Below the pieces are notes generated by a model, which was not told the origin of the DNA, did not search any database, and saw only the letters and a list, made by a program, of their open reading frames with translations. 64,000 bases of DNA from Candidatus Enterococcus myersii (GTDB lineage: Bacteria; Bacillota; Bacilli; Lactobacillales; Enterococcaceae): contig NZ_JAFLVT010000008.1 of assembly GCF_017316025.1 (NCBI RefSeq), forward strand, positions 124,001 to 188,000. The letters run 5' to 3'. Below, in pieces: positions 1 through 64,000 of the stretch; within the stretch, counting starts at the first letter, position 1, and each line of letters begins with the position of its first letter. Both the position numbers and the translations under genes were made by a program.

Positions 1-1
1 A

Positions 2-118
2 GAATATGAATTGCTACCTTTAATCAAAGAATACTTAAATTTAGGCTTTTTAACAAACGCAGCAGATCATTTCAATCAATTTTTCATTGAAGAGATTGAT
101 CAAACGATCGATCTATAA
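2..118 (+). CDS. C-terminal end of a truncated gene, possibly McrB-like
   Basis: An open frame enters from the left edge and ends with TAA at 116-118, encoding about 38 residues ending FFIEEIDQTIDL. The stop lies a few bases before the McrC-like gene, and the ribosome binding site of that gene overlaps it, so the two are probably one operon. In McrBC and LlaJI systems the gene before the McrC-type subunit is a GTP-dependent McrB-type AAA+ protein. That identity is inferred only from position, because the visible residues carry no diagnostic motif. Confidence 0.55.
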   Translation, partial: EYELLPLIKEYLNLGFLTNAADHFNQFFIEEIDQTIDL

Positions 119-123
119 GGAGA

Positions 124-1488
124 GTGGTGGCTTTGGGAAAAGATCAGTCTATGCCAGCAATCCTAGCGACGACGTTTGATTCTTTTGAATATGTTTTGCC
201 AAAAAAAGCGATTAATGATAAACGTTATATCAATGAATCTAATGCCAGTTTTATTAGTTTGAATCGTGATACGCTTGAATTTTTAGGGATTCAGCCGGTT
301 TTAAATGATAAAAAGATTGTTTTAGAAACAAGCACTTTTGTAGGTGCTGCGCCGCTTAGATTTCCTGGGAAAATTAGTAAACCGCTAAGCGATATTATTA
401 TCCGTCCGCGGTATAATGCAGAACAATCACTGGATTGGTTTGCCTGGATATCTGAGCTGGCAGAATATAGCGACTACGAAATCAACCTTGAAAGAAACGT
501 CCAATTGAAATTAACACGAACAAATGGAAGTAAGCCACCGAAGTTTATTTTGGCAAAAGATGTTGTAAATGCCTTTTATCCTGTTTTACAAAAACAATCT
601 TGGTATCAATTTGAGAGCTTGAAGGTGGTCCTTCAACAACCAAAAGGTAAAATTAACTGGTCAGAGTACGCTCGAAGGTCCTATCAACCGGAGAAACGGT
701 TAGAATTTCCAACGACATTAAATAGATTATCTCAGAATCATCAAGAATTTGAACGAGCACTTTTAATTTTAAAGGAATCAATTCGCTTATTGCGCGGTAA
801 TGAAGCCCCACAAAATATCCGAATTGAGATGGCAGAGAAGTTGAATAGAACAAGTCATTTGCTGAATAATTTTAAACAGGTTTCAAATTCAAAGTTAGTA
901 ACAGAAAAATTTTTTATACAGCAAAGTGATGCGTTGGATGTTCAAAAGTTAAAAGTTATTTTGAATAATTATATTGAAAACTTTAAAGAAGATAAATATG
1001 CGTGGCGCGTTGATTTCTCTGAATTGTTTGAAAGATATGTGCAAAAGATAATTAGTCAAGTAGTGATTATTTCAGCACACAATGAAAAAATTAGCCGTTT
1101 TGTTGAAACAAAAGAAAGAAGTTCTAATAAAATTTTGAAATTATTACCTAAATATTTAGAGCCTGATTTAGTTGTAGAAATCAATGATCAGATAATAGTC
1201 ATTGATGCAAAGTACAAATCTTATTTTTATCCCAGGTCGCAATCTGTCACGCTAACACAAAGAGAACGACTTAGAGCGGATGTTCATCAAGTGTTAGCTT
1301 ATGCAAATTTGAAGAACGCTAAAATAGGCGTTCTGATAGCTCCCACTGCTGACGTCGATTTACAAGTTGAAGTTGTTAAATACGCAGGAACGAAAATTGC
1401 TGTCATTGGGCTACCAATTGATATTAAGAAAATTCAATATCTAAGGACAAAACTGCGAAAAGTCTTAGAAGATTTAGTTAAAGATTAA
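124..1488 (+). CDS. McrC/LlaJI-like restriction nuclease subunit
   Basis: A protein of about 454 residues that probably supplies the nuclease of a GTP-dependent restriction system. The C-terminal third carries a PD-(D/E)xK core: EPDLVVEI (about residue 355), then VIDAKYK, then the helix DVHQVLAYA, an arrangement typical of McrC and of LlaJI-type restriction enzymes. The N-terminal part should contact the McrB-type partner; its family is less clear. Several starts are possible: the SD AAGGAGA (117-123) abuts GTG 124, while GTG 127 and TTG 133 are better spaced. It sits directly upstream of the type I genes in a restriction island. Which methylated or unmethylated site it recognises cannot be told from sequence. 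Confidence 0.72.
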   Translation: MVALGKDQSMPAILATTFDSFEYVLPKKAINDKRYINESNASFISLNRDTLEFLGIQPVLNDKKIVLETSTFVGAAPLRFPGKISKPLSDIIIRPRYNAEQSLDWFAWISELAEYSDYEINLERNVQLKLTRTNGSKPPKFILAKDVVNAFYPVLQKQSWYQFESLKVVLQQPKGKINWSEYARRSYQPEKRLEFPTTLNRLSQNHQEFERALLILKESIRLLRGNEAPQNIRIEMAEKLNRTSHLLNNFKQVSNSKLVTEKFFIQQSDALDVQKLKVILNNYIENFKEDKYAWRVDFSELFERYVQKIISQVVIISAHNEKISRFVETKERSSNKILKLLPKYLEPDLVVEINDQIIVIDAKYKSYFYPRSQSVTLTQRERLRADVHQVLAYANLKNAKIGVLIAPTADVDLQVEVVKYAGTKIAVIGLPIDIKKIQYLRTKLRKVLEDLVKD

Positions 1489-1541
1489 TCATCCAAAATT
1501 TTGATGTGAATATGGCGATAGTAAAACTTGATTTAGTCAGG

Positions 1542-1593
1542 TGTTATTGCAATGTAAATAAAACTTTAAAATGGGATTGCAATATAAAAAAAC
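1542..1593 (+). repeat. Short direct repeat upstream of hsdM
   Basis: Two imperfect copies of ATTGCAATRTAAATAAAAC-like sequence lie about 32 bp apart in the 180 bp gap between the McrC-like gene and hsdM. They may be protein-binding half sites or remnants; no function is supported. Confidence 0.3.
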
Positions 1594-1668
1594 AAGGGTA
1601 AATTTAAAGGTGAAGATAATTGTTTTACAGACAATTGGAACTATAAGGAAAATTAAGGAGATTGGGAA

Positions 1669-3291
1669 ATGGCAGAATTAAATTCAAAGACACTGTACCA
1701 AGCATTATGGAATAGCGCGGATATTTTGCGTTCAAAAATGGATGCAAATGAATATAAAAATTATTTATTGGGTTTAGTTTTCTATAAGTATTTATCTGAT
1801 ACAATGTTATATTCCGCAGCTGAACTATTAGAAGTAGAAGTTGCTGATTTAAACGAGGCACAAAAAATTTACGAAGAAGCTTTTGCAGATTCAGAAACCA
1901 AGGACGATTTAATAGAAGAGTTAAAATACGATTATTCCTATGCTTTAGAGCCCAACTTAACCTTTACAGCGTTAGTGGCAACGATTCATAAAGGGCGTTT
2001 CCAACTAGAAGATTTGGCGCAGGGGTTTCGTAATATTGAGCAAAGTAGCGAATTATTTGAAAACTTGTTTGAAGATGTCGATCTGTATTCTAAGCGCCTG
2101 GGTGCAACACCGCAAAAGCAAAATCAAACAATTTCTGCTGTGATGAAGGAATTGGCGACATTAGATATCGCTCACGAAGGGGACGCTTTAGGGGATGCCT
2201 ATGAATATCTGATTGGTCAATTTGCATCTGATTCTGGCAAAAAAGCGGGTGAATTTTACACGCCGCAACCTGTTTCAACGTTAATGACGCGAATTGTTTT
2301 ATTGGGAAAAGAAGATCAAAAAGGCTTTACTGTTTATGATCCGACAATGGGATCAGGTTCGCTGTTATTAAATGCAAAGAAATTCTCCCATGAACCGAAT
2401 ACAATTAATTATTTTGGGCAAGAATTAAACACATCAACTTATAACTTGGCGCGAATGAACATGATTTTGCATGGTGTCGAGGTGGGGAATCATCACTTAC
2501 GCAACGCTGACACTTTGGATGGTGACTGGCCGACAGAAGAGCCAACGAACTTTGACGCAGTACTAATGAACCCGCCGTATAGTGCCAAATGGTCGGCAGA
2601 TGCAGGCTTTTTAGAAGACCCGCGTTTTTCTAGCTATGGTGTTTTGGCGCCAAAATCTAAAGCGGACTTTGCCTTTTTATTACATGGTTATTATCATTTA
2701 AAAGATACCGGTGTTATGGCAATTGTTTTACCTCATGGGGTGTTGTTCCGAGGCGCTGCGGAAGGGAAAATCCGCAAAATTCTTTTAGACAATGGGGCAA
2801 TTGATACGGTCATTGGCTTGCCAGCGAATATTTTCTTTAATACAAGTATCCCAACGACAGTTATCATCTTGAAGAAAAATCGCACCACCAAAGATGTATT
2901 ATTTATTGATGCTTCAAAAGAATTCACAAAGGGTAAAAATCAAAATGTATTAGAACCCGAACACATTAATCGGATTCTTGAAACTTTTCAAAAACGAGAA
3001 GATATGGACAAATATGCTCACGTCGCTGCGTTTTCTGAAATTGTCGAAAACGAATATAATCTAAATATTCCAAGATACGTGGATACTTTTGAAGAAGAAG
3101 CACCAATTGACTTGGGAGAAGTAACAAAAGAAATGCAAACAGTTCAAACACAAATTGAAGATGCTAACAGAGAACTAGCAAAAATGGTACAGCAGTTAAC
3201 AACAGATGAACCTGCGCTACAAGCTGACCTAGCACAGTTTCTCCAATTTTTAGAGGTATCAACGACACAAGGTGGTGAAAACCATGCCTGA
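1669..3291 (+). CDS. hsdM: Type I restriction enzyme, methyltransferase subunit HsdM
   Basis: N6-adenine DNA methyltransferase of a type I restriction-modification complex, 540 residues, a normal length for the family. An N-terminal helical HsdM domain (about 1-150) precedes the SAM-binding motif I DPTMGSGSLL (about residue 224) and the catalytic motif IV NPPY (about 303). The HsdM2S trimer methylates and, with HsdR, cleaves unmodified DNA. The start is supported by the SD AAGGAG just before ATG 1669. Its stop overlaps the hsdS start by 8 nt, so the two are translationally coupled. Confidence 0.95.
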   Translation: MAELNSKTLYQALWNSADILRSKMDANEYKNYLLGLVFYKYLSDTMLYSAAELLEVEVADLNEAQKIYEEAFADSETKDDLIEELKYDYSYALEPNLTFTALVATIHKGRFQLEDLAQGFRNIEQSSELFENLFEDVDLYSKRLGATPQKQNQTISAVMKELATLDIAHEGDALGDAYEYLIGQFASDSGKKAGEFYTPQPVSTLMTRIVLLGKEDQKGFTVYDPTMGSGSLLLNAKKFSHEPNTINYFGQELNTSTYNLARMNMILHGVEVGNHHLRNADTLDGDWPTEEPTNFDAVLMNPPYSAKWSADAGFLEDPRFSSYGVLAPKSKADFAFLLHGYYHLKDTGVMAIVLPHGVLFRGAAEGKIRKILLDNGAIDTVIGLPANIFFNTSIPTTVIILKKNRTTKDVLFIDASKEFTKGKNQNVLEPEHINRILETFQKREDMDKYAHVAAFSEIVENEYNLNIPRYVDTFEEEAPIDLGEVTKEMQTVQTQIEDANRELAKMVQQLTTDEPALQADLAQFLQFLEVSTTQGGENHA

Positions 3292-4465
3292 AAACAAACC
3301 AGCAATTCGTTTTAAAGGATTTGAAAATGATTGGGAACAGCGTAAGTTGGAGGAAGTTGCGGAAAGATATGACAATTTGCGAGTTCCAATTACAGCATCT
3401 GAACGCGTTTTGGGAGATACACCATACTATGGTGCAAATGGTATTCAGGATTATATTGAAGGATTTACTCATGAGGGTGAGTTTATTTTAGTCGCAGAAG
3501 ATGGAGCAAACGATTTAAAAAATTATCCTGTTCAATATGTCAAGGGCAAAGTTTGGGTTAATAATCATGCCCACGTTTTACAAGGCTATAACGGTATAAC
3601 GGACAATAAATTTTTAATGAATGCTATCAAAAATATCAATATTGAACCATTTTTAGTCGGTGGAGGACGTGCAAAATTAAATGCGGATGTAATGATGAAA
3701 TTAAGCCTTCGCTTACCTTCATTTGAAGAACAACAAAAAATTGGCACCTTCTTCAAACAACTCGACGACACCATCGCTCTTCATCAGCAACAATTAGAAA
3801 ATTTGAAAAAAACTAAAAAAGCTTACTTACAAAAAATGTTTCCGAAAAACAATGAAAAAGTTCCTGAAATAAGATTTGAAGGATTTGCTGACGATTGGGA
3901 ACAGCGTAAGTTGGGGGAAGTGACTAATTTGATAACAAAAGGAACAACCCCAAAAGATAAATCGTGGGCTGGAAGTGTTAACTATGTTAAGACTGAGAGC
4001 ATTGATTCTATCTCTGGATATATTAATGTAACAGCTAATATAAGTCTAGAAGAACATAACGGATATTTAAAACGTTCACAACTTAAAACCGATGATTTAC
4101 TTTTCTCTATCGTAGGAACGTTAGGACGTGTAGGCGTAGTAAGGGATATGGACCTTCCCGCAAATACAAATCAACAAATTGCAGTTATTCGATTAAGCAA
4201 TATAGTGAATAATCGATTTATTTTCCACTCTTTAAAAACATCAAAAATTTCAGCATTTATAAAGAGCGATGCCACAATTGGTGCACAACCATCGTTATCA
4301 TTATGGCAAATTAATGAATTGAATATTCCATACACAGATATAACAGAACAAGTTAAGGTTGGTAAATTTCTAGATATATTAGACAACACTATCGCTCTTC
4401 ATCAGCGTAAACTTGATTATTTGAAAGAAATGAAAAAAGGATTATTACAAAAAATGTTTGTATAG
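3284..4465 (+). CDS. hsdS: Type I restriction enzyme specificity subunit HsdS (expressed copy)
   Basis: Specificity subunit with two target recognition domains (TRDs) and two conserved repeats. Each TRD begins with a near-identical NDWEQRKL or DDWEQRKL segment (about residues 14 and 203), and each is followed by a helical spacer containing DDTIALHQ or DNTIALHQ. ATG 3284 has SD AAGGTGG 9 bp upstream and overlaps the hsdM stop, so I prefer it to the GTG at 3272; it gives 393 residues. The DNA encoding the WEQRK segment recurs inverted in the half gene at 5431-6000, and a recombinase lies between them. The gene can therefore probably exchange a TRD by inversion. The stop codon is embedded in a terminator hairpin. 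Confidence 0.93.
   Translation: MPENKPAIRFKGFENDWEQRKLEEVAERYDNLRVPITASERVLGDTPYYGANGIQDYIEGFTHEGEFILVAEDGANDLKNYPVQYVKGKVWVNNHAHVLQGYNGITDNKFLMNAIKNINIEPFLVGGGRAKLNADVMMKLSLRLPSFEEQQKIGTFFKQLDDTIALHQQQLENLKKTKKAYLQKMFPKNNEKVPEIRFEGFADDWEQRKLGEVTNLITKGTTPKDKSWAGSVNYVKTESIDSISGYINVTANISLEEHNGYLKRSQLKTDDLLFSIVGTLGRVGVVRDMDLPANTNQQIAVIRLSNIVNNRFIFHSLKTSKISAFIKSDATIGAQPSLSLWQINELNIPYTDITEQVKVGKFLDILDNTIALHQRKLDYLKEMKKGLLQKMFV
3326..3348 (+). repeat. hsdS inversion repeat, copy A (start of TRD1)
   Basis: 23 bp coding for NDWEQRKL (AATGATTGGGAACAGCGTAA plus GTT). It is identical and inverted relative to copy C at 5975-5997, and its last 20 bp also match copy B at 3893-3912 in direct orientation. 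It is a candidate crossover site for the adjacent tyrosine recombinase. Confidence 0.8.
3893..3912 (+). repeat. hsdS inversion repeat, copy B (start of TRD2)
   Basis: 20 bp GATTGGGAACAGCGTAAGTT, identical to the 3' part of copy A and inverted relative to copy C. Inversion between B and C would replace TRD2 by the TRD stored in the silent cassette and leave TRD1 in place. Confidence 0.8.
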
Positions 4466-4490
4466 AAGGTGCACTTTGCACCTTCTATTT
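4465..4490 (+). terminator. Terminator overlapping the hsdS stop codon
   Basis: Perfect 9 bp stem GAAGGTGCA / TGCACCTTC with a 3-nt loop, followed by TATTTTAT. The last G of the hsdS TAG is the first base of the stem. It separates hsdS from the convergent recombinase gene and may act in both directions. Confidence 0.7.
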
Positions 4491-5410
4491 TATATGCCAG
4501 CTAGATAGCGCATGATTTTATCGTTGTCTTGATTTTCAAGTTCTTGGATGATATGCAGATAAGTCTGTTGCGTTGTTGTCATGTTGGAGTGGCCAAGTCT
4601 TCTAGCAACGCTGGCAATTGAAACTCCCGCAAAAAGCAAAAGAGAAGCATGTGTATGACGTAGACCATGAATTGAAATTACAGGGATATTTGCACAGCAA
4701 CAATATTTTTTTAAACGATTATTAATCGTTGAATTATAAATACGGTTGTCAACAAAAATTGGCTTATCCGAAGGCAGTTGCGTAATAAGTTGAGCAAACT
4801 GCATCATTGTTTTCCAATCGACAGGAATTTTCCGCTTAGAAGAAAAATTTTTAGTATCTTGAAATCCACCACTTTGGCTTTTATAGTTCCACGTCTTTGT
4901 GACGGAAATCGTTTGGTAAGCAAAATCAAAGTCTGCCGGCGTTAATGCTAATGCCTCAGAAAAGCGCAAGCCGGTCTTGGCAATTAATAGAATTAGCCAA
5001 TCTTCATTGATATAGTCAGAAAGAGTTAAGGTATCAAGTAGTTTTTGTAAATCAAATTGGCTAATATATTTCATTTTCTTTTCTCGAGGAATTTTTCCTT
5101 TGATAACAACTTTTCTTGTGGGATCACTTGGCAATAATTGATCATCTAAAGCGTCGATAATAGCGCCCTTTAATTGATGGTGGAAATCCATCGTTGTTTG
5201 TTTTTCATGAGACAAAGCATATTGATTCATGATTTTTTGATAATTTTTCCGATCTAGTTCTGAAAGTTTCAAATGTGGTGAAATCTTTTTCAACCATTGG
5301 TAAGACATACGATATTTTGCCAAAGTAACGTCTCTCACTGCACCAACTTTGTACAAATCAATCCATTCTGCATAGTATTCGTGAAACAAAACAGTCGATT
5401 CTTTGAACAT
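4490..5410 (-). CDS. Tyrosine recombinase, probable hsdS inversion enzyme
   Basis: Phage-integrase family site-specific recombinase, 306 residues. An N-terminal SAM-like DNA-binding domain (about 1-110) is followed by a catalytic domain with the family residues: Arg in TGLRFSEAL (about 170), HGLRHTHAS (His and second Arg, about 250), LGHSN (His, about 273) and the nucleophile Tyr in TYLHI (about 283). It appears intact. It lies between the expressed hsdS and an inverted half hsdS, as do the recombinases of switching type I loci in streptococci, so TRD inversion is its most likely job. No phage genes are nearby. An integrase left from another mobile element is the alternative. Confidence 0.9.
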   Translation of the reverse strand: MFKESTVLFHEYYAEWIDLYKVGAVRDVTLAKYRMSYQWLKKISPHLKLSELDRKNYQKIMNQYALSHEKQTTMDFHHQLKGAIIDALDDQLLPSDPTRKVVIKGKIPREKKMKYISQFDLQKLLDTLTLSDYINEDWLILLIAKTGLRFSEALALTPADFDFAYQTISVTKTWNYKSQSGGFQDTKNFSSKRKIPVDWKTMMQFAQLITQLPSDKPIFVDNRIYNSTINNRLKKYCCCANIPVISIHGLRHTHASLLLFAGVSIASVARRLGHSNMTTTQQTYLHIIQELENQDNDKIMRYLAGI

Positions 5411-5430
5411 AACAAACGCCTCCTTAAAAT

Positions 5431-6000
5431 TTATGTATATAAATCAAATTTTCCAATTCGCTGATGAAGGGTGATGGTATTGTCCAGAATTTTAAAAAAA
5501 TCCCCTAATCGTTTCTGTTCTTGTTTACTTGGGACCAAAATGTCCCAATTCTTTACCTCTGACATAGGTACCAAATTGTTAATTGCAGACCCTGGATTAG
5601 CACCTGTAAGTTTTCTTTGCATGTTATCCGCCCGAACAAATTGAATAAAGTATTCTGAGTCCGTAACTTCATTATTAATCTTAAATCGTATAAGCGCTTG
5701 ATTAAACACTCCTTGTTTAATTCCAACTGGGACACGTGAGATTCTTCCAATCGTACCAGCCCCGCTCATAATGAAATCTCCTTCTTCCAATGAGAACTTA
5801 CTTAACTCTTCAAATTTGGATTGGGGTATGTTATATCGAGTTTTATAATTATCATAAATCGCATTTTGCTGTTCATAGACAACATAATCACTTTTAGAAA
5901 CAAATATCTCTTTTTTTAGGGCGCTTCCAAATGGCCCACGGCGAACTCCATCCTTCTTATCTAATAAATCTTCAAACTTACGCTGTTCCCAATCATTCAT
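5431..6000 (-). CDS. Silent half-length hsdS cassette (one TRD)
   Basis: Partial HsdS of 189 residues in the opposite orientation to hsdS. It begins MNDWEQRKFEDLLDKK, holds one TRD unlike either TRD of hsdS, and ends with the conserved spacer FFKILDNTITLHQR followed by IGKFDLYT, so the second half of the normal C-terminal helix is missing. No good ribosome binding site precedes the ATG, which suggests it is a storage cassette. Its first codons contain the 23 bp repeat inverted relative to hsdS. After inversion at copies B and C, hsdS would encode TRD1 plus this TRD as a nearly full-length subunit. Confidence 0.85.
   Translation of the reverse strand: MNDWEQRKFEDLLDKKDGVRRGPFGSALKKEIFVSKSDYVVYEQQNAIYDNYKTRYNIPQSKFEELSKFSLEEGDFIMSGAGTIGRISRVPVGIKQGVFNQALIRFKINNEVTDSEYFIQFVRADNMQRKLTGANPGSAINNLVPMSEVKNWDILVPSKQEQKRLGDFFKILDNTITLHQRIGKFDLYT
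5975..5997 (-). repeat. hsdS inversion repeat, copy C (silent cassette)
   Basis: Exact reverse complement of copy A (3326-3348), located at the start of the silent TRD. With copy A or B it bounds a segment of about 2.67 or 2.1 kb that includes the recombinase gene. Confidence 0.8.
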
Positions 6001-6041
6001 TACCCTAATTTCTATCCAATATTAAAAAATAACACTAAAAA

Positions 6042-6069
6042 TGATACCGCTTTTTTTATGTGGTATAAT
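6042..6069 (+). promoter_or_regulatory. Promoter of hsdR
   Basis: An extended -10, TGGTATAAT (6061-6069), with a possible -35 TGATAC at 6042 and a 16 bp spacer. It lies outside the invertible segment, so hsdR expression would not depend on the state of hsdS. Confidence 0.7.
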
Positions 6070-6099
6070 TTTTTTGAGTATATAAAGTGGGTGGAAATA

Positions 6100-9000
6100 A
6101 TGACAAAGTTTACTGGAGAGCAGATATTAGAAGATACATTGATTCAAAAATTAATCACAGGTGAATCACAGTGGGTTTATCGGGACGATTTACATACAGA
6201 ATCAGAATTGTGGGCGAATTTGCGGCAAAAATTGGAAATTAATAATCAAGATGTTCTAAAAGGCGTGCCGTTGACGACGCAAGAATTTCGTCAAATTCAA
6301 AATCAGTTGAGTTTCCCCAATTTTTACGAGGCGGCACGTTGGTTGGCTGGTGAAAATGGCGTGGCAAAGGTTCAAGTGCAACGAGAAGACGCGGCGCTTG
6401 GGACAATTCGTTTGCGAGTGATTAATCGCCAAGATGTGGCAGGGGGAATTTCTTCTTATGAGGTTATTAATCAATTCAAGTCAGAGAAGCGGAAAATGGA
6501 AGATCTTAATCGACGTTTTGATGTTACGTTATTGATTAACGGACTGCCAATGATCCATATTGAATTAAAAAATCGGCGCCATCCATATATGGACGCTTTT
6601 CGTCAAATAAAGAAATATGTTCGGGAAGGAAAATTTACAGGGATTTTTTCTTCTGTGCAGATGTTTGTGATTTCCAACGGGACAGATACACGTTATATTG
6701 CGAGTGCGCAAGATACAAAGTTAAATGAACAGTTTCTAACCAAGTGGGTGGATAAAGATAACAATCCAGTCAATGATTATTTGGAGTTCGCTGAAGAAGT
6801 GTTAGCAATTCCAATGGCTCACAAGATGGTGACGCAGTATACGGTAATTGACAGTGAGAAAAAAGCGCTGATTTTACTTCGGCCTTATCAGATTCATGCA
6901 ATTGAGGCAGTCAAAGTTGCTTCTAAGCAACATAAATCTGGTTATGTTTGGCATACAACCGGTTCTGGTAAAACATTGACTTCTTATAAAGTAGCGCGGA
7001 ATTTATTACAAATTCCATCTTTGAAGAAAACCATATTTATTATTGACCGCGTCGATTTGGATCAACAGACGACCTCTTCATTTACATCATACGCTGAAAA
7101 TGACACAATTGAAATTGATGGCACAGATAATGTGAAGGACTTAATTAAAAAGCTACTCTCAGATGAGCGCAATGTTTTGGTAACAACTATTCAAAAGCTA
7201 AATCATGTGATGAAACGTTTTTCTGGTAAGGAAGGGACAAAACGTTACGAGCAGATGACGCAGTTGAAGGTAGCTTTTGTAGTAGATGAATGCCATCGTG
7301 CAGTAAGTCCAGGTAAGAAAAAAGAAATTAGCGAATTTTTTGTTCAATCTCTTTGGTATGGTTTTACTGGCACACCGATTTTTAAAGAGAATGCAAAGAA
7401 AGAACAAGGAAATCTCCCCCGTACAACGCAGCAACTTTATGGGGAACGACTTCATGAATATACGGTTAAAGAGGCCATTCATGATCGTGCGGTTTTAGGC
7501 TTTCAGGTGGAATATAAGTCGACTTTTTCTGAAGAGGAATTGGATCGAACGATTATCCAATTAGCTGATGAAAATAAGTTAGATGTGGATGCCTTAGAGT
7601 TGGAAGAAAAAGAAGCAAAACTACCGAAATCGGTTTATTCAAATGAAGAACACATGTTAGCGGTAATTGACTCGATTTTGAACAAGTCACGAAACAAATT
7701 GGGTTTTCGAAATGGTTCAGGCAAGACCTGTAATGCAATTTTGACCACCTCGTCTATTTCTCAGGCGCAACGGTATTATGAACTTTTCCAGCTAGTGAAA
7801 CGTGGAGAAACAAGTATTACAATCGATGAAGCGACGAAGCGTACTTTGCCAGACTTTCCGAAAGTGGCGATTACCTATTCAATTTCAGAAAATGAGGAAG
7901 CTTCAATTACAAATCAAGAGAAAATGAAGGCTGCTCTAAAGGACTACAACAAAGAATTTAATACAGATTTTACGATTGAAACAATGCGAGCCTACAATCG
8001 TGAGGTTAATAATCGACTGGCACGAAAAAAAGAAGCCTACTTAGCACGATCAGAACAAATTGATTTAGTCATTGTGGTGGATCGGCTTTTAACTGGGTTT
8101 GATGCCCCCTGTTTATCGACCTTATTTATTGATCGGCCGCCAATGCAACCCCATGAGTTGATTCAAGCCTTTTCAAGAACGAACCGTCTCTTTGATAAAA
8201 ATAAAAAGTACGGTCAAATTGTAACGTTCCAAACACCGAAGACTTTTGAACAAAAAGTAAAAGAAGCCTTGGTTTTATATTCCAATGGTGGTGAAAATTA
8301 TGTATTAGCGCCTGATTGGGAAGAGGCGAAAGATAATTTCTTAAAAGCCTTAGAAAATTTACGTGAAGTTGCCAATCAGCCTAGTGCCATCCAAGTGGAT
8401 AATTTGAATGCTGCTGAGTTGAAGAAATTTGTAAAGGCGTATCAGAAATTTGATCGGACTTATGCAGCAATTCAAGTTTACACGGACTTTGAGCCAGAAC
8501 AAATCGGCACAGAGTTTCCCATTCAAGTAAGAGAAATTGAAGAGTATAACGGTAAATATGTGAATGCGATTGAAGAATTACGTGGAGGTGATGGTCCCGA
8601 GGTAGTTGATATCGATATTTTCTACGAATTAGCAACTGTCAAAACTGAAGAAATCAATTATGAGTATATCTTGCTGCTGATTCAAGCTTTCGTACCTAGT
8701 GGCGATGACGAATATGAACTAGTGGCAAAAGAAGATCAAAAGGCGACAGCAGAAGTAAATCGTTATATTGATGATTTAGCAAAAAACAACGAAAAACTTG
8801 CAAGTCTGATCCGTAAGTTGTGGCAAGATGTCATTTTGAACCCGGAAAACTATCGGGATCAAAATATTTCCAATATTTTGGAGAACATGATCCAAGACAA
8901 ACAATATCAGATGGTCAAAAATTTTTCAAAAAAATGGCAGGTTGACGAAAGTGATGCACGTTATCTGGTGGCAAACTATAATCCGAAGAAGCAACATCAA

Positions 9001-9153
9001 GTTGGCGAAAAAGAACTTGTCCGTCCTGAAAACTTTGAACGCTACAAATCAACCTCAGGACAAACATTATCAAGGATAAAATATCGCAAGCAAGTTCGCA
9101 GTGATTTTAATGAATTAATGGAAAAAGAAATTTTACCGTTACAAAAGCGGTAA
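6100..9153 (+). CDS. hsdR: Type I restriction enzyme, endonuclease/translocase subunit HsdR
   Basis: Motor and nuclease subunit, 1017 residues from ATG 6100. That start follows a GGGTGGA ribosome binding site and the promoter; the earlier in-frame ATG at 6058 lies within the promoter. The N-terminal nuclease domain has the D...ELK signature (DVTLLINGLP, then IHIELKN, about residue 165). The SF2 helicase core has Walker A HTTGSGKT (about 290), Walker B VVDECHR (about 400), GFTGTPI (about 420), LLTGFDAP (about 665) and QAFSRTNRL (about 690). The C-terminal helical region should dock onto HsdM2S. No disruption was seen, so the complex should be active. Confidence 0.95.
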   Translation: MTKFTGEQILEDTLIQKLITGESQWVYRDDLHTESELWANLRQKLEINNQDVLKGVPLTTQEFRQIQNQLSFPNFYEAARWLAGENGVAKVQVQREDAALGTIRLRVINRQDVAGGISSYEVINQFKSEKRKMEDLNRRFDVTLLINGLPMIHIELKNRRHPYMDAFRQIKKYVREGKFTGIFSSVQMFVISNGTDTRYIASAQDTKLNEQFLTKWVDKDNNPVNDYLEFAEEVLAIPMAHKMVTQYTVIDSEKKALILLRPYQIHAIEAVKVASKQHKSGYVWHTTGSGKTLTSYKVARNLLQIPSLKKTIFIIDRVDLDQQTTSSFTSYAENDTIEIDGTDNVKDLIKKLLSDERNVLVTTIQKLNHVMKRFSGKEGTKRYEQMTQLKVAFVVDECHRAVSPGKKKEISEFFVQSLWYGFTGTPIFKENAKKEQGNLPRTTQQLYGERLHEYTVKEAIHDRAVLGFQVEYKSTFSEEELDRTIIQLADENKLDVDALELEEKEAKLPKSVYSNEEHMLAVIDSILNKSRNKLGFRNGSGKTCNAILTTSSISQAQRYYELFQLVKRGETSITIDEATKRTLPDFPKVAITYSISENEEASITNQEKMKAALKDYNKEFNTDFTIETMRAYNREVNNRLARKKEAYLARSEQIDLVIVVDRLLTGFDAPCLSTLFIDRPPMQPHELIQAFSRTNRLFDKNKKYGQIVTFQTPKTFEQKVKEALVLYSNGGENYVLAPDWEEAKDNFLKALENLREVANQPSAIQVDNLNAAELKKFVKAYQKFDRTYAAIQVYTDFEPEQIGTEFPIQVREIEEYNGKYVNAIEELRGGDGPEVVDIDIFYELATVKTEEINYEYILLLIQAFVPSGDDEYELVAKEDQKATAEVNRYIDDLAKNNEKLASLIRKLWQDVILNPENYRDQNISNILENMIQDKQYQMVKNFSKKWQVDESDARYLVANYNPKKQHQVGEKELVRPENFERYKSTSGQTLSRIKYRKQVRSDFNELMEKEILPLQKR

Positions 9154-9169
9154 GTAGTTGCAATTTATA

Positions 9170-9193
9170 GAGTGGAGAAATCCACTCTTTTTT
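9170..9193 (+). terminator. Terminator after hsdR
   Basis: 7 bp perfect stem GAGTGGA / TCCACTC with a GAAA tetraloop, then seven T. Confidence 0.85.
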
Positions 9194-9281
9194 GAAGGGA
9201 TATTCATTTCCCCTCTCCATATTTTCCACGATAATCAACGTATCAAAGTATGTTCCCATGAAAAACTAGGAGGTGCAGTCA

Positions 9282-10221
9282 GTGAACTGGCAAGCGTTGT
9301 TTGAACCACAAATTTTATTTCGTGGTGAAGAATTATTTGAAGAAGATAAAGTAATTTCTTTTGAAATAAAGGGTAGTGAGATTTTTGCTGAGGTAGAAAG
9401 TTCTGCTAGTGATGGCTACTACGAAGTTTATCTTCGTTTGGATCAGACAAAGCAGAGTCTAGTAGCGATGACTTGTGATTGCCCCTACGCAGAATCTGGT
9501 CGGCACTGTAAGCACGTAGCGGCGACGGCCTTTTGTTTTTATGCGACAAATAAAAAAGAATACTTACAGCAAGCTTCTTATGAAGAAGTTTTGTCTTTAA
9601 TTCGTAATGTAGAGGGTAGTGAATTACGAGCATTTTTATTAGCTGAAATGGCTCACAATGTAGCGTTACAGGCGGCTTTTTTACAACGCTTTGGTAAAAA
9701 AATCGGCCTACAGGGAAGAATCAATTTGAATTTTACCGCGAGAAAGTGCAAGATATTTTTGATACGTATGCTGATTATGATGGTTTTATGGATTATGAAG
9801 TAACGGGTGAGTTTGAAGCTGATATGACTGATTATCTAGCAACAGAAGGGGAAAATTTGATTGCTAGTCGGAATTTTGCGGCGGCTTTTGAATTAGGGCA
9901 AGCTAGTTATGAATTATTGCACGAAATTGATATTGATGATTCTAATGGCGTGATGCTGACAATTCTGACTTATATCACTGAATTGTGGGAAGAAGTCATG
10001 GAATTTGCTACTGCTAAAGACATAGAGCCTTTTTTTATCTGGGCTACCCAACGATTAAATAACAAAGAAGACTTTTTTACAGAAGACTTAATTGCGGTTT
10101 TGACCAATTTAGGTGAAGAAAAATTGGAATTTGCTCCTAGAATTGTCAAATAAAAGAGGAATTACTGCAAAAATATCCTCGGCGTAGTGCCATGAAAGAT
10201 GAGCTGCGCCGTGTGTCATAA
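9282..10221 (+). pseudogene. SWIM zinc-finger protein gene broken by frameshifts
   Basis: The first part (GTG 9282, 8 nt after AGGAGG) contains a SWIM zinc-binding motif, CDCPYAESGRHCKH (about residue 66), seen in DNA/protein-binding SWIM proteins of Firmicutes. Coding continuity then moves frame at a run of seven A (9696-9702). One extra A would join it to the frame reading KVQDIFDTYADYDGFMDYE and continuing to 10153. A second shift near 10145 would join a short tail, LLQKYPRRSAMKDELRRVS, ending at 10221. Two single-base losses, or assembly errors in A runs, explain the three frames. The remainder is about 310 residues. The function of SWIM proteins here is unknown. Confidence 0.75.
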
Positions 10222-10236
10222 GAACCAATAAATAAA

Positions 10237-10309
10237 CCTCTAAACTAAACGTAGCAGAAAAAACGATTTTACCCCTCGTATTTTCTAACACATTTAGTTT
10301 AGAGGCTTT
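10237..10309. terminator. Long-loop inverted repeat, probable bidirectional terminator
   Basis: 13 bp perfect arms CCTCTAAACTAAA (10237-10249) and TTTAGTTTAGAGG (10293-10305) separated by 43 nt and followed by CTTTT. It lies between the convergent SWIM remnant and the importer operon. Confidence 0.55.
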
Positions 10310-10337
10310 TCATTCCAAACCAACGAATATCCCTGCT

Positions 10338-10365
10338 CTTTTGCGTAATAATTATTACGCAAAAG
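10338..10365. repeat. 28 bp perfect palindrome
   Basis: Each half reads CTTTTGCGTAATAA, with no central spacer. It is followed by a T-rich stretch and lies 130 bp downstream of the minus-strand operon end. It could be a terminator stem for that operon or a protein-binding site; the base composition alone does not decide. Confidence 0.8.
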
Positions 10366-10494
10366 TTCGCGCTAAAATTTTTTAAAAAGATTCTGCGTCA
10401 AAATTTCCGCCCAAATTTCCCAACAATATTTTCCAACGAAAATTCTGCAACAAAACACCGCAACGTCAAAATTTTCTGTCAAAAATAACTTCAC

Positions 10495-11325
10495 CTAAAA
10501 CACTTTCCGCAAGCAATCGGCTGCTAGATACTTCTGGTTTACTTCGCCTGTTTGCCACAAGAAATCTGCTAATAATTCAAAATCTTTAGCCGCATAATTG
10601 TGCTGTTCTTCAAATGTGAAGTGGCGCAAGTTTTCGGCGGCTTGTGGTGTATAGTGGGCAACTTTTATCGCTTGAGCGCACTTTTCAGTAGCTGATAGGG
10701 CGTTGAAGTCTTGGGCAGCGGCTTCTAAGGCACGGTGGAAATTGGCAACTGTTTCGCCATTGTTATCATAAAATTTACGATCAAAGCACCACATCACCAT
10801 ATTTTTGTCCGAATTTTTGGAGTGCCATAAAATTTCAGTATCGGGCTGACTTTTTAAGATGTCTGTGATAAATGGTTCGATGGCAACGAGGCCGTCAATT
10901 TTCCCATTTTGCAGCAGGTCCATCCGCTCGTAGGTGTTATCGACCCACACGATTTCAGGCTGGTTGAGGATATTTTTTAAATCATGAGCCATAAAAAAGG
11001 GAAACAGTCCTTTACGGGCGACCCCGATGCGCAGCCCTTTTTTAGGCGCGTCTTTTTTTACTAGCAGTTGAATGGTGCGGGTCAAATCAGTGGTGACGAC
11101 AGCGTCTTTTCCTTGCTGGCGGTAGTTAAAGTAAAAGGTTAAATCCCCCATCATAGCATCCACGTCACCGGCGACAAAACTGCTTTTTTGTGCGAATTGG
11201 AAGGTTTCGGCGATGGTTAAGTCAACGGGGACACCAAATTTTTCAAAGTAGCCGAGTTTATCGGCAAAAATTACAGGTAACACGAGGGGATTGATTTTAT
11301 TTTGAACCAAACGGATTTTTTCCAT
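10495..11325 (-). CDS. NMT1/THI5-like binding-fold protein without signal peptide
   Basis: 276 residues from ATG 11325; the longer upstream frame is rejected because the ATG overlaps the TAA of the UbiA gene by one base, a coupled start. The sequence resembles periplasmic-binding folds of the NMT1/THI5 and SsuA type: a start PLVLPVIFADKLGYFEKFGV, a middle GDVDAMMGDLTFYF, and the hinge-like IDGLVAIEPF. It has no signal peptide and no lipobox, so it should be cytoplasmic. It is the last gene of the importer/UbiA operon. It could bind or convert the imported compound, as the cytoplasmic binding-fold enzyme MqnA does in menaquinone synthesis. That comparison is analogy only. Confidence 0.65.
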   Translation of the reverse strand: MEKIRLVQNKINPLVLPVIFADKLGYFEKFGVPVDLTIAETFQFAQKSSFVAGDVDAMMGDLTFYFNYRQQGKDAVVTTDLTRTIQLLVKKDAPKKGLRIGVARKGLFPFFMAHDLKNILNQPEIVWVDNTYERMDLLQNGKIDGLVAIEPFITDILKSQPDTEILWHSKNSDKNMVMWCFDRKFYDNNGETVANFHRALEAAAQDFNALSATEKCAQAIKVAHYTPQAAENLRHFTFEEQHNYAAKDFELLADFLWQTGEVNQKYLAADCLRKVF

Positions 11326-12275
11326 TATAAGTACTTCCTTCCCATGATTTGGATGAAAAATAAAAGGCTCATCCAAGTGTTAAAGTGATAAATCAACAGT
11401 AAGGGGCGAGGGCCATATTCTTTGCCCATTTCAGGGTAAACGGCTGAGATTTTCCAATAGTCTTTGTACCAACGTTGCCAGCCTTGGCGGTAAAAAATCA
11501 AACAGCCGACTAAAAATTGCCAGCAGGGAATGGTTTGCGTTGCCAAAAGAATTACCCAACAGCTAAACAAGAGCAAAAATTCAGGTATCACAAGTAAAAT
11601 GGCATTGCGAAAACCGATGACGTGAGGCAATGTTACCCGCACGCCGCGATCTTTTTCGTAGTCGCCCACGTTATTGGTGGACATTAAAAAGACGGTTAAA
11701 ATCATGGGAATTACGCTATATACAAGTAGCTGCCAACTGCCACTGCCAATTTGCACCCTACCTGCTAAGTAACAAGCAAGGCCACCGACAAAAAAGCCAG
11801 AGACGATTTCTCCTACTGGGTAAAGCAGGTAAGGTTTTGGACCTAAGGAATACGTAATTGCCGCCAATAAACCAACTAATCCCCAAGCGAGCAGCCACAA
11901 ATCTTTGGTGAGAAAAACCAGCAGCAGACCACAACTGCCGCCAAGGGCAATCATGAGGAGTAAAACAAAGACAGCATCCAAAAATTTGGCATCGCCACGA
12001 ACCAAGCCCTCGCTCCCTTTGTGGTGGGTAAAGGTTGCTTCATTTTCTTCTTTGGCTAAATAAGCGCGCATTTCATTGGCGGTATTGGCGACAATATTAA
12101 AGCAAAAGCCGGCAATAAAAAATAAAATCATGTATAAAAAATGGATTTCTCCCGTTAAATATGCGCCAAAAAAGCTCCCGCTTAAAACCGGCAGTCCGGT
12201 GGCAAAGCCAGTCCGCACTTCCATGACAGTATAAGCACGTTTTGAAAAACCGTGTAAATAGGTTAGAACATTCAA
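11325..12275 (-). CDS. UbiA-family membrane prenyltransferase (MenA-like, divergent)
   Basis: 316 residues with about eight to nine hydrophobic segments, fitting the UbiA superfamily, whose members attach isoprenoid chains to aromatic acceptors in the membrane. The second Asp-rich motif is recognisable as NNVGDYEKDRG (about residue 202). The first motif region reads NTANEMRAYLAKEE (about 65) instead of the usual NDxxD, so metal/diphosphate binding may differ. Translation starts at TTG 12275, 9 nt after AGGAGG, and overlaps the permease stop by 4 nt. Position in an importer operon suggests that the imported compound, or something made from it, is prenylated. A DHNA prenyltransferase for demethylmenaquinone is the conventional alternative. 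Confidence 0.75.
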   Translation of the reverse strand: MNVLTYLHGFSKRAYTVMEVRTGFATGLPVLSGSFFGAYLTGEIHFLYMILFFIAGFCFNIVANTANEMRAYLAKEENEATFTHHKGSEGLVRGDAKFLDAVFVLLLMIALGGSCGLLLVFLTKDLWLLAWGLVGLLAAITYSLGPKPYLLYPVGEIVSGFFVGGLACYLAGRVQIGSGSWQLLVYSVIPMILTVFLMSTNNVGDYEKDRGVRVTLPHVIGFRNAILLVIPEFLLLFSCWVILLATQTIPCWQFLVGCLIFYRQGWQRWYKDYWKISAVYPEMGKEYGPRPLLLIYHFNTWMSLLFFIQIMGRKYL

Positions 12276-13090
12276 CTTTTGACACCTCCTGCCAAACTTT
12301 CATAAATATATTTTTGCAATGCTAAAAAGACCAGTAGCATCGGAATAATGCTTAAAATCACCAAGGCACAAATCACTTGCCAGTTGGTTTGATTAGGGCC
12401 CATAAAGCGGTAAAGGGCAGTAGCAACTGTCCCGTGCTCTGAACCAGGTAAATATAAAAAGGGAATATAAAAATCGTTGTAGATGCTAATCATTTTTAAA
12501 ACGATCACTGTGCCAGTGGCTGGCCGCAATAATGGAAATAAAATTTTGCGATAGATTTGAAAATAACTAGCCCCTTCTAACAGTGCCGCCTTATCTAATT
12601 CAACGGGGATTTTTTCATACATTTGCAAATAGACGTAAATCATGACAACATCTGCTCCCAAATAAATTACAACCGGGGCAATTAGGCGATCGTAAAAACC
12701 TAATGCGGTGATAATTTTGAAAGTAGAAATTTGGGAGACGACCATCGGGACCATCGAAATTAGAAAATAAGCCCCAATCACCAGCTTTTTAAAAGGAAAA
12801 TCAAACCGATTTAAAACATAAGCGACCATTGAGCCAATTAAAACACTGCCGCAGACACCGCAAAAAACTAAAATGAAGGTATTGATAAAGGCTTGGGGCA
12901 GATTGCCAGTGGTAAAAGCCAGCCGATAATTTTCAAAGTGCCACTGTGTTGGCGGGGTAATTCCGCGGGTGGCGTTAAATTCTTGGTAAGTTTTAAAGGA
13001 GCCAAAAAAAACAGTCAAAAGCGGATAGCAGCAAATAAACAGCCAGGCAATTAAAAAGAAATATTTACTAGTTTTGGCAATCATTCGCAT
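12272..13090 (-). CDS. CUT1-type ABC importer permease (MalG/UgpE-like)
   Basis: 272 residues with six predicted membrane segments and the inner-membrane permease EAA loop, seen as ELDKAALLEGASYFQIYRKI (about 160-180), which contacts the ATPase. It pairs with the permease encoded immediately upstream; the two genes abut. It resembles carbohydrate/polyol importers of the MalFG/UgpAE type, but the operon has no sugar-metabolism gene, so the substrate is open. ATG 13090 follows an AGGAGG-like site; ATG 13084 is also possible. Confidence 0.85.
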   Translation of the reverse strand: MRMIAKTSKYFFLIAWLFICCYPLLTVFFGSFKTYQEFNATRGITPPTQWHFENYRLAFTTGNLPQAFINTFILVFCGVCGSVLIGSMVAYVLNRFDFPFKKLVIGAYFLISMVPMVVSQISTFKIITALGFYDRLIAPVVIYLGADVVMIYVYLQMYEKIPVELDKAALLEGASYFQIYRKILFPLLRPATGTVIVLKMISIYNDFYIPFLYLPGSEHGTVATALYRFMGPNQTNWQVICALVILSIIPMLLVFLALQKYIYESLAGGVKS

Positions 13091-13963
13091 TTATTTCTCC
13101 TCCTTTTGAAAGCGTTGCTGGGCTAAACTTAAGAAAATCACAATGAAAGACATTAAAACTGCTAGACTAGAGCCTAGGCCGACTAATTTTTGATCAAAGG
13201 CGACTTTTATTGTTTGGACTAAAAAAGTCGCGGTTCCATTGGCACCATTGGTCATAATCAAGGGGATTTCAAAGGCGGAAACAGCCCCAATGGTGAGTAA
13301 AATAAAGTTCAATTTTAAAACGGTGCGAATGTTTGGCAAAATAATATAGCGGGTTTGTTGCCATAAATTGGCGCCTTCTAAACTAGCAGCTTTTTGATAC
13401 ACTTTAGGCAGACCTTGAATGGCGGCAAAATACAGTAAAAAACTCGTGCCTAAATGGCGCCATAAGGAAATAAAAGCTAATGTATAATTGGCCACCGCCG
13501 GATCCCCCAGCCATAAGCGAATAAATTTGCCTAAATGTAAAAACTGCAAAAGCTGGTCAAATGAGCCGTCTGGTTCAAAGAACAGGCGGAAAATCAAAGA
13601 AGTGGCCACACCACTGATCATAATGGGAAAAACAATCACAGCCTTAAAAATATTTTTGCCGTAGGTTTTTGTCGACAATAAAATGGCTAAAGCTAAGGCT
13701 ATCATGATTTGTAGAAGACCAGAACCTAAGTAAAAGAGATTGGTTTTAAAGGCCTGAAAATAAACCGGGTCCTGCCAAATGGTGATATAGTTTTTAAAGC
13801 CGACAAAGTTTTTTTCAACTGAAAGTCCGTCCCAATCGGTAAAGCTATTGTAAATTAACGTTCCAATCGGCAAGAGGCCAAAAATTAGTAACAATAAAAG
13901 CGGTAAAGAGAGAAAAAGCAGAATGGTCTGCTTTTCCTCTCTTTTTAGGCTGCGCTTATTCAT
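13091..13963 (-). CDS. CUT1-type ABC importer permease (MalF/UgpA-like)
   Basis: 290 residues, six predicted membrane segments, with the EAA-type loop VYQKAASLEGANLWQQTRYI (about 205-225). The first segment follows a charged start, MNKRSLKREEKQ. Its start overlaps the end of the binding-protein gene by 8 nt. Together with the next permease it forms the membrane channel of the importer. Confidence 0.85.
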   Translation of the reverse strand: MNKRSLKREEKQTILLFLSLPLLLLLIFGLLPIGTLIYNSFTDWDGLSVEKNFVGFKNYITIWQDPVYFQAFKTNLFYLGSGLLQIMIALALAILLSTKTYGKNIFKAVIVFPIMISGVATSLIFRLFFEPDGSFDQLLQFLHLGKFIRLWLGDPAVANYTLAFISLWRHLGTSFLLYFAAIQGLPKVYQKAASLEGANLWQQTRYIILPNIRTVLKLNFILLTIGAVSAFEIPLIMTNGANGTATFLVQTIKVAFDQKLVGLGSSLAVLMSFIVIFLSLAQQRFQKEEK

Positions 13964-15233
13964 GGGCTTTTGCTGCAGCCTCCCATTTTTTCTCTAGGCT
14001 TGCGACATAATCTTGATAGCTTTCATTTTGATCAGGGTATAATGCGATGTTTACAGTTTTTTGTAAAACATCTGTTAAGCGGCCAACACCGACTTCGTTT
14101 GCAATAGCGCTATATGTGGCTTCAATAGCAGGATCTGTTGCTGGGGCGGTTAAGATGACGTTGTTTTCTTTAATCGCTTTTTGCTGGCTTTCATTTAATT
14201 TGGCTTTAACAGGTGTCATGCCGCCCATATCTTTGGCAAAACCAGAAGCAGGATCAATGAAAAAGTCTAGGAAAGCTTTGGCAGCGACTTTATTTTTAGA
14301 ATTTTTGTTAATGCCAATCACAGAAGGTGCACCAAGAGCTAAGCTGGTTTTACCAGCTAATAAATGTGGAAATGGCATAATGTTGATGGTATCTTTGCTT
14401 AATTTTTTAATTGGGGCGACATCTTGGGAGCCACTCATTAGCATGGCGATTTTGCCATCAGCTAATTGTTGTTGTGCTTGTTGGGTTTCTAGGGTAACGG
14501 GATCTTTTTCAATTAAACCAGCTTTTGCTAATTCGTAAATAACATCCATGACTTCCCGAATTGGTTGCCCGTCTTTAAAGGCAGTTTTACTTGTCACCAT
14601 TTCTTTTTTGAAGTCTTCACCACCATAAGAAGACAACGCACCTGCCCAAACAGCTAAACGTTGGTAATTGGTATAAAAGGCAATCGCACCAGTTTTTTCT
14701 TTAATCATTTTAGCGTCTGCGATTAATTCATCGGTTGATTGGGGTAATTTATCAATGCCGGCTTTTTTGAAAACTGCTTCATTGTAAACTAAACCCAATG
14801 AGTTTAAAACAGTCGGCAAGCCGTATACTTTGCCGTCGTAATCGGCTTCAGTGATGTCCAGATAATCTTTTTCCATCGCTTTTGTTGTGCCTAGCTCTTC
14901 AAAGTATTTACTGTAATCTTGTGGTTTGCCTGCCATTGAAAAAGGCACAAAAACAACGTCACCATAGTCTTTGGTGTTCATGCGATTGGCGATGTATTGA
15001 TCGTAATCAGTGCCAGCAGACTCCCATTTAATGTCTGTAATCTCAGGATATTTTTTCTTAAAATCTTTTTCCATTTGATCATAGAGTTTATCTGCATCTG
15101 TACGATTGGTGACAACGGTCAATTCACCACTGACTTTATCGTTTTCTTTTGTGTCTGCTTCTTTAGAATTGCCGCAGGCTGCTAAAAATAAAGTTGCCGC
15201 CGCTACTGCCATCCCTAAATAAATTTTCTTCAT
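13956..15233 (-). CDS. Extracellular solute-binding lipoprotein (family 1)
   Basis: 425 residues. Signal peptide with lipobox LAAC (Cys about residue 20), so it is anchored in the outer leaflet. The mature part has the SBP_bac_1 pattern, including TDADKLYDQMEKDFKKKYP near the start, the substrate-cleft segment YGLPTVLNSLGLVYNEAVF (about 135-155), and DGKIAMLMSGS (about 260). Such proteins deliver oligosaccharides, polyols, phosphodiesters or iron complexes to MalFG-type permeases. It is the second gene of the operon. The ligand is not predictable from what I can see. Confidence 0.85.
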   Translation of the reverse strand: MKKIYLGMAVAAATLFLAACGNSKEADTKENDKVSGELTVVTNRTDADKLYDQMEKDFKKKYPEITDIKWESAGTDYDQYIANRMNTKDYGDVVFVPFSMAGKPQDYSKYFEELGTTKAMEKDYLDITEADYDGKVYGLPTVLNSLGLVYNEAVFKKAGIDKLPQSTDELIADAKMIKEKTGAIAFYTNYQRLAVWAGALSSYGGEDFKKEMVTSKTAFKDGQPIREVMDVIYELAKAGLIEKDPVTLETQQAQQQLADGKIAMLMSGSQDVAPIKKLSKDTINIMPFPHLLAGKTSLALGAPSVIGINKNSKNKVAAKAFLDFFIDPASGFAKDMGGMTPVKAKLNESQQKAIKENNVILTAPATDPAIEATYSAIANEVGVGRLTDVLQKTVNIALYPDQNESYQDYVASLEKKWEAAAKAHE

Positions 15234-15284
15234 GTTCTTTCCTCCAATAAAATAAAAATAAATAGCTGTTTGGTCAGCTAAAAT

Positions 15285-16319
15285 TTACAAATCAAAAAAG
15301 AGTAGTTTGCTGGTATCAAAAGTAAAATGAACGCGTTGGCCCATTAAATTGCTGGTATCCTGGTATGTTTTGACTGAAAGTATGCTATCTTGCCACGCAA
15401 GCTGTAAAATACTGCTGCCCCCATAATACCGAATTTCTGTGACGACCCCTATTTCTAAAGGAGCTGTAAATTCACCATCTTTGTGTGAAATTTCACGAAT
15501 ATGAAGATACTCACTGCGAATGGCGACTAATTTTTTTGACTCCTGGGGAAATTGCTGCTGCAATTTTTGCGGCAATTTACTAAAAGGAAATAAATTAATC
15601 GCAGGGCGGCCAATAAATTCTGCCACAAAACGGTTCTGGGGTTTTTCATAAACTTCGTGGGGTGTACCAACTTGTTGGATAAGGCCGTCTTTTAAAACAA
15701 TGATACGATCGGCTAATGACATGGCCTCTTCTTGGGAATGGGTGACAAACAAAGTCGTCGCCTGTAATTTTTTATGGGTAGCTAAAATTAAATCCCCCAC
15801 TTGATCTTGTAATTTGGCATCTAAATTGGATAAAGGTTCGTCCATTAAAAATAGCTTGGGGTTACGCACGATTGCCCGCGCTAAGGAAACCCGCTGTCTT
15901 TGTCCCCCAGATAAGTTTTTGGGCAAAACATTTACTACCTCTGTCAAACCTAACTCTTTTGTTACCCAGTCTAATTTTTCTTGTCGTTCTTTTTTTGCTG
16001 TTTTTCGAATTTTCATGCCAAAAGTAATGTTTTCTGCCACCGTCATGTGGGGAAATAAGGCATACTCTTGAAAGACTAACGCCATATCGCGGTCTTTAGG
16101 TGCCAATTTTGTAATTTCTTGGTCAGCTAAAGTGATTTGCCCGCTACTGGGTTCTTCAAAACCGGTCAAAATATTTAAAAGCGTCGATTTTCCACTACCG
16201 CTGGGTCCAACGATGGCAATGAATTCACCTTTTGCCACATCTAAAGAAAAATCTTGCAGCGCTTTTGTCTTTTTATGGGGATAAAGCTTGCTGATATTTT
16301 GGATTGATAAATAACTCAC
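15285..16319 (-). CDS. ABC importer ATPase (MalK/PotA-like)
   Basis: 344 residues. Walker A GPSGSGKST (about 38), Q-loop FQEYALFPHMT, signature LSGGQRQRVSLARA (about 135), Walker B LFLMDEPLSNLD, switch His in FVTHSQEEA, and a C-terminal TOBE-like domain (about 240-344). It powers the importer encoded downstream on the same strand. ATG 16319 follows an AGGAGGTT-type site. It is the first gene of the operon. Confidence 0.9.
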   Translation of the reverse strand: MSYLSIQNISKLYPHKKTKALQDFSLDVAKGEFIAIVGPSGSGKSTLLNILTGFEEPSSGQITLADQEITKLAPKDRDMALVFQEYALFPHMTVAENITFGMKIRKTAKKERQEKLDWVTKELGLTEVVNVLPKNLSGGQRQRVSLARAIVRNPKLFLMDEPLSNLDAKLQDQVGDLILATHKKLQATTLFVTHSQEEAMSLADRIIVLKDGLIQQVGTPHEVYEKPQNRFVAEFIGRPAINLFPFSKLPQKLQQQFPQESKKLVAIRSEYLHIREISHKDGEFTAPLEIGVVTEIRYYGGSSILQLAWQDSILSVKTYQDTSNLMGQRVHFTFDTSKLLFFDL

Positions 16320-16839
16320 AGCACAACCTCCTGTTAGCTGAAATTCGCCTCACCAAGCTTACACTTTTTTTGTTTATGCGTCAAAATACGACAAGCAAAA
16401 TAAAATATGTATGAAAAAAAACTGAGAAAAAATAAAAATATATTGTCATTTTATTGCGTAATTATTTGTAGCGAAGAATTTAATGAGTAAAAACATGCTA
16501 CACCAATAATAATTGCGGGGCACTAAAATGAGTAGCTTTGAGGAGTAGCTTTTTAGTAAGAAACGGAAATTTTCAATAATTTTTGCGCAAATCACAATCC
16601 AAAAGATGTTGGACTACACCTCAAGTTTCAAGAAGTTTTCACTTATAGCCAAAGAAGCTCCTTTTAGCACAGCATTTATACGCAAATAGGAATTTCAGAC
16701 AAATGAATGTCCCAGCACTTTATCTGCTAACCATTCGCCGAATTCTTACAACCTTTTTTTACAAAGTTTTCCATGTTAAGATGAGTGACAAGAGAAGCTG
16801 AATCAAAAGCCGTAAAAAGTAGCGAGAAGAGGATTATAC
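16320..16839. other. 520 bp intergenic region between the divergent importer operon and recQ
   Basis: AT-rich and with no convincing ORF. Promoters for both directions must lie here, but I could not pick a clear -35/-10 pair. Confidence 0.4.
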
Positions 16840-18585
16840 GTGGATGTTTTAACACAATTATTAAAAGAAAAATTTGGCTATGAAAGTTTTCGCGCAGGTC
16901 AATTGGAGTTAATTCAAAAAGTTTTGAAAAACGAAAATGTGCTGGGAATTATGCCAACTGGTGGCGGCAAATCCATTTGCTATCAGCTGCCGGCTCTTTT
17001 ATTAGATGGCTTGACTTTAGTTGTGTCTCCTTTAATTTCTTTAATGAAAGACCAAGTGGATGCATTAAATGAAATGGGAATTGCGGCAACTTTTGTCAAC
17101 AGCAGTCTGTCACAAGAAGAAGTGAGTGTGCGGCTAAAAGATGCTGCTTACGGAAAATATAAATTGGTTTATGTGGCACCGGAACGATTTGAGATGTTTT
17201 CTTTTAAGCAATTGTTGCAACAAGAAAAAATCAGCCTCATTGCAGTGGACGAAGCCCATTGTATTTCCCAATGGGGGCACGATTTTCGCCCCAGCTATTT
17301 GCAGTTAGCAAAAGAGATTAAAGCATTGCCTCAAAGGCCGGCAGTTATTGCGCTAACGGCTACGGCAACGCCCCAAGTTGCGGCAGATATTGAAAACAGT
17401 TTAGAAATTCCAGCTAACAATAAAGTACAAACCGGCTTCGCGCGGGAAAACTTGGCTTTTCAAGTGGTAAAAGATGCCAAAGACAGCTATTTATTAGAAT
17501 ACTTACGGGTCAATGCCAATCAAGCGGGTATTATTTATGCCAGTACGCGAAAAGAAGTTGAGCGGGTGTATCACTTGTTGAAAAGCAAAAAAATTGCGGC
17601 CGGCTACTACCATGGCGGTTTAACAGAAGCAGCCCGCACTAGAGCACAAGAGGCTTTTTTATTTGATGAAATTAAAGTGATGGTAGCAACCAACGCTTTT
17701 GGCATGGGGATTAATAAAAGTAATGTCCGTTTTGTCATTCACGCGCAAACGCCGGGAAATATTGAATCTTATTATCAAGAAGCAGGACGTGCAGGGCGAG
17801 ACGGCTTACCCAGTGAAGCGATTTTGATGTATGCGCCCCAAGATTTACAGGTACAGCAATTTTTTATTGATAATTCCGATATGGAGATTGATTATAAGCA
17901 AAAAGAGTATTTGAAATTGCGGGAAATGAGTCAATATGCCCATACTGAAATGTGTCTACAGCGGTATATTTTACGCTATTTTGGCGAAGACGGTCCTGAG
18001 TGTGGACATTGTAGTAATTGCTTAGACGAACGGGCAGTTGAAGAGATTACCTTAGATGCGCAAAAAGTGTTGTCTTGTGTAAAGCGCATGGGAGAACGCT
18101 TTGGTAAAGCATTAGTTAGCAAAGTTTTGACCGGCTCAAAAGATCAAAAAATTACCCAATGGCATTTTGAAAAGTTATCCACCTATGGATTGATGAAAGA
18201 CTGGAGTCAAAAAGATGTCAGCCAATTGATCGACTTTCTAACGGCAGAAGGCTATTTAACGCCAACGGAGGGACAATTTCCTTTGCTAAAAATTTCAGCT
18301 ACAGGTAAAAATGTGTTGTTGGGTCAGCAAAAAGTGATGCGCAGAGCACAAGTAGTGAAAAAATTGGCACCAGATAATGAACTATTTGAAAAGCTGCGGC
18401 AATTACGTTTGGAATTAGCCTCAAAGCAAAATTTACCTCCTTATGTTATTTTTTCCGATAAAACTTTGTATGAATTAGCAGAAGTTCAGCCCCAAACTAC
18501 ATTAGAGATGTTGCAAATTAAAGGGGTGGGAGAAAATAAATTGGCGAAATATGGCGAAGCCTTTTTGGAAGTATTACAAAAATAA
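16840..18585 (+). CDS. recQ: ATP-dependent DNA helicase RecQ
   Basis: 3'-5' DNA helicase of recombination and fork repair, 581 residues (family usually 590-610). Motifs in order: FRAGQLELI (Q-motif, about 17), Walker A MPTGGGKS (about 45), DEAHCISQWGHDFRP (about 137), ALTATATP, then the RecQ motif VI QEAGRAGRDG (about 315). The Zn-binding cysteines of the RecQ-Ct domain are present (MCLQRYI, CGHCSNC, about 370-395). The C-terminal HRDC domain is recognisable from LFEKLRQLRLELA onward (about 510-575). Starts at GTG 16840; ATP sites look intact. Confidence 0.93.
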   Translation: MDVLTQLLKEKFGYESFRAGQLELIQKVLKNENVLGIMPTGGGKSICYQLPALLLDGLTLVVSPLISLMKDQVDALNEMGIAATFVNSSLSQEEVSVRLKDAAYGKYKLVYVAPERFEMFSFKQLLQQEKISLIAVDEAHCISQWGHDFRPSYLQLAKEIKALPQRPAVIALTATATPQVAADIENSLEIPANNKVQTGFARENLAFQVVKDAKDSYLLEYLRVNANQAGIIYASTRKEVERVYHLLKSKKIAAGYYHGGLTEAARTRAQEAFLFDEIKVMVATNAFGMGINKSNVRFVIHAQTPGNIESYYQEAGRAGRDGLPSEAILMYAPQDLQVQQFFIDNSDMEIDYKQKEYLKLREMSQYAHTEMCLQRYILRYFGEDGPECGHCSNCLDERAVEEITLDAQKVLSCVKRMGERFGKALVSKVLTGSKDQKITQWHFEKLSTYGLMKDWSQKDVSQLIDFLTAEGYLTPTEGQFPLLKISATGKNVLLGQQKVMRRAQVVKKLAPDNELFEKLRQLRLELASKQNLPPYVIFSDKTLYELAEVQPQTTLEMLQIKGVGENKLAKYGEAFLEVLQK

Positions 18586-18945
18586 GCTCTGTTTATAACG
18601 AAGTAACCAAATTTGATTTAAAACTCTGGTAGCAACATTTTGAAAGTAAACAAAAAAGTTCCCATTTTGACTTTTTAGTTCCTATCTTTAAAAATGTCAC
18701 CTACAGGAGTTTTTTTTGTTCAAAAATCTTAATTTGTGTAGTAATGAATGAATATAGAAATATTTTGTGCTTATTTTTGAGAGCGGATCATTGATAGAAA
18801 TTTTTTTTAACGAAGTTTAGCTGTAAAAAATTTAGTACTTTATGAAAAGTAACAGCATAAAGATTGCGATAATAGAAGTAGGGGTGTAGAATAGTTTTCC
18901 GCTTACAAATAGCGACACAAATGCAAATTTAGGAGTGGTGTTCGC
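18586..18945. other. 360 bp intergenic region before the HelD-like gene
   Basis: No gene seen. A weak extended -10, TGCGATAAT, at 18865-18873 lies about 60 bp before the SD of the next gene and may be its promoter. No terminator with a strong stem was found after recQ. Confidence 0.35.
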
Positions 18946-18966
18946 ATCGACACACAAGCAGAAGAA

Positions 18967-21096
18967 ATGTATTTGAAAAAAGTTTATCACGCCTTGCAAC
19001 AAGAACAAGAAAAATTGACTGAAACTTTAGCACAAGGGCAAAGTGCTGGGATTGCTGCTTTACAAGAGATGGCCCAGGATGTGCGGTTAAATTTTGATAA
19101 TTTTGCTGATAATCTGGATACCTATGCCCAATTGGAAATGAAAAATCGCGAAATTGACCAACTGAACTTAAAGCAAGAAACCGCAGCAAATCGCCTCGCG
19201 CAAGTGGAGCGTTTATTGCCCCAAGCCTATTTTGGTAAAGTTGTGGTGGATTATTTCGACAATGAAAAAAGCCAGCCTTTTTATATTGGCATCAATGGTT
19301 TTAGTTCGGAGAATGAAAATTTAGTTTATGATTGGCGTTCTCCAATTGCTGAGTTATTTTATAATAACGTTTTGGGAAAATCCCACTATTTGGCTAATGG
19401 CGAAGAAATTTTTGTTTCCATCGATTTGCGGCGGCAGTTTGTCATTGCCTATGATCAGTTAAAGCATTATTTTGATACCAATATCGCTATTGAAGACGAC
19501 GTTTTACTTGCGGCACTAGAAAATAGTGCCACTGAGCAGATGCAAGCTATTACAGCCACGATTCAGCAAGAACAAAATGTTATTATTCGTGATCTGGCTT
19601 CTGAAATTATTTTGGTGAACGGTGTTGCAGGAAGTGGAAAAACTTCTACGATTATGCAGCGGATCGCCTATTTACTTTATTCTTTCCGCCAACAAATTAG
19701 CGCCGATGACGTGTTGATTTTATCCCCCAATGATAAATTTATTCAATATTTAGCTAACGTCTTGCCGGCCTTAGGTGAGAAAAATCCTCGGAATTTGACG
19801 TGGCGTAAGTTACTGGTGTGGCAGTTAGATAAAGAGTTGGAAACAGAAAGTGATTACTTTGAGCGGATTACGAAAAATGACGTTTCTGACCAAACAGAAA
19901 TTCTCCGTAGTCGAAAATTTGCTGAATTTGTTGCCAGTGGCAGTTCTATTTTGCAACAGGGGGATTATTTTCAAGCAATCACACTAAAGAAAAAAGTGAT
20001 TATTAAAGCAGAGTTATTAGCCGAAATGTTTGCTACGACGCCACCAGATGCAAGTTTTTCCGAGCGACTTCAAGGGGTAGCAGCCAAATTAAATAGTTAT
20101 TGGCAGCGACGTTTGTTAAAGCAAGCGCAGAAAAAAGCGTGGCAAGATCGTCTCTTAGCCTTATCGGAAACGCAACAACAAAAATATTTTGGACACCTAT
20201 TGCAAGATGAGTCACCTAAAACACTACAAAAATATACACACAAGCTGTTGCAACAAAAATTTGCTGCTGTCACGGCACAAATTGCCGACTTTTCGTGGCT
20301 CCAACCAGAAAAAATGTTGGCAGATTTATATCAAGCCTACACCAATGAAACCTATTTGGCCGCAAAAGTAATGACTGTCGATGAAGCGACGATTGCGTTA
20401 TTCATCCGACACCGCTTTATCCAAGCCAGCTCGCTTAGCCGGATGCAATATGTTTTAGTAGATGAAGTGCAAGATTATACACCGGCGCAAATTTTTCTAC
20501 TAAGCCAATTGTTTAAAGCCAGCCGTTTTACTTTAGTGGGAGATAGCAACCAAGCAATTTTTAATACAAATACGGACTTTGCGACGATTGCGGCGATCTT
20601 TGAAACTTCTAAAAGACAAGTTACCCGCTATGATTTATTAAATAGCTATCGGTCCAGTGGTGCAATTACAGCCGTCTTCCAGCAATTAGCAGCCCAAGAA
20701 AACTTTACTATTGTGCCTGTGCGTCCCAAAGGTAAAGCAGTGACAGTAAAACACCTCGCCGAACTTTCAGATTTAAGAAACATAATAAATGAAATGAAGC
20801 CTGTGACGATTATTACGAAAACACAAAAAGAGGCCGATGATTTAACTAAATGGTGGCAAGGTCAAAATGCTGCTTTAAAAAAAGAAGCTAAGGCAAGAGC
20901 AGAAGTCACCATTTTACCAATCAGTTTGGCTAAAGGCTTGGAATTTGATCGCGTAATTTTGTACAATGCCACAAAAGAAAATTATGCTAACGATCGCGAA
21001 CGTAAAATGCTATATACGGCAGCCTCCAGAGGAATGCAGGAGCTTACGATTACGTATTTTGACGGATTAACACCATACCTTAAATTTCTAGCCTAA
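18967..21096 (+). CDS. helD: UvrD/Rep-superfamily ATPase, HelD (RNA polymerase recycling) type
   Basis: 709 residues from ATG 18967. An N-terminal coiled-coil arm (about 1-75) precedes DWRSPIAELFY and SF1 helicase motifs: Walker A VNGVAGSGKTS (about 218), LILSPNDKF, DEVQDYTPAQ (Walker B, about 498), GDSNQAIF, and LAKGLEFDRVI near the end. This arrangement matches Firmicutes HelD, which removes stalled RNA polymerase from DNA. Only a weak AGAAGAA precedes ATG 18967. A good AGGAG lies at 18931-18935, 10 nt before an in-frame ATC at 18946, which would add seven residues. The frame has no stop between them. Confidence 0.85.
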   Translation: MYLKKVYHALQQEQEKLTETLAQGQSAGIAALQEMAQDVRLNFDNFADNLDTYAQLEMKNREIDQLNLKQETAANRLAQVERLLPQAYFGKVVVDYFDNEKSQPFYIGINGFSSENENLVYDWRSPIAELFYNNVLGKSHYLANGEEIFVSIDLRRQFVIAYDQLKHYFDTNIAIEDDVLLAALENSATEQMQAITATIQQEQNVIIRDLASEIILVNGVAGSGKTSTIMQRIAYLLYSFRQQISADDVLILSPNDKFIQYLANVLPALGEKNPRNLTWRKLLVWQLDKELETESDYFERITKNDVSDQTEILRSRKFAEFVASGSSILQQGDYFQAITLKKKVIIKAELLAEMFATTPPDASFSERLQGVAAKLNSYWQRRLLKQAQKKAWQDRLLALSETQQQKYFGHLLQDESPKTLQKYTHKLLQQKFAAVTAQIADFSWLQPEKMLADLYQAYTNETYLAAKVMTVDEATIALFIRHRFIQASSLSRMQYVLVDEVQDYTPAQIFLLSQLFKASRFTLVGDSNQAIFNTNTDFATIAAIFETSKRQVTRYDLLNSYRSSGAITAVFQQLAAQENFTIVPVRPKGKAVTVKHLAELSDLRNIINEMKPVTIITKTQKEADDLTKWWQGQNAALKKEAKARAEVTILPISLAKGLEFDRVILYNATKENYANDRERKMLYTAASRGMQELTITYFDGLTPYLKFLA

Positions 21097-21101
21097 AAAA
21101 A

Positions 21102-21150
21102 TCCGCTGTCAAAACACGTTTAAGTGCTTTGACAGCGGACTTTAAATTTT
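21102..21150 (+). terminator. Terminator after the HelD-like gene
   Basis: 12 bp perfect stem TCCGCTGTCAAA / TTTGACAGCGGA (21102-21113, 21128-21139), followed by a T-rich tail. Confidence 0.9.
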
Positions 21151-21162
21151 TTTGAAATTCTA

Positions 21163-21576
21163 TCCTGTCTTGTTACTTGCGAGCTTTCCGGCGCATTCAG
21201 CTTTTCTATGTGTCCAGCTTCATGAACTAACTCTCAATGACAATAAGTCAAAATTTTAAGAAATTTGAGGAACAATTTATCAAAATTTCGTCTTATTGCA
21301 AGAGAGTTGAACGAGTTCATTCAGCTTTTCTATGATCTAGCTTCATGCACCAGCTCTCTGCGGTAACAAGCCAAAATCTTGAGAAATTTGGAAAACAATT
21401 TATCAAGATCCTGTCTTGTTACTTGCGAGCTTTCCGGTGCATTCAGCTTTTCTTAGATCTAGCTTCACAAACTAGCCCGCCAATAAATAAGCCGAAATTT
21501 TTAAAAATTTGAGTAGCAATTTTCAAAAATCCCGTACTTATTTTTTGCGGACTGCCCAAGTTTGTTCAGCTTTTCT
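21163..21576. repeat. Tandem array of a ~123 bp palindromic repeat
   Basis: The marker TTCAGCTTTTCT recurs at 21196, 21320, 21442 and 21565, giving periods of 124, 122 and 123 bp: three full units and one partial. Each unit contains a long imperfect inverted repeat, with arms such as AACTCTC..CAATAAG and CTTATTG..GAGAGTT around an AAATTT-rich centre. The 38 bp at 21163-21200 and 21409-21446 differ at one position, so units 1 and 3 are closest. The array fills the gap between convergent genes, and its right end touches the ohr stop codon. Confidence 0.85.
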
Positions 21577-21985
21577 ATGCTTCGGCGTCAAATTTTACTG
21601 TGACGTTGCCGTTGATGGCTTTTGTATAGGGGCAAATATTTTCGGTTTCTGCCATATATTTTATGGTGTCTTCTTTACTTAAGCCTTCAATTTTGCCAAT
21701 TAGAAGGACTTCTAAATGCAAGGTGGTAAAATCTGGCAAGTCGCCAAGCAAGCTGACTTCGGCACGGATTTCACGTTTTTTATCACCTAAACCATCACGT
21801 TCTAGTGGAAATTGCATTGCGCCGTTAAAACATGCGGAAAGACCAGCGGCAAATAATTCTTCAGGGTTGGTATAACCTTCTTTTTTTACACCTGTTGTTA
21901 AGACATCCAAAGACCCTGTGACAGATTTACTTTCTCCTTCGCGACCACCTGTGTTAATCACTGTTGAAGTTGACATTTTTTTCAT
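21575..21985 (-). CDS. ohr: Organic hydroperoxide resistance protein Ohr
   Basis: OsmC/Ohr-family thiol peroxidase that reduces organic hydroperoxides, 136 residues (family 135-145). Both active cysteines are present: AGLSACFNGAM (about 53) and ENICPYTKA (about 118). It is divergent from a MarR-type regulator, the usual partner of ohr. The SD on the minus strand is AGGAAGG. The TAG stop lies against the first base of the repeat array. Confidence 0.9.
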   Translation of the reverse strand: MKKMSTSTVINTGGREGESKSVTGSLDVLTTGVKKEGYTNPEELFAAGLSACFNGAMQFPLERDGLGDKKREIRAEVSLLGDLPDFTTLHLEVLLIGKIEGLSKEDTIKYMAETENICPYTKAINGNVTVKFDAEA

Positions 21986-22021
21986 CTGTTTTCCTTCCTT
22001 TCAAAAAATAATGCTTTAAAC

Positions 22022-22115
22022 ATTTGCAACGATAAGGCGTTTTCACCTTCAAATTAACCGTATCACGATTGTAAATAAAAACAAAATGAAGTGCTTGTGT
22101 TTTTTTGTTGCAAAT
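22022..22115. promoter_or_regulatory. Inverted repeat between ohr and marR, possible operator
   Basis: 9 bp arms ATTTGCAAC (22022-22030) and GTTGCAAAT (22107-22115) lie at the two ends of the divergent promoter region. They may be paired sites for the MarR-type regulator. The separation of about 76 bp makes one continuous operator unlikely. Confidence 0.35.
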
Positions 22116-22168
22116 ACAATAAAAATATTTTAAGATAAACTTATCGCTAAACTGAAATGAGGAAAAAT

Positions 22169-22633
22169 ATGACGGAGATTTTACGTGATTTAGGTAAAAT
22201 TGCGCGAGCGCTAGATTCTATCGCGAATATTGAGTTTAAGGAATTTGCTTTAACCCGCGGGCAATATCTTTATTTGGTTCGGATTTATGAAAATCCCGGA
22301 ATCATTCAAGAAAAACTAGCCGAGATGATTAAAGTCGATCGTACCACAGCAGCCCGGGCCATTGGGAAATTGGAAAAAAATGGTCTAATTGAAAAGCAGC
22401 CGCAATCTGACAATAAAAAAAATAAATCACTTTTTGTGACCAATAAAGGAGCAAAATTGGCCCCAGTTATTCAGGCGGAAAACCAATATTCTAATAAAGT
22501 TGCACTAAAAGGATTTAGCGAACCAGAAATGCAGCAATTGGCGGCCTATTTGTCACGGGTACAAGAAAATATCGCTTCAGAGTGGGAATTAGTGAAAAAA
22601 GGTGTGACACGACAGTATGACAGTGAAGATTAG
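22169..22633 (+). CDS. MarR-family transcriptional regulator
   Basis: 154 residues from ATG 22169, which follows GAGGA at 5 nt; ATG 22157 overlaps that site. The winged helix runs from about 30 to 105, with the recognition region VDRTTAARAIGKLEKNGLIE and the wing around QSDNKKNKSLF. It sits divergent to ohr like OhrR, but there is no cysteine anywhere in the protein, so it cannot sense peroxide as OhrR does. It overlaps the acetyltransferase gene by 17 nt, so it may mainly control that gene. Confidence 0.85.
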   Translation: MTEILRDLGKIARALDSIANIEFKEFALTRGQYLYLVRIYENPGIIQEKLAEMIKVDRTTAARAIGKLEKNGLIEKQPQSDNKKNKSLFVTNKGAKLAPVIQAENQYSNKVALKGFSEPEMQQLAAYLSRVQENIASEWELVKKGVTRQYDSED

Positions 22634-23135
22634 TGCAGTAAAGCAAACAGAACTTGAACAATTAAAGAAAATCAGCGAGACAACGTTTAAAGAAACCTTT
22701 GCAAAAGATAATACGCCAGCAGATCTCGCTATTTTTTTGCAGCAAAATTATAATTTGAAACAACTCCAACAAGAGCTGGACAATGGCGATTCCTTTTTTT
22801 ATTTTATTTATCAAGACGCGCAATTAGCTGGTTATTTAAAGCTAAATATTGGCGAGGCGCAAAGTGAAAAAAGTAGCAGCGAAAGCTTAGAAATTGCGCG
22901 TATTTATATTTTGGCTGCTTTTAAACGGCAAGGTTTAGGCCATGAGCTAATGCAATTTGCAGAAAAGGTAGCAAAAGAAAAACAGAAAAAAGAAATCTGG
23001 TTAGGTGTCTGGGAATACAATCCAGTAGCAATTGCTTTTTATAAGAAAATGGGGTTTGTCAAAAAAGGAGAACACGTTTTTACGATTGGCACAGATGATC
23101 AAACAGACTGGGTCATGACAAAATATTTGAATTAA
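22617..23135 (+). CDS. paiA: GNAT acetyltransferase, PaiA-like (polyamine)
   Basis: 172 residues. From memory it is strongly similar along its length to Bacillus subtilis PaiA, an N1-spermidine/spermine acetyltransferase: matching segments include SETTFKETF near the start, ESLEIARIYI (about 88), IWLGVWEYN (about 127) and AIAFYKKMGFV. Motif A, with the acetyl-CoA loop, is RQGLGHELM (about 103). It is coupled to the upstream MarR gene by overlap. Function as a polyamine acetyltransferase is inferred from similarity. Confidence 0.82.
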   Translation: MTVKISAVKQTELEQLKKISETTFKETFAKDNTPADLAIFLQQNYNLKQLQQELDNGDSFFYFIYQDAQLAGYLKLNIGEAQSEKSSSESLEIARIYILAAFKRQGLGHELMQFAEKVAKEKQKKEIWLGVWEYNPVAIAFYKKMGFVKKGEHVFTIGTDDQTDWVMTKYLN

Positions 23136-23155
23136 AAAATCTTGGAGGGAAATAG

Positions 23156-23866
23156 ATGAAAAAAATTATTGTAGATGAAAACTTTTGGGAGCTCTTTCCT
23201 GAAGCTGAAATTTTTATCGTAACGGCAAAAGAAATTAATAATCAAGTTAATGAAGAAGATGATCCGTATTTTTCTGATTTATTAGCAAGAGGCAAACACG
23301 ATGCGCAAAAATTTTTGACGGCAGACTCTTTTAGTCAAAATGAAGTCATTCAAGAATGGCGCCAGGCGTTTAGCCAATTTAAAACTAAAAAAGGTGCCCG
23401 TTCGTCAATTGAAGCTTTATTAAAACGGGCGAGCCAAGATCGTACATTTAATCCCATTAATCCTTTAGTGGACTTGTATAACAGTGTCTCATTGAAATAC
23501 GCCGTTCCTTGTGGAGGAGAAGATATCGCCTCACTTTCAGGGGATTTGCATTTGGGTAAAGCCAAAGGGGGCGAAAGTTTCAAACCGCTGGGAGCTAACG
23601 AAGATGCCCCGGCGCTCCCTGAAGAAATCATTTATTATGATGAAATTGGTGCTGTTTGTCGCTGTTTTAACTGGCGAGAAGCCCAACGCACGATGCTACA
23701 GGAAAATACAACGGACGCAATTTTGGTCATTGAAGCGATCAATGCGCAACAAGCTATGCGGGCTAAGATGGCGGCGGCCGAATTAAGCCAGCTGATAGAG
23801 GGCTATTTTAAAGTTAAAACAACCACCGCAACGTTAACTAAAAAAACACCGGAACAACAAATTTAA
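23156..23866 (+). CDS. B3/B4 domain protein (PheRS beta-like domain)
   Basis: 236 residues. The central part resembles the B3/B4 domain of the phenylalanyl-tRNA synthetase beta chain, with LVDLYNSVSLKYAVPCGGED (about 104-123) and YYDEIGAVCRCFNWRE (about 160). Free-standing B3/B4 proteins are common in Firmicutes; some may edit or bind tRNA or amino acids, but the role is not established. It has SD GGAGGG and follows the PaiA-like gene by 20 nt. Confidence 0.75.
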   Translation: MKKIIVDENFWELFPEAEIFIVTAKEINNQVNEEDDPYFSDLLARGKHDAQKFLTADSFSQNEVIQEWRQAFSQFKTKKGARSSIEALLKRASQDRTFNPINPLVDLYNSVSLKYAVPCGGEDIASLSGDLHLGKAKGGESFKPLGANEDAPALPEEIIYYDEIGAVCRCFNWREAQRTMLQENTTDAILVIEAINAQQAMRAKMAAAELSQLIEGYFKVKTTTATLTKKTPEQQI

Positions 23867-23871
23867 TAAAA

Positions 23872-23938
23872 AAACTGTAAAGAATGAAAGTGGCAGGTAA
23901 TTGTATTGCCAGCAAGTAATTTCTTTGCAGTTTTTTCT
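23872..23938 (+). terminator. Terminator before the his leader
   Basis: Arms AAACTGTAAAGAA and TTCTTTGCAGTTT (one G-U pair) enclose a second small hairpin, TGGCA / TGCCA, followed by a run of T. Confidence 0.8.
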
Positions 23939-24038
23939 TTTTTTAAAAATAAAAAGGATAACTATCGTATTATTTGCAAATTTTTATCAAGCTAGCTAAA
24001 ATTTTTAGTGAGAAGTGATAATATTCACAAAAAAGTGT

Positions 24039-24067
24039 TTGACTTTTCTGACAATTCAACTTAGAAT
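24039..24067 (+). promoter_or_regulatory. Promoter of the histidine operon
   Basis: TTGACT (24039-24044), 17 bp spacer, TAGAAT (24062-24067). It would start a leader of about 390 nt that contains the T-box. Confidence 0.75.
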
Positions 24068-24099
24068 ATAACACAACCAATTTTATATTTTTGACGGTG

Positions 24100-24425
24100 A
24101 AAAGAAGAGTAGTAAAAAAATACTGTAAAGAGAGCCTTTGGTTGGTGAAAAAAGGACAGTTACTTTTTGCGAAACACATCTTGGAGTTGCATGTTTGAAA
24201 AAAAGTAAAAGATGCCGGGTTAGCCCGTTACAGCTGCGGTCATTGTTGGATGACTAGACAAAAAGGCTGACGACTAAAAGTGCCAAGATACGCACATTTA
24301 TGAAAGCAATAAAATGCACCGTTTGTTAGCTTGATCGCTTGAGGTCTATCTTTGGATAGATAAATTGAGGTGGAACCACGCATTTTAGCGTCCTCTGACT
24401 TTGTCAGGGGGCGCTTTTTTTCAAC
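24100..24425 (+). promoter_or_regulatory. T-box riboswitch (histidine) of the his operon
   Basis: The conserved T-box AGGTGGAACCACG is at 24368-24380. It is followed by a terminator, AGCGTCCTCTGAC / GTCAGGGGGCGCT (24387-24415), and a T run. Upstream, stem I has the usual AGAGAGCC start (from about 24129), the distal-loop GGTTGGTGAA, and a specifier region GAAACACATC in which CAC (24175-24177) is a His codon. Uncharged tRNA-His should pair with the specifier and the T-box and prevent termination, turning on his biosynthesis when histidine is scarce. Confidence 0.9.
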
Positions 24426-24463
24426 TATTAAAGTATAAAATTTTTGCCAGGGGAGGGAATTTA

Positions 24464-26020
24464 ATGGAGATTCCAGTAAATATTTTGCGCCAAGAAGAAT
24501 TAGCAGCTTTAAAATTGCGGGCTTTATATGAAAAAGCAAACTTTAACCTGTTTTGCTTAAATAGTTTTGAAGAATACAACTTTTATTTGGAGAAGAAAGA
24601 TTTTTTAGCAGATGACGATGTGATTAAATTTAATGCTGCTGACGGGAGATTGTTGGCTTTAAACCCCGATGTCACGCTATCGATTGTCAAAAATACACCA
24701 GCAAATGAAAGCAGGCGCCTATATTACAATGAAAATATTTATCGCCATAATCGCCACACGAATGAATATCAACAAATGAATCAAGCCGGCATCGAGATTA
24801 TTGGCGACGTGTGCCGTAAAGCCGAATTAGAAGTGATTCAACTGGCGATTGCATCTTTAGAAGTAATTGGTCAAGCAAAATTGGAATTTTCCCACAGTGG
24901 TTTAGTAGCCGCAATTTTGGCTTTATTTCCTGATAACCTTCAAGGGGATGTTTTCAGCAGTATTAAAAGTAAAAATGGCGAAGATTTGAAAGTATTGGCG
25001 CAAACGGCCAATTTAAAAAAAGATATGACGCAAAATTTGTTAGCACTTTTGCGTTTGAGTGGTGAAATCAATGAGTGTTTGAAAATAGCTTTGGAACTAA
25101 CTAAAGGCTTGCCGCAAGCACACCAAGCGTTATTAGAGCTAGAGGAGTTAGCGGCAGCATTACTAAAAGAAGAAGTTACGCCCCGTTTGTTATTTGATTT
25201 ATCGACAGTCAACGATACCAATTATTATAGCGGGATTATTTTTCAAGGCTTTGTCCCGCAAGTGCCACAGGCGATTTTATTTGGCGGGCGTTATGATGGC
25301 TTGCTGCAATCTTTAGGTAAAACACAAGCTGCGATAGGTTTTGGCATTCATTTAAATGCCATTGGCAATAAACAAGATAGTCTAAAAAGTGAACAAGACG
25401 TCATCAATATCGCGCTGCCAAAAGGGCGAATGGGAGAAAAGATCTATCAAATGTTCCACGATGCCGGTTTGTGTCAGGAAAATTTGTTGGATGAAAGTCG
25501 GAAGCTGATTTTTACCGATGAAAAAAAACAGCTTCGCTTTTTCTTAGTGAAGCCGAGTGATGTTGCTAGTTATGTTGAACACGGTGCTGCGGATATCGGG
25601 ATTGTTGGTCGGGATATTTTATTGGAGACAAAGGCGAATGTTTTAGACGTTTTGCGTTTTGCGATTGGGCAATGTGATATCGCCATTGCTGGTCCCAAAA
25701 ATTTTCAAAAAGATACGAGTCGTCCGCTAAAAGTGGCGACCAAATATTCCAATATCGCGCGAACTTATTTTAGTAGCTTAAGCCAGCCAGTGGAATTGAT
25801 CTATTTAAATGGTTCGATCGAATTAGCACCTTTAGTGGGATTAGCAGATGTGATTGTGGACATTGTCGAAACCGGCACCACCTTAAAAGAAAACGGCTTG
25901 GCTGTTTTGGAGAAGATTACGGATTCATCGGCCCATTTAGTTGTAAATAAAACATCTTGGCGCTTTAAACAAAGGCAGATTAAAGAAATCATTCAGAAAG
26001 TGGGGGCAAAAAATGATTAA
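24464..26020 (+). CDS. hisZG: Fused HisZ-HisG: ATP phosphoribosyltransferase regulatory and catalytic subunits
   Basis: 518 residues in one frame from ATG 24464, which has a GGGAGGG site. Residues 1-315 are HisZ-like, related to histidyl-tRNA synthetase: YYNENIYRHNR, LFGGRYDGLL (about 272) and AAIGFGIHL near its end. Residues about 323-518 are a short-form HisG: NIALPKGRMG (start), AADIGIVGRDIL (about 380) and the PRPP loop DIVETGTTLKENGL (about 467). The two subunits form a hetero-octamer that catalyses ATP + PRPP to phosphoribosyl-ATP; normally they come from separate genes. The linker NKQDSLKSEQD has no ATG or SD for an independent HisG. Overlaps hisD by 8 nt. Confidence 0.92.
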   Translation: MEIPVNILRQEELAALKLRALYEKANFNLFCLNSFEEYNFYLEKKDFLADDDVIKFNAADGRLLALNPDVTLSIVKNTPANESRRLYYNENIYRHNRHTNEYQQMNQAGIEIIGDVCRKAELEVIQLAIASLEVIGQAKLEFSHSGLVAAILALFPDNLQGDVFSSIKSKNGEDLKVLAQTANLKKDMTQNLLALLRLSGEINECLKIALELTKGLPQAHQALLELEELAAALLKEEVTPRLLFDLSTVNDTNYYSGIIFQGFVPQVPQAILFGGRYDGLLQSLGKTQAAIGFGIHLNAIGNKQDSLKSEQDVINIALPKGRMGEKIYQMFHDAGLCQENLLDESRKLIFTDEKKQLRFFLVKPSDVASYVEHGAADIGIVGRDILLETKANVLDVLRFAIGQCDIAIAGPKNFQKDTSRPLKVATKYSNIARTYFSSLSQPVELIYLNGSIELAPLVGLADVIVDIVETGTTLKENGLAVLEKITDSSAHLVVNKTSWRFKQRQIKEIIQKVGAKND

Positions 26021-27290
26021 AATTTTACCAGAGTCAGAAGTAGATTTAGCACAAATTACCACGAGCACATCTGGGAATACCGCTGAATATACGCAAGTGG
26101 TACAAACAATTATTGAAGACATACAAGAAAATGGAGATGCGGCATTAACGGAATATACTAAAAAATTTGATGGCGCAGTCATTTCTGATTTTAAAGTAAC
26201 CAAAGCAGAAATAAAAGCGGCTATGACAGCGTGTGACCCCGCCTTTTTAACTGTTTTAAAAAAAGCACAACAAAATATTGCCGCCTTTCACGAAAAACAA
26301 AAAGAAAATGGGTTTATGCTCGAAAAAGAAGGTGCTGTGATGGGGCAGCGGGTGATTCCCTTAGCTAAAGTGGGTGTCTATGTGCCAGGGGGGACGGCTG
26401 CTTATCCCAGCACCGTTTTGATGAATGTCATCCCGGCTAAAATCGCCGGTGTCAAAAAAATCGTGCTGGTGACGCCACCGCAAAAAGACGGAACGATTGC
26501 TCCGGCAATTTTAGCCGCTGCTAAAATTTGTGGCGTTGATGAAATTTATAAAGTCGGCGGTGCCCAAGCTGTTGCAGCTCTAGCCTACGGGACCAAGACC
26601 ATCCCGGCAGTAGATAAAATTACAGGCCCGGGGAATATTTATGTCGCAACTGCTAAACGCCTCGTATACGGCCAAGTCGACATTGATATGATTGCCGGTC
26701 CCAGCGATGTTTTAATTGTGGCAGATGAAAGCGCGAAACCAAATTTTCTAGCGGCTGATTTATTAGCCCAAGCCGAACATGACGTAAATGCGCAAGCCAT
26801 TTTAGTCACTACCAGTAATGAAATTGCCCACGCCACAGCAAAAGAGATCAAAAAACAAACGGCAACTGCGCCGCGTAAAGAAATTATTACCGCGTCTTTG
26901 GCAAATAAAGGTTGCATTATCGTAGTGTCAGATTTAACGGCTGCTTTAGCGATTGCCAATGAAGTGGCACCAGAACACTTAGAATTGTGCATTAAAGAAC
27001 CTTTTGCAGCTTTAGGTGCTATCACGAATGCGGGGAGTGTTTTTTTGGGCAACAATACACCCGAAGTTTTAGGTGATTACTTAGCAGGCCCCAATCACAC
27101 GCTACCAACTGAAGGAACCGCGCGTTTTTATTCTCCGTTATCGGTAGCGGATTTTCAAAAGCGTTCCAGTTATTTATATTACGGAGAATCTGCCTTACAA
27201 GCAGTCTGTGACGATGTGATTTTATTTGCTGAAACGGAAATGTTATTTGCCCATGCAAATTCTATGAAAGTACGAGGAGGTAGTCGATGA
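26013..27290 (+). CDS. hisD: Histidinol dehydrogenase
   Basis: 425 residues (family 420-440). Oxidises histidinol to histidine, the last two steps, with NAD+ and Zn2+. Seen: VGVYVPGGTAAYPST (about 116), GPGNIYVATAKRLV (about 206), the signature DMIAGPSDVLI (about 225), Zn/active-site AEHDVNAQ (about 252) and the C-terminal DYLAGPNHTLPT (about 355). It overlaps both neighbours (8 and 4 nt), so translation is coupled. Confidence 0.96.
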   Translation: MIKILPESEVDLAQITTSTSGNTAEYTQVVQTIIEDIQENGDAALTEYTKKFDGAVISDFKVTKAEIKAAMTACDPAFLTVLKKAQQNIAAFHEKQKENGFMLEKEGAVMGQRVIPLAKVGVYVPGGTAAYPSTVLMNVIPAKIAGVKKIVLVTPPQKDGTIAPAILAAAKICGVDEIYKVGGAQAVAALAYGTKTIPAVDKITGPGNIYVATAKRLVYGQVDIDMIAGPSDVLIVADESAKPNFLAADLLAQAEHDVNAQAILVTTSNEIAHATAKEIKKQTATAPRKEIITASLANKGCIIVVSDLTAALAIANEVAPEHLELCIKEPFAALGAITNAGSVFLGNNTPEVLGDYLAGPNHTLPTEGTARFYSPLSVADFQKRSSYLYYGESALQAVCDDVILFAETEMLFAHANSMKVRGGSR

Positions 27291-28339
27291 ATTATTTTGC
27301 AGCAAAACTTGCAGCACTTGCGCCTTATGTTCCCGGTGAACAGCCACAAGTTGAAGTGATTAAGCTAAACACCAATGAGAGTCCGTATCCACCGGCCCCA
27401 GCTGTTAGTGAGGCAATCGCAGATGCGGCAAAAACTTTAGCCCGCTATCCCGATCCTGATTGCCAAAAACTGCGGCAAGTCCTAGCGCAGCATTTTGCCG
27501 TTACACCAGCAGAAATTTTTGTCGGCAATGGCAGTGATGAAGTTTTGGCCTTTTGTTTTCAAGGATTAATGAATGCAGGCGTGGCTTATCCTAATTTGAC
27601 TTACGGTTTTTATCCAGTTTTTAGCCAACTGTATGATATTGCGGCAAAAGAAATTCCTTTAGCACCGGATTTCAAATTGAATTTAGCGAATTACAAAGAT
27701 GAAACAGGAACCGTAATTTTTGCAAATCCCAATGCACCCACAAGTCTGGGTTTACCAGCAAAAGAAATTGCCGCTTTTGTGGCAGAAAAGCCAGAACGGC
27801 TCGTGATTGTCGATGAGGCTTACGTGGAATTTGGTGGTGAATCTATGATTTCTTATGTGAAAGAATACGATAATCTTTTAGTTGTCGGCACTTTTTCCAA
27901 GTCGTGGCAATTAGCAGGAGCCAGATTAGGCTATGCTGTGGGGCAACCAGCCCTGATTGCCGCCTTGAATAAATTGAAGTTTAGTTTTAATCCATACAGT
28001 ATTAATACCATGACCGCCGCCGCTGGCATTGCCGCGTTAGAAGATAGTGCTTACCACGCTAACTGTTTAACGCAAATTATCAGCGAACGAAAAAAAACGG
28101 CCGCCGCATTAAAAAAACTAGGCTTTACCGTATTGGCTAGTCAAACCAACTTTTTATTTGTCACCCATCCTAAAATTAGTGGTGAAGTGATTTATGAAAA
28201 ATTAAAAGCACAGCAGATTTTTGTCCGCTGGTTTAATCAGCCCCAAATTAAAGACTATATCCGCATCACGATCGGCACACCACAGCAGATGCAGCAATGC
28301 CAAGTGGCAATTGCCCAAATTATAAAAGCAGAAGTTTAA
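27287..28339 (+). CDS. hisC: Histidinol-phosphate aminotransferase
   Basis: 350 residues, fold type I PLP enzyme; transfers the amino group from glutamate to imidazole acetol phosphate. Seen: LNTNESPYPP (about 27), the PLP-binding Lys in GTFSKSWQLAGARLGY (about 204), and VDEAYVEFG (about 178). It starts at an ATGA overlap with hisD, with AGGAGG upstream. Confidence 0.94.
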   Translation: MNYFAAKLAALAPYVPGEQPQVEVIKLNTNESPYPPAPAVSEAIADAAKTLARYPDPDCQKLRQVLAQHFAVTPAEIFVGNGSDEVLAFCFQGLMNAGVAYPNLTYGFYPVFSQLYDIAAKEIPLAPDFKLNLANYKDETGTVIFANPNAPTSLGLPAKEIAAFVAEKPERLVIVDEAYVEFGGESMISYVKEYDNLLVVGTFSKSWQLAGARLGYAVGQPALIAALNKLKFSFNPYSINTMTAAAGIAALEDSAYHANCLTQIISERKKTAAALKKLGFTVLASQTNFLFVTHPKISGEVIYEKLKAQQIFVRWFNQPQIKDYIRITIGTPQQMQQCQVAIAQIIKAEV

Positions 28340-28379
28340 GTTCAAATAAAAATGCAGGATACAAAAGGAGGCCAAAAAA

Positions 28380-28970
28380 ATGCGTCGTGCAGAAATTATC
28401 CGCAATACGAGTGAAACAAAAATTAAGTTGAAGCTAAATATCGATGGCACCGGTCAGCAAGTAATTAAAACAAAAATTGGTTTTTTAGATCATATGTTGG
28501 AATTATTTACCCGTCATGGTCGCTTTGATATTGAACTGGAATGTGATGGCGACATAGAAGTTGACGGGCATCACACAACAGAGGATATCGCCATTGTTTT
28601 AGGACGAGCTTTTTCAGAAGCTTTGGGCGATCGACGAGGAATCAAACGCTATGGCAGTATGATTTTGCCTATGGATGAGACGCTGGTGATGGCCGCACTA
28701 GATATTTCCGGACGAGGCATTGCTTGTTTGAACGTGCATATTCCCGCTAGCCAAATTGGGAGCTTTGATACGGAATTAGTGGAGGAATTTTTTATCGCCT
28801 TTGCTAGAGAGCTGGGAGGTGCCATTCACTTGCAACAATTAGCAGGAAAAAATAGTCACCATATTGTGGAAGCTTGCTTCAAAGGTTTTGGGCGCGCATT
28901 AGCAGAGGCCTGTGGGATCAATGAAGTAGCACCAGATGAGATTCCTTCAACAAAAGGTACAATTTTGTAG
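28380..28970 (+). CDS. hisB: Imidazoleglycerol-phosphate dehydratase
   Basis: 196 residues, monofunctional form. The two Mn-binding signatures are present: DGHHTTEDIAI (about 62) and SHHIVEACFKGFGRA (about 160), with the substrate loop GFLDHMLELF (about 35). AGGAGG lies 8 nt before ATG 28380. The phosphatase activity that some HisB proteins carry is supplied here by hisK. Confidence 0.95.
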   Translation: MRRAEIIRNTSETKIKLKLNIDGTGQQVIKTKIGFLDHMLELFTRHGRFDIELECDGDIEVDGHHTTEDIAIVLGRAFSEALGDRRGIKRYGSMILPMDETLVMAALDISGRGIACLNVHIPASQIGSFDTELVEEFFIAFARELGGAIHLQQLAGKNSHHIVEACFKGFGRALAEACGINEVAPDEIPSTKGTIL

Positions 28971-29116
28971 GCAATAAATCGAGTTGTCGTAAGTTCAAAC
29001 AGTTCGGCATTAAAAAAGTCAATTCAGGTGACCAAAACCGTCACATAAATTGCCTATGTATAATGCTCACTGTTACCCCGAACTTGAGACAACATCTAAA
29101 GGGGGGAGAAGTTTTC
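28971..29116 (+). other. Unusual 146 bp gap inside the his operon
   Basis: Every other junction after hisC is short or overlapping. The gap contains a TATAAT (29059-29064) without a good -35 and no strong hairpin. It might hold a weak internal promoter for hisH onward, or be spacer. Confidence 0.35.
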
Positions 29117-29740
29117 GTGATTGCGATTATTGATTATGGTGTGGGGAATTTGTTTAGTTTGCAGAGCTCGTTGCATTTTATTGGCGCGGATGTGATCGTC
29201 ACACGTGATGTGGCAAAAATTCAACAGGCAGATAAAATTTTATTGCCGGGAGTGGGGGCTTTTGGCGATGCAATGGGGAAATTACAGAACAGTGGTTTGG
29301 CAGACGTAGTGAAAACTGAGGCACAAAATGGAAAGCCATTGTTAGGAATCTGCTTAGGGATGCAGCTGCTTTTTTCTGAAAGTCATGAGTTTGGTGTTCA
29401 CAAGGGTCTGGATTTAATTTCTGGCAGGGTGGTCTCTTTAAGGTCGGCCTTTGACAAGCAGCAAATTGAATTAAAAGTACCACAAATTGGTTGGAATAAA
29501 TTAGTTCTAAAACAAGATTCACCGCTATTAAAATATGTAGCACAAGGGGATTTCGTTTATTACGTCCATAGTTATTATGCCAGTCAGTGTGACAAAAGTG
29601 TGGCGGCTTTTAGCGATTATGGGGTGAAAATCCCAGGGTTGGTACAAAAGGGGAATGTTTTTGGTACCCAATTTCATCCTGAAAAAAGTGGTGAAGTGGG
29701 CTTGAATATTTTACGGGCATTTACGGAGGTGAAGGGATGA
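29117..29740 (+). CDS. hisH: Imidazole glycerol phosphate synthase glutaminase subunit
   Basis: 207 residues from GTG 29117, which follows GGGGGGAGAAG; the longer upstream frame has no such site and no homology. Class I glutaminase with nucleophile Cys in GICLGMQLLF (about 81) and the His/Glu pair in FGTQFHPEKSG (about 182). It delivers ammonia to HisF. Confidence 0.94.
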   Translation: MIAIIDYGVGNLFSLQSSLHFIGADVIVTRDVAKIQQADKILLPGVGAFGDAMGKLQNSGLADVVKTEAQNGKPLLGICLGMQLLFSESHEFGVHKGLDLISGRVVSLRSAFDKQQIELKVPQIGWNKLVLKQDSPLLKYVAQGDFVYYVHSYYASQCDKSVAAFSDYGVKIPGLVQKGNVFGTQFHPEKSGEVGLNILRAFTEVKG

Positions 29741-30456
29741 TTATTTTACCGGCAATTGATTTATACGACCGCAAAGTTGTACGACTTTATCAAGGAGATT
29801 ACGACCAGCAGGAAGTTTTTGGCGATGATCCCCTTGAATTTGCCAAAAGTTTTGCCACAGCGGGTGCAAAATATTTACATTTGGTCGATTTAAATGGGGC
29901 CAAAGAAGGCACGAAAAAGCAATTTGATTTAGTAGCAGAAATTGTACAGCAAACGGATTTATTTGTTGAATTAGGCGGCGGTATCCGTAGCGAAGCAGAT
30001 ATTGAAGATTGTTTGACAGTCGGCGTAAAGCGGGTTATCTTAGGAACGATTGCACAAAAAAAACCAGAATTTGCAAAAGCCATGATCGCCAAATACGGTG
30101 AAAAAATTGCGGTTGGTGTCGATGCCAGAGAGGGAATGGTGGCTGTTAACGGTTGGCTTGAAACCACCCAAACAGACGCTTACACGTTTTGCCAAGAATT
30201 AGTGGCGGCAGGTTGTCAGACGATTATTTATACAGACATTGCTAAAGACGGTACTGGCGCGGGGATGGATATTGCTGCCTATCAGAAATTAAATCAGTTG
30301 GGCTGTAATATCGTAGCTTCTGGTGGTGTGGCAACAATAGAAGATATCAAAGGACTTGTTCAAGTAGACACATATGGCACGATTGTCGGAAAAGCTTTGT
30401 ACAGTGGACAACTGGATTTAGCGGCGTGTCTTTTTGCCGCGGAGGTGAAAAAATGA
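29737..30456 (+). CDS. hisA: ProFAR isomerase
   Basis: 239 residues, TIM barrel. Catalytic Asp in LPAIDLYDRKVVRL (about 8), phosphate loop LGGGIRS (about 81), and the second Asp in YTDIAKDGT (about 167). Isomerises phosphoribosylformimino-AICAR-phosphate. Overlaps hisH by 4 nt (ATGA). Confidence 0.95.
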   Translation: MIILPAIDLYDRKVVRLYQGDYDQQEVFGDDPLEFAKSFATAGAKYLHLVDLNGAKEGTKKQFDLVAEIVQQTDLFVELGGGIRSEADIEDCLTVGVKRVILGTIAQKKPEFAKAMIAKYGEKIAVGVDAREGMVAVNGWLETTQTDAYTFCQELVAAGCQTIIYTDIAKDGTGAGMDIAAYQKLNQLGCNIVASGGVATIEDIKGLVQVDTYGTIVGKALYSGQLDLAACLFAAEVKK

Positions 30457-31208
30457 TTGCCAAACGAATTATTCCTTGCCTTGACGTGCGAGATGGACGC
30501 GTAGTAAAGGGTGTTAATTTTGCAGGAATTAAAGATGTGGCGTCGCCGGTAGAGCTGGCAAAAAAATACGATCAAGCAGGCGCAGATGAGCTAGTTTTTT
30601 ATGACATTACTGCTTCAGCGGAAAATCGCGGCTTGTTTACTGATATTTTGCAAGCGGTGGCCAAACAAGTTTTTATTCCTCTAACGGTTGGCGGGGGCAT
30701 TAATACAGTTGATGATTTTGATCGGGTATTAAAATGCGGCGCCGATAAAGTTAGCGTTAATTCAGGGGCAATCAAAAATCCGCAACTGATTGCTGACGGG
30801 GCACAACGTTACGGTTCCCAATGCGTCGTTTTATCAGTGGATGTAAAAAAAGTTGCGGACAAGTGGCACGTTTTTACCAAAGGCGGCAGAGAAGATACCG
30901 GGATTAATGCTTTGACGTGGATTAAACAAGGAGAAAAATTAGGCGCTGGCGAATTGGTCATTAATTCGATGGATACCGATGGCGTGAAAACAGGCTTTGA
31001 TTTGAACTTGTTGCAGGCAGTGGCCGATATTTCCCAATTGCCGATTGTAGCTTCTGGTGGTGCAGGTAGTAAGGTTGATTTTTATCAACTATTTCAAAAT
31101 CCGCGAATTGATGCGGGACTAGCAGCTTCTATTTTTCATTATGATGAGATTCCAATTCCAGTGTTAAAGCAATATTTACTAGAGAAAAATATTCCAATCC
31201 GCAACTGA
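30453..31208 (+). CDS. hisF: Imidazole glycerol phosphate synthase cyclase subunit
   Basis: 251 residues from ATG 30453, which overlaps the hisA stop as ATGA and has GGAGGTG upstream; the longer frame from 30426 is rejected. TIM barrel related to HisA: catalytic Asp in IPCLDVRDGRVVKG (about 11), GGGINTVDDF (about 82) and Asp in NSMDTDGVKTG (about 130). It forms imidazole glycerol phosphate and AICAR with HisH. Confidence 0.95.
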   Translation: MIAKRIIPCLDVRDGRVVKGVNFAGIKDVASPVELAKKYDQAGADELVFYDITASAENRGLFTDILQAVAKQVFIPLTVGGGINTVDDFDRVLKCGADKVSVNSGAIKNPQLIADGAQRYGSQCVVLSVDVKKVADKWHVFTKGGREDTGINALTWIKQGEKLGAGELVINSMDTDGVKTGFDLNLLQAVADISQLPIVASGGAGSKVDFYQLFQNPRIDAGLAASIFHYDEIPIPVLKQYLLEKNIPIRN

Positions 31209-31222
31209 GAGGGGACAACCAA

Positions 31223-31867
31223 ATGGAAGTAAAAAACTTGAACTTTGACGAAAATGGCTTGATTCCTTGTGTGGTACAAGACTTTTATACAAAAGAGATA
31301 CTGACGCTAGCGTATATGAATGAAGAAAGTTTACAAGCCACATTGAAAGATCGGCAAATGACTTTTTTCTCCCGCAGTCGGCAAGAATTATGGCGCAAAG
31401 GAGAAACAAGTGGTAATAGACAAACATTGATTTGTTTAAAAGCAGACTGTGACCAAGATGCGTTAATAGCAGAAGTAATTAAGGCAGGACCGGCTTGCCA
31501 TACGGGGGCAGAAAGTTGTTTTAATGAACTTTTGTTTAAAGACAGTACCCAAATAAATATTTCGATTCCAGAGCTTTACGAATTGGTTTTAGGGCGTAAA
31601 GAGGCACCGCAGGAAAAAAGTTATACCAGCTATTTATTTGCCAAAGGAAATGAAAAGATTTTGAAAAAAATCGGTGAGGAAGCGACAGAGGTGGTTATTG
31701 GCGCGATGAAAGAAAGCAAGGAAGAGACAACGTATGAAATTTCTGACTTGATTTATCATTTACTCGTTTTAATGGCCAATAACAACATTACGCCAGCTGA
31801 AATTATGGCCGAACTTTCCCGTCGTCAAGTGGTGGATCAAAAGACCAAGCAAGAGACGATGAAATAA
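31223..31867 (+). CDS. hisI: Bifunctional phosphoribosyl-AMP cyclohydrolase / phosphoribosyl-ATP pyrophosphatase
   Basis: 214 residues. HisI domain (about 1-110): LAYMNEESL, SRSRQELWRKGETSGNRQ, and metal ligands in KADCDQDA and the two Cys of ACHTGAESCF. HisE domain (about 120-205): EKILKKIGEEATEVVIGA (about 153) and DLIYHLLVLM. Catalyses steps 2 and 3. It has a GAGGGGA site 14 nt after hisF. Confidence 0.95.
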   Translation: MEVKNLNFDENGLIPCVVQDFYTKEILTLAYMNEESLQATLKDRQMTFFSRSRQELWRKGETSGNRQTLICLKADCDQDALIAEVIKAGPACHTGAESCFNELLFKDSTQINISIPELYELVLGRKEAPQEKSYTSYLFAKGNEKILKKIGEEATEVVIGAMKESKEETTYEISDLIYHLLVLMANNNITPAEIMAELSRRQVVDQKTKQETMK

Positions 31868-31879
31868 GGGGGTGCGGCA

Positions 31880-32701
31880 ATGTTTTATTCAAACGCCCAT
31901 ACTCACAGCGATTGGTGTGACGGAGAAAATACCTTAGCGGAAATGGCGCAAGCAGCTGAAAAGCTAGGCTTTACCGATTTAGGTTTCACCAGTCATTCAC
32001 CAGCTCCTTTTGATCTTACCTGCTTAGGTGTGAAAGACGAAAGTGCCTATCAAAAAGCCGTACGCAGTTTAGCTGAAAAAAGTTTGCTACAGATTAGTTG
32101 CGGATTGGAATGGGATTATTTTAGTAAGACACCGATTAGTGGCTATGATTATTTTGTCGGTTCTGTCCACTATTTGCCCCCGCGAGCAGGTGTGTATCGC
32201 AGTGTGGATGATACGCCGAAAAATTTTGCTAAAACTTTACAGGAGTGGTATGACGGTGATTTTTTAGCTTTGGCGCAAGATTATTACGATTTAGTTGTAA
32301 CACATATTACACAAAACCAGCCCAAAATCGTTGGTCATTTTGATTTGGTTACAAAATTTAATAATACGTTACAGTATCTAACCGCTAAAAATCAAGATGC
32401 CTATGAACAACTTGCTTTAACTGCTTTAAAAAAAGTTGTTGCAGTCATTCAAAAATATGATGGTTTGGTGGAAGTCAATACTGGCGGCATGAGTCGAGGG
32501 TGGACAAAGCAGGCGTATCCGGCCAAATTTTTGTTGAATTATTTAGCCAGTGAAGAAGTGCCAATCATAATCACCAGTGATACACATCAAGTAGACACTT
32601 TAGCATATGCCTTTGAGGAAACGAAAAAGATTCTACAGTCAGTTGGCTTTAGCAGCAGTTGGCAGTTAAAGGAGCGAAAATTTGTCCCTGTAGCCTTTTA
32701 A
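31880..32701 (+). CDS. hisK: Histidinol-phosphatase, PHP family
   Basis: 273 residues. PHP metal-binding motifs: NAHTHSDWCDGENT (about 5), the second His in FTSHSPAPFD (about 40), GLEWDYF (about 75), SVHYLPP (about 95) and the C-terminal ITSDTHQVD (about 233). Dephosphorylates histidinol phosphate, so the operon has all ten activities. It is the last gene before a strong terminator. Confidence 0.92.
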   Translation: MFYSNAHTHSDWCDGENTLAEMAQAAEKLGFTDLGFTSHSPAPFDLTCLGVKDESAYQKAVRSLAEKSLLQISCGLEWDYFSKTPISGYDYFVGSVHYLPPRAGVYRSVDDTPKNFAKTLQEWYDGDFLALAQDYYDLVVTHITQNQPKIVGHFDLVTKFNNTLQYLTAKNQDAYEQLALTALKKVVAVIQKYDGLVEVNTGGMSRGWTKQAYPAKFLLNYLASEEVPIIITSDTHQVDTLAYAFEETKKILQSVGFSSSWQLKERKFVPVAF

Positions 32702-32716
32702 TAAAAAGCAAAAAAC

Positions 32717-32756
32717 CCTCCAGCAAAGTTAGTATTTTTTGCTGGAGGTTTTTTTT
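32717..32756. terminator. Terminator between hisK and the convergent transporter operon
   Basis: 11 bp perfect stem CCTCCAGCAAA / TTTGCTGGAGG, with T after and A before the stem, so it can serve both strands. Confidence 0.92.
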
Positions 32757-32778
32757 GACAGAAAATCTCGTATCTTTT

Positions 32779-33582
32779 TTAAACTAGTAATAACTGATCG
32801 TCTTTTAAATTTTCACCGCTATTTTGATGAAACAGTGTCATCAAATCAGGTACTGTCAATTGACTTTTCTTTTTGCCGGCAATATCCACGACAATTTTGC
32901 CTTGATGGAGCATGATTAAACGATTGCCGTAACGAATGGCGTCTTTCATGTCATGGGTCACCATGAAAGCCGTCAGTTTTTCTTCCTTAATTAAACGCTC
33001 TGTCAGATCCATAACTGTCGCTGAAGTTTTCGGATCAAGGGCAGCCGTGTGTTCATCTAACAAAATTAATTCGGGACGTTGTAAGGTCGCCATGAGCAGC
33101 GTAATCGCTTGGCGCTGACCGCCAGATAATAAACCAATTTCTGCATTTAAACGTGCTTCTAAACCTAAATGTAGCGTAGCTAATTTTTCTTTGAAAAATT
33201 CTTTTTGCTTTTGTTTGACGCCCATTGAAAAGCCGCGGGAATGGCCACGTTTCATGGCTAAAGCCAAATTTTCCTCCACTGTTAAACGAACGGCAGTCCC
33301 CATTTTTGGATCTTGAAAAACCCGACTAATATCTTTGGCCCGTTTCGTAACAGACTGGCGGGTAATATCAGTCCCATTTAACATAATTTTTCCAGTTTCA
33401 GTTGGAATTGTGCCTGCAATGCTATTTAAAAGCGTGGACTTACCTGCGCCGTTTCCGCCGATAATGGTAATAAAGTCGCCTTTGTTCATGGTTAAGTTGA
33501 TGCCTTTTAAAACGTGATTTTCATTAATTGTGCCTCGTTCAAAAGTTTGCTGTAAATTTTGGATTGCTAAGACTTCACTCAT
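32779..33582 (-). CDS. ABC importer ATPase (aromatic amino acid type, TrpY-like)
   Basis: 267 residues. Walker A GGNGAGKST (about 42), Q-loop FQDPKMGT, signature LSGGQRQAI (about 150), Walker B LILLDEHTAALD and switch MVTHDMKDA. The EHTAALDP ending of Walker B is typical of ATPases paired with the ABC_sub_bind (TrpX) family. It is third in the operon and overlaps the permease gene by 4 nt. Confidence 0.85.
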   Translation of the reverse strand: MSEVLAIQNLQQTFERGTINENHVLKGINLTMNKGDFITIIGGNGAGKSTLLNSIAGTIPTETGKIMLNGTDITRQSVTKRAKDISRVFQDPKMGTAVRLTVEENLALAMKRGHSRGFSMGVKQKQKEFFKEKLATLHLGLEARLNAEIGLLSGGQRQAITLLMATLQRPELILLDEHTAALDPKTSATVMDLTERLIKEEKLTAFMVTHDMKDAIRYGNRLIMLHQGKIVVDIAGKKKSQLTVPDLMTLFHQNSGENLKDDQLLLV

Positions 33583-34490
33583 GCTTTTTGGCCTCCTTTA
33601 CCAGCTTTTGGCAGGAATTTTTGGCGGAATTGTGGCATTGCTAGACAAATAACTAAAACGATAGCCGAGGCAATTTTTGCATCCCCTGGTTCGACGTTAA
33701 ATTCAAAAACAACCCCTAAAATTAACCGGTAAATAATCGCGCCTAAAACAATTGTTAGCATGCGCACCAATAAGGTTTTATTGTGGAATAAAACTTCTGC
33801 GATGATAATGGAAGCCAAACCGATAACGATCGTTCCCACGCCAGAATTCAAGTCGGCAAAGCCGTTATTTTGCGCTAACAAAGCGCCAGAAAGTGCAACA
33901 CAGCCGTTTGAAAGCATGTATCCAATCATTTTCATATTGTCGGTATTGATTCCGTTTGCCTCACTCATGGCCAAATTATCACCGGTCGCACGAATTGCCA
34001 ACCCGATTTCGGTGCGGAAAAATAAAAATAAAATGAAGACAACTAGCAACGTAAAAGCAGCACCGGCAATAATGACGGCATTAACTTTTTCAATGCCTAA
34101 AGCTTGCAACCCAGAAAAAACGGTTTTTTCCCCTAACAATGAGATATTGGGTGCACCCATTACACGATTGGTAACGGAATAAAGCCCCGTCATGGTAATA
34201 ATCCCCGCTAAAAGAGCAGGAATTTTTAATTTGGTGTGTAAAATCCCTGAAACCAAGCCTGCTAAAACACCGCCTAAAAATCCTAATAGACTAGCTGCAA
34301 AAGGGTGGATACCATTGGTGATGCTAATTGCTGTAATACCCGCGCCTAAGGGAAAACTTCCCTCGGCTGTTAAATCGGCAATATCTAAAATGCGGTACGT
34401 TAAAAAGACGCCGATACCTAACAGTGCCCACAATACTCCTTGAGATGTGGCAGACTGCACTAAGATAAAAATCGTGTCTAAAATATTCAT
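33579..34490 (-). CDS. ABC importer permease (TrpZ/branched-chain-like)
   Basis: 303 residues with about eight to nine hydrophobic segments, of the branched-chain-type permease fold used by TrpXYZ systems: YRILDIADLTAEGSFPLGA (about 28-46) and a C-terminal basic tail. It lies between the lipoprotein and ATPase genes, with a 118 bp gap to the lipoprotein gene that holds a repeat element. Confidence 0.85.
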   Translation of the reverse strand: MNILDTIFILVQSATSQGVLWALLGIGVFLTYRILDIADLTAEGSFPLGAGITAISITNGIHPFAASLLGFLGGVLAGLVSGILHTKLKIPALLAGIITMTGLYSVTNRVMGAPNISLLGEKTVFSGLQALGIEKVNAVIIAGAAFTLLVVFILFLFFRTEIGLAIRATGDNLAMSEANGINTDNMKMIGYMLSNGCVALSGALLAQNNGFADLNSGVGTIVIGLASIIIAEVLFHNKTLLVRMLTIVLGAIIYRLILGVVFEFNVEPGDAKIASAIVLVICLAMPQFRQKFLPKAGKGGQKA

Positions 34491-34499
34491 ACACTTTCC

Positions 34500-34607
34500 T
34501 CAAATCCTAATTATTTTTATCCAAAAATTTAGATTCTGATAAAGGGCATCAGAATGCCATTTTCTGATATTTGTCCAAAGAGCTAAACGGCCCTTTCAGC
34601 TTTTCTA
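34500..34607. repeat. Divergent copy of the dispersed palindromic repeat
   Basis: The right end AGCTAAACGGCCCTTTCAGC, then TTTTCT, matches 21 of 26 bases of the array unit end at 21181-21206. An internal inverted repeat, TCAGAATG..CATTTTCTGA, replaces the usual centre. It ends beside the lipoprotein stop codon and is carried inside the operon transcript. Confidence 0.5.
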
Positions 34608-34608
34608 G

Positions 34609-35577
34609 TTACTCTGGGGTTTTGATGGATGCTGGGTCGATGCCGATGGCTTTGGCCATATCGTCGTTGATTACAAGTTCTAATTTTTTTGCTGTTTCAA
34701 CTGGCGTAGTGCTTGGCTTTTCATCGCCTTTGAGAATTTTTGCTGCCATTTGCCCGGCTTGTTTGCCTAGTGATTTATAATCAATGCCAAAAGTTGCCAA
34801 TGCACCGCCGTCTACTTGTTCTACGGAACCTGCGATAATGGGTGTTTTCGTTTGTTTTGCGACTTCGCCGACAACTGCTGCAGCAGAGGCAAAGGTGTTA
34901 TCGGTGGGAACGTAAATGGCATCGACGTCTTTTGCCAAGCTAGTTGTGACTTGCTGTACGTCATTTGTAGTGTTGGCGGTCATAACTTTTACTTTCACGC
35001 CGGCATCTTTTAAAGCCGCGCTTGCCAGATCTGCTTGGATTTTTGAGTTGGTTTCACCGGCGTTGTACATTAAGCCGACAGTTTTCGCTTCTGGGACGAT
35101 ACTTAAGAGTAATTGAATTTGTTTTTTGATTGGCACCATGTCAGAAGTACCGGTAACATTTCCTCCTGGTTTTTTATCACTGGCTACTAACTTTGCCTCT
35201 TTTAAATCGGTCACAGCTGTTACGACGATGGGGATATCACTGGTCTCGTTAGCCAGAGATTGTGCCGCTGGGGTAGCGATTCCTAACAGAAGATCAGGTT
35301 TATCTTTGAGTAATTTTTCACTCATACTTTTTAAGTTGTCCTGATTATTTTGGGCATTTTGATAAGCTAAGGTCAAATTATCGCCTTCTTTGTATCCACC
35401 GGCAGCCAGGCCTTCTTTAAACCCATCATAAGCCGCATCCAGCGAACCGTGTTCCACCAATTGTAAAACACCGACAGTTACGCCATCTTTTTCGCTAGCC
35501 TTCTTTTCTGTTCCACATGCCGCTAAAGTTAAGGTTGCAATGGTTAATAAACACAAGCCTAATTTTTTCATTTTCAT
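34609..35577 (-). CDS. Substrate-binding lipoprotein, ABC_sub_bind family (TrpX-like)
   Basis: 322 residues from ATG 35577, 7 nt after AGGAGG; the longer upstream frame runs into the leader region and is rejected. Signal peptide with lipobox LAAC (Cys about 20). The mature part shows the ABC_sub_bind pattern: GVLQLVEHGSLDAAYDGFK (about 34-52), LLGIATPAAQSLAN (about 95), GTSDMVPI (about 140) and IYVPTDNTFASA (about 217). Family members bind tryptophan or tyrosine, or are unassigned. The Phe/Tyr leader peptide upstream argues for tyrosine or phenylalanine here. Confidence 0.88.
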   Translation of the reverse strand: MKMKKLGLCLLTIATLTLAACGTEKKASEKDGVTVGVLQLVEHGSLDAAYDGFKEGLAAGGYKEGDNLTLAYQNAQNNQDNLKSMSEKLLKDKPDLLLGIATPAAQSLANETSDIPIVVTAVTDLKEAKLVASDKKPGGNVTGTSDMVPIKKQIQLLLSIVPEAKTVGLMYNAGETNSKIQADLASAALKDAGVKVKVMTANTTNDVQQVTTSLAKDVDAIYVPTDNTFASAAAVVGEVAKQTKTPIIAGSVEQVDGGALATFGIDYKSLGKQAGQMAAKILKGDEKPSTTPVETAKKLELVINDDMAKAIGIDPASIKTPE

Positions 35578-35640
35578 ATTTTTTCCTCCTAAATATCTGA
35601 TTTTTGCTAAAAGATCGGTCACTGTAAAAAAGTTATGAGT

Positions 35641-35798
35641 AAAAAAAAGCCATCTAGACACGTGGGTCTAAATGGGCGGGAAAACTTCTTCATAATTTTT
35701 CGCGACCATTTAGTTGAAATGGCCTGCTAAAAAGCTCTAGCCATCATAGATAAAAGCAAGTTGTGCCTGCTGTCTCTATGATGTTCACAGTGACAGCA
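35641..35798 (-). promoter_or_regulatory. Attenuator of the aromatic amino acid importer operon
   Basis: After the leader peptide the minus-strand RNA can form mutually exclusive hairpins. In plus coordinates the arms are A AAATGG (35717-35722), B CCATTTAG (35706-35713), C GTCTAAATGG (35666-35675) and D CCATCTAGAC (35650-35659). C pairs with D and is followed on the RNA by eight U, a terminator. B pairs perfectly over 8 bp with C, an antiterminator, and A pairs with B. Closer to the leader, TGCTGTC / GACAGCA and CATCATAGA / TCTATGATG also exclude each other. This is the layout of ribosome-position-controlled attenuation. Confidence 0.75.
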
Positions 35799-35852
35799 CT
35801 ATCTAAAATAGCTAAAGTAGAAAGTATTTACATGATTTAATTTGCTGTTCAT
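35799..35852 (-). CDS. 17-residue aromatic leader peptide
   Basis: Reads MNSKLNHVNTFYFSYFR and stops with TAG. GGAGGG lies 6 nt before the ATG. Five of the last seven residues are Phe or Tyr and there is no Trp. Ribosome stalling at these codons when charged tRNA-Phe or tRNA-Tyr is scarce would change the downstream pairing and let transcription enter the importer genes. The peptide itself probably has no other role. Confidence 0.75.
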   Translation of the reverse strand: MNSKLNHVNTFYFSYFR

Positions 35853-35882
35853 AAAAATCCCTCCACTTTTTGAATTAGTATC

Positions 35883-35912
35883 AGTATAAGGGAACATAAT
35901 TAGCAAAGTCAA
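35883..35912 (-). promoter_or_regulatory. Promoter of the aromatic importer operon
   Basis: On the minus strand, TTGACT (35912-35907), 18 bp spacer, TATACT (35888-35883). Transcription would begin about 25 nt before the leader peptide ATG. Confidence 0.75.
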
Positions 35913-36184
35913 TAATATTTTTGAAATTTTCTGAATATTTTTGCGAAATAAATTTCGCAGATTTTTTTAAACCAACATCAAAATAAAATTTTTTTGTTTT
36001 TTGAAGAGTATGAAATAATAACTAAAATTTTCCGATTTTTTCCAAATTGCTGAAAACAAAATAAGGCCGGAAATCCTTGTGAAAAACGTGCTTAGCGCTA
36101 CTTAACTCATTTTCCAGGAAAAAGAAAAATGAGAAAAAAATAAAAGAATCTCTCATCGAACTCTATAAACTTACTGTTATGAAA

Positions 36185-36202
36185 AATGCTAGAATTAGCA
36201 TT
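36185..36202 (+). promoter_or_regulatory. Promoter and possible operator of the UgpC-type operon
   Basis: Extended -10 TGCTAGAAT (36187-36195). It is overlapped by a 7 bp inverted repeat AATGCTA / TAGCATT (36185-36191, 36196-36202), a plausible repressor site. No clear -35. Confidence 0.5.
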
Positions 36203-36233
36203 GCAGGTAAAAATAAAAAAGGGAGGATTTCCC

Positions 36234-37307
36234 ATGATTGAAGTTATCGATCTTAAAAAAGTATTCGATAATGGTTTTGAAGCGTTAAAGTCTGTAAATT
36301 TCACCATTGAAAAAGGTGATCTGGTTTGTTTGTTAGGTCCAAGTGGCTGTGGCAAATCGACAATTTTAAATTTGATCGCAGGTTTATTAAGTCCTACTGA
36401 CGGTGATATCCGCTTTGCGGGTAGCTCTGTAGTAAAAACAGAACCTAAAGATCGTAATATCGGTTTTGTTTTCCAAAACTATGCCCTCTATCCCCATATG
36501 ACTGTCTTTGAAAATGTGATGTTTCCATTAACGGTTGGGGATAAAAAAATGCCTAAAAATGAAGCGATGAAGATTGCGGAAAAATACATGGCGTTAACCA
36601 ACATTGAAGAGTTGAAGGACAAAAAACCCGGTACACTTTCTGGAGGACAACAACAACGGGTAGCCATTACCCGGGCTTTAGTACAAAATCCAGAAGTTCT
36701 ATTATTAGATGAGCCATTATCTAACTTAGATGCCCGCTTACGTTTGAAAATTCGCGAAGAAATCCGTCGCTTGGTTAAAGAAGTCGGGATTACAACGATT
36801 TTTGTTACCCACGACCAAGAAGAAGCACTATCGATTTCTGACAAGATTATTTTGTTAAATGAAGGTGTCATTCAGCAAAATGATGACCCCCAAAATCTTT
36901 ACCTAGAACCAAATAATTTGTTTGTAGCTAAATTTATTGGTAATCCAATTATCAATATTTTGCCCGTCGAAGTAAAAAATGGCATGATGCACCACGATGC
37001 TTTTAGTGTGCCAGTTGATCGTTTTATGGCGGCTCGTTTTAAAGAAGAAATGCCAGATGGCGACTACTTTATCGGAATTCGTCCAGAAGATGTATTGCCA
37101 GTAGCTGGCGCCGGTGCTTTTCAAACAGTTATTGCCGGTGTTGAATTAATTGGCCGGGAACGTATTTTAAACTTTGATATTGATTCCCATCACTTAAAAT
37201 CGATTGTCAGCATCGAAGAAGATATTCAAGAAGGAGCGCAGCTGACCTTTGATTTTGCTTACCAAAAAGCCTTTATCTTTAAAGCAGATGGGACGCGGAT
37301 CTACTAA
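36234..37307 (+). CDS. ABC importer ATPase (UgpC/MalK-like)
   Basis: 357 residues from ATG 36234, after GGGAGG. Walker A GPSGCGKST (about 37), Q-loop FQNYALYPHMT, signature LSGGQQQRVAITRA (about 134), Walker B LLLDEPLSNLDARL, switch FVTHDQEEA, and C-terminal TOBE-type regulatory part (about 240-357). First gene of the importer operon; its stop overlaps the next start by one base (TAATG). Confidence 0.9.
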   Translation: MIEVIDLKKVFDNGFEALKSVNFTIEKGDLVCLLGPSGCGKSTILNLIAGLLSPTDGDIRFAGSSVVKTEPKDRNIGFVFQNYALYPHMTVFENVMFPLTVGDKKMPKNEAMKIAEKYMALTNIEELKDKKPGTLSGGQQQRVAITRALVQNPEVLLLDEPLSNLDARLRLKIREEIRRLVKEVGITTIFVTHDQEEALSISDKIILLNEGVIQQNDDPQNLYLEPNNLFVAKFIGNPIINILPVEVKNGMMHHDAFSVPVDRFMAARFKEEMPDGDYFIGIRPEDVLPVAGAGAFQTVIAGVELIGRERILNFDIDSHHLKSIVSIEEDIQEGAQLTFDFAYQKAFIFKADGTRIY

Positions 37308-38191
37308 TGTTTAAAAAAAATCATTATAATCCTGAAAATCAGCCGAAAGCATGGCTCTTCCTTCTGCCTTCGCTAATCGTCATTATGATTTTCAGCATTT
37401 ATCCATTGTTCCGTTCGCTCTTTATGAGTTTTCAAAAAGGGACGCTAATTAATCAAGAATATGCTGGGATTGAAAATTATCAAAAAGTTTTATCTGATCC
37501 GGTATTTTTTAAAGCCTTAAAAAATACCGCATTATATGCCTTTACCGTTGTTCCAATCGCATTAATTATCGGTCTTGCGATTGCCTGGATTATTTTTGAA
37601 AAAGTGAAACACAAAAGTTTCTTTGAAACGTTGTTTTTCATGCCTTATGTCACCAGTACGATTGCGATCGGGATTGTTTTTCGTTACTTTTTTAACGGCT
37701 CCTATGGGATTATCAATTTTCTTTTGAGTAAAGTTGGTATTCCAGCTATTAATTGGTTAGATGATGTGGACATGAGCATGACCACGTTGATTATCTTTGG
37801 TATTTGGACTAGCTTGGCGTTTAACATCATTATTTTATTAGCTGGATTACGGAATATTGATCCAGAACATTATAAAATTGCGAAGATGTTTGGGGCCAAA
37901 GATGGTGAAATTTTCCGCCGGATTACATTGCCGCAATTGGTTCCAACTATTGCCTTTTTGCTGACGGTTAATATTATTGGCGCTTTTAAAGTGTATACCC
38001 AAGTTTATGCATTGTTTGCCGGGCAGCCGGGGATTGCCAAAAGCGCGACGACCGCCGTTTATTATATTTACGATAAGTTCCACATTGCCGGTCGTCCCGG
38101 TATTGCCATGGCAGCGACTGTCATTTTATTCTTAGTTATTTTGTTCTGTACGTTTATCCAACGTCAAATCATGAAGAAAGTGGGGGAGTAG
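37307..38191 (+). CDS. ABC importer permease (UgpA/MalF-like)
   Basis: 294 residues, six membrane segments, EAA-type loop DPEHYKIAKMFGAKDGEIFR (about 185-204). Forms the channel with the following permease. Confidence 0.87.
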   Translation: MFKKNHYNPENQPKAWLFLLPSLIVIMIFSIYPLFRSLFMSFQKGTLINQEYAGIENYQKVLSDPVFFKALKNTALYAFTVVPIALIIGLAIAWIIFEKVKHKSFFETLFFMPYVTSTIAIGIVFRYFFNGSYGIINFLLSKVGIPAINWLDDVDMSMTTLIIFGIWTSLAFNIIILLAGLRNIDPEHYKIAKMFGAKDGEIFRRITLPQLVPTIAFLLTVNIIGAFKVYTQVYALFAGQPGIAKSATTAVYYIYDKFHIAGRPGIAMAATVILFLVILFCTFIQRQIMKKVGE

Positions 38192-38192
38192 C

Positions 38193-39011
38193 GTGAAAAA
38201 AGTCGTAACCATTGTGGCGTTAGTCTTTTTAGTAGTGCTAGGCATTATCACCTTGTTCCCATTTGTTTACATGGTTTTAGCAGGGCTTATGACCTATAGC
38301 GAGGCTACGAGTATTCCGCCGACTATTATCCCAGAAAAATTCCAGTGGGCTAACTATGCAGCGGTCTTTTCAAAAGCACCTTTTTTACAATATTTTATTA
38401 ACACAGTTTTTGTCTCTTTGGTGACAACCATTGCGACCTTGATTACTTCGGTTTTGGCTTCCTTTGCATTAACTAGTTTGGAATTTAAGTTTAAAGGTTT
38501 AGTTGTGGGGATTATGGTGTCCTTACTGATGGTACCTTATGAATCGATCATCTTTACCAACTACAATACGATTGCCAAAATGGGGCTATTAAACAGTTAT
38601 GCCGCTTTAATTATTCCTTTTTTAACAAGTATTTTTTACATTTATTATTTGAATAGTTACTTAAAAGGAATTTCAAGCACCTTTTATAAAGCAGCAAAAA
38701 TTGATGGTGCTTCTGATTTAGAATATATTTGGCGTATTTTAGTTCCAATGTCTCGTCCAGCGTTAGTGACTGTCGGGATTTTAACATTTATTTCCAGCTG
38801 GAATTCTTTTTTATGGCCATTACTTGTGACCAACGAGAAAAAATATCGCTTGTTAAATAATGGACTTGCAGCCTTTACGACCGAAAGTGGGAGCGATGTG
38901 CATTTGCAAATGGCAGCTGCAACATTAACCGTAATTCCCATCTTAATTATTTATTTGATTTTTAGAAAAGAAATTATTCGAGGAGTGGCAAAAAATGGTA
39001 TCAAAGGGTAA
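38193..39011 (+). CDS. ABC importer permease (UgpE/MalG-like)
   Basis: 272 residues from GTG 38193, with GGGGGAG upstream. Six membrane segments and the EAA loop FYKAAKIDGASDLEYIWRIL (about 163-182). Its 3' end overlaps the metallo-hydrolase gene by 17 nt. Confidence 0.87.
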   Translation: MKKVVTIVALVFLVVLGIITLFPFVYMVLAGLMTYSEATSIPPTIIPEKFQWANYAAVFSKAPFLQYFINTVFVSLVTTIATLITSVLASFALTSLEFKFKGLVVGIMVSLLMVPYESIIFTNYNTIAKMGLLNSYAALIIPFLTSIFYIYYLNSYLKGISSTFYKAAKIDGASDLEYIWRILVPMSRPALVTVGILTFISSWNSFLWPLLVTNEKKYRLLNNGLAAFTTESGSDVHLQMAAATLTVIPILIIYLIFRKEIIRGVAKNGIKG

Positions 39012-40296
39012 AACCACCATCACTTTTCATAGTGGTATTTTAACCATCGGCGGTACTATTATTGAGGTCAGCTATGAAGATGCGCATATTTTCTTTGATT
39101 TTGGTACGGAATACCGACCCGAATTGGGCTTAAAAGACGATAGTCTGGCAACACTTTTGAAAAATCGTTTAGTACCAGAATTAAAAGGTGTCTATGATCC
39201 GCGGTTAAATTATACGTACCACGGCGAAGATGAGCAAAAATATAATGAGACGGCAGTCTTTTTATCCCATGCTCATTTGGATCATTCTAAAATGATTAAT
39301 TATTTAGACCCTGCAATTCCCTTATACACCTTAAAAGAAACAGCAAAGATTTTACAAAGCTTAAATCGTAATGGGGACTTTTTAATCCCTTCACCTTTTG
39401 AAAAAGCTAACTTTACCCGTGAAATGACTGGTCTTATGGCCCATGATGTGGTGGAAGTAGGCCAAATTAAAGTGGAATTGGTGCCAGTGGATCACGATGC
39501 CTATGGCGCTTGCGCATTATTAATTCATACGCCCGATGCTTTTATTACTTATACTGGTGATTTACGGTTACATGGCTATGATCGTCAATTTACGCTGGAC
39601 TTTTGTCAAAAAGCTCGGCATACCGATTTACTAATGATGGAAGGCGTCAGCATTAGTTTTGATGAAAGAGACAATGAAGATATCAAAGTTTTCAGCGAAG
39701 AAGATTTAATTGCACAACTTGTGACACAAGTTGCAGCAAATAAAAAGCGCCAATTGACCTTTAATGGTTATCCTGCCAACGTGAAACGCTTTGAACAAAT
39801 TATTAAACAGTCTCCGCGCACGGTTGTTTTAGAAGCCAATATGGCAGCTTTGATGCAGGATGTTTTTGATATGAACGTCCCATATTATTATCCGTTAAAT
39901 TCTGATACTACTATTTCTAGCCTAGATTCAAAACTAGAAATTTCTTATGAAGAACTACTAGCAGATGACCATAAGTATTTGTGGCAAGCGGTAGCTAACT
40001 TCGAAAAATTGCAAAGTGGCGGCCTGTACTTCCACATGGACGCGCAGCCTTTGGGGGATTTTGATCCCAAATATCAAGTCTTCTTGGATTTACTCGCCTT
40101 GAAGAAAGTGGAATTTGTCCGGCTGGCTTGTTCAGGACATGCGTTTCCACAAGACCTCGATGCCATTGTTTCAATGATCGAGCCTAAAATTTTGGTTCCA
40201 ATCCATACGTTAAAACCAGAAAAACTGGAAAATCCGTATGGCAAAAGAATACTTCCCACCCGTGGGGAAAAAATCACTGAGTTCAAAGGAGAGTAA
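38995..40296 (+). CDS. MBL-fold metallo-hydrolase with beta-CASP-like features
   Basis: 433 residues, no signal peptide. Metal motif FLSHAHLDHS (about 88), later ligands in PVDHDAYG (about 162) and TYTGDLRLHG (about 180). The second half has FNGYPANVKRFEQII (about 258), like the beta-CASP helix of RNase J, and CSGHAFPQDLDAIV with LVPIHTLKPE (about 380-405), like RNase J/CPSF hydrolases. It lacks an RNase J C-terminal domain. It is encoded between the permease and binding-protein genes with a GAGGAG site, so it should act on the imported compound or on nucleic acid under the same control. Substrate unknown. Confidence 0.75.
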   Translation: MVSKGKTTITFHSGILTIGGTIIEVSYEDAHIFFDFGTEYRPELGLKDDSLATLLKNRLVPELKGVYDPRLNYTYHGEDEQKYNETAVFLSHAHLDHSKMINYLDPAIPLYTLKETAKILQSLNRNGDFLIPSPFEKANFTREMTGLMAHDVVEVGQIKVELVPVDHDAYGACALLIHTPDAFITYTGDLRLHGYDRQFTLDFCQKARHTDLLMMEGVSISFDERDNEDIKVFSEEDLIAQLVTQVAANKKRQLTFNGYPANVKRFEQIIKQSPRTVVLEANMAALMQDVFDMNVPYYYPLNSDTTISSLDSKLEISYEELLADDHKYLWQAVANFEKLQSGGLYFHMDAQPLGDFDPKYQVFLDLLALKKVEFVRLACSGHAFPQDLDAIVSMIEPKILVPIHTLKPEKLENPYGKRILPTRGEKITEFKGE

Positions 40297-40299
40297 GAA

Positions 40300-41586
40300 A
40301 TGAAGTTCAAAAAATTGGGTACAGCAGTATTGGCAACTGCCGCAGTTTTTGCATTAGCAGCCTGTGGCAACGGTTCAAAAGAAAGTTCTAAAGGCGACAG
40401 CGACAAAATCGTAACGTCAATCGACAAAGACACAACGGTTACATTTTGGCATGCAATGAATGGTGCACAAGAAGAAGCTTTAACAAAAATTACCAAGGAT
40501 TTCATGAAAGAAAATCCAAAAATCAAAATTGAATTGCAAAACCAATCACAATACCCAGACTTACAAGCAAAAATCAACTCAACACTACCTTCACCAGATG
40601 ATTTACCAACAATCAGCCAAGCGTATCCAGGCTGGTTATGGAACGCTGCACAAGATGATATGTTAGTGGATTTGAAACCTTACATGGATGACAAAACCAT
40701 CGGCTGGGGCGACCAAGAAGCAATTCGCAAACCTTTATTAGAAGGTGCGCAAATCGAAGGCAAACAATACGGTATTCCATTTAACAAATCAACAGAAGCT
40801 TTGGTTTACAATGCTGACTTGTTGAAAAAATATGATGTTGCAGTTCCCAAAACTTTAGCTGAATTAAAAGAAGCATCTAAAACAATTTACGAAAAATCAA
40901 ATCATGAAGTAGTTGGTGCTGGTTTTGACTCACTAAATAACTACTATGTTATCGGGATGGAAAACAAAGGGGAAGACTTCACCAAAGACTTAAAATTTGA
41001 TTCTAAAAAATCAAAAGAAGTGATTGACTACTATTTAGATGGCGTGAAAGATGGTTACTTCCGTATCGCTGGTTCAGACAAATATTTATCTGGCCCATTT
41101 GCAAACGGTAAAGTTGCAATGTTTATCGGTTCAATCGCCGGTGAAGGTTATGTGAAAAAAGATACTGAAGGTAAATTTGAATATGGCGTTGCACCACGTC
41201 CGGAAAAAATTAACTTGCAACAAGGTACTGATGTTTACATGTTCAACAGTGCAACTGCGGAACAAAAATCGGCTGCTTTCATGTATTTGAAATACTTGTC
41301 TTCACCAGAAGTACAATTATACTGGGCTGAACAAACCGGCTACATGCCAATCTTGCAATCTGTCTTGGAAAGTGATGAATACAAAAAATCACCAAACACA
41401 AAAGTACCTGCAATCTTAGAGGATGCAACCAAAGACTTGTTCTCGATTCCAGTGAAAGAAAATGCTGACCCTGCTTACAATGAAGTTCGGGCAATCATGG
41501 AAAATATTTTGTCTAACCCAGACAAAGATACCAACAAATTAATCAAAGATTCTGTGCCACAATTACAAGATGCGTGGAATCAATAA
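40300..41586 (+). CDS. Solute-binding lipoprotein (UgpB-like)
   Basis: 428 residues. Signal peptide with lipobox LAAC (Cys about 22). The mature start TVTFWHAMNGAQEEAL resembles the opening of UgpB-type binding proteins for glycerol-3-phosphate and glycerophosphodiesters; KQYGIPFNKSTEALVYN (about 155) and NGKVAMFIGS (about 268) fit the same family. Last gene of the importer operon, with terminator directly after. A phosphate ester as ligand fits the nearby nucleotidase, but a sugar is possible. Confidence 0.87.
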   Translation: MKFKKLGTAVLATAAVFALAACGNGSKESSKGDSDKIVTSIDKDTTVTFWHAMNGAQEEALTKITKDFMKENPKIKIELQNQSQYPDLQAKINSTLPSPDDLPTISQAYPGWLWNAAQDDMLVDLKPYMDDKTIGWGDQEAIRKPLLEGAQIEGKQYGIPFNKSTEALVYNADLLKKYDVAVPKTLAELKEASKTIYEKSNHEVVGAGFDSLNNYYVIGMENKGEDFTKDLKFDSKKSKEVIDYYLDGVKDGYFRIAGSDKYLSGPFANGKVAMFIGSIAGEGYVKKDTEGKFEYGVAPRPEKINLQQGTDVYMFNSATAEQKSAAFMYLKYLSSPEVQLYWAEQTGYMPILQSVLESDEYKKSPNTKVPAILEDATKDLFSIPVKENADPAYNEVRAIMENILSNPDKDTNKLIKDSVPQLQDAWNQ

Positions 41587-41597
41587 TTTATAGTAAA

Positions 41598-41637
41598 AAG
41601 CTCCGCTGACTTGTTTGGTTAGCGGAGCTTTTTTTGT
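41598..41637 (+). terminator. Terminator after the UgpB-like gene
   Basis: 10 bp perfect stem AAGCTCCGCT / AGCGGAGCTT (41598-41607, 41621-41630), then seven T. Confidence 0.92.
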
Positions 41638-41743
41638 CTTATGTCCTAGAGTTGGAGGGTTCTTTTAGCTTTTTTTCGCTAAAATCTAGTGTTTTAATTT
41701 CTAAGAGAACAATTGGTCTTCAAGTAAAAAGTTTTGTATTTTA

Positions 41744-41752
41744 TGGTATGAT
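41744..41752 (+). promoter_or_regulatory. Possible promoter of the 5'-nucleotidase gene
   Basis: Extended -10 TGGTATGAT without a recognisable -35. It would give a leader of about 230 nt that contains a hairpin, ACAATAAG / CTTATTGT (41902-41909, 41932-41939). Confidence 0.45.
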
Positions 41753-41987
41753 GACAAAGGAAAAACTTTAAAAATTTCAGTGATTGTATAGGCTACAAAG
41801 GTTTGATAAAGAAGCAAAATTACCGATTTACTATTGCTCGCTAAAGATCAATTTTTTTGTGAATGTCTGAATACTAAACAAACTCTTCGTGCTAATTACT
41901 GACAATAAGGCGTGATTTAGCTGAATTGTAGCTTATTGTGAAAAAGTTTGTAAATCTTTTATAAAAAATGTGGGAAAGGAAGAAAAA

Positions 41988-43535
41988 ATGAAATTAACTA
42001 TTTTAGCCACAAGCGATATGCATGGCTACATTCAACCAACCAACTATGCGGAAAAAGGAGCAGACTTACCTTTTGGTACGGCCAAAGTTGCGACTAAAAT
42101 GCAAGAACTAACAGCAAAAGCAGATGGACCGGTCGTTAAAATTGAAAATGGTGACTTTATTCAAGGTTCACCGTTAAGTTATTACGCAGCCAAACAAAAG
42201 CAAGACCCAGCAGAAATTACGAAAGTCATTAATCATATGGGCTATGATGTGGGATTGTTGGGAAATCATGAGTTTAACTATGGACTACCTTATTTAGAAA
42301 AAGCAATTAAAAGCTATAATCACCCAATTTTAGCGGCAAATGTTTTAGACAAAGATGGCAAACCTTATTTTGGCGATCCCTATGTTATTTTAGAAAAAGC
42401 AGGCATCAAAATTGCGATTTTGGGTGTGGTGACACAATATATTCCCCATTGGGAGCAACCAGCAACTGTTAAGAATTTAACTTTTAAAAGTTTAGTGGCA
42501 ACCGCTAAAGAATACGTGCCCAAATTGCGTGAGCTAGCTGATGTTGTTATTGTTTCTTATCATGGTGGCTTTGAAAAAGATTTAGTAACAGGTGAAGCGA
42601 CCGAAATGTTGACTGGAGAAAATGAAGGATACGAATTGTTGCAAACTGTCAGTGGCATTGACGCTTTTGTAACAGGCCACCAACACAGAGAAATTGCTAC
42701 GGTGGTTAACGGTGTGCCGGTCATTCAACCAGGATTTCGGGGAAATTACATTGGTAAAATTACGTTAGATTTAAATAAAACTGGTGACAAGTGGCAAGTA
42801 AGCAATCCTGCTGCTGAAATTGTGGCGACAAAAGATGCAAAGGCGGATGGAGAAGTTGTTGGCTTAATTCAAGAATTGGATCACGAGTTGGAAAATTGGT
42901 TGGATCAGCCTGTGGGTAAAGTTCAAGGGGATATGCACATCACTGATCCAATGGGAGCGCGAATTAGTGAACATCCGTATATTGAATTTATTAATCGCGT
43001 TCAAATGTGGGCCAGTGGGGCTAAAATTTCGGGCACTGCCTTGTTTAATAATGAAGGAAAAGGCTTTGGTGAAGTTATCACGATGCGAGATGTCATCACC
43101 AATTATATTTATCCAAATACATTAGCTGTTCTAAAAATTACCGGTGCAGATTTAAAAGCAGCTTTAGAACAAACGGCAAATTATTTAGTGTTAGAAGATG
43201 GCCAAATCGTCTTTAACCCGAAATTTATTGATCCAAAGCCACAATATTATAACTACGATATGTATGAAGGTATTGATTATGCTATTGATTTAAGTAAACC
43301 TTATGGTGAAAAAATCACGAAATTACAATTAGCCGGTGCAGATATTTTACCTGATGACAAATTGGAAGTTGTCATGAACCAATACCGCGCAGTTGGTGGG
43401 GGTAACTATGCTATGTTTAGCGCAGATAAAATCGTTAAAGAAATTCCGCGGGATATGACAGAAGTAATTGCCGAATACTTGCAAGCCCATCCTGTTTTAA
43501 AAGCAGAAGTAAATCATAACTTTAGTGTGAAATAA
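41988..43535 (+). CDS. 5'-nucleotidase / 2',3'-cyclic phosphodiesterase family protein, cytoplasmic
   Basis: 515 residues from ATG 41988, after GGGAAAGGAAG. Calcineurin-like metallophosphatase N-terminal half with ATSDMHGYI (about 8), ENGDFIQGSP (about 49), LGNHEFNYG (about 86), VIVSYHGGFE (about 180) and TGHQHRE (about 229). The C-terminal 5'-nucleotidase domain (about 300-500) includes YRAVGGGNYAMF (about 466). Secreted relatives start with signal peptides, but this one begins directly with MKLTILATSD, so it should be cytoplasmic. It follows the UgpB-like importer and could dephosphorylate what is imported. Confidence 0.85.
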   Translation: MKLTILATSDMHGYIQPTNYAEKGADLPFGTAKVATKMQELTAKADGPVVKIENGDFIQGSPLSYYAAKQKQDPAEITKVINHMGYDVGLLGNHEFNYGLPYLEKAIKSYNHPILAANVLDKDGKPYFGDPYVILEKAGIKIAILGVVTQYIPHWEQPATVKNLTFKSLVATAKEYVPKLRELADVVIVSYHGGFEKDLVTGEATEMLTGENEGYELLQTVSGIDAFVTGHQHREIATVVNGVPVIQPGFRGNYIGKITLDLNKTGDKWQVSNPAAEIVATKDAKADGEVVGLIQELDHELENWLDQPVGKVQGDMHITDPMGARISEHPYIEFINRVQMWASGAKISGTALFNNEGKGFGEVITMRDVITNYIYPNTLAVLKITGADLKAALEQTANYLVLEDGQIVFNPKFIDPKPQYYNYDMYEGIDYAIDLSKPYGEKITKLQLAGADILPDDKLEVVMNQYRAVGGGNYAMFSADKIVKEIPRDMTEVIAEYLQAHPVLKAEVNHNFSVK

Positions 43536-43551
43536 TCACAGCATAAAAGCC

Positions 43552-43614
43552 TCGCGTTTTTGTTTTTCCCACCTGTTTAACAGATGGGAAAATATTAAAT
43601 GTGGGGCTTTTTGT
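43552..43614 (+). terminator. Terminator after the 5'-nucleotidase gene
   Basis: Nested stem: outer AAAGCC / GGGCTTT and inner TTTCCCACCTGTT / AACAGATGGGAAA with one mismatch, followed by T residues. Confidence 0.65.
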
Positions 43615-43671
43615 GTAAAGAAAGTATATTTTTACAAAAAAAGTATTGCGTGACTGCTTAGTGCTTAGTAT

Positions 43672-43782
43672 TACGAACTAACTTGCGGCGACAATAATTC
43701 AAAATTTTAAGAAATTTGAAGAGCAATTTATCAAGCGTTCATCTTATTGCTTGAGAGCTGTGCAAGTTCGCAAAGCTTTTCC
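43672..43782. repeat. Single copy of the dispersed palindromic repeat
   Basis: The centre TTTTAAGAAATTTGAAGAGC and flanking CAATTTATCAA and TCTTATTGC match the array units at 21163-21576, with the same order and the terminal AGCTTTTC. It lies between two genes on the same strand, upstream of the lactate oxidase promoter. Confidence 0.8.
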
Positions 43783-43799
43783 TTTCCAAGTATAAATAG

Positions 43800-43828
43800 T
43801 TGCTTACTTTTAATAAGAGAGTTAAGAT
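43800..43828 (+). promoter_or_regulatory. Promoter of lactate oxidase
   Basis: TTGCTT (43800-43805), 17 bp spacer, TAAGAT (43823-43828), about 35 bp before the start codon. Confidence 0.65.
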
Positions 43829-43862
43829 AAACACGTAATTTACAAGAGAGAAGGAAAGTCTT

Positions 43863-44960
43863 ATGTATCATACAAGTAATGAAGAACATCCTATTGATAT
43901 CGTGAATATTGCCTCATTGGAAGGCCGCGTGAAAGAACGCATGGAAGTTGGCGCTTTTGGTTACATTCGTGGCGGTTCTGAAGACGAATGGACGATGAAA
44001 GAAAACACTGCTTCTTTTATGAATAAAAAAATTATGCCGCGTATTTTACAAGGTATTGATCATGCAGACTTATCAACAAAATTGTGGGATATTGACTTGA
44101 AGACACCAATTATTCAAGCGCCTTCTGCAGCCCAAGGTTTGGCTCATGAAAAAGGTGAAGCGGATACCGCAAAAGGGGTTGCTGCTGCGGGTTCTATTTT
44201 TTCAATTAGTACGTACGCGAACACAACCATTGAAGATGCAGCTGCTGCAGCTCCTGATGCACCACAATTTTTCCAATTATATATGAGTAAAGATGACGGC
44301 TTCAATGAATTTATTTTAGACAAAGCTGTTAAAGCCGGTGCTAAAGCAATTATTTTAACTGCCGACTCAACATTGGGTGGTTATCGTGAAGAAGATATTA
44401 TCAACCAATTCCAATTTCCACTACCAATGCCTAATCTAGCTGCTTATTCTGAACAAAGTGCAAGTGGTAACGGTGAAGGTAAAGGAATTGCCGAAATTTA
44501 TGCGGCTGCAAAACAAGGTTTAGTTCCAGAAGATATCAAAAAAATTAAAGATTTAACACACTTACCTGTTTTTGTTAAAGGAATTCAATCACCTGAAGAT
44601 GCAGATTTAGCGATTAAAGCCGGTGCAGATGGTATCTGGGTCTCCAATCATGGTGGTCGTCAATTAGACGGCGGTCCTGCTTCTTTTGAAGTTTTACCTG
44701 CTATAGCAGAAGTTGTCGACAAACGTGTGCCAATTGTATTTGACTCTGGTGTACGTCGTGGGGAACATATCTTTAAAGCTTTAGCTAGTGGTGCTGATCT
44801 AGTGGCTATCGGCCGTCCCGTTATTTATGGTTTGAATTTAGGTGGTGCTGAAGGCGTGAAATCTGTCTTTGATCACTTAAATAAAGAATTATCAATCACG
44901 ATGCAATTGGCTGGTACGAAAACAATTGCAGATGTAAAGAAAACAAAATTAATTGATTAA
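43863..44960 (+). CDS. lctO: L-lactate oxidase (FMN alpha-hydroxy acid oxidase)
   Basis: 365 residues. Oxidises L-lactate to pyruvate with O2, making H2O2. Family motifs: FGYIRGGSEDEW (about 32), APSAAQGLAHEKGE (about 81), ILTADSTLGG (about 160), FVKGIQSPEDA (about 238), the catalytic His/Arg signature SNHGGRQLDGGP (about 261) and FDSGVRRGEHIFKALASGAD (about 295-314). It follows the Aerococcus viridans lactate oxidase sequence through most of its length. Monocistronic, with its own promoter and downstream hairpin. Related hydroxy-acid oxidases cannot be excluded. Confidence 0.88.
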   Translation: MYHTSNEEHPIDIVNIASLEGRVKERMEVGAFGYIRGGSEDEWTMKENTASFMNKKIMPRILQGIDHADLSTKLWDIDLKTPIIQAPSAAQGLAHEKGEADTAKGVAAAGSIFSISTYANTTIEDAAAAAPDAPQFFQLYMSKDDGFNEFILDKAVKAGAKAIILTADSTLGGYREEDIINQFQFPLPMPNLAAYSEQSASGNGEGKGIAEIYAAAKQGLVPEDIKKIKDLTHLPVFVKGIQSPEDADLAIKAGADGIWVSNHGGRQLDGGPASFEVLPAIAEVVDKRVPIVFDSGVRRGEHIFKALASGADLVAIGRPVIYGLNLGGAEGVKSVFDHLNKELSITMQLAGTKTIADVKKTKLID

Positions 44961-45087
44961 TTTTGATACTTGGCTGTAATGAAAATATTTAACTTTAAGA
45001 AATAAGTGCATTCTCAAAAAAGGTTCTTATATTTTGTTTTGATCGCAATTACTTTAAGCAATTACAAGTAAGCCAAATTTTATCGCT

Positions 45088-45126
45088 TAAAAAGCTAGGA
45101 CAAGTTATTTGTTCTAGCTTTTTTTG
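45088..45126 (+). terminator. Terminator downstream of lctO
   Basis: Stem AAAGCTAGGACAA / TTGTTCTAGCTTT with one mismatch, then seven T. It lies about 130 bp after the stop codon. Confidence 0.75.
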
Positions 45127-45324
45127 TTGCAGTGATGGGCAGCAAAATGAGAAAATGGAAAGCTAAAAAAATAGTCAAAGAGGTAAGTAGCTGTTTTAAA
45201 ATAACTGTTGCTATATAACGAGCTTGTTGTATTAAATTGAGTTATTCAGATACGGTAGGCGTTGTTTTCTGCTAATTTTTATTACGAATGTCATTTTTCG
45301 AACAAAAAAAGAAAATCGCATTGT

Positions 45325-45354
45325 TTGAAGTCTCTTGAAAGAACATGCTAAAAT
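45325..45354 (+). promoter_or_regulatory. Promoter of the NlpC/P60 gene
   Basis: TTGAAG, 18 bp spacer, TAAAAT preceded by TGC (extended -10), about 33 bp before the start codon. Confidence 0.6.
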
Positions 45355-45386
45355 AAAAGGGAACAAAATGAGAAAGGGATGAGAAA

Positions 45387-47237
45387 ATGAAGTGGAGTAT
45401 GGGATTGCTTTTAACTTTACTAGGTTTTCAAATGGCAATTGTACCGCCGGAAACTGTCGATTCATCACAGGTTGAAACAAAAAAAGAGACGGTTACAACG
45501 AATGTTTCAGCCAGTACTACTGAAAGTTCAGCCTCAAAGGAAAGCGAAGAGATAAGTGATGCAACTGCAAGTAGTAATGTGATTGAACCAGATGGAACAG
45601 AAACAACAGATGCCAATAATTTGCCCCGCGCCCAACGGAAATTACCAGAAATTAAAAGCACAGCTCCTCTGCAATCACCTTTAACTGCTGCACAAAAGGC
45701 ACAAATTAACGCGTTACCAGCAGTAAATGAAGCACAGCTCAATCGCAATCTTTATGCGCGGAGTAGCACGACAATGACGACAGAGCAGCAAAAAATTGTG
45801 ACCGAAGTAAAGCGTCACTTAAATAAACCCTATCGTTGGGGAGCAGCCGGTCCCAATGATTTTGATTGCTCTGGGTTAGTTCAATACGCTTATTTGAAAA
45901 GTTTAAATATCCCCTTACAGCGGGTGACTTACCAACAAGAAAAGCAAGGTACAGAAGTTGCGCGAAGTAGTGCAAAAGGGCAAAATTTAAATTTGAAAGC
46001 AGGGGATTTACTATTTTATGGTCCCCGGAATGCCACGACCCATGTGGCGTTATACATTGGAGACGGACTTGCGATTCATGCCCCTTATCCTGGTCAGCGT
46101 GTCTCTGCTTTTGCCATTCAATATTTTTATCCAGATTTTGCTCGTCGCATAATCAAAGATGAACTGCCCGTTATTAAAAACGGAACGAGCATTACGATAA
46201 AAAGTGGTGCGTTGAGTTATTCAGATGGCAGTTGGATTCAAAGTGCTGATCGCAATCGGGCCTATACAATTACCGGGTATAAAAAAATTACTGAAAAATG
46301 GGGCAGCCGCAAAATATATGCCGTTAAAGAATCCAAAAAATGGCTGTATGAGTTAGATGTTCAACCGCAAACGAGTAGCTATGGATTACTAGGCAACGGC
46401 ACCATTTTTAGTCTAAAAAGTACGGCGGGTTCGTATCAAAGTGGCGGTAAAATTACAGCAAATGACAAAAAGAGTGCTTTTGTGATTGACAGTGTTCGCT
46501 ATATCCCCAAAAAATTTGGGAGCATTCGCGCCTATCGTGCCAAAGGGAGTAATCGTTGGTATTACGAGTGTGATGTGACACGTCAGGTTAGCAGCTATTC
46601 ACAACTTGGAATAGGCACAGTGTTTAGCTTGAAAAAGACGGCGGGTTCGTATCAAAGTGGCGGAAAAATTACGGCAAATGACAAAAAGAGTGCTTTTGTG
46701 ATTGACAGTGTTCGCTATATCCCCAAAAAATTTGGGAGCATTCGTGCTTATCGCGCCAAAGGGAGTAATCGTTGGTATTACGAATGTGACGTGACACGTC
46801 AGACCAGCAGCTTTAAAGAGTTAAAAGTCGGGACTAAAGTTGTGACGACTAGCCGCGCTACGCACTATCAAACAGGTGGCAAAATTACAAGTGGGGATAA
46901 GAATAAAGTCCACCAAATTGAAAGAATGCGTTTGATTCCCAAAAGAGGCATTCATATGCGGATTTATAAGATGAAAGGCTCAAGCCGCTGGTATTACGAA
47001 GGGGATGTGGCTTTACAAACGAGTAGTTTTAAAGCGCTAAAAAAAGGACAACGGTTAAATGTTAAAACTTCAGCGCGCTCTTATCAAAGCGGCGGTTGGA
47101 TCTTGAAAAGCGACTATAAAAAAACTTTTACCATCAAAAATGTACGAGATATTCGCAAAAAATATGGGAGCATTCGCGCCTATCAAGTTAACGGTAGTAA
47201 CAAATGGTATTACGAAGCTGATGTTAAAGGGAAGTAA
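45387..47237 (+). CDS. Secreted NlpC/P60 peptidoglycan hydrolase with C-terminal repeats
   Basis: 616 residues. A short signal sequence (about 1-18) is followed by a Ser/Thr/Glu-rich linker (about 20-90). The NlpC/P60 domain (about 137-255) has catalytic Cys in FDCSGLVQYAY (about 158), His in THVALYIGDG (about 216) and a third polar site at AIHAPYP. Five C-terminal repeats of about 65-72 residues follow, each ending near RWYYE or KWYYE and containing SYQSGGKI-like turns. They probably bind the cell wall, like SH3b or GW modules. Two central repeats are almost identical in DNA. It should cut peptide stems during wall turnover. Confidence 0.87.
   Translation: MKWSMGLLLTLLGFQMAIVPPETVDSSQVETKKETVTTNVSASTTESSASKESEEISDATASSNVIEPDGTETTDANNLPRAQRKLPEIKSTAPLQSPLTAAQKAQINALPAVNEAQLNRNLYARSSTTMTTEQQKIVTEVKRHLNKPYRWGAAGPNDFDCSGLVQYAYLKSLNIPLQRVTYQQEKQGTEVARSSAKGQNLNLKAGDLLFYGPRNATTHVALYIGDGLAIHAPYPGQRVSAFAIQYFYPDFARRIIKDELPVIKNGTSITIKSGALSYSDGSWIQSADRNRAYTITGYKKITEKWGSRKIYAVKESKKWLYELDVQPQTSSYGLLGNGTIFSLKSTAGSYQSGGKITANDKKSAFVIDSVRYIPKKFGSIRAYRAKGSNRWYYECDVTRQVSSYSQLGIGTVFSLKKTAGSYQSGGKITANDKKSAFVIDSVRYIPKKFGSIRAYRAKGSNRWYYECDVTRQTSSFKELKVGTKVVTTSRATHYQTGGKITSGDKNKVHQIERMRLIPKRGIHMRIYKMKGSSRWYYEGDVALQTSSFKALKKGQRLNVKTSARSYQSGGWILKSDYKKTFTIKNVRDIRKKYGSIRAYQVNGSNKWYYEADVKGK
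46422..46802 (+). repeat. Near-identical 165 bp direct repeat within the NlpC/P60 gene
   Basis: 46422-46586 and 46638-46802, period 216 bp (72 codons). I count seven differences, all at third codon positions and synonymous. Confidence 0.88.
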
Positions 47238-47254
47238 ATCTGGTGAAAATTAAA

Positions 47255-47301
47255 GAAAGACAGAAACAAAAGTAGGATGACTTTTGTTTCTGTCTTTTTT
47301 T
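47255..47301 (+). terminator. Terminator after the NlpC/P60 gene
   Basis: 17 bp stem AAGACAGAAACAAAAGT / ACTTTTGTTTCTGTCTT with a 6-nt loop and a T run. Confidence 0.93.
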
Positions 47302-47933
47302 GCTCTAGTGGTAATACTAACCAATAAGACAGGAATTTTGCTAGCTTTTAAAGTCGATCAGCTAGTTGACGAGCTTTGGCTTTATTTGTGAAATTTTTAT
47401 TTATTATTGTTCTTTTTAATGGAAAAAGTCAGTCAAAGTTAATAAAAATATTTCTTTATTTTGATTGGGATAACAAACGCTATTCATAGCGGAGAAAATT
47501 ATTTTTGTTGATAAATTGCAATATTCTAGATGATAATAATTTTTTAACGATAATAATTATCGTTATTTTGTCTAGAAATGATTATTTTTGAAAAATAAAG
47601 AATTGCTAAAAAACAAACTTTTTATTAAAAAAATGGGAGTGATTTTATTCACAATTAAATAAAAATATGGTAGATTTTTATATAACAACCATTATATAAG
47701 ATTTGTTTTTTATAAAATGAGTAAAATAAGCAGTTCTTATTATGCTGGATAAGCAAGGGAGACGGGAGGCGAGGATTCCAACAAATTTAAAAACAAGCAA
47801 GACAATTATATTTTGACCGCAAATCAAAAAGTGATTTGCGTTATTTTCGTTTTTACTGAATTTTTAGCAGCAGAAGAAAACGAAATATTGTGGGGGAATA
47901 ACATTTTTTTGGGAAATAAGGGAGGATGCAATT
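47302..47933. other. 630 bp AT-rich leader region of the LPxTG protein gene
   Basis: No gene. It contains two hairpins: AACGATAA / TTATCGTT (47546-47564) and CGCAAATCA / TGATTTGCG (47818-47840). The first follows other AT-rich palindromic sequence. A long 5' leader or a distal promoter is possible. Near 47319 a fragment CAATAAGACAGGAATTTTG resembles part of the dispersed repeat in opposite orientation. Confidence 0.5.
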
Positions 47934-50900
47934 ATGGAAAGAAAACAAAAAAGATTTAACTGGATAACATTTTTGACAATCTTGTTGACGCTTTTTCCGT
48001 TTGGGGAGGCACTTTTTAGTGGCGGAGCAGTTTTAGCGGCAACAGCAACAGATAAAACTATGCATACTGTTTTTCAAAATGAAGCAGGTAATGCCCGAAT
48101 CACCTATAGTGTGGATGAAAAAAATAAGGAAATACAGTGGTTGATAGATTACAACAAGGCTGCTAGTGAATTACCCCGCGCCATTGGTTTTTCGCTTAAA
48201 AGTGGCAACGAAGAAGTGACACCAACGGCAATTCAAAGTAATGCAGGTGACATCTTTACTTATGCCGCTGGTTTTTTACAGACCGCCGCTGAAAAAACAG
48301 CACAATTAGGCCATCAAGTTGCTTTTACTACGCCATATCGACACCAACTGACGATTACACCGCAAATTTTGGCTTATGATTTAAAAGGTGGAAAAACAGA
48401 TTTATTAGCACAAACCACACCGCTAACGGTAACACTGCCAGCTCTATCTGCCAAAAAAGACACGCAGTCAACCAGTAAACCTGCAGAAAAAGGTAATGAA
48501 AACAATAGCCCAAGGGTTAACGCCAAAAATCAGGTGCTACAACGCGCTACAGCGCGTACAAAAGAAAAAGGCAATGAAGCCAATCTGGTGGATTTAGACA
48601 CAGAAAATTTTTTAGGGGATAATCAAACAATTTTATTGAATGCTACTTTAAAAGACGATCAAAATCAGGAAATTAAAGATGGCGATAGCATTGTGATTGG
48701 TCAGAATATTCTTTTGGAATATAACTGGCAATTACCTGAAGGTCTGCGTAAAGAAATGCTGGGTTATACAGCTAATGCAGGGGACAATGACTTTCAAGGG
48801 GATTATTTTACTTTTAAATTACCAGAAAATTTCCACATTCATCCTACAACAGCTGATCAAACAATTTCAGGCGAGTTAAAAGATGGGCAGGGGATTTGTT
48901 TTGGTCGTTTTAATATTCAAGCAGATGGAACGGTAACCCTTCATTTTTCCGATAATATTGAAGGACGCAACGATATTTCCGGTACTTTTTATGTCGCTGG
49001 TACTGTCAGTGACGTAAAAGGAAATACAACGGGAAATGTAGAGGTAAAAGTTCCCTTTGTCCAAGAAGATAGCGATACGACAGTTCATATTGAAGAACCT
49101 GACTACAAAGCTTTGGAGAAAACTGTTGGTAAAGTAAGCTATGGCAGTAGTGAAAAGGCCAATGTAACGTGGACAATTATCGGCAATAAATATGGCACAG
49201 AAATGACAGCCGGTAAAATTACAGATACATTACCTGAACATCTGACGTGGACTAAAATTACGGTTTATGAATACGACGTAGCCGATGTGAAGCCTGATGG
49301 AACATTAAATGGTACCGGCAAAGATGTTACCAAGTCGGTTGTCATTGGCAGTGACAAAACCAAAGTCGCTGTGGACTTACCAACGCCGACAAGTAAAGTT
49401 TATAAAGTTGTGGTAGCAACAGAAATTGATTTAACAAAACTTTCTTTGGATAAAGTAGTGAGCACTGATGGAAAAAAAGTGACTTATACTAGCCCAGATA
49501 TTAAAAATGAAGCACACTTAACTGCAAAAGAAGGTTTAGATTTGACGGCAGTGGCCTCTACTACTGTCGTGGGCAGTGCTACTGTGACGAAAAGTTATGT
49601 GGAACAATATGGCGAGATTATTAACTGGAATATTGTTTACAAGCAAAAAGATGCCAGTTTGCCAGCAGTCGATATTTATGAATTACCGGATGGAAATCAA
49701 GATTTTTGTACCAAAGATGGAACACCAATTACAACGGCAAAGCAGCTGCAAGATTATTTGCAAGAAATAACAGTACCCAAAACACAAGTTACCGTCAGAC
49801 AAGATGCCGGCAAATATGTTATTACGATTCCAAAAGGAACAAAAGGACAAGTGAGCATTCCGATTTACACCAAATTAAAAACAGGTACTACGGTAACTTC
49901 AGTAGCCAATACTGCTTCTTTTACTGATAATAGCGGCAGTAAAGGCACACATCATTTAACTAGTGGGGTGGTAAAAGAAGTCAATGGTAAGGCTGTTGAC
50001 TTTACGAATAAAACCATTCCTTGGGCAATTACGATTAATAAAAAACGCAGTGGTAAAAATGATGCAATCAAATTGGATAAATGGTCAATCACCGATACAT
50101 TGCAAAATGACATGTATATTCCAGCTAGCACTGCAGCAGATTTAAAAGGAAAAATTACCGTTACCCGTTATGACAAGAATAATAAGTTGATAGGGTCATT
50201 TACTAATTTTACCGTTACCATCGATGAAAAAAATGCCAATGGTGTTACTAAATTTACCGTTAGTTCTACGCTAGAAAAAGCTTCTGACGATTACTTTATA
50301 ATTCGATTTAAATCAAATTATGAAACATTAGCCGATACGATGGTGAATCAGGTTGTTTATAACTATTCAAGTAACGGCGTAAAAGGCCAACAAAATGGAG
50401 AAGGTAAATATGAACATAAAAGCTACTACAATATTGATTTAGATAAAGCCGGCACGTACCGCTATGATAAGAATACTAAAAAACACTATGTAAATTGGGG
50501 CGTGACGATTAACGCACAAGGGCACTATTATGGTGAAGATGCACAGGTCGTCGATGTCTTAAACCCCGGGCAAACATATGTGGAAAATAGTTTTAAAGTC
50601 TATGTTAAAAAAGGGGATAACTTTGAAGAAGTTACAGAAAATCCACCTTTGAAGCTGCAAAATGATAATGGAAAGTTAACGATTACCGGTTTTAAAGCTG
50701 GCGAGCAGACAATTTATAAAGTTACGTTTGATGTAGTAGTAAAAGATTTAGAAAATGAAAGCAATATCCCCTCTGGAATCGTGAAAAACACAGTGCAATA
50801 TAGCGATCGTAATAATGCAGAAATTAAAAAAGACGCACAGCTTAGTCTAGACAATAACAAAGCCTACGTTACCAAAGAAAAAAATGCGGCAGGCGTTGTG

Positions 50901-53900
50901 ACAAATGATCCGGATTACCCGGGTAAAAAGATTACAGCCTATCAGGTCACAGTAAATCCAGCGGGCTTCATCTTGTACAACGTGAATGTTGCGGATGAAC
51001 CAAATGAATTTTTAAATCTTATTCCAGCAAGTTTTAAAATTATGGACGATAACTACGAGTTGAAATTAAATCAAGACTACACGGGGAGCGTTACACCGCG
51101 AGGTTATATTATTACACTGACAGGTCCATATGAAAAATTGGAAAAAACATTACAAATCACCTATAAGGCAGAGGTCAATCCAATTGGACAACCGGGAAAA
51201 GAAATCCAATTGAAAAATACTGTCAAAGTAACAGGTGATAATATTACGCAAAAAGAAATCACAGATACAACAGAAGATAAATTCAAAATTTCAGATGCTG
51301 GTGGGACCGCACAAGGTGTTACCCATAAAATCACATTGCACAAAGAAGATCAGCATAGCCAAGCAGCGCTGGAAAATGTTCGTTTTGATTTGTATCGCAA
51401 AGGATCTGACGAAGCAATTGATACCAAGCAGACAGATACTTCAGGAAATTTAACATTTGAAGGACTAACTTATGGAGAATATATCATAAAAGAAGGCCAA
51501 GCATTAAGTGGTTATTATATCAGTCCAGAATTAAAAGCAGGAATAAGCGTAGTAATCAAAGAAAATGGTAATTCTCAAGCGCAAACCATTTCTTTGAGCT
51601 ACACAAATGAGCAAGTCGGAAATTTAAAACTGATAAAAAGTGATGCCGGAACAAAAGATAAGAAATTAGCAGGTGCCGTTTTTGCCTTGTACCATGCAGA
51701 TGAAAAAGGCAATGCCACAACCCAAGTTACAGAAGATGCGCATGGTAAAAAACTAGGTGCAACGGATACCCATTATTTCACCACGCAAAATGACGGTACT
51801 ATTTTGGTCGAAAATCTACTTCCGGGTAAGTATATTTTTAAAGAAATTACAGCGCCAACAGGCTATGAATTACCGCAAGATTTGTATAGCACAGTGGTGC
51901 AAGTAAAAGCTGACGCAACGCAAACAGCAACTGTAACCAAGACAAATGAAGTTTTAAAAGGTACGATTCAGTTGAAAAAAGTTGCTGAAAAAACGTTAAC
52001 AGCATTGCAAGGAGCGGAATTCACCTTAACGAGTGAGCCCCTTCAGACACCTGTAGTTAAAATGAGTGAAGCTGATGGTAGCTTTGGTTTTGATTTAGCA
52101 TATGGCTACACTTATACAATTACGGAGACAAAAAATCCCAATGGTTATAAAGGCGATTTTGTCTTAACGCAGATCGCTTTAAATGAACAAGGAAAAGTGA
52201 CAGTGGCAGGTAAAGAATTAACAGAGGCAGTTTACTCTGTGACCAATAAATTAATCACGACTGAAATTGCCGGTACTAAAACATGGAATTTAAAAGGCAA
52301 TGATGAAGCGGGCGTCATGCCAAATGAAATTACAATTCAATTGGAACGAAAACAAGCAAACACACCGGATGCAAATTATCAAATTGTTGATGAAGTTAAG
52401 ACAAATGCGACAAAAGGGTGGCACTATCAATTTAGTAATTTACCAGTTTATGATGTTGATGCCGCTGCTGGTGTGAAATTTAGCTATCGGATAAAAGAAG
52501 CTCCCTTAGCTGGTTTCGACAGCCAAGTTACAGGAACTTCACTTACCAATACTTTAAAGACTCAAAATATTAGTGGTGAGAAAACTTGGGATGATTTGGC
52601 TAGAAAATATGCGGTCATACCAACTTCTATTACGGTGAATTTAGAGGTTAGTTGTGATAATGGAAAGAACTGGCAAGCTTTCAGACGCAACCAAGTTCCT
52701 GTTAAGGCAGTCGTGACAGCGCCGAAGTGGGCCTATAGTTTTACCGATTTACCGTTGTATGATGAACAAGAAAATCGCCTAACTTATCGGGTGAAAGAAG
52801 ATGTTCCTACTGGTTTTGTAAGTCATGCCAATGAATACAATTTGCACAATGGAATGGAGACGACAGAAGTTAGCGTTGATAAAATTTGGCTTGATCAAAG
52901 TGATCACTATGGCATGCGCCCAGATGGACTAGACTTTACGTTAAAAGTCAAAGTTGAAAAACAGTGGGTAGATTTTGAAGATATTTTTAAAGTTGACAAA
53001 AAAATCACCTTGCATAGCAGTGATAGCGATAATATTTGGCGTGGCACATTTACCGATCTGCCAAAATACGATGCCACTGGAAGTTTGATACAATACGGCG
53101 TAGCCGAAAATTTAGTGGGGATTAAAGAAGCCTATACCCCGCAAGATGAAGAAGCTGGAGCCGACCATTACGTAAAAGAAGTTGCCGAAAATGGAAGGGT
53201 AACGTTTACCAATTGTCTGCGGGAAATCTCAGTGAGTGTGACCAAGCAATGGCAAGATTTTGACAATCAATTTGAAAGTAGACCCGAAATTGTAACCTTT
53301 GAATTGCAGTCTTGGCCAGAAGGAACACCAGAAGCATTAGCCCAAGTTGTAAAAACGCCGACAAACAAGACAGGCCGTTATCAATTAAGCGGTCCAGATT
53401 ATGGGACGGTGACAGTCAGTGGATTGCCAAAAGCCGATCATACGCAAAAAACGTTGCATTATAAATTTGTGGAAGTAAAGACTGCCGCTAACTATGAAGC
53501 TGTAACGAATTTTTCTGCTGATGGCAGTCAAGTGATTACAAATCAGCTAATTACCACCAGCGTTGCAGGAAAGAAAACGTGGCAAGATGCCAATGATGCG
53601 GCCAAAGCTCGTCCAACCCAAATTAAAGTCCAACTTTTGCAAAATGGTCAAGCTATGAGTGGTGCAGCTTACAGGAAAATTGTGACTGCTGCTAATGATT
53701 GGCATTATGAATTTAGCGACCTGCCGAAATTTGATCAAAATGGCAAAGCTTATGTTTATTCCGTCAAAGAATTGGATATCCCGACCGGTTATGAAGCCAT
53801 TGTCAAAGACATGGACATTACAAATTACTTGCAGAAGGTGACCTACAATGTCCAAAAAGTTTGGATCGATAATAACGCAAGTAGTCGACCAGATAAAATT

Positions 53901-54359
53901 TCTGTCGCGTTAACTGCCAATGACCAAGTAGTGGCGACTGCTGTTTTGTCTGCTGATAATTCGTGGCAGTATACGTGGGAACAAATGCCGCAAATTGACG
54001 AAAATAATCAGGTGATCAACTATCAAGTTGTGGAAGTTGAGGTGCCAAATGGCTATGGTGTAACCTATGCACAACAAGGAAATGATTTTGTGGTAACCAA
54101 CACGTTGTTGACTACGCCGGTTGTACCTACTACGCCAGGAATACCAACAACACCTACGACACCAACTAATACACCAACTACTTCACTGCGGGCAAGATTG
54201 CCGCAAACAGCGGGCACACTATCTGATACAACAAGCACAACGACGCGCCGCCGTTTACCAAATACCGGAAGCAAAAATACTGCTTTACCATTTTATGGTT
54301 TACTAGTATTGCTTAGTGTTGCTGCTTGTGGCTGGTTTGTTTACCGTAGAAAAATATAA
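47934..54359 (+). CDS. Large LPxTG-anchored surface adhesin with SpaA-like and Cna-B repeats
   Basis: 2141 residues after a GGGAGG site. Signal peptide with hydrophobic core and cleavage after about residue 36 (VLAA). Residues about 200-1120 hold several adhesin/isopeptide-type modules (for example KVSYGSSEKANVTWTI, AVDFTNKTIPWAI, KKHYVNWGVTINA), similar to collagen-binding MSCRAMM regions. Three SpaA-like modules begin about 1130, 1228 and 1342. Six Cna-B modules begin about 1441, 1542, 1642, 1762, 1873 and 1966, each with a KTW/KxW start and an RP or NEI segment. The end has RLPNTG (about 2107), a hydrophobic helix and YRRKI, so sortase should anchor it. Ligand not predictable. Confidence 0.9.
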   Translation: MERKQKRFNWITFLTILLTLFPFGEALFSGGAVLAATATDKTMHTVFQNEAGNARITYSVDEKNKEIQWLIDYNKAASELPRAIGFSLKSGNEEVTPTAIQSNAGDIFTYAAGFLQTAAEKTAQLGHQVAFTTPYRHQLTITPQILAYDLKGGKTDLLAQTTPLTVTLPALSAKKDTQSTSKPAEKGNENNSPRVNAKNQVLQRATARTKEKGNEANLVDLDTENFLGDNQTILLNATLKDDQNQEIKDGDSIVIGQNILLEYNWQLPEGLRKEMLGYTANAGDNDFQGDYFTFKLPENFHIHPTTADQTISGELKDGQGICFGRFNIQADGTVTLHFSDNIEGRNDISGTFYVAGTVSDVKGNTTGNVEVKVPFVQEDSDTTVHIEEPDYKALEKTVGKVSYGSSEKANVTWTIIGNKYGTEMTAGKITDTLPEHLTWTKITVYEYDVADVKPDGTLNGTGKDVTKSVVIGSDKTKVAVDLPTPTSKVYKVVVATEIDLTKLSLDKVVSTDGKKVTYTSPDIKNEAHLTAKEGLDLTAVASTTVVGSATVTKSYVEQYGEIINWNIVYKQKDASLPAVDIYELPDGNQDFCTKDGTPITTAKQLQDYLQEITVPKTQVTVRQDAGKYVITIPKGTKGQVSIPIYTKLKTGTTVTSVANTASFTDNSGSKGTHHLTSGVVKEVNGKAVDFTNKTIPWAITINKKRSGKNDAIKLDKWSITDTLQNDMYIPASTAADLKGKITVTRYDKNNKLIGSFTNFTVTIDEKNANGVTKFTVSSTLEKASDDYFIIRFKSNYETLADTMVNQVVYNYSSNGVKGQQNGEGKYEHKSYYNIDLDKAGTYRYDKNTKKHYVNWGVTINAQGHYYGEDAQVVDVLNPGQTYVENSFKVYVKKGDNFEEVTENPPLKLQNDNGKLTITGFKAGEQTIYKVTFDVVVKDLENESNIPSGIVKNTVQYSDRNNAEIKKDAQLSLDNNKAYVTKEKNAAGVVTNDPDYPGKKITAYQVTVNPAGFILYNVNVADEPNEFLNLIPASFKIMDDNYELKLNQDYTGSVTPRGYIITLTGPYEKLEKTLQITYKAEVNPIGQPGKEIQLKNTVKVTGDNITQKEITDTTEDKFKISDAGGTAQGVTHKITLHKEDQHSQAALENVRFDLYRKGSDEAIDTKQTDTSGNLTFEGLTYGEYIIKEGQALSGYYISPELKAGISVVIKENGNSQAQTISLSYTNEQVGNLKLIKSDAGTKDKKLAGAVFALYHADEKGNATTQVTEDAHGKKLGATDTHYFTTQNDGTILVENLLPGKYIFKEITAPTGYELPQDLYSTVVQVKADATQTATVTKTNEVLKGTIQLKKVAEKTLTALQGAEFTLTSEPLQTPVVKMSEADGSFGFDLAYGYTYTITETKNPNGYKGDFVLTQIALNEQGKVTVAGKELTEAVYSVTNKLITTEIAGTKTWNLKGNDEAGVMPNEITIQLERKQANTPDANYQIVDEVKTNATKGWHYQFSNLPVYDVDAAAGVKFSYRIKEAPLAGFDSQVTGTSLTNTLKTQNISGEKTWDDLARKYAVIPTSITVNLEVSCDNGKNWQAFRRNQVPVKAVVTAPKWAYSFTDLPLYDEQENRLTYRVKEDVPTGFVSHANEYNLHNGMETTEVSVDKIWLDQSDHYGMRPDGLDFTLKVKVEKQWVDFEDIFKVDKKITLHSSDSDNIWRGTFTDLPKYDATGSLIQYGVAENLVGIKEAYTPQDEEAGADHYVKEVAENGRVTFTNCLREISVSVTKQWQDFDNQFESRPEIVTFELQSWPEGTPEALAQVVKTPTNKTGRYQLSGPDYGTVTVSGLPKADHTQKTLHYKFVEVKTAANYEAVTNFSADGSQVITNQLITTSVAGKKTWQDANDAAKARPTQIKVQLLQNGQAMSGAAYRKIVTAANDWHYEFSDLPKFDQNGKAYVYSVKELDIPTGYEAIVKDMDITNYLQKVTYNVQKVWIDNNASSRPDKISVALTANDQVVATAVLSADNSWQYTWEQMPQIDENNQVINYQVVEVEVPNGYGVTYAQQGNDFVVTNTLLTTPVVPTTPGIPTTPTTPTNTPTTSLRARLPQTAGTLSDTTSTTTRRRLPNTGSKNTALPFYGLLVLLSVAACGWFVYRRKI

Positions 54360-54370
54360 TCATGTAGTTA

Positions 54371-54436
54371 AAAAACAGTACCTACCAGGATGTAAACAGT
54401 AATTTTACTGCTTACTTGGTAGGGCTGTTTTTTTTT
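54371..54436 (+). terminator. Terminator after the adhesin gene
   Basis: Arms CCTACCA and TGGTAGG with flanking ACAG / CTGT pairs and a long T run; an inner hairpin GTAAACAGTAA / TTACTGCTTAC may form. Confidence 0.75.
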
Positions 54437-54594
54437 ATAAGCTGCTAGTTGTCAGCTAGTCTGACTGCAAGGGAGCCTAAAATATTTTTTTAAATATTAA
54501 AAATAACGCACAATAGCTCCTGGCAGTAGCATTTCTTGTCAAAAACAGGTAACATGAATTTAATGAGAGTATACTTTGACAAGGGGGAAGGGAT

Positions 54595-55215
54595 ATGAAA
54601 AAACTTATTTTAACCACAGTTGTATTGAGCGGGTTAATTTTAGCTGGCTGTCAAAACAATAATGACAAAAATAATAACAATGCAAGTAGCGAAAGTACGA
54701 CGGTAACCTCAAGTGTAGCAACAAGTGAAAATCAAACTTCAAGTAGCAAAGTAGAATCAACGGTTACTGATAAAAATGGAATTATCATGCCGAAAAATGA
54801 ATTGTTTGAAGAAACGTTAACTAAATTTAAATCTGCCCATACAGAAGCGATTATTACCAACTTTAAATGGGAGGCGCAAGGGCCAACCGGTCAAGTTGAG
54901 ATTGAAGGCGAAGACAGTAGCCAAGAATACAACATGATTTTTGATCATAGTGGCAAACTAATCGGCGATACCAGCAAAGTTAACGATGATAAAAACTGGC
55001 AAGAAGATGAAGTGAAAACCGATGCGGTGCTGACTTTGACAGATGCAATCAAAAAAGCACAAGAGCAAGCGGATGGATCAATTACTTCTGCTGAATTGGA
55101 AAAAGATGATGGTGTGACCAAATGGGAACTAAAGATATTACACACCAATCAAGAAATTGAAATTACACTGGATGCACAAGGTGGCAAGGTTTTAAGTAAA
55201 GAAATAGATGATTAA
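54595..55215 (+). CDS. PepSY-domain lipoprotein
   Basis: 206 residues. Signal peptide with lipobox LAGC (Cys about 19), then a low-complexity Asn/Ser/Thr linker (20-60). Two PepSY-like modules follow: about 65-125 and 140-205, the second with LTDAIKKAQEQADGSI and WELKILHTN, ending GGKVLSKEIDD. PepSY proteins on the surface are thought to modulate extracellular peptidases; the target here is unknown. SD GGGGGAAGGG. Confidence 0.82.
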   Translation: MKKLILTTVVLSGLILAGCQNNNDKNNNNASSESTTVTSSVATSENQTSSSKVESTVTDKNGIIMPKNELFEETLTKFKSAHTEAIITNFKWEAQGPTGQVEIEGEDSSQEYNMIFDHSGKLIGDTSKVNDDKNWQEDEVKTDAVLTLTDAIKKAQEQADGSITSAELEKDDGVTKWELKILHTNQEIEITLDAQGGKVLSKEIDD

Positions 55216-55223
55216 AACCTAAG

Positions 55224-55256
55224 ACTGTGACTATTTGTTGCAGTCTTTTTTTTTAT
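55224..55256 (+). terminator. Terminator after the PepSY gene
   Basis: Stem AAGACTGTGAC / GTTGCAGTCTT with a T run of nine. Confidence 0.75.
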
Positions 55257-55454
55257 TTTGAGAAAAGTACAAAATTTTTTTACAGTAAGAATAACGGGAC
55301 CTAATCAAAAATACGAAAAAATTTGCGCGATTTTTCTAAAGGATAAGCTGTGGCATAATTTTTTTGTGCCAGAGACCTTTCGTCAATTTTTTCTAGGTGT
55401 AAAATCTTTGGAAAACAGCATTTAGACTAAATTGTCATGATTTTTGCAAATATT

Positions 55455-55463
55455 TGTTATAAT
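55455..55463 (+). promoter_or_regulatory. Promoter of the AbrB-like/GNAT/TMEM175 gene group
   Basis: Extended -10 TGTTATAAT, with TTGTCA at 55432-55437 as a distant -35 candidate (20 bp spacer). Confidence 0.6.
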
Positions 55464-55485
55464 ACGTAAAAAAGGGGGGAGTCCG

Positions 55486-55719
55486 TTGGCAGAAATGCGA
55501 AAAAAACGCCTGATGCAAGTAGAAAATCAAGTAGTATTGCCTTTAAGTCAGGAGTTTTTAACCAAAAATAATTTACAGGCTGACAGTATTGTGAATGTCG
55601 ATGAAGCACTATTAGCACAAGCTTTGACGGAACTTTCCAAAGAAGATATTTTAGAAGATGTCTTAGCAAAAGTGATGAACCAATATGCAGATGAAGAGGA
55701 AAAAAATGATGGAAATTAG
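55486..55719 (+). CDS. Small protein, possibly AbrB/MazE-like
   Basis: 77 residues from TTG 55486, after GGGGGGAG; ATG 55495 is an alternative. The first half, NQVVLPLSQEFLTKNN then SIVNVD, resembles the swapped-hairpin fold of AbrB/MazE-type DNA-binding proteins; the second half is acidic and helical. It could be a regulator or antitoxin, but no toxin gene follows: the next gene is an acetyltransferase that overlaps it. Identity is uncertain. Confidence 0.5.
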   Translation: MAEMRKKRLMQVENQVVLPLSQEFLTKNNLQADSIVNVDEALLAQALTELSKEDILEDVLAKVMNQYADEEEKNDGN

Positions 55720-56224
55720 ACAAGCGCAACCAGGAGACTATCCGGCTATTTACCAGCATGTACAACAAGCTTTTAAAACAGCGCAAGTATCCGATGGGAC
55801 AGAGCAAGATTTTGTTGAAGCTTTGCGTAAAAGGACAACATTCATTCCTGAATTGGAATTTGTAGCAGTTGAAGAAGGTAAAATCATTGGTCATGTTATG
55901 TTAAGTGAACAAGAGGTAAAGACTGAAGACACCCATACGCGCAACTTTTTACTGTTAGCACCATTAAGCGTTGACTTTAATTACCGCAATCAAAAAATTG
56001 GGGGAGCTTTGATGGAAACGGCATTTAAAAAAGCTGTTGCGCTAGAACGTCATGCTGTTTTTTTAGTGGGAAATCCAGATTACTACAGTCGCTATGGCTT
56101 TTCTCAAATTCAAGCTTTTGGCTTGAAAAACAAAAGCACGATACCTGATCAATTCATTTTAGGGCAAGAATTGGTTCATGGTGTTTTGGCTGATATCAAC
56201 GGAGAATTGGAAATTAAAGAATAA
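55706..56224 (+). CDS. GNAT N-acetyltransferase (YhbS-like)
   Basis: 172 residues from ATG 55706 (ATG 55709 is equally possible), after GAGGA, overlapping the previous gene by 14 nt. Acetyl-CoA loop in LSVDFNYRNQKIGGALMETA (about 92-110). GNPDYYSRYGF (about 124) is typical of the YhbS group. Substrate unknown; the overlap with the AbrB-like gene raises the possibility of a GNAT toxin pair, but GNAT toxins usually pair with RHH or other antitoxins. Confidence 0.78.
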   Translation: MMEIRQAQPGDYPAIYQHVQQAFKTAQVSDGTEQDFVEALRKRTTFIPELEFVAVEEGKIIGHVMLSEQEVKTEDTHTRNFLLLAPLSVDFNYRNQKIGGALMETAFKKAVALERHAVFLVGNPDYYSRYGFSQIQAFGLKNKSTIPDQFILGQELVHGVLADINGELEIKE

Positions 56225-56236
56225 GGAGTGGTTACA

Positions 56237-56827
56237 ATGCCCAAAACACGAATTGAGGCATTTACCGATGCGGTTATTGCGATTGTAATGACCATTTTGG
56301 TTTTAGAATTACATGAACCAAACGGCAGTACCTGGCGTGCTTTTGCTGGGGTGGAACATCAATTTGCGATTTATTTAATTAGCTTTGTTTCTTTAGCAGT
56401 TTATTGGAATAATCATCATCATTTATTTAATATCGTCAAAAAAGTTGATGGCTGGGTCTTGTGGGCGAATAATTTATTTATCCTCATGATGACGCTATTC
56501 CCGTTTGCGACAGCTTGGATTGGGGATTATCCGACTGAGTTAGCGCCGCAATTGTTGTATGGCTTGGTTATTTTCGGCACGGATCTGGCGTATTGCCTGC
56601 TAGGATTTGCCTTAGTGCGGGTGAATGGTAAAAATTCAGAAGTCGGAAAACTTTTTGCCCATTATCCAAAGATCAAAATCACATTGGTCATGAACATCAT
56701 CGCCTTATTAGCGGGCTGGTTAATTCATCCTGTCAGCGTTTTAGTGGTAAATGCGTTGATGTTGGTGATGTGGTTTATTCCTGAAAAGAAAATTGAAGAG
56801 TTGAGTCATTTAAACGAAAGAAAGTGA
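56237..56827 (+). CDS. TMEM175-family potassium channel-like protein
   Basis: 196 residues from ATG 56237, 8 nt after AAGGAG. Starts with the family signature RIEAFTDAVIAIVMT (about 5), a variant of RxxxFSDxxxA in the first pore helix, and has about five to six membrane segments. Bacterial TMEM175 proteins are homotetrameric K+ channels. Cotranscribed with the GNAT gene. Confidence 0.82.
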   Translation: MPKTRIEAFTDAVIAIVMTILVLELHEPNGSTWRAFAGVEHQFAIYLISFVSLAVYWNNHHHLFNIVKKVDGWVLWANNLFILMMTLFPFATAWIGDYPTELAPQLLYGLVIFGTDLAYCLLGFALVRVNGKNSEVGKLFAHYPKIKITLVMNIIALLAGWLIHPVSVLVVNALMLVMWFIPEKKIEELSHLNERK

Positions 56828-56831
56828 TGAG

Positions 56832-57128
56832 ATGTTTGAAACCTTTGCACAGTTAAATTTGCATGTCACGGAGATGCCAGTGGAGCTGGAAGATAATTCT
56901 CCTGTTTATCGGGGGTTTCTAAGAGAACTGCCCCAAATTGTCGGTGAAGGACATTCCCGGCAAGAATTGTACCGGCAATTGGCTGAAGGGTATGCAGCAT
57001 ATCGGCAAAGTTTGGTTGAAGAAAGTCGCGAAGAAGCGCAAACCACGTCATTATTAAGCGCCGAACAACTGTTAAAATATTATGACGGGGAAACTTTTGA
57101 CGGTTTTTCTATCGATACGAAGGCGTAA
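56832..57128 (+). CDS. Small HicB-like protein
   Basis: 98 residues. GFLRELPQIVGEGHSRQELY (about 28-47) followed by AEGYAAYRQSL resembles the partial RNase H fold of HicB antitoxins, but the usual Lys/Asp-rich start and a C-terminal DNA-binding domain are not evident, and no HicA gene is adjacent. It is last in the group and starts 4 nt after the TMEM175-like gene. Function unknown. Confidence 0.6.
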   Translation: MFETFAQLNLHVTEMPVELEDNSPVYRGFLRELPQIVGEGHSRQELYRQLAEGYAAYRQSLVEESREEAQTTSLLSAEQLLKYYDGETFDGFSIDTKA

Positions 57129-57263
57129 TGCTAGTAAAAAATGTAAAATATACGCACTAGCTTTATCCAGCAGCTTTTTTACCCTAAAAAGTAAGCTGTC
57201 CTCTTGACCCGGCTAGAAAAAGTCAGTACAATGACTTTTGTGAATATTTTCAAATCGTACAGA

Positions 57264-57331
57264 TAACACGTTTTTGACGTGTCGAGAGAGAGGCGGTTTC
57301 TATTTCGGTAGAAACTGCTTCTCTTTTTTTG
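57264..57331 (+). promoter_or_regulatory. Hairpin leader with terminator upstream of the MFS gene
   Basis: Hairpin ACACGT / ACGTGT (57266-57282), then a strong terminator-like stem AGAGAGGCGGTTTCTA / TAGAAACTGCTTCTCT (57285-57325) with eight T. It lies 150 bp after the preceding gene and 120 bp before the MFS gene, so it may be an attenuator of the exporter, a late terminator, or the end of a small RNA. Confidence 0.6.
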
Positions 57332-57452
57332 GGCTTAAGGGTGACTTTTTGTAAAGCTAACAGCGCATAAATGCTCTGCGTGTAAATTTGAAAGCCAACC
57401 TTCCTCAGATAGCTCAAGTTTTTGTACTTATTGGAGAATTAGGAGGAATTTG

Positions 57453-58814
57453 ATGGAGAAAAAAATTCACTTGTTATTAGCTGTTTTGGCAACTGGGATG
57501 ATGTCTTTTGCCGGCGTTTTAATTGAAACGGCGATGAATGTCACCTTTCCAACTTTAATTAGCGAGTTTGGGATTACTACGGGTCAAGTACAATGGGTAA
57601 CGACGATTTATTTGTTGATTATTGCAATTATTGTGCCCTTTTCAACTTATTTATTGAAAAACTTTCAAATCCGCACGTTGTTTTTGGCGTCCAATATTTT
57701 ATTTATTGCAGGACTTTTGATTGATTTTTGGTCGCCAAGTTTTCTAGTATTACTGGCTGGACGCCTATTACAAGGTATTAGTACGGGGATTGCGTTACCG
57801 CTAATGTTTCATATTATTTTAACCTATACGCCAATTGAAAAGCGAGGTGCAATGATTGGCATTGGAAATTTAACTACTTCCATTGCACCTGCAATTGGGC
57901 CGACTTATGGCGGTGTGTTAACTTCAGCTTTAAGCTGGCATTATATTTTCTTATTTTTAGTGCCGGTCTTATTGCTTTCTCTAATTTTAGGATTATATGC
58001 GATTCCGGCAATGGCAATCAAAAAAGGTGGCAAGTTGGATCTTTTCAGCATGGCAGGAATTATTTTGATGTTCACGGGCTTTTTATTGTTCTTAAATCAA
58101 CTGGGCTCATTATTCAGTATCATTCCGCTTATCGTGGGACTTTTAGGCTTAGCTTTGTTTTATCACCGAGCTACAACGGTTAAAGAGCCGCTAATTCGTT
58201 TAACTGTTTTAAAAAATAAAGGCTTTCGTTTATTTTTATTAGGCTTTTTGGTTTGTCAATTTCTACTGTTGGGAATTTCTTTTGTCTTACCCAATTTTGT
58301 CCAAATTGTAATGGGCAAAGATGCTTTTGTAGCTGGACTTGTGATGTTGCCAGGAGCTGCTGTGGGGGCTGTTTTAGCACCTATTTCTGGACGAGTATTG
58401 GATAATTATGGGGCTAAAAAGCCAATTCTATTTGGTCTAACCTTGGTGACAATTGGCTGGTTGGCCTTGACGCTTTTGTTACGCACACCAATTTTACTGG
58501 GCTTTGTGGCAGCTCATGTATTTTATATGATTGGCATTGGTTTTTCTTATAGCAATATGATGACAACTGGCATGAGCCAAATTGAAACAGAAATGTTTGC
58601 AGATGGGAATGCGATTTTCAACACACTGCAACAATTTTCCGGTGCTGTTGCCACCGCAATTGTGGCAACGATTATTAATTTAGCGCAAAAAAGTCAATCA
58701 GATTACCAAGCTGGGACTATTTTAGGTTCGCAGCTATCATTGATTTTTCTATTTGTTTTAGTTGTTTTCGTCTTTATCGGCTGTCTACGCTACTTTAAAG
58801 CTACGGCGAAATAA
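57453..58814 (+). CDS. MFS drug:proton exporter (DHA2/EmrB-like)
   Basis: 453 residues from ATG 57453, after AGGAGG. About 12-14 membrane segments; the first loop carries the DHA2-type start ETAMNVTFPTLISEF (about 24) and QWVTTIYLL, and motif C is seen at APAIGPTYGGVL (about 147). Probably exports drugs or metabolites by proton antiport. The structured leader upstream suggests conditional expression. Confidence 0.85.
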   Translation: MEKKIHLLLAVLATGMMSFAGVLIETAMNVTFPTLISEFGITTGQVQWVTTIYLLIIAIIVPFSTYLLKNFQIRTLFLASNILFIAGLLIDFWSPSFLVLLAGRLLQGISTGIALPLMFHIILTYTPIEKRGAMIGIGNLTTSIAPAIGPTYGGVLTSALSWHYIFLFLVPVLLLSLILGLYAIPAMAIKKGGKLDLFSMAGIILMFTGFLLFLNQLGSLFSIIPLIVGLLGLALFYHRATTVKEPLIRLTVLKNKGFRLFLLGFLVCQFLLLGISFVLPNFVQIVMGKDAFVAGLVMLPGAAVGAVLAPISGRVLDNYGAKKPILFGLTLVTIGWLALTLLLRTPILLGFVAAHVFYMIGIGFSYSNMMTTGMSQIETEMFADGNAIFNTLQQFSGAVATAIVATIINLAQKSQSDYQAGTILGSQLSLIFLFVLVVFVFIGCLRYFKATAK

Positions 58815-58816
58815 AA

Positions 58817-58874
58817 AAACTGGGCACAAACTCGTCGGCCAAAATATTGGCGCAGCTTGTGTCCAGTTTTCATT
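58817..58874. terminator. Bidirectional terminator after the MFS gene
   Basis: AAAACTGGGCACAA / TTGTGTCCAGTTTT stem with an internal loop and T run, placed between convergent genes. Confidence 0.8.
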
Positions 58875-58877
58875 TTT

Positions 58878-58974
58878 TTAAGACGATAAGTCAAAATTTC
58901 AAGAAATTTGAAAAACAATTTATTGTAATCCTGCCTTATTGCTGGCGAGTAAAGCGCGTACAAAAAGCTTTTCT
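58878..58974. repeat. Single copy of the dispersed palindromic repeat
   Basis: Contains GATAAGTCAAAATTTCAAG, AAATTTG, CAATTTATTG, CCTTATTGC and the terminal AGCTTTTCT in the order of the array units at 21163-21576. It ends against the TAA of the minus-strand acyltransferase gene, like the array beside ohr. Confidence 0.78.
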
Positions 58975-59964
58975 TTATTCCGGCATAATCAATTGATCGA
59001 TTTTTTTTAAGACGACAGCTAGGGCGTGGGTAACTTTTGAACGGGATAGAATATAAACCGTTAAAAGAGCGCCGCCAACTAAAAGTAAGCCATGTAACAA
59101 AGGCTTCTGAATAAATTCGCCTAATTGAACGACCGGAGCAATCAGATAAATGTGCAGCAGATAAATTGCTAAAGTATTTTGGCCCCAAACCGTATAAAAA
59201 TGCCGCTTTTCGGTTGCCATTACTAAAAAAGCAAAAACAAAAGCAAAGCCTAACGCATAAAGACACATGTCAGCTAGGATATTTTGCCAGAGGGGGATTT
59301 CAAATAAGTCATAAGCACGATCACCCCATAAAATTTCTGGAGGCAGTTGGGCTTTTACCCAAATAAAAGCAGTCACCAGTCCTAAAATTACTACTAGTAA
59401 TCCTAATACGCGTGAAAAAGGGAAACGCCGTAGTTTTTCAATCATTTTCCGGTCGGTATAATAACCGGCCAAAAAGAATGGGAGAAAACCTAGCGTACGA
59501 GCCATGGCCATGTAAGTACCAAACTCTGTTAATAAACCGGAAAAAATACCGACGATAAAACTAAAAAGTAAAACATGGCGTACTTTGATTAAATCAGGTA
59601 AGAGCAGTCGCCAAATGAACATACAATACAAGTACCACAGCGTCCAGCCGGGATTTAAAATAGTAATCGTTTCAATTTTACCCATTAATAACAAGATGAT
59701 ACTTAAAATAAAGTTCAAAATAAGATAGGGAATCAAAAAAGTTTTGACCGCGCTTTTGCGCCCCTTTTGTACCCGTTTGGAAAAATAACCGGAGATAAAA
59801 ATGAAAACCGGCATATGGAACAAGTAAATAAAAACGTAGAAGAACTCTGCTGTTTGGTTGTTTAACCGAAAGTATTCCAAAGCGTGACCTAAAATCACCA
59901 AAAAAATTAAGACACCTCTTAAATTATCAAAAAGCAGTTCTCGTTGTTTTGAAATAATGGACAC
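58975..59964 (-). CDS. Acyltransferase family 3 membrane protein
   Basis: About 327-329 residues, some ten membrane segments. The N-terminal LLFDNLRGVLIFLVILGHAL (about 10-29), with catalytic-type His, and LFHMPVFIFISGYF (about 48) are typical of acyltransferase 3 O-acyl transferases that modify wall polymers or exopolysaccharides. Start is unclear: GTG 59964 shares its first base with the AGGAGG site, so it cannot be used with it, while in-frame ATT codons at 59958 and 59955 lie 5 and 8 nt from it. Acceptor unknown. Confidence 0.82.
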   Translation of the reverse strand: MSIISKQRELLFDNLRGVLIFLVILGHALEYFRLNNQTAEFFYVFIYLFHMPVFIFISGYFSKRVQKGRKSAVKTFLIPYLILNFILSIILLLMGKIETITILNPGWTLWYLYCMFIWRLLLPDLIKVRHVLLFSFIVGIFSGLLTEFGTYMAMARTLGFLPFFLAGYYTDRKMIEKLRRFPFSRVLGLLVVILGLVTAFIWVKAQLPPEILWGDRAYDLFEIPLWQNILADMCLYALGFAFVFAFLVMATEKRHFYTVWGQNTLAIYLLHIYLIAPVVQLGEFIQKPLLHGLLLVGGALLTVYILSRSKVTHALAVVLKKIDQLIMPE

Positions 59965-60027
59965 CTCCTAGTCCGTCAGTTATGCTAGAGATAACACTAT
60001 TGTACCACTTTTTCAAGGAGGGATGAG

Positions 60028-60909
60028 ATGCGTTATTCGGCAAAATTTGTCAAACAGGTTTTTAAAGTAATTCAAATGAAAAAATTAGTGGGGATGTCCA
60101 TGGTGGCACCGCCAAAGCGCCGCAATATCAATATCCGACAGTTAGAAAACAGCGACTTGCCGCAAAAGCGCAGTGAAATTAGTGGTCGTGAGCTGATTAC
60201 ATTATTTCCACCCCATGTGACCAATAAGCATGTGCTTTATTTACACGGTGGCGGCTATGCATTAGAAGCATCGCCTTTTCATAAACAAATTCAAGAACGT
60301 TTTGTTACACGTTTTAATTTAAAAGTAAGCTATTTTGACTATCCGCTGGCACCAGAAGCGACAGCTGTCCAAACCCTAGCGGCAACAAAGGAAGCTTTTT
60401 ATCACCTGCGTTACTTATATCCAGATGATGCGTTTTATATCTTTGGAGATTCTGCTGGGGGCGGTTTATCAATGAGTTTAGCGCAGCATTTACGGGATGA
60501 AGCAGCTGCAAAACGGCCGCAAAAATTAGCGCTGGCTTCCCCTTGGTTAGACGTTTCCGTGAGCGATCCCCGCTCTAGTGCACTAGAAGAAAAAGATGTC
60601 TTGTTGGAAAAAGATCTGCTAACTAAAGCAGGGGCGACGTATGCGGGGAATTTAGCTGTCGATGATCCGTTAGTCTCACCGATTTACGGGACGTTTGAAA
60701 ACTTAGGGGAGCTTTTAGTCATTAGTGGAACAGATGAAATATTGTATCCTGATGTTTTGCGCTTAAAAGAAAAAGTTGCAAATGTTGATGGGACAACGTT
60801 AAGTTTAGTCATTGTTCCAGAGATGATGCATGATTTTGTGGTTTATCCTTTGAAAGAATCGTTGCAGTATGTTGATGAAATGGGCGAGTTTTTTGCAGAA
60901 GATAAATGA
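60028..60909 (+). CDS. Alpha/beta hydrolase, hormone-sensitive lipase type
   Basis: 293 residues. Oxyanion motif LYLHGGGYAL (about 71), nucleophile FGDSAGGGLSMS (Ser about 141), Asp in ISGTDEILYPD (about 237) and His in MMHDFVVYP (about 268). No signal peptide, so a cytoplasmic carboxylesterase is likely. SD AAGGAGG. Divergent from the acyltransferase gene. Confidence 0.88.
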   Translation: MRYSAKFVKQVFKVIQMKKLVGMSMVAPPKRRNINIRQLENSDLPQKRSEISGRELITLFPPHVTNKHVLYLHGGGYALEASPFHKQIQERFVTRFNLKVSYFDYPLAPEATAVQTLAATKEAFYHLRYLYPDDAFYIFGDSAGGGLSMSLAQHLRDEAAAKRPQKLALASPWLDVSVSDPRSSALEEKDVLLEKDLLTKAGATYAGNLAVDDPLVSPIYGTFENLGELLVISGTDEILYPDVLRLKEKVANVDGTTLSLVIVPEMMHDFVVYPLKESLQYVDEMGEFFAEDK

Positions 60910-60945
60910 AAAAAGCTAGCCAGACGACCTTTAACTCTTAAAATA

Positions 60946-60990
60946 AAAACTGCCGCAAGGAATTTTACAGTTTTCCTTGCGGCAGTTTTA
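60946..60990. terminator. Terminator after the esterase gene
   Basis: 17 bp stem AAAACTGCCGCAAGGAA / TTCCTTGCGGCAGTTTT; A-run before and T after let it serve both convergent genes. Confidence 0.92.
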
Positions 60991-61080
60991 ACTTTGTTCT
61001 CTATGAAAAAGCCATTTTGCAAATTTAGCGCTTATGGTTTAGGGCAGAAGGATTTCCTTTAGCCTTTTTTAATAGTTTGA

Positions 61081-61683
61081 TCAGGCTCTTTTTGGCAGCA
61101 TTTTTTTCATTAAGTCAAATTGAGCAGCCAATTGTTCGTGGGTAATTCCGCCGGTAAGTGCCATGACGCTCATCCCTTCAATGACGAACATGAAATTTTC
61201 AGCAATGGCAGGAATCTTTTCATCTTGTAAAACACCCTGTGTGACCCCTAATTCTAAAATTGCCAAGATGGTATTTTTCGTTGCGGCAAGTTGTTCTTGC
61301 TGAAATTTATGATCAGCAGCCGTTTTGTGGGTGAAATAATACTCGTACATCGAGCGGAGTAGACTGTTTTCCATTTGATTTAAAAGGCGATCTTCGTGGC
61401 TTTCAAAATAGTCATTTAGTAATTCTTCAAAAGGCGGATTTTTAGTAATCGCGTGTCGAATATCATCAAATTTACGATTAGAGCGCTGTTTAATAACTTC
61501 CATAAAAATTTGATCAACCGAATCAAAGTATAAATAAATACCGCCCCGACTGATACCAGTTGCTTCGATAATATCCTTCATCGTCACATCAATTAAGCCT
61601 TTTTGGCGAAAAACTTCTCGGGCACTATTTAAAATGGCTTCTCGTTTTTGCCGTTTACGTTCGGCGTTGGATAAATTTTTCAT
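61081..61683 (-). CDS. TetR-family transcriptional regulator
   Basis: 200 residues. N-terminal TetR helix-turn-helix (about 10-56) with VTMKDIIEATGISRGGIYLY (about 33-52). The C-terminal ligand domain is unassigned. It is divergent from the ECF S-component gene, and two perfect palindromes lie between them, so it probably represses both. Confidence 0.9.
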   Translation of the reverse strand: MKNLSNAERKRQKREAILNSAREVFRQKGLIDVTMKDIIEATGISRGGIYLYFDSVDQIFMEVIKQRSNRKFDDIRHAITKNPPFEELLNDYFESHEDRLLNQMENSLLRSMYEYYFTHKTAADHKFQQEQLAATKNTILAILELGVTQGVLQDEKIPAIAENFMFVIEGMSVMALTGGITHEQLAAQFDLMKKMLPKRA

Positions 61684-61701
61684 TTTCTCACCTCAAAATT
61701 A

Positions 61702-61757
61702 GTGACACGCGTGTCATTTTCTTGTATAATCACTTCAATGACACTAGTGTCATTATA
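61702..61757. promoter_or_regulatory. Divergent promoters with two TetR operators
   Basis: Operator 1 TGACACGCGTGTCA (61703-61716) and operator 2 AATGACACTAGTGTCATT (61737-61754) are perfect palindromes with centres 36 bp apart. Plus-strand promoter: GTGACA (61702-61707), 17 bp, TATAAT (61725-61730). Minus-strand candidate: TGACAC or ATGACA within operator 2 and TATACA (61728-61723). Each operator therefore covers one -35 element. Confidence 0.85.
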
Positions 61758-61780
61758 ATTGAATTAAAAGGAGAACTCAA

Positions 61781-62386
61781 ATGAATACGAAAAGTAAAAG
61801 TTATCGCATTGCCATTCGTGCTATTTTGACTGCTATTATTATTTTACAAGCAATGGTGCCATTTTTAGGTTTTATTCCATTGGGGATTACGAGCTTGACG
61901 ATTATTCATATTACAGTCATTGTCGCAGCAATCGTTTTGGGAACCAAAGACGGGATGTTTATTGGTTTAGTGTGGGGAATTTGCACGATTATCCGGGCCT
62001 TTACTTCACCGACGACCCCTATTGATACAATGGTCTTTACCAACCCAATTGTTTCAGTTTTACCTCGGATTCTTGTTGGTTTGGTGGCGGGGGTTTTATT
62101 CCATTGGTGGTATAAGAAAAAAGGCAATTTATATGTCGCATCTATTTTAGCTGCTATTGGGGGCACGTTAACCAATACGATTTTAGTCTTAACTTTTATG
62201 GGGACGCTTTACACAGGACCGGTTGCCTCAGCTTATGGCGTTGATCCCTCAGGTTTATTAAAAGTTTTGGCGACAATCGTTGCAACAAATGGTATCAGCG
62301 AAGTGATTGGTGCGGTTATTTTAACTCCGATTTTGGTCAAAGCGATTTTTACAGCAACGCATTTAAAACCAGCGTATCATTCATAA
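61781..62386 (+). CDS. ECF transporter substrate-binding (S) component
   Basis: 201 residues, six membrane segments, no ATPase. AIRAILTAIIILQAMVPFLG near the start and PLGITSLTIIHITVIVAAIV (about 31-50) resemble vitamin-type S components, the closest recollection being pantothenate (PanT-like). It would use the shared EcfAA'T module encoded elsewhere. Controlled by the divergent TetR gene. Ligand uncertain. Confidence 0.8.
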   Translation: MNTKSKSYRIAIRAILTAIIILQAMVPFLGFIPLGITSLTIIHITVIVAAIVLGTKDGMFIGLVWGICTIIRAFTSPTTPIDTMVFTNPIVSVLPRILVGLVAGVLFHWWYKKKGNLYVASILAAIGGTLTNTILVLTFMGTLYTGPVASAYGVDPSGLLKVLATIVATNGISEVIGAVILTPILVKAIFTATHLKPAYHS

Positions 62387-62616
62387 TTAATACGAAGAAA
62401 ACAGCAGGATGATGGTAGTCCTGCTGTTTTTTTCTATCAGGAAAGTAAAAAAATTCAAGTACTTAAAACATAAATTGCAAAAAAATGTGACGCTATTTTG
62501 TTAAAATCACTGCTTTTTAGAAAGTTATCAATGAGATTAACGGATTTTAGGGCTGATGCTAGGATTCATGTATAAAAATTGCTATCATGAAGAAAAGCAG
62601 TCGAAAAGGAGTCGAG

Positions 62617-63252
62617 ATGAAAAAGAAAAGTGTATTATTATTTTTACTAAAGTTGTTTGGGTTGAGTTTTGTGGGCTGGTTATTCTGGTTGTTTATATTT
62701 GCTATCTTCACTCCAGAAGAAGCACAAGAAGTTTCTGAAGTGTTAAGTAAACTTGGCTTAGTTTTAGGTTTGTGTACAGGCTTACTTATTTCCATTGGGT
62801 TAAATTACAACCAGGCAACGAAGAAGCGACAAAAAATTAAAGCGGCTAAAAGTAATATTTTAATCGTAGAAGAGCGGGAAGATTCTTTATTGGACAAGGC
62901 CAATAAAGTGGTTGAAAGATATTTGGCACATGAAAAAGAAATTCTGATAAATAAAGAGGAGCCGACTACTTTTACAGTAACGGGAGCATTGCAGTTTCAA
63001 AACTTTATTGAAAACCACCCTCAAACAAAAGCAAACGCGCATATATCGGAATTACTCAACCAAATTAAAGATTGCGAGAATACACTTGCGAATTTCAAAA
63101 TTAGGTATAATTCGGATGTCGAAAGCTACAATTCCCTTATAAATAGTATCCCCCTGTCAGTATTAAAGGGTGTATTCCATTTTGAAGAAATCGCGTATTA
63201 TGAGCGCGACCTTGAGTCAGTAACGTTAACCGATGAAATGTTAGATTTCTAG
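62617..63252 (+). CDS. Membrane-anchored LemA-like protein
   Basis: 211 residues from ATG 62617, after AAAGGAG. Two N-terminal membrane segments (about 5-28 and 40-65) with a short loop, a basic stretch (KKRQKIKAAK), then a helical domain. The end follows the LemA pattern: NCxxxLANFKIRYNSDVESY (about 155-175), NSLINSIPLSVL and an aromatic tail. Classic LemA has one N-terminal segment; the extra hairpin is unusual. Function of LemA proteins is poorly known. Confidence 0.7.
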   Translation: MKKKSVLLFLLKLFGLSFVGWLFWLFIFAIFTPEEAQEVSEVLSKLGLVLGLCTGLLISIGLNYNQATKKRQKIKAAKSNILIVEEREDSLLDKANKVVERYLAHEKEILINKEEPTTFTVTGALQFQNFIENHPQTKANAHISELLNQIKDCENTLANFKIRYNSDVESYNSLINSIPLSVLKGVFHFEEIAYYERDLESVTLTDEMLDF

Positions 63253-63325
63253 AAAACTTACGCTTGCATCTGCGCTATTGAAATAATGTCATTTTTTAAG
63301 GAGAAACCTATAATTTTGTTAATAA

Positions 63326-63362
63326 AAAGCACGAAAAGTCTAAACAGATTTTCGTGCTTTTT
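63326..63362. terminator. Terminator between convergent genes
   Basis: AAAGCACGAAAA / TTTTCGTGCTTT stem, 12 bp, with T after and A before. Confidence 0.88.
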
Positions 63363-63382
63363 ACGTATATTGACTTGATCAA

Positions 63383-64000
63383 CTAGTTTTCTTCGATCAT
63401 TGTTGCTTTAATACCAAAACCTGCTAAAATGCGGGCTGCCGTATAGGTGTTTAAGCCTTTGCGGAAAGTTAAGTAAACTTTTTTGTCCGTTGGAATTTCA
63501 GCGATACGTTCCCGCAACTGACTTAAAGGAATATTAGCTGTTGCTTCTACGCTACCACTTTTGGCTTTGCCGGGTTCTCTCACATCTAGGAAATAAGCAT
63601 TTGCTAAATCTTCTTTGGAAATAGCTGCTACTTGGATCGTTTCGGCCACTTTGGTCACTTGGTTAATGCCCACATAACCGGCAATATTCACGACGTCACG
63701 AGAAGAAGAGTAAGGTGGTGAATAAGGGATTTCAAGATCTGGCAAATCAAAGACAGACAAGTTTCCGGTAATGGCAACAGATAGTTGACCAATCCGTTTG
63801 TCGACACCTTTTTTACCAACTGCTTGAGCGCCTAAAATTTTTCCAGTTTGTCCGTCAAAGATTAATTTCAAGTTTAATCGTTCCGCACCAGGATAGAAAT
63901 AGGCGTGGTCAAACGGTGTGATAAAAATTGATTTGTAATTTGTGATACCGGCAGCTTTTAGCATATGTTCAGTTAAACCAGTATAGCTAGCAGTATAATC
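63383..64000 (-). CDS. C-terminal part of CoA-disulfide reductase/NADH oxidase with rhodanese domain
   Basis: The frame runs off the right edge; at least 205 residues are visible. From the edge: the dimerisation domain of the pyridine nucleotide-disulfide oxidoreductase family (TGLTEHMLKAAG, PGAERLNLKLIFDG, GAQAVGKKGVDKRI, DLPDLEIPYSPPYSSSRDV), then a rhodanese-like domain (about the last 90 residues; YFLDVREPGK, NIPLSQLRERI). The position of the rhodanese active-site Cys reads YLTFRKGLNTY, with Phe in its place, so sulfur transfer by this domain is unlikely. CoADR-RHD enzymes normally reduce CoA or persulfides. Confidence 0.85.
   Translation of the reverse strand, partial: DYTASYTGLTEHMLKAAGITNYKSIFITPFDHAYFYPGAERLNLKLIFDGQTGKILGAQAVGKKGVDKRIGQLSVAITGNLSVFDLPDLEIPYSPPYSSSRDVVNIAGYVGINQVTKVAETIQVAAISKEDLANAYFLDVREPGKAKSGSVEATANIPLSQLRERIAEIPTDKKVYLTFRKGLNTYTAARILAGFGIKATMIEEN

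Follow-up and report, generated by a model that had tools for sequence, protein, structure and literature searches.

A CUT1-type importer, a divergent UbiA-fold protein and a signal-less NMT1-like protein are encoded as one conserved gene unit in two Lactobacillales families

A CUT1-type ABC importer, a UbiA-fold membrane protein belonging to a separate clade and an NMT1-like protein devoid of a signal peptide are encoded as one conserved gene unit in the Enterococcaceae and in a second family of the Lactobacillales. This unit was studied in a window of 64,000 nucleotides from Candidatus Enterococcus myersii. The genes for the lipoprotein, both permeases, the UbiA-fold protein and the NMT1-like protein follow one another in the same order in 15 genomes of the two families (identically in all 14 loci compared), and this shared order, together with low dN/dS ratios, confirms that the gene set is not a product of chance. 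As the original prediction had supposed, the listings returned by a literature search yielded no description of a system with this gene set, and we know of none, after a full-text search, in which an ABC importer is paired with a UbiA-fold protein.

In the window, the cassette consists of six minus-strand genes at 10495-16319, all of them present as open reading frames. They encode an ABC ATPase of the UgpC/MalK type (15285-16319, 344 aa, GTG start), a solute-binding lipoprotein of the MBP type (13956-15233, 425 aa, with a lipobox read as LAAC), two BPD_transp_1 permeases (13091-13963, 290 aa, and 12272-13090, 272 aa), the UbiA-fold protein (11325-12275, 316 aa, TTG start) and the NMT1-like protein (10495-11325, 276 aa, ATG start), which is predicted to be cytosolic; the first four have the composition of a CUT1 importer. 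Tight coupling had been proposed for all six genes. The overlaps of 8 nt (lipoprotein and first permease), 4 nt (second permease and UbiA) and 1 nt (UbiA and NMT1-like gene) were confirmed, and the two permease genes abut with no intervening nucleotide, but the ATPase gene, which comes first, is separated from the lipoprotein gene by 51 nt and overlaps nothing. Within that gap, a terminator-like hairpin with a T-rich tail (15263-15280, minus strand) was found as a consensus match only, in a region holding 13 such matches against 7.8 expected in shuffles. Downstream of the cassette, an inverted repeat at 10234-10308 with 33-nt arms of 82% complementarity is a further candidate terminator, while a promoter scan gave 14 sites against 13.9 in shuffles. 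For the NMT1-like gene, the ATG at 11325 was preferred over the TTG at 11376 that opens the longest reading frame because an ATG occupies that place in all six Enterococcaceae relatives.

The UbiA clade is present in 16 genomes, eight from the Enterococcaceae and eight from the second family (f8), and in 15 of these the importer and NMT1-like genes are linked to it, which bears out the association that had been predicted from the window alone. In f8 the UbiA, NMT1-like and lipoprotein sequences retain 45-63% identity. The ATPase gene adjoins the cassette in nine of the 14 full-set loci compared and was not found within the 19 kb fetched for each of the other five, all from genus g29. When 395 genomes of the order were searched twice, in samples that may differ and with the best 4 and 6 candidates per genome scored, a close lipoprotein (at least 53%) and a close NMT1-like protein marked the same 14 genomes, and the next-closest lipoprotein stood at 37%. 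To find homologues beyond the Lactobacillales, an NMT1-like profile was run on 398 genomes of the class at E <= 1e-12; the matches comprised two genomes of its own species and four weak ones near E 5e-14, the one inspected being an ordinary lipoprotein-like binding protein. A UbiA profile run on 319 genomes of the class at E <= 1e-20 matched, besides its own species, one canonical MenA-like protein. The class was thinly sampled in both searches, with none of the other known carriers among the matches. The contig scan of genomes relied on two short peptide patterns, so distant kin would be missed. Carriage on a mobile element was considered and rejected, there being no plasmid match and no pattern match in viral contigs. 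The UbiA frame is split in two of the 16 genomes, G043 (the species of the window) and G159, through either error or decay. By reading, several cassette loci were seen to have sugar-use genes in their flanks (L036-L038, L083, L084 and L086).

The original prediction had named an aromatic or quinone precursor as the imported substrate, which remains a guess: the closest solved relatives of the lipoprotein bind manno-oligosaccharides, the best being BlMnBP1 (E 3.2e-34). The Trp/Tyr residues conserved in that clade are, however, lost in all ten cassette lipoproteins aligned, and although their contact with sugar is assumed from sequence conservation and not from a structure of this clade, their loss makes an ordinary oligosaccharide appear unlikely as the ligand. 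The shared aromatics Y187, Y190, W196 and W417 are retained, and other aromatic residues are kept or gained. It could be argued that the importer brings in an oligosaccharide which the UbiA-fold protein then places on a polyprenyl lipid to form a glycolipid, since both the lipoprotein and the permeases match sugar importers, the next-nearest lipoproteins adjoin GH36, GH113, epimerase and ROK genes, the cassette flanks include the sugar-use genes mentioned above, and the fold matches of UbiA include 8j8k (E 0.17), which we take to be a mycobacterial membrane phosphoribosyltransferase. Given that the clade aromatics are lost and that the 14 loci compared have neither a glycoside hydrolase nor a glycosyltransferase gene within the cassette, we regard this explanation as quite unlikely.

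As predicted, the NMT1-like protein lacks a signal peptide by reading of the sequences. Its assignment is by weak similarity: the window protein scores 15.4-16.9 bits, below the thresholds of 20.5 and 24.7 for the Pfam NMT1/THI5-like families (PF09084 and PF13379), whereas NMT1 is matched by 7 of the 13 family members and NMT1_2 by 9 (E <= 0.1), with the best relatives reaching E 4e-7. The best fold matches of its AlphaFold model, which like that of the UbiA is poor (mean pLDDT of the two 57 and 62, probably because only 5 sequences were supplied for each), include SsuA, Thi5, PqqT, ThiY and DszB. Among solved chains, none of these five was matched significantly in sequence, Thi5 appearing at E 0.26, and the two matches better than 0.01 are HEPN proteins that we regard as chance. 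Within the SsuA/ThiY/PqqT fold, Thi5 and DszB are enzymes that are not secreted, and the catalytic signatures of this group are, we presume, absent from the cassette protein. The similarity to Thi5 and ThiY in the low-confidence model, together with the weak NMT1/THI5 matches, could point to salvage of the pyrimidine precursor of thiamine, with the NMT1-like protein acting in the manner of Thi5 or ThiY. Thi5 as an HMP synthase is defined by a PLP/His/Fe active site and by the formation of HMP phosphate. In the family alignment of 13 rows, one Cys (C180) is invariant and the CCCFC motif, which we take to be the Thi5-type motif, does not occur. Moreover, no RNA family scored above the gathering level in seven relative loci, positions 10000-17000 of the window gave only three below-threshold matches, to eukaryotic RNA families, no thiamine gene was recognised in the flanks by reading, and UbiA would be left unexplained. 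With no riboswitch in the seven loci (at the gathering level) or in 10000-17000 of the window (at the E-value level), a thiamine pathway was rejected and is in our judgement highly improbable.

The UbiA assignment holds at the level of domain and fold, with a score of 44.5 bits against the Pfam cut-off of 34.2 and a match at E <= 0.01 in 12 of 12 clade members; the predicted membrane prenyltransferase was upheld to that extent. Ordinary prenylation, on the other hand, should not be assumed, given the divergence of the clade and its altered first Asp-rich motif. In the tree, the longest branch leads to the cassette UbiAs, which form a clade of their own (support 100/100). The UbiA superfamily is characterised by two Asp-rich motifs, NDxxDxxxD and DxxxD, according to PMC7839719; in the cassette protein the second (NNVGDYEKD) is intact, whereas the first reads N-E-M-R-A, its central position being Ala in all 14 intact cassette copies and Asp in all 27 other UbiAs compared. 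Judged from this residue, the protein could be unable to ionise prenyl diphosphates at all, and it might have lost catalysis and act in the membrane as a partner that binds polyprenyl chains or regulates, so that the cassette would amount to an importer plus an accessory membrane protein. The top fold match, UBIAD1, is known to bind HMG-CoA reductase and to keep it from being degraded (PMC9314443); UBIAD1 is also the sole solved relative to emerge from the profile search (E 0.0076), with an alignment spanning 108-229, outside motif 1. The other leading fold matches of the poor model are DGGGP synthase and AfUbiA. Nevertheless, motif 2 and many further residues are invariant across the cassette UbiAs, and dN/dS is 0.03-0.12 in the six of eight pairs for which dS could be computed (dS > 1). 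The unrelated ABBA-type prenyltransferase CloQ is active without NDxxD (PMC7839719), so that loss of the Asp is no proof of inactivity, and we think a non-catalytic role unlikely.

The original prediction also had the cassette possibly feeding respiration or extracellular electron transfer (EET), for which no specific support was found. According to this explanation, the importer would take up a precursor such as DHNA for prenylation by UbiA, and several observations are compatible with it. The best NCBIfam matches of the cassette UbiA are DHNA prenyltransferases; menB over the cut-off is absent from 12 of the 16 carriers and, like cydA, from all eight Enterococcaceae carriers; and in genus g13, the three carriers among 22 genomes are precisely those without cydA. 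In addition, quinone uptake and modification pathways, as yet unidentified, are expected in L. plantarum (PMC10746273). However, the DHNA matches fall far below their cut-offs (86.2 against 289 and 77.8 against 316 bits), whereas each of five further UbiAs put to the same test clears one cut-off or more and the EET-like locus of the same genome (L039) has its own DHNA prenyltransferase at 419 against 316 bits. In the genus of the window (10 genomes), five non-carriers likewise have no menB and one UbiA match each, and in f8 menB occurs in four of eight carriers and 14 of 21 others (Fisher p 0.43, kinship ignored). The g13 pattern, too, may reflect one event in one clade, as such tests take no account of kinship, and the sixteenth genome with the UbiA clade, G145, has no NMT1-like gene. 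Replacement of MenA by the cassette UbiA, suggested by the Enterococcaceae carriers without menB and cydA, was dropped because additional UbiA matches occur in all eight f8 carriers and menB in four of them; a further UbiA in fact occurs in all 16 carrier genomes. Quinone salvage is therefore a decidedly doubtful account of the cassette.

The reading that we tentatively favour is a dedicated import-and-modify unit, in which a small, probably non-sugar molecule is brought in, captured or converted in the cytosol and transferred to or from a polyprenyl lipid. First, the lipoprotein would bind a small ligand, either not a carbohydrate or else unusual and non-stacking, which the CUT1-type importer would carry into the cell. 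Second, the NMT1-like protein, with its modelled resemblance to SsuA, Thi5 and DszB, could capture or convert this ligand. Finally, the UbiA-fold protein might join the ligand to a membrane polyprenyl chain, or remove it, with a second Asp motif that is intact and a first motif that has been remodelled. The central step of the cassette may be that of UbiA, the only one of its genes to persist in G145 (1.5 Mb), where there is no NMT1-like gene and no importer in the 19 kb read; the acceptor of this UbiA need not, by the same token, come from either of them. The G145 gene adjoins mevalonate-pathway genes (HMG-CoA synthase, thiolase and HMG-CoA reductase), which would make its likely donor. A bolder version seems to us improbable: a UbiA-fold enzyme of a new class, able to dispense with the first Asp motif, would be fed by its own non-sugar importer and cytosolic binding-fold enzyme and would make a prenyl-lipid new to lactic acid bacteria, perhaps one that stands in for a quinone in species unable to make menaquinone. 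If the import-and-modify model holds, the cassette would provide a genetic handle on the bacterial uptake and prenylation of outside precursors. This UbiA clade, naturally divergent in the described metal motif, can also be used to test how far UbiA catalysis depends on it.

In comparison with known systems, the NMT1-like protein resembles the binding proteins and enzymes that share the fold of SsuA, ThiY, PqqT, Thi5 and DszB by poor-model fold only. The importer has the lipoprotein, two permeases and UgpC/MalK-type ATPase of CUT1 manno-oligosaccharide importers of the BlMnBP1 type but neither their clade aromatics nor an internal glycoside hydrolase, and its operon ends instead in the UbiA and NMT1-like genes. 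UBIAD1, the solved counterpart of the cassette UbiA, is itself eukaryotic. With MenA and the DmkA of EET loci the cassette UbiA shares the fold, a second motif of the form NNxxDxxxD and about 23-35% identity, and with a MenA-like protein of another family even the N-E start of motif 1, whereas the Ala in that motif, the low scores against the DHNA families and the separate clade set it apart from both.

Our results define a conserved gene cassette, in content and order, that is built around a separate clade of UbiA proteins and would serve to import and modify a compound. In the window it lies on the minus strand at 10495-16319, and its six genes are as the original prediction described them: Pfam and NCBIfam concur in typing the ATPase as UgpC/MalK, the lipoprotein as MBP-like and two further products as permeases, the UbiA-domain protein scores 44.5 bits against a Pfam cut-off of 34.2, and the NMT1/THI5 similarity of the last protein is sub-threshold. 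The tight coupling proposed for the set extends to the UbiA and NMT1-like genes, which overlap by 1 nt (preferred NMT1-like start, ATG at 11325; 276 aa), but not to the ATPase gene, which is separated from the lipoprotein gene by 51 nt holding a terminator-like match. The proposed lack of a signal peptide in the NMT1-like protein was borne out by reading of the alignment, in which the N-terminal residues align to the fold start in all 13 rows. Downstream of the cassette is a perfect 28-bp palindrome with 14-nt arms (10338-10365), the 26-bp core of which occurs once in the window, with none in 100 shuffles; its exact 19-base core pattern had no match in 141 loci.

The window holds further features of its own. 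A type I restriction-modification region (1669-9153), laid out like a phase-variable system, comprises HsdM (1669-3291), a recombinase of the phage integrase family (4490-5410) flanked by two specificity-like ORFs, one on each strand (3272-4465, 5431-6000; by reading), and, at 6058-9153, an ORF resembling an R subunit (by reading). The 539-aa ORF at 24401-26020, with histidyl-tRNA-synthetase-type domain and HisG matches, precedes histidinol dehydrogenase and looks like a fusion of HisZ with HisG. A second importer-like operon (36186-41586) codes for an ABC ATPase, two permease-sized ORFs, a metallo-beta-lactamase-fold protein and an SBP_bac_8 protein, and the 2141-aa protein at 47934-54359, with several Cna_B and SpaA repeats, is probably a surface protein.

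The window's order lipoprotein-permease-permease-UbiA-NMT1-like recurs at 13 other loci (L033-L038, L081-L087) and is also kept in G043, a second genome of the window's species, so that the linkage of UbiA and NMT1-like genes to the importer, on which the prediction had been staked, is found in 15 genomes. Among 105 genomes of Enterococcaceae, NMT1-like homologues of at least 55% identity are confined to eight (the window's own, G043, G044, G038 and G040, and, in another genus, G085, G075 and G071), and the same eight hold UbiA homologues of at least 66%. In 18 further genomes the NMT1-like matches reach only 21-30%, and the 8 of 22 weak matches that were read resemble ordinary secreted binding proteins from other operons. 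A scan of genome contigs with two short patterns matched only E. canintestini, E. dispar, E. sp. BWR-S5 and E. larvae, relatives that place the window in Enterococcus. Across 395 genomes of the order, the NMT1-like profile recovered the cassette in seven genomes of a second family (f8, at a guess that of Vagococcus), plus one weak match, and the UbiA query found close copies in 8 of 29 f8 genomes, namely these seven and G145; for UbiA, the NMT1-like gene and the lipoprotein gene, the f8 copies share 45-63% identity with those of the window. In order searches scoring the best 6 and 4 candidates per genome, and assuming that the two 395-genome samples are identical, close lipoproteins (at least 53%) and close NMT1-like proteins mark the same 14 genomes, and the next lipoproteins reach at most 37%. 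Permease and UbiA genes overlap by 4 nt in 10 of 14 loci and by 1 nt in two; in L087 they are 20 nt apart with the script-chosen start and overlap by 1 nt with the longest ORF. An ATPase gene adjoins the set in 9 of 14 loci and was not found in the 19 kb fetched around each of five f8 loci of genus g29, so that the importers there would have to borrow an ATPase. Three g29 loci (L082, L086, L087) lie near a radical SAM/SPASM protein (HMM-tested for L087) and genes resembling, by reading, formylglycine-enzyme and TauE.

The sole case partly fitting the converse, a UbiA gene apart from the rest, is G145 (1.53 Mb, single contig). Its locus L131 holds a 325-aa UbiA, 62% identical to the window's, with no importer or NMT1-like gene in the 19 kb read, and the entire genome gave no NMT1-like match at E <= 0.001. 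This UbiA gene lies in divergent orientation to genes for HMG-CoA synthase, thiolase and HMG-CoA reductase, and in L081 and L083, from the same genus, the complete cassette adjoins genes of these types (names by reading). The simplest history is that G145 lost the other cassette genes and retained UbiA. UbiA is broken into two reading frames, by error or decay, in L048 (G043) and L084 (G159).

The proposed import of an aromatic or quinone precursor, possibly feeding respiration or extracellular electron transfer (EET), was considered against menB (both families) and cydA (first family). Over cut-off, these occur in 51 and 62 of the 105 Enterococcaceae genomes, respectively, and in none of the eight carriers (G071 has a sub-cut-off menB match). 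Genus g13 lacks cydA in 3 of 22 genomes, exactly the carriers; in the window's genus all 10 genomes lack both genes, carriers and non-carriers alike; and in f8 menB exceeds its cut-off in 4 of the 8 carriers and in 14 of the 21 other genomes. Fisher tests, which ignore kinship, gave p 0.006 (first family), 0.43 (f8) and 0.03 (pooled) for menB and 0.0005 for cydA. On this mixed pattern a quinone role is no more than possible. The window's own genome also carries an EET-like locus (L039) with a DHNA prenyltransferase over cut-off, an ApbE-like protein under its cut-off and other EET names assigned by reading.

The 13 NMT1-like proteins match the family HMMs SsuA_fam (13/13), NMT1_2 (9/13) and NMT1 (7/13) at permissive E-values. 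Their alignment has 77 invariant columns, including N9, N12-P17, D61, T82-R83-T84, G106-L107-F108, W179-C180-F181, H197 and Y244, a pattern expected of a ligand or active site. Structural matches of the poor model (pLDDT 57) span binding proteins and enzymes alike, including SsuA, Thi5, PqqT, ThiY and DszB.

The best solved relatives of the lipoprotein are manno-oligosaccharide binders (BlMnBP1, E 3.2e-34), and among the next-nearest lipoprotein loci (31-37%; 6 of 10 read), L114, L115 and L117 carry GH36, GH113, epimerase and ROK genes by HMM. When 10 of the 15 cassette lipoproteins were aligned with six next-nearest ones, two Trp of the latter (near 46 and 192) were deleted in all ten, which also replace W250 (T/G/S), W270 of GSW (Q), Y297 (S) and Y304 (S/A/G); Y187, Y190, W196 and W417 are retained, and new aromatics appear (e.g., F98, Y150, F186). 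Another solute-binding protein, one for glucans, has a sugar platform made of three Trp (PMC13084667), and by analogy the lost Trp and Tyr may serve as such a platform in the relatives that keep them. These substitutions suggest an altered ligand, probably no ordinary oligosaccharide, although sugar-use genes, named by reading, flank several cassette loci, which speaks against this reading.

The UbiA proteins were compared in 42 rows from the two families (14 intact cassette copies, one piece and 27 others). The 14 form one clade (100/100 support) on the longest branch of the tree, with dN/dS of 0.03-0.12 in six of eight pairs and saturation in the other two, values that are rough at dS > 1. 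Cassette UbiA is far below the NCBIfam DHNA prenyltransferase cut-offs; five other UbiAs (G000, G071, G247 twice, G103) each exceed at least one. Its weak AlphaFold model (pLDDT 62) matches UBIAD1, DGGGP synthase and AfUbiA, and the sole solved chain matched by the profile is UBIAD1 (E 0.0076). All 14 copies, and the piece, keep an intact second motif, whereas in the 14 the first reads N-E-(M/I)-R-A, with Ala in 14/14 at the central position that is Asp in 27/27 others. A different register, or a compensating role of E68, E76 or E77, is possible. A MenA-like canonical protein of another family reads NEYYDF at this motif, so that the N-E start resembles MenA and what sets the cassette motif apart is the change of Asp to Ala.
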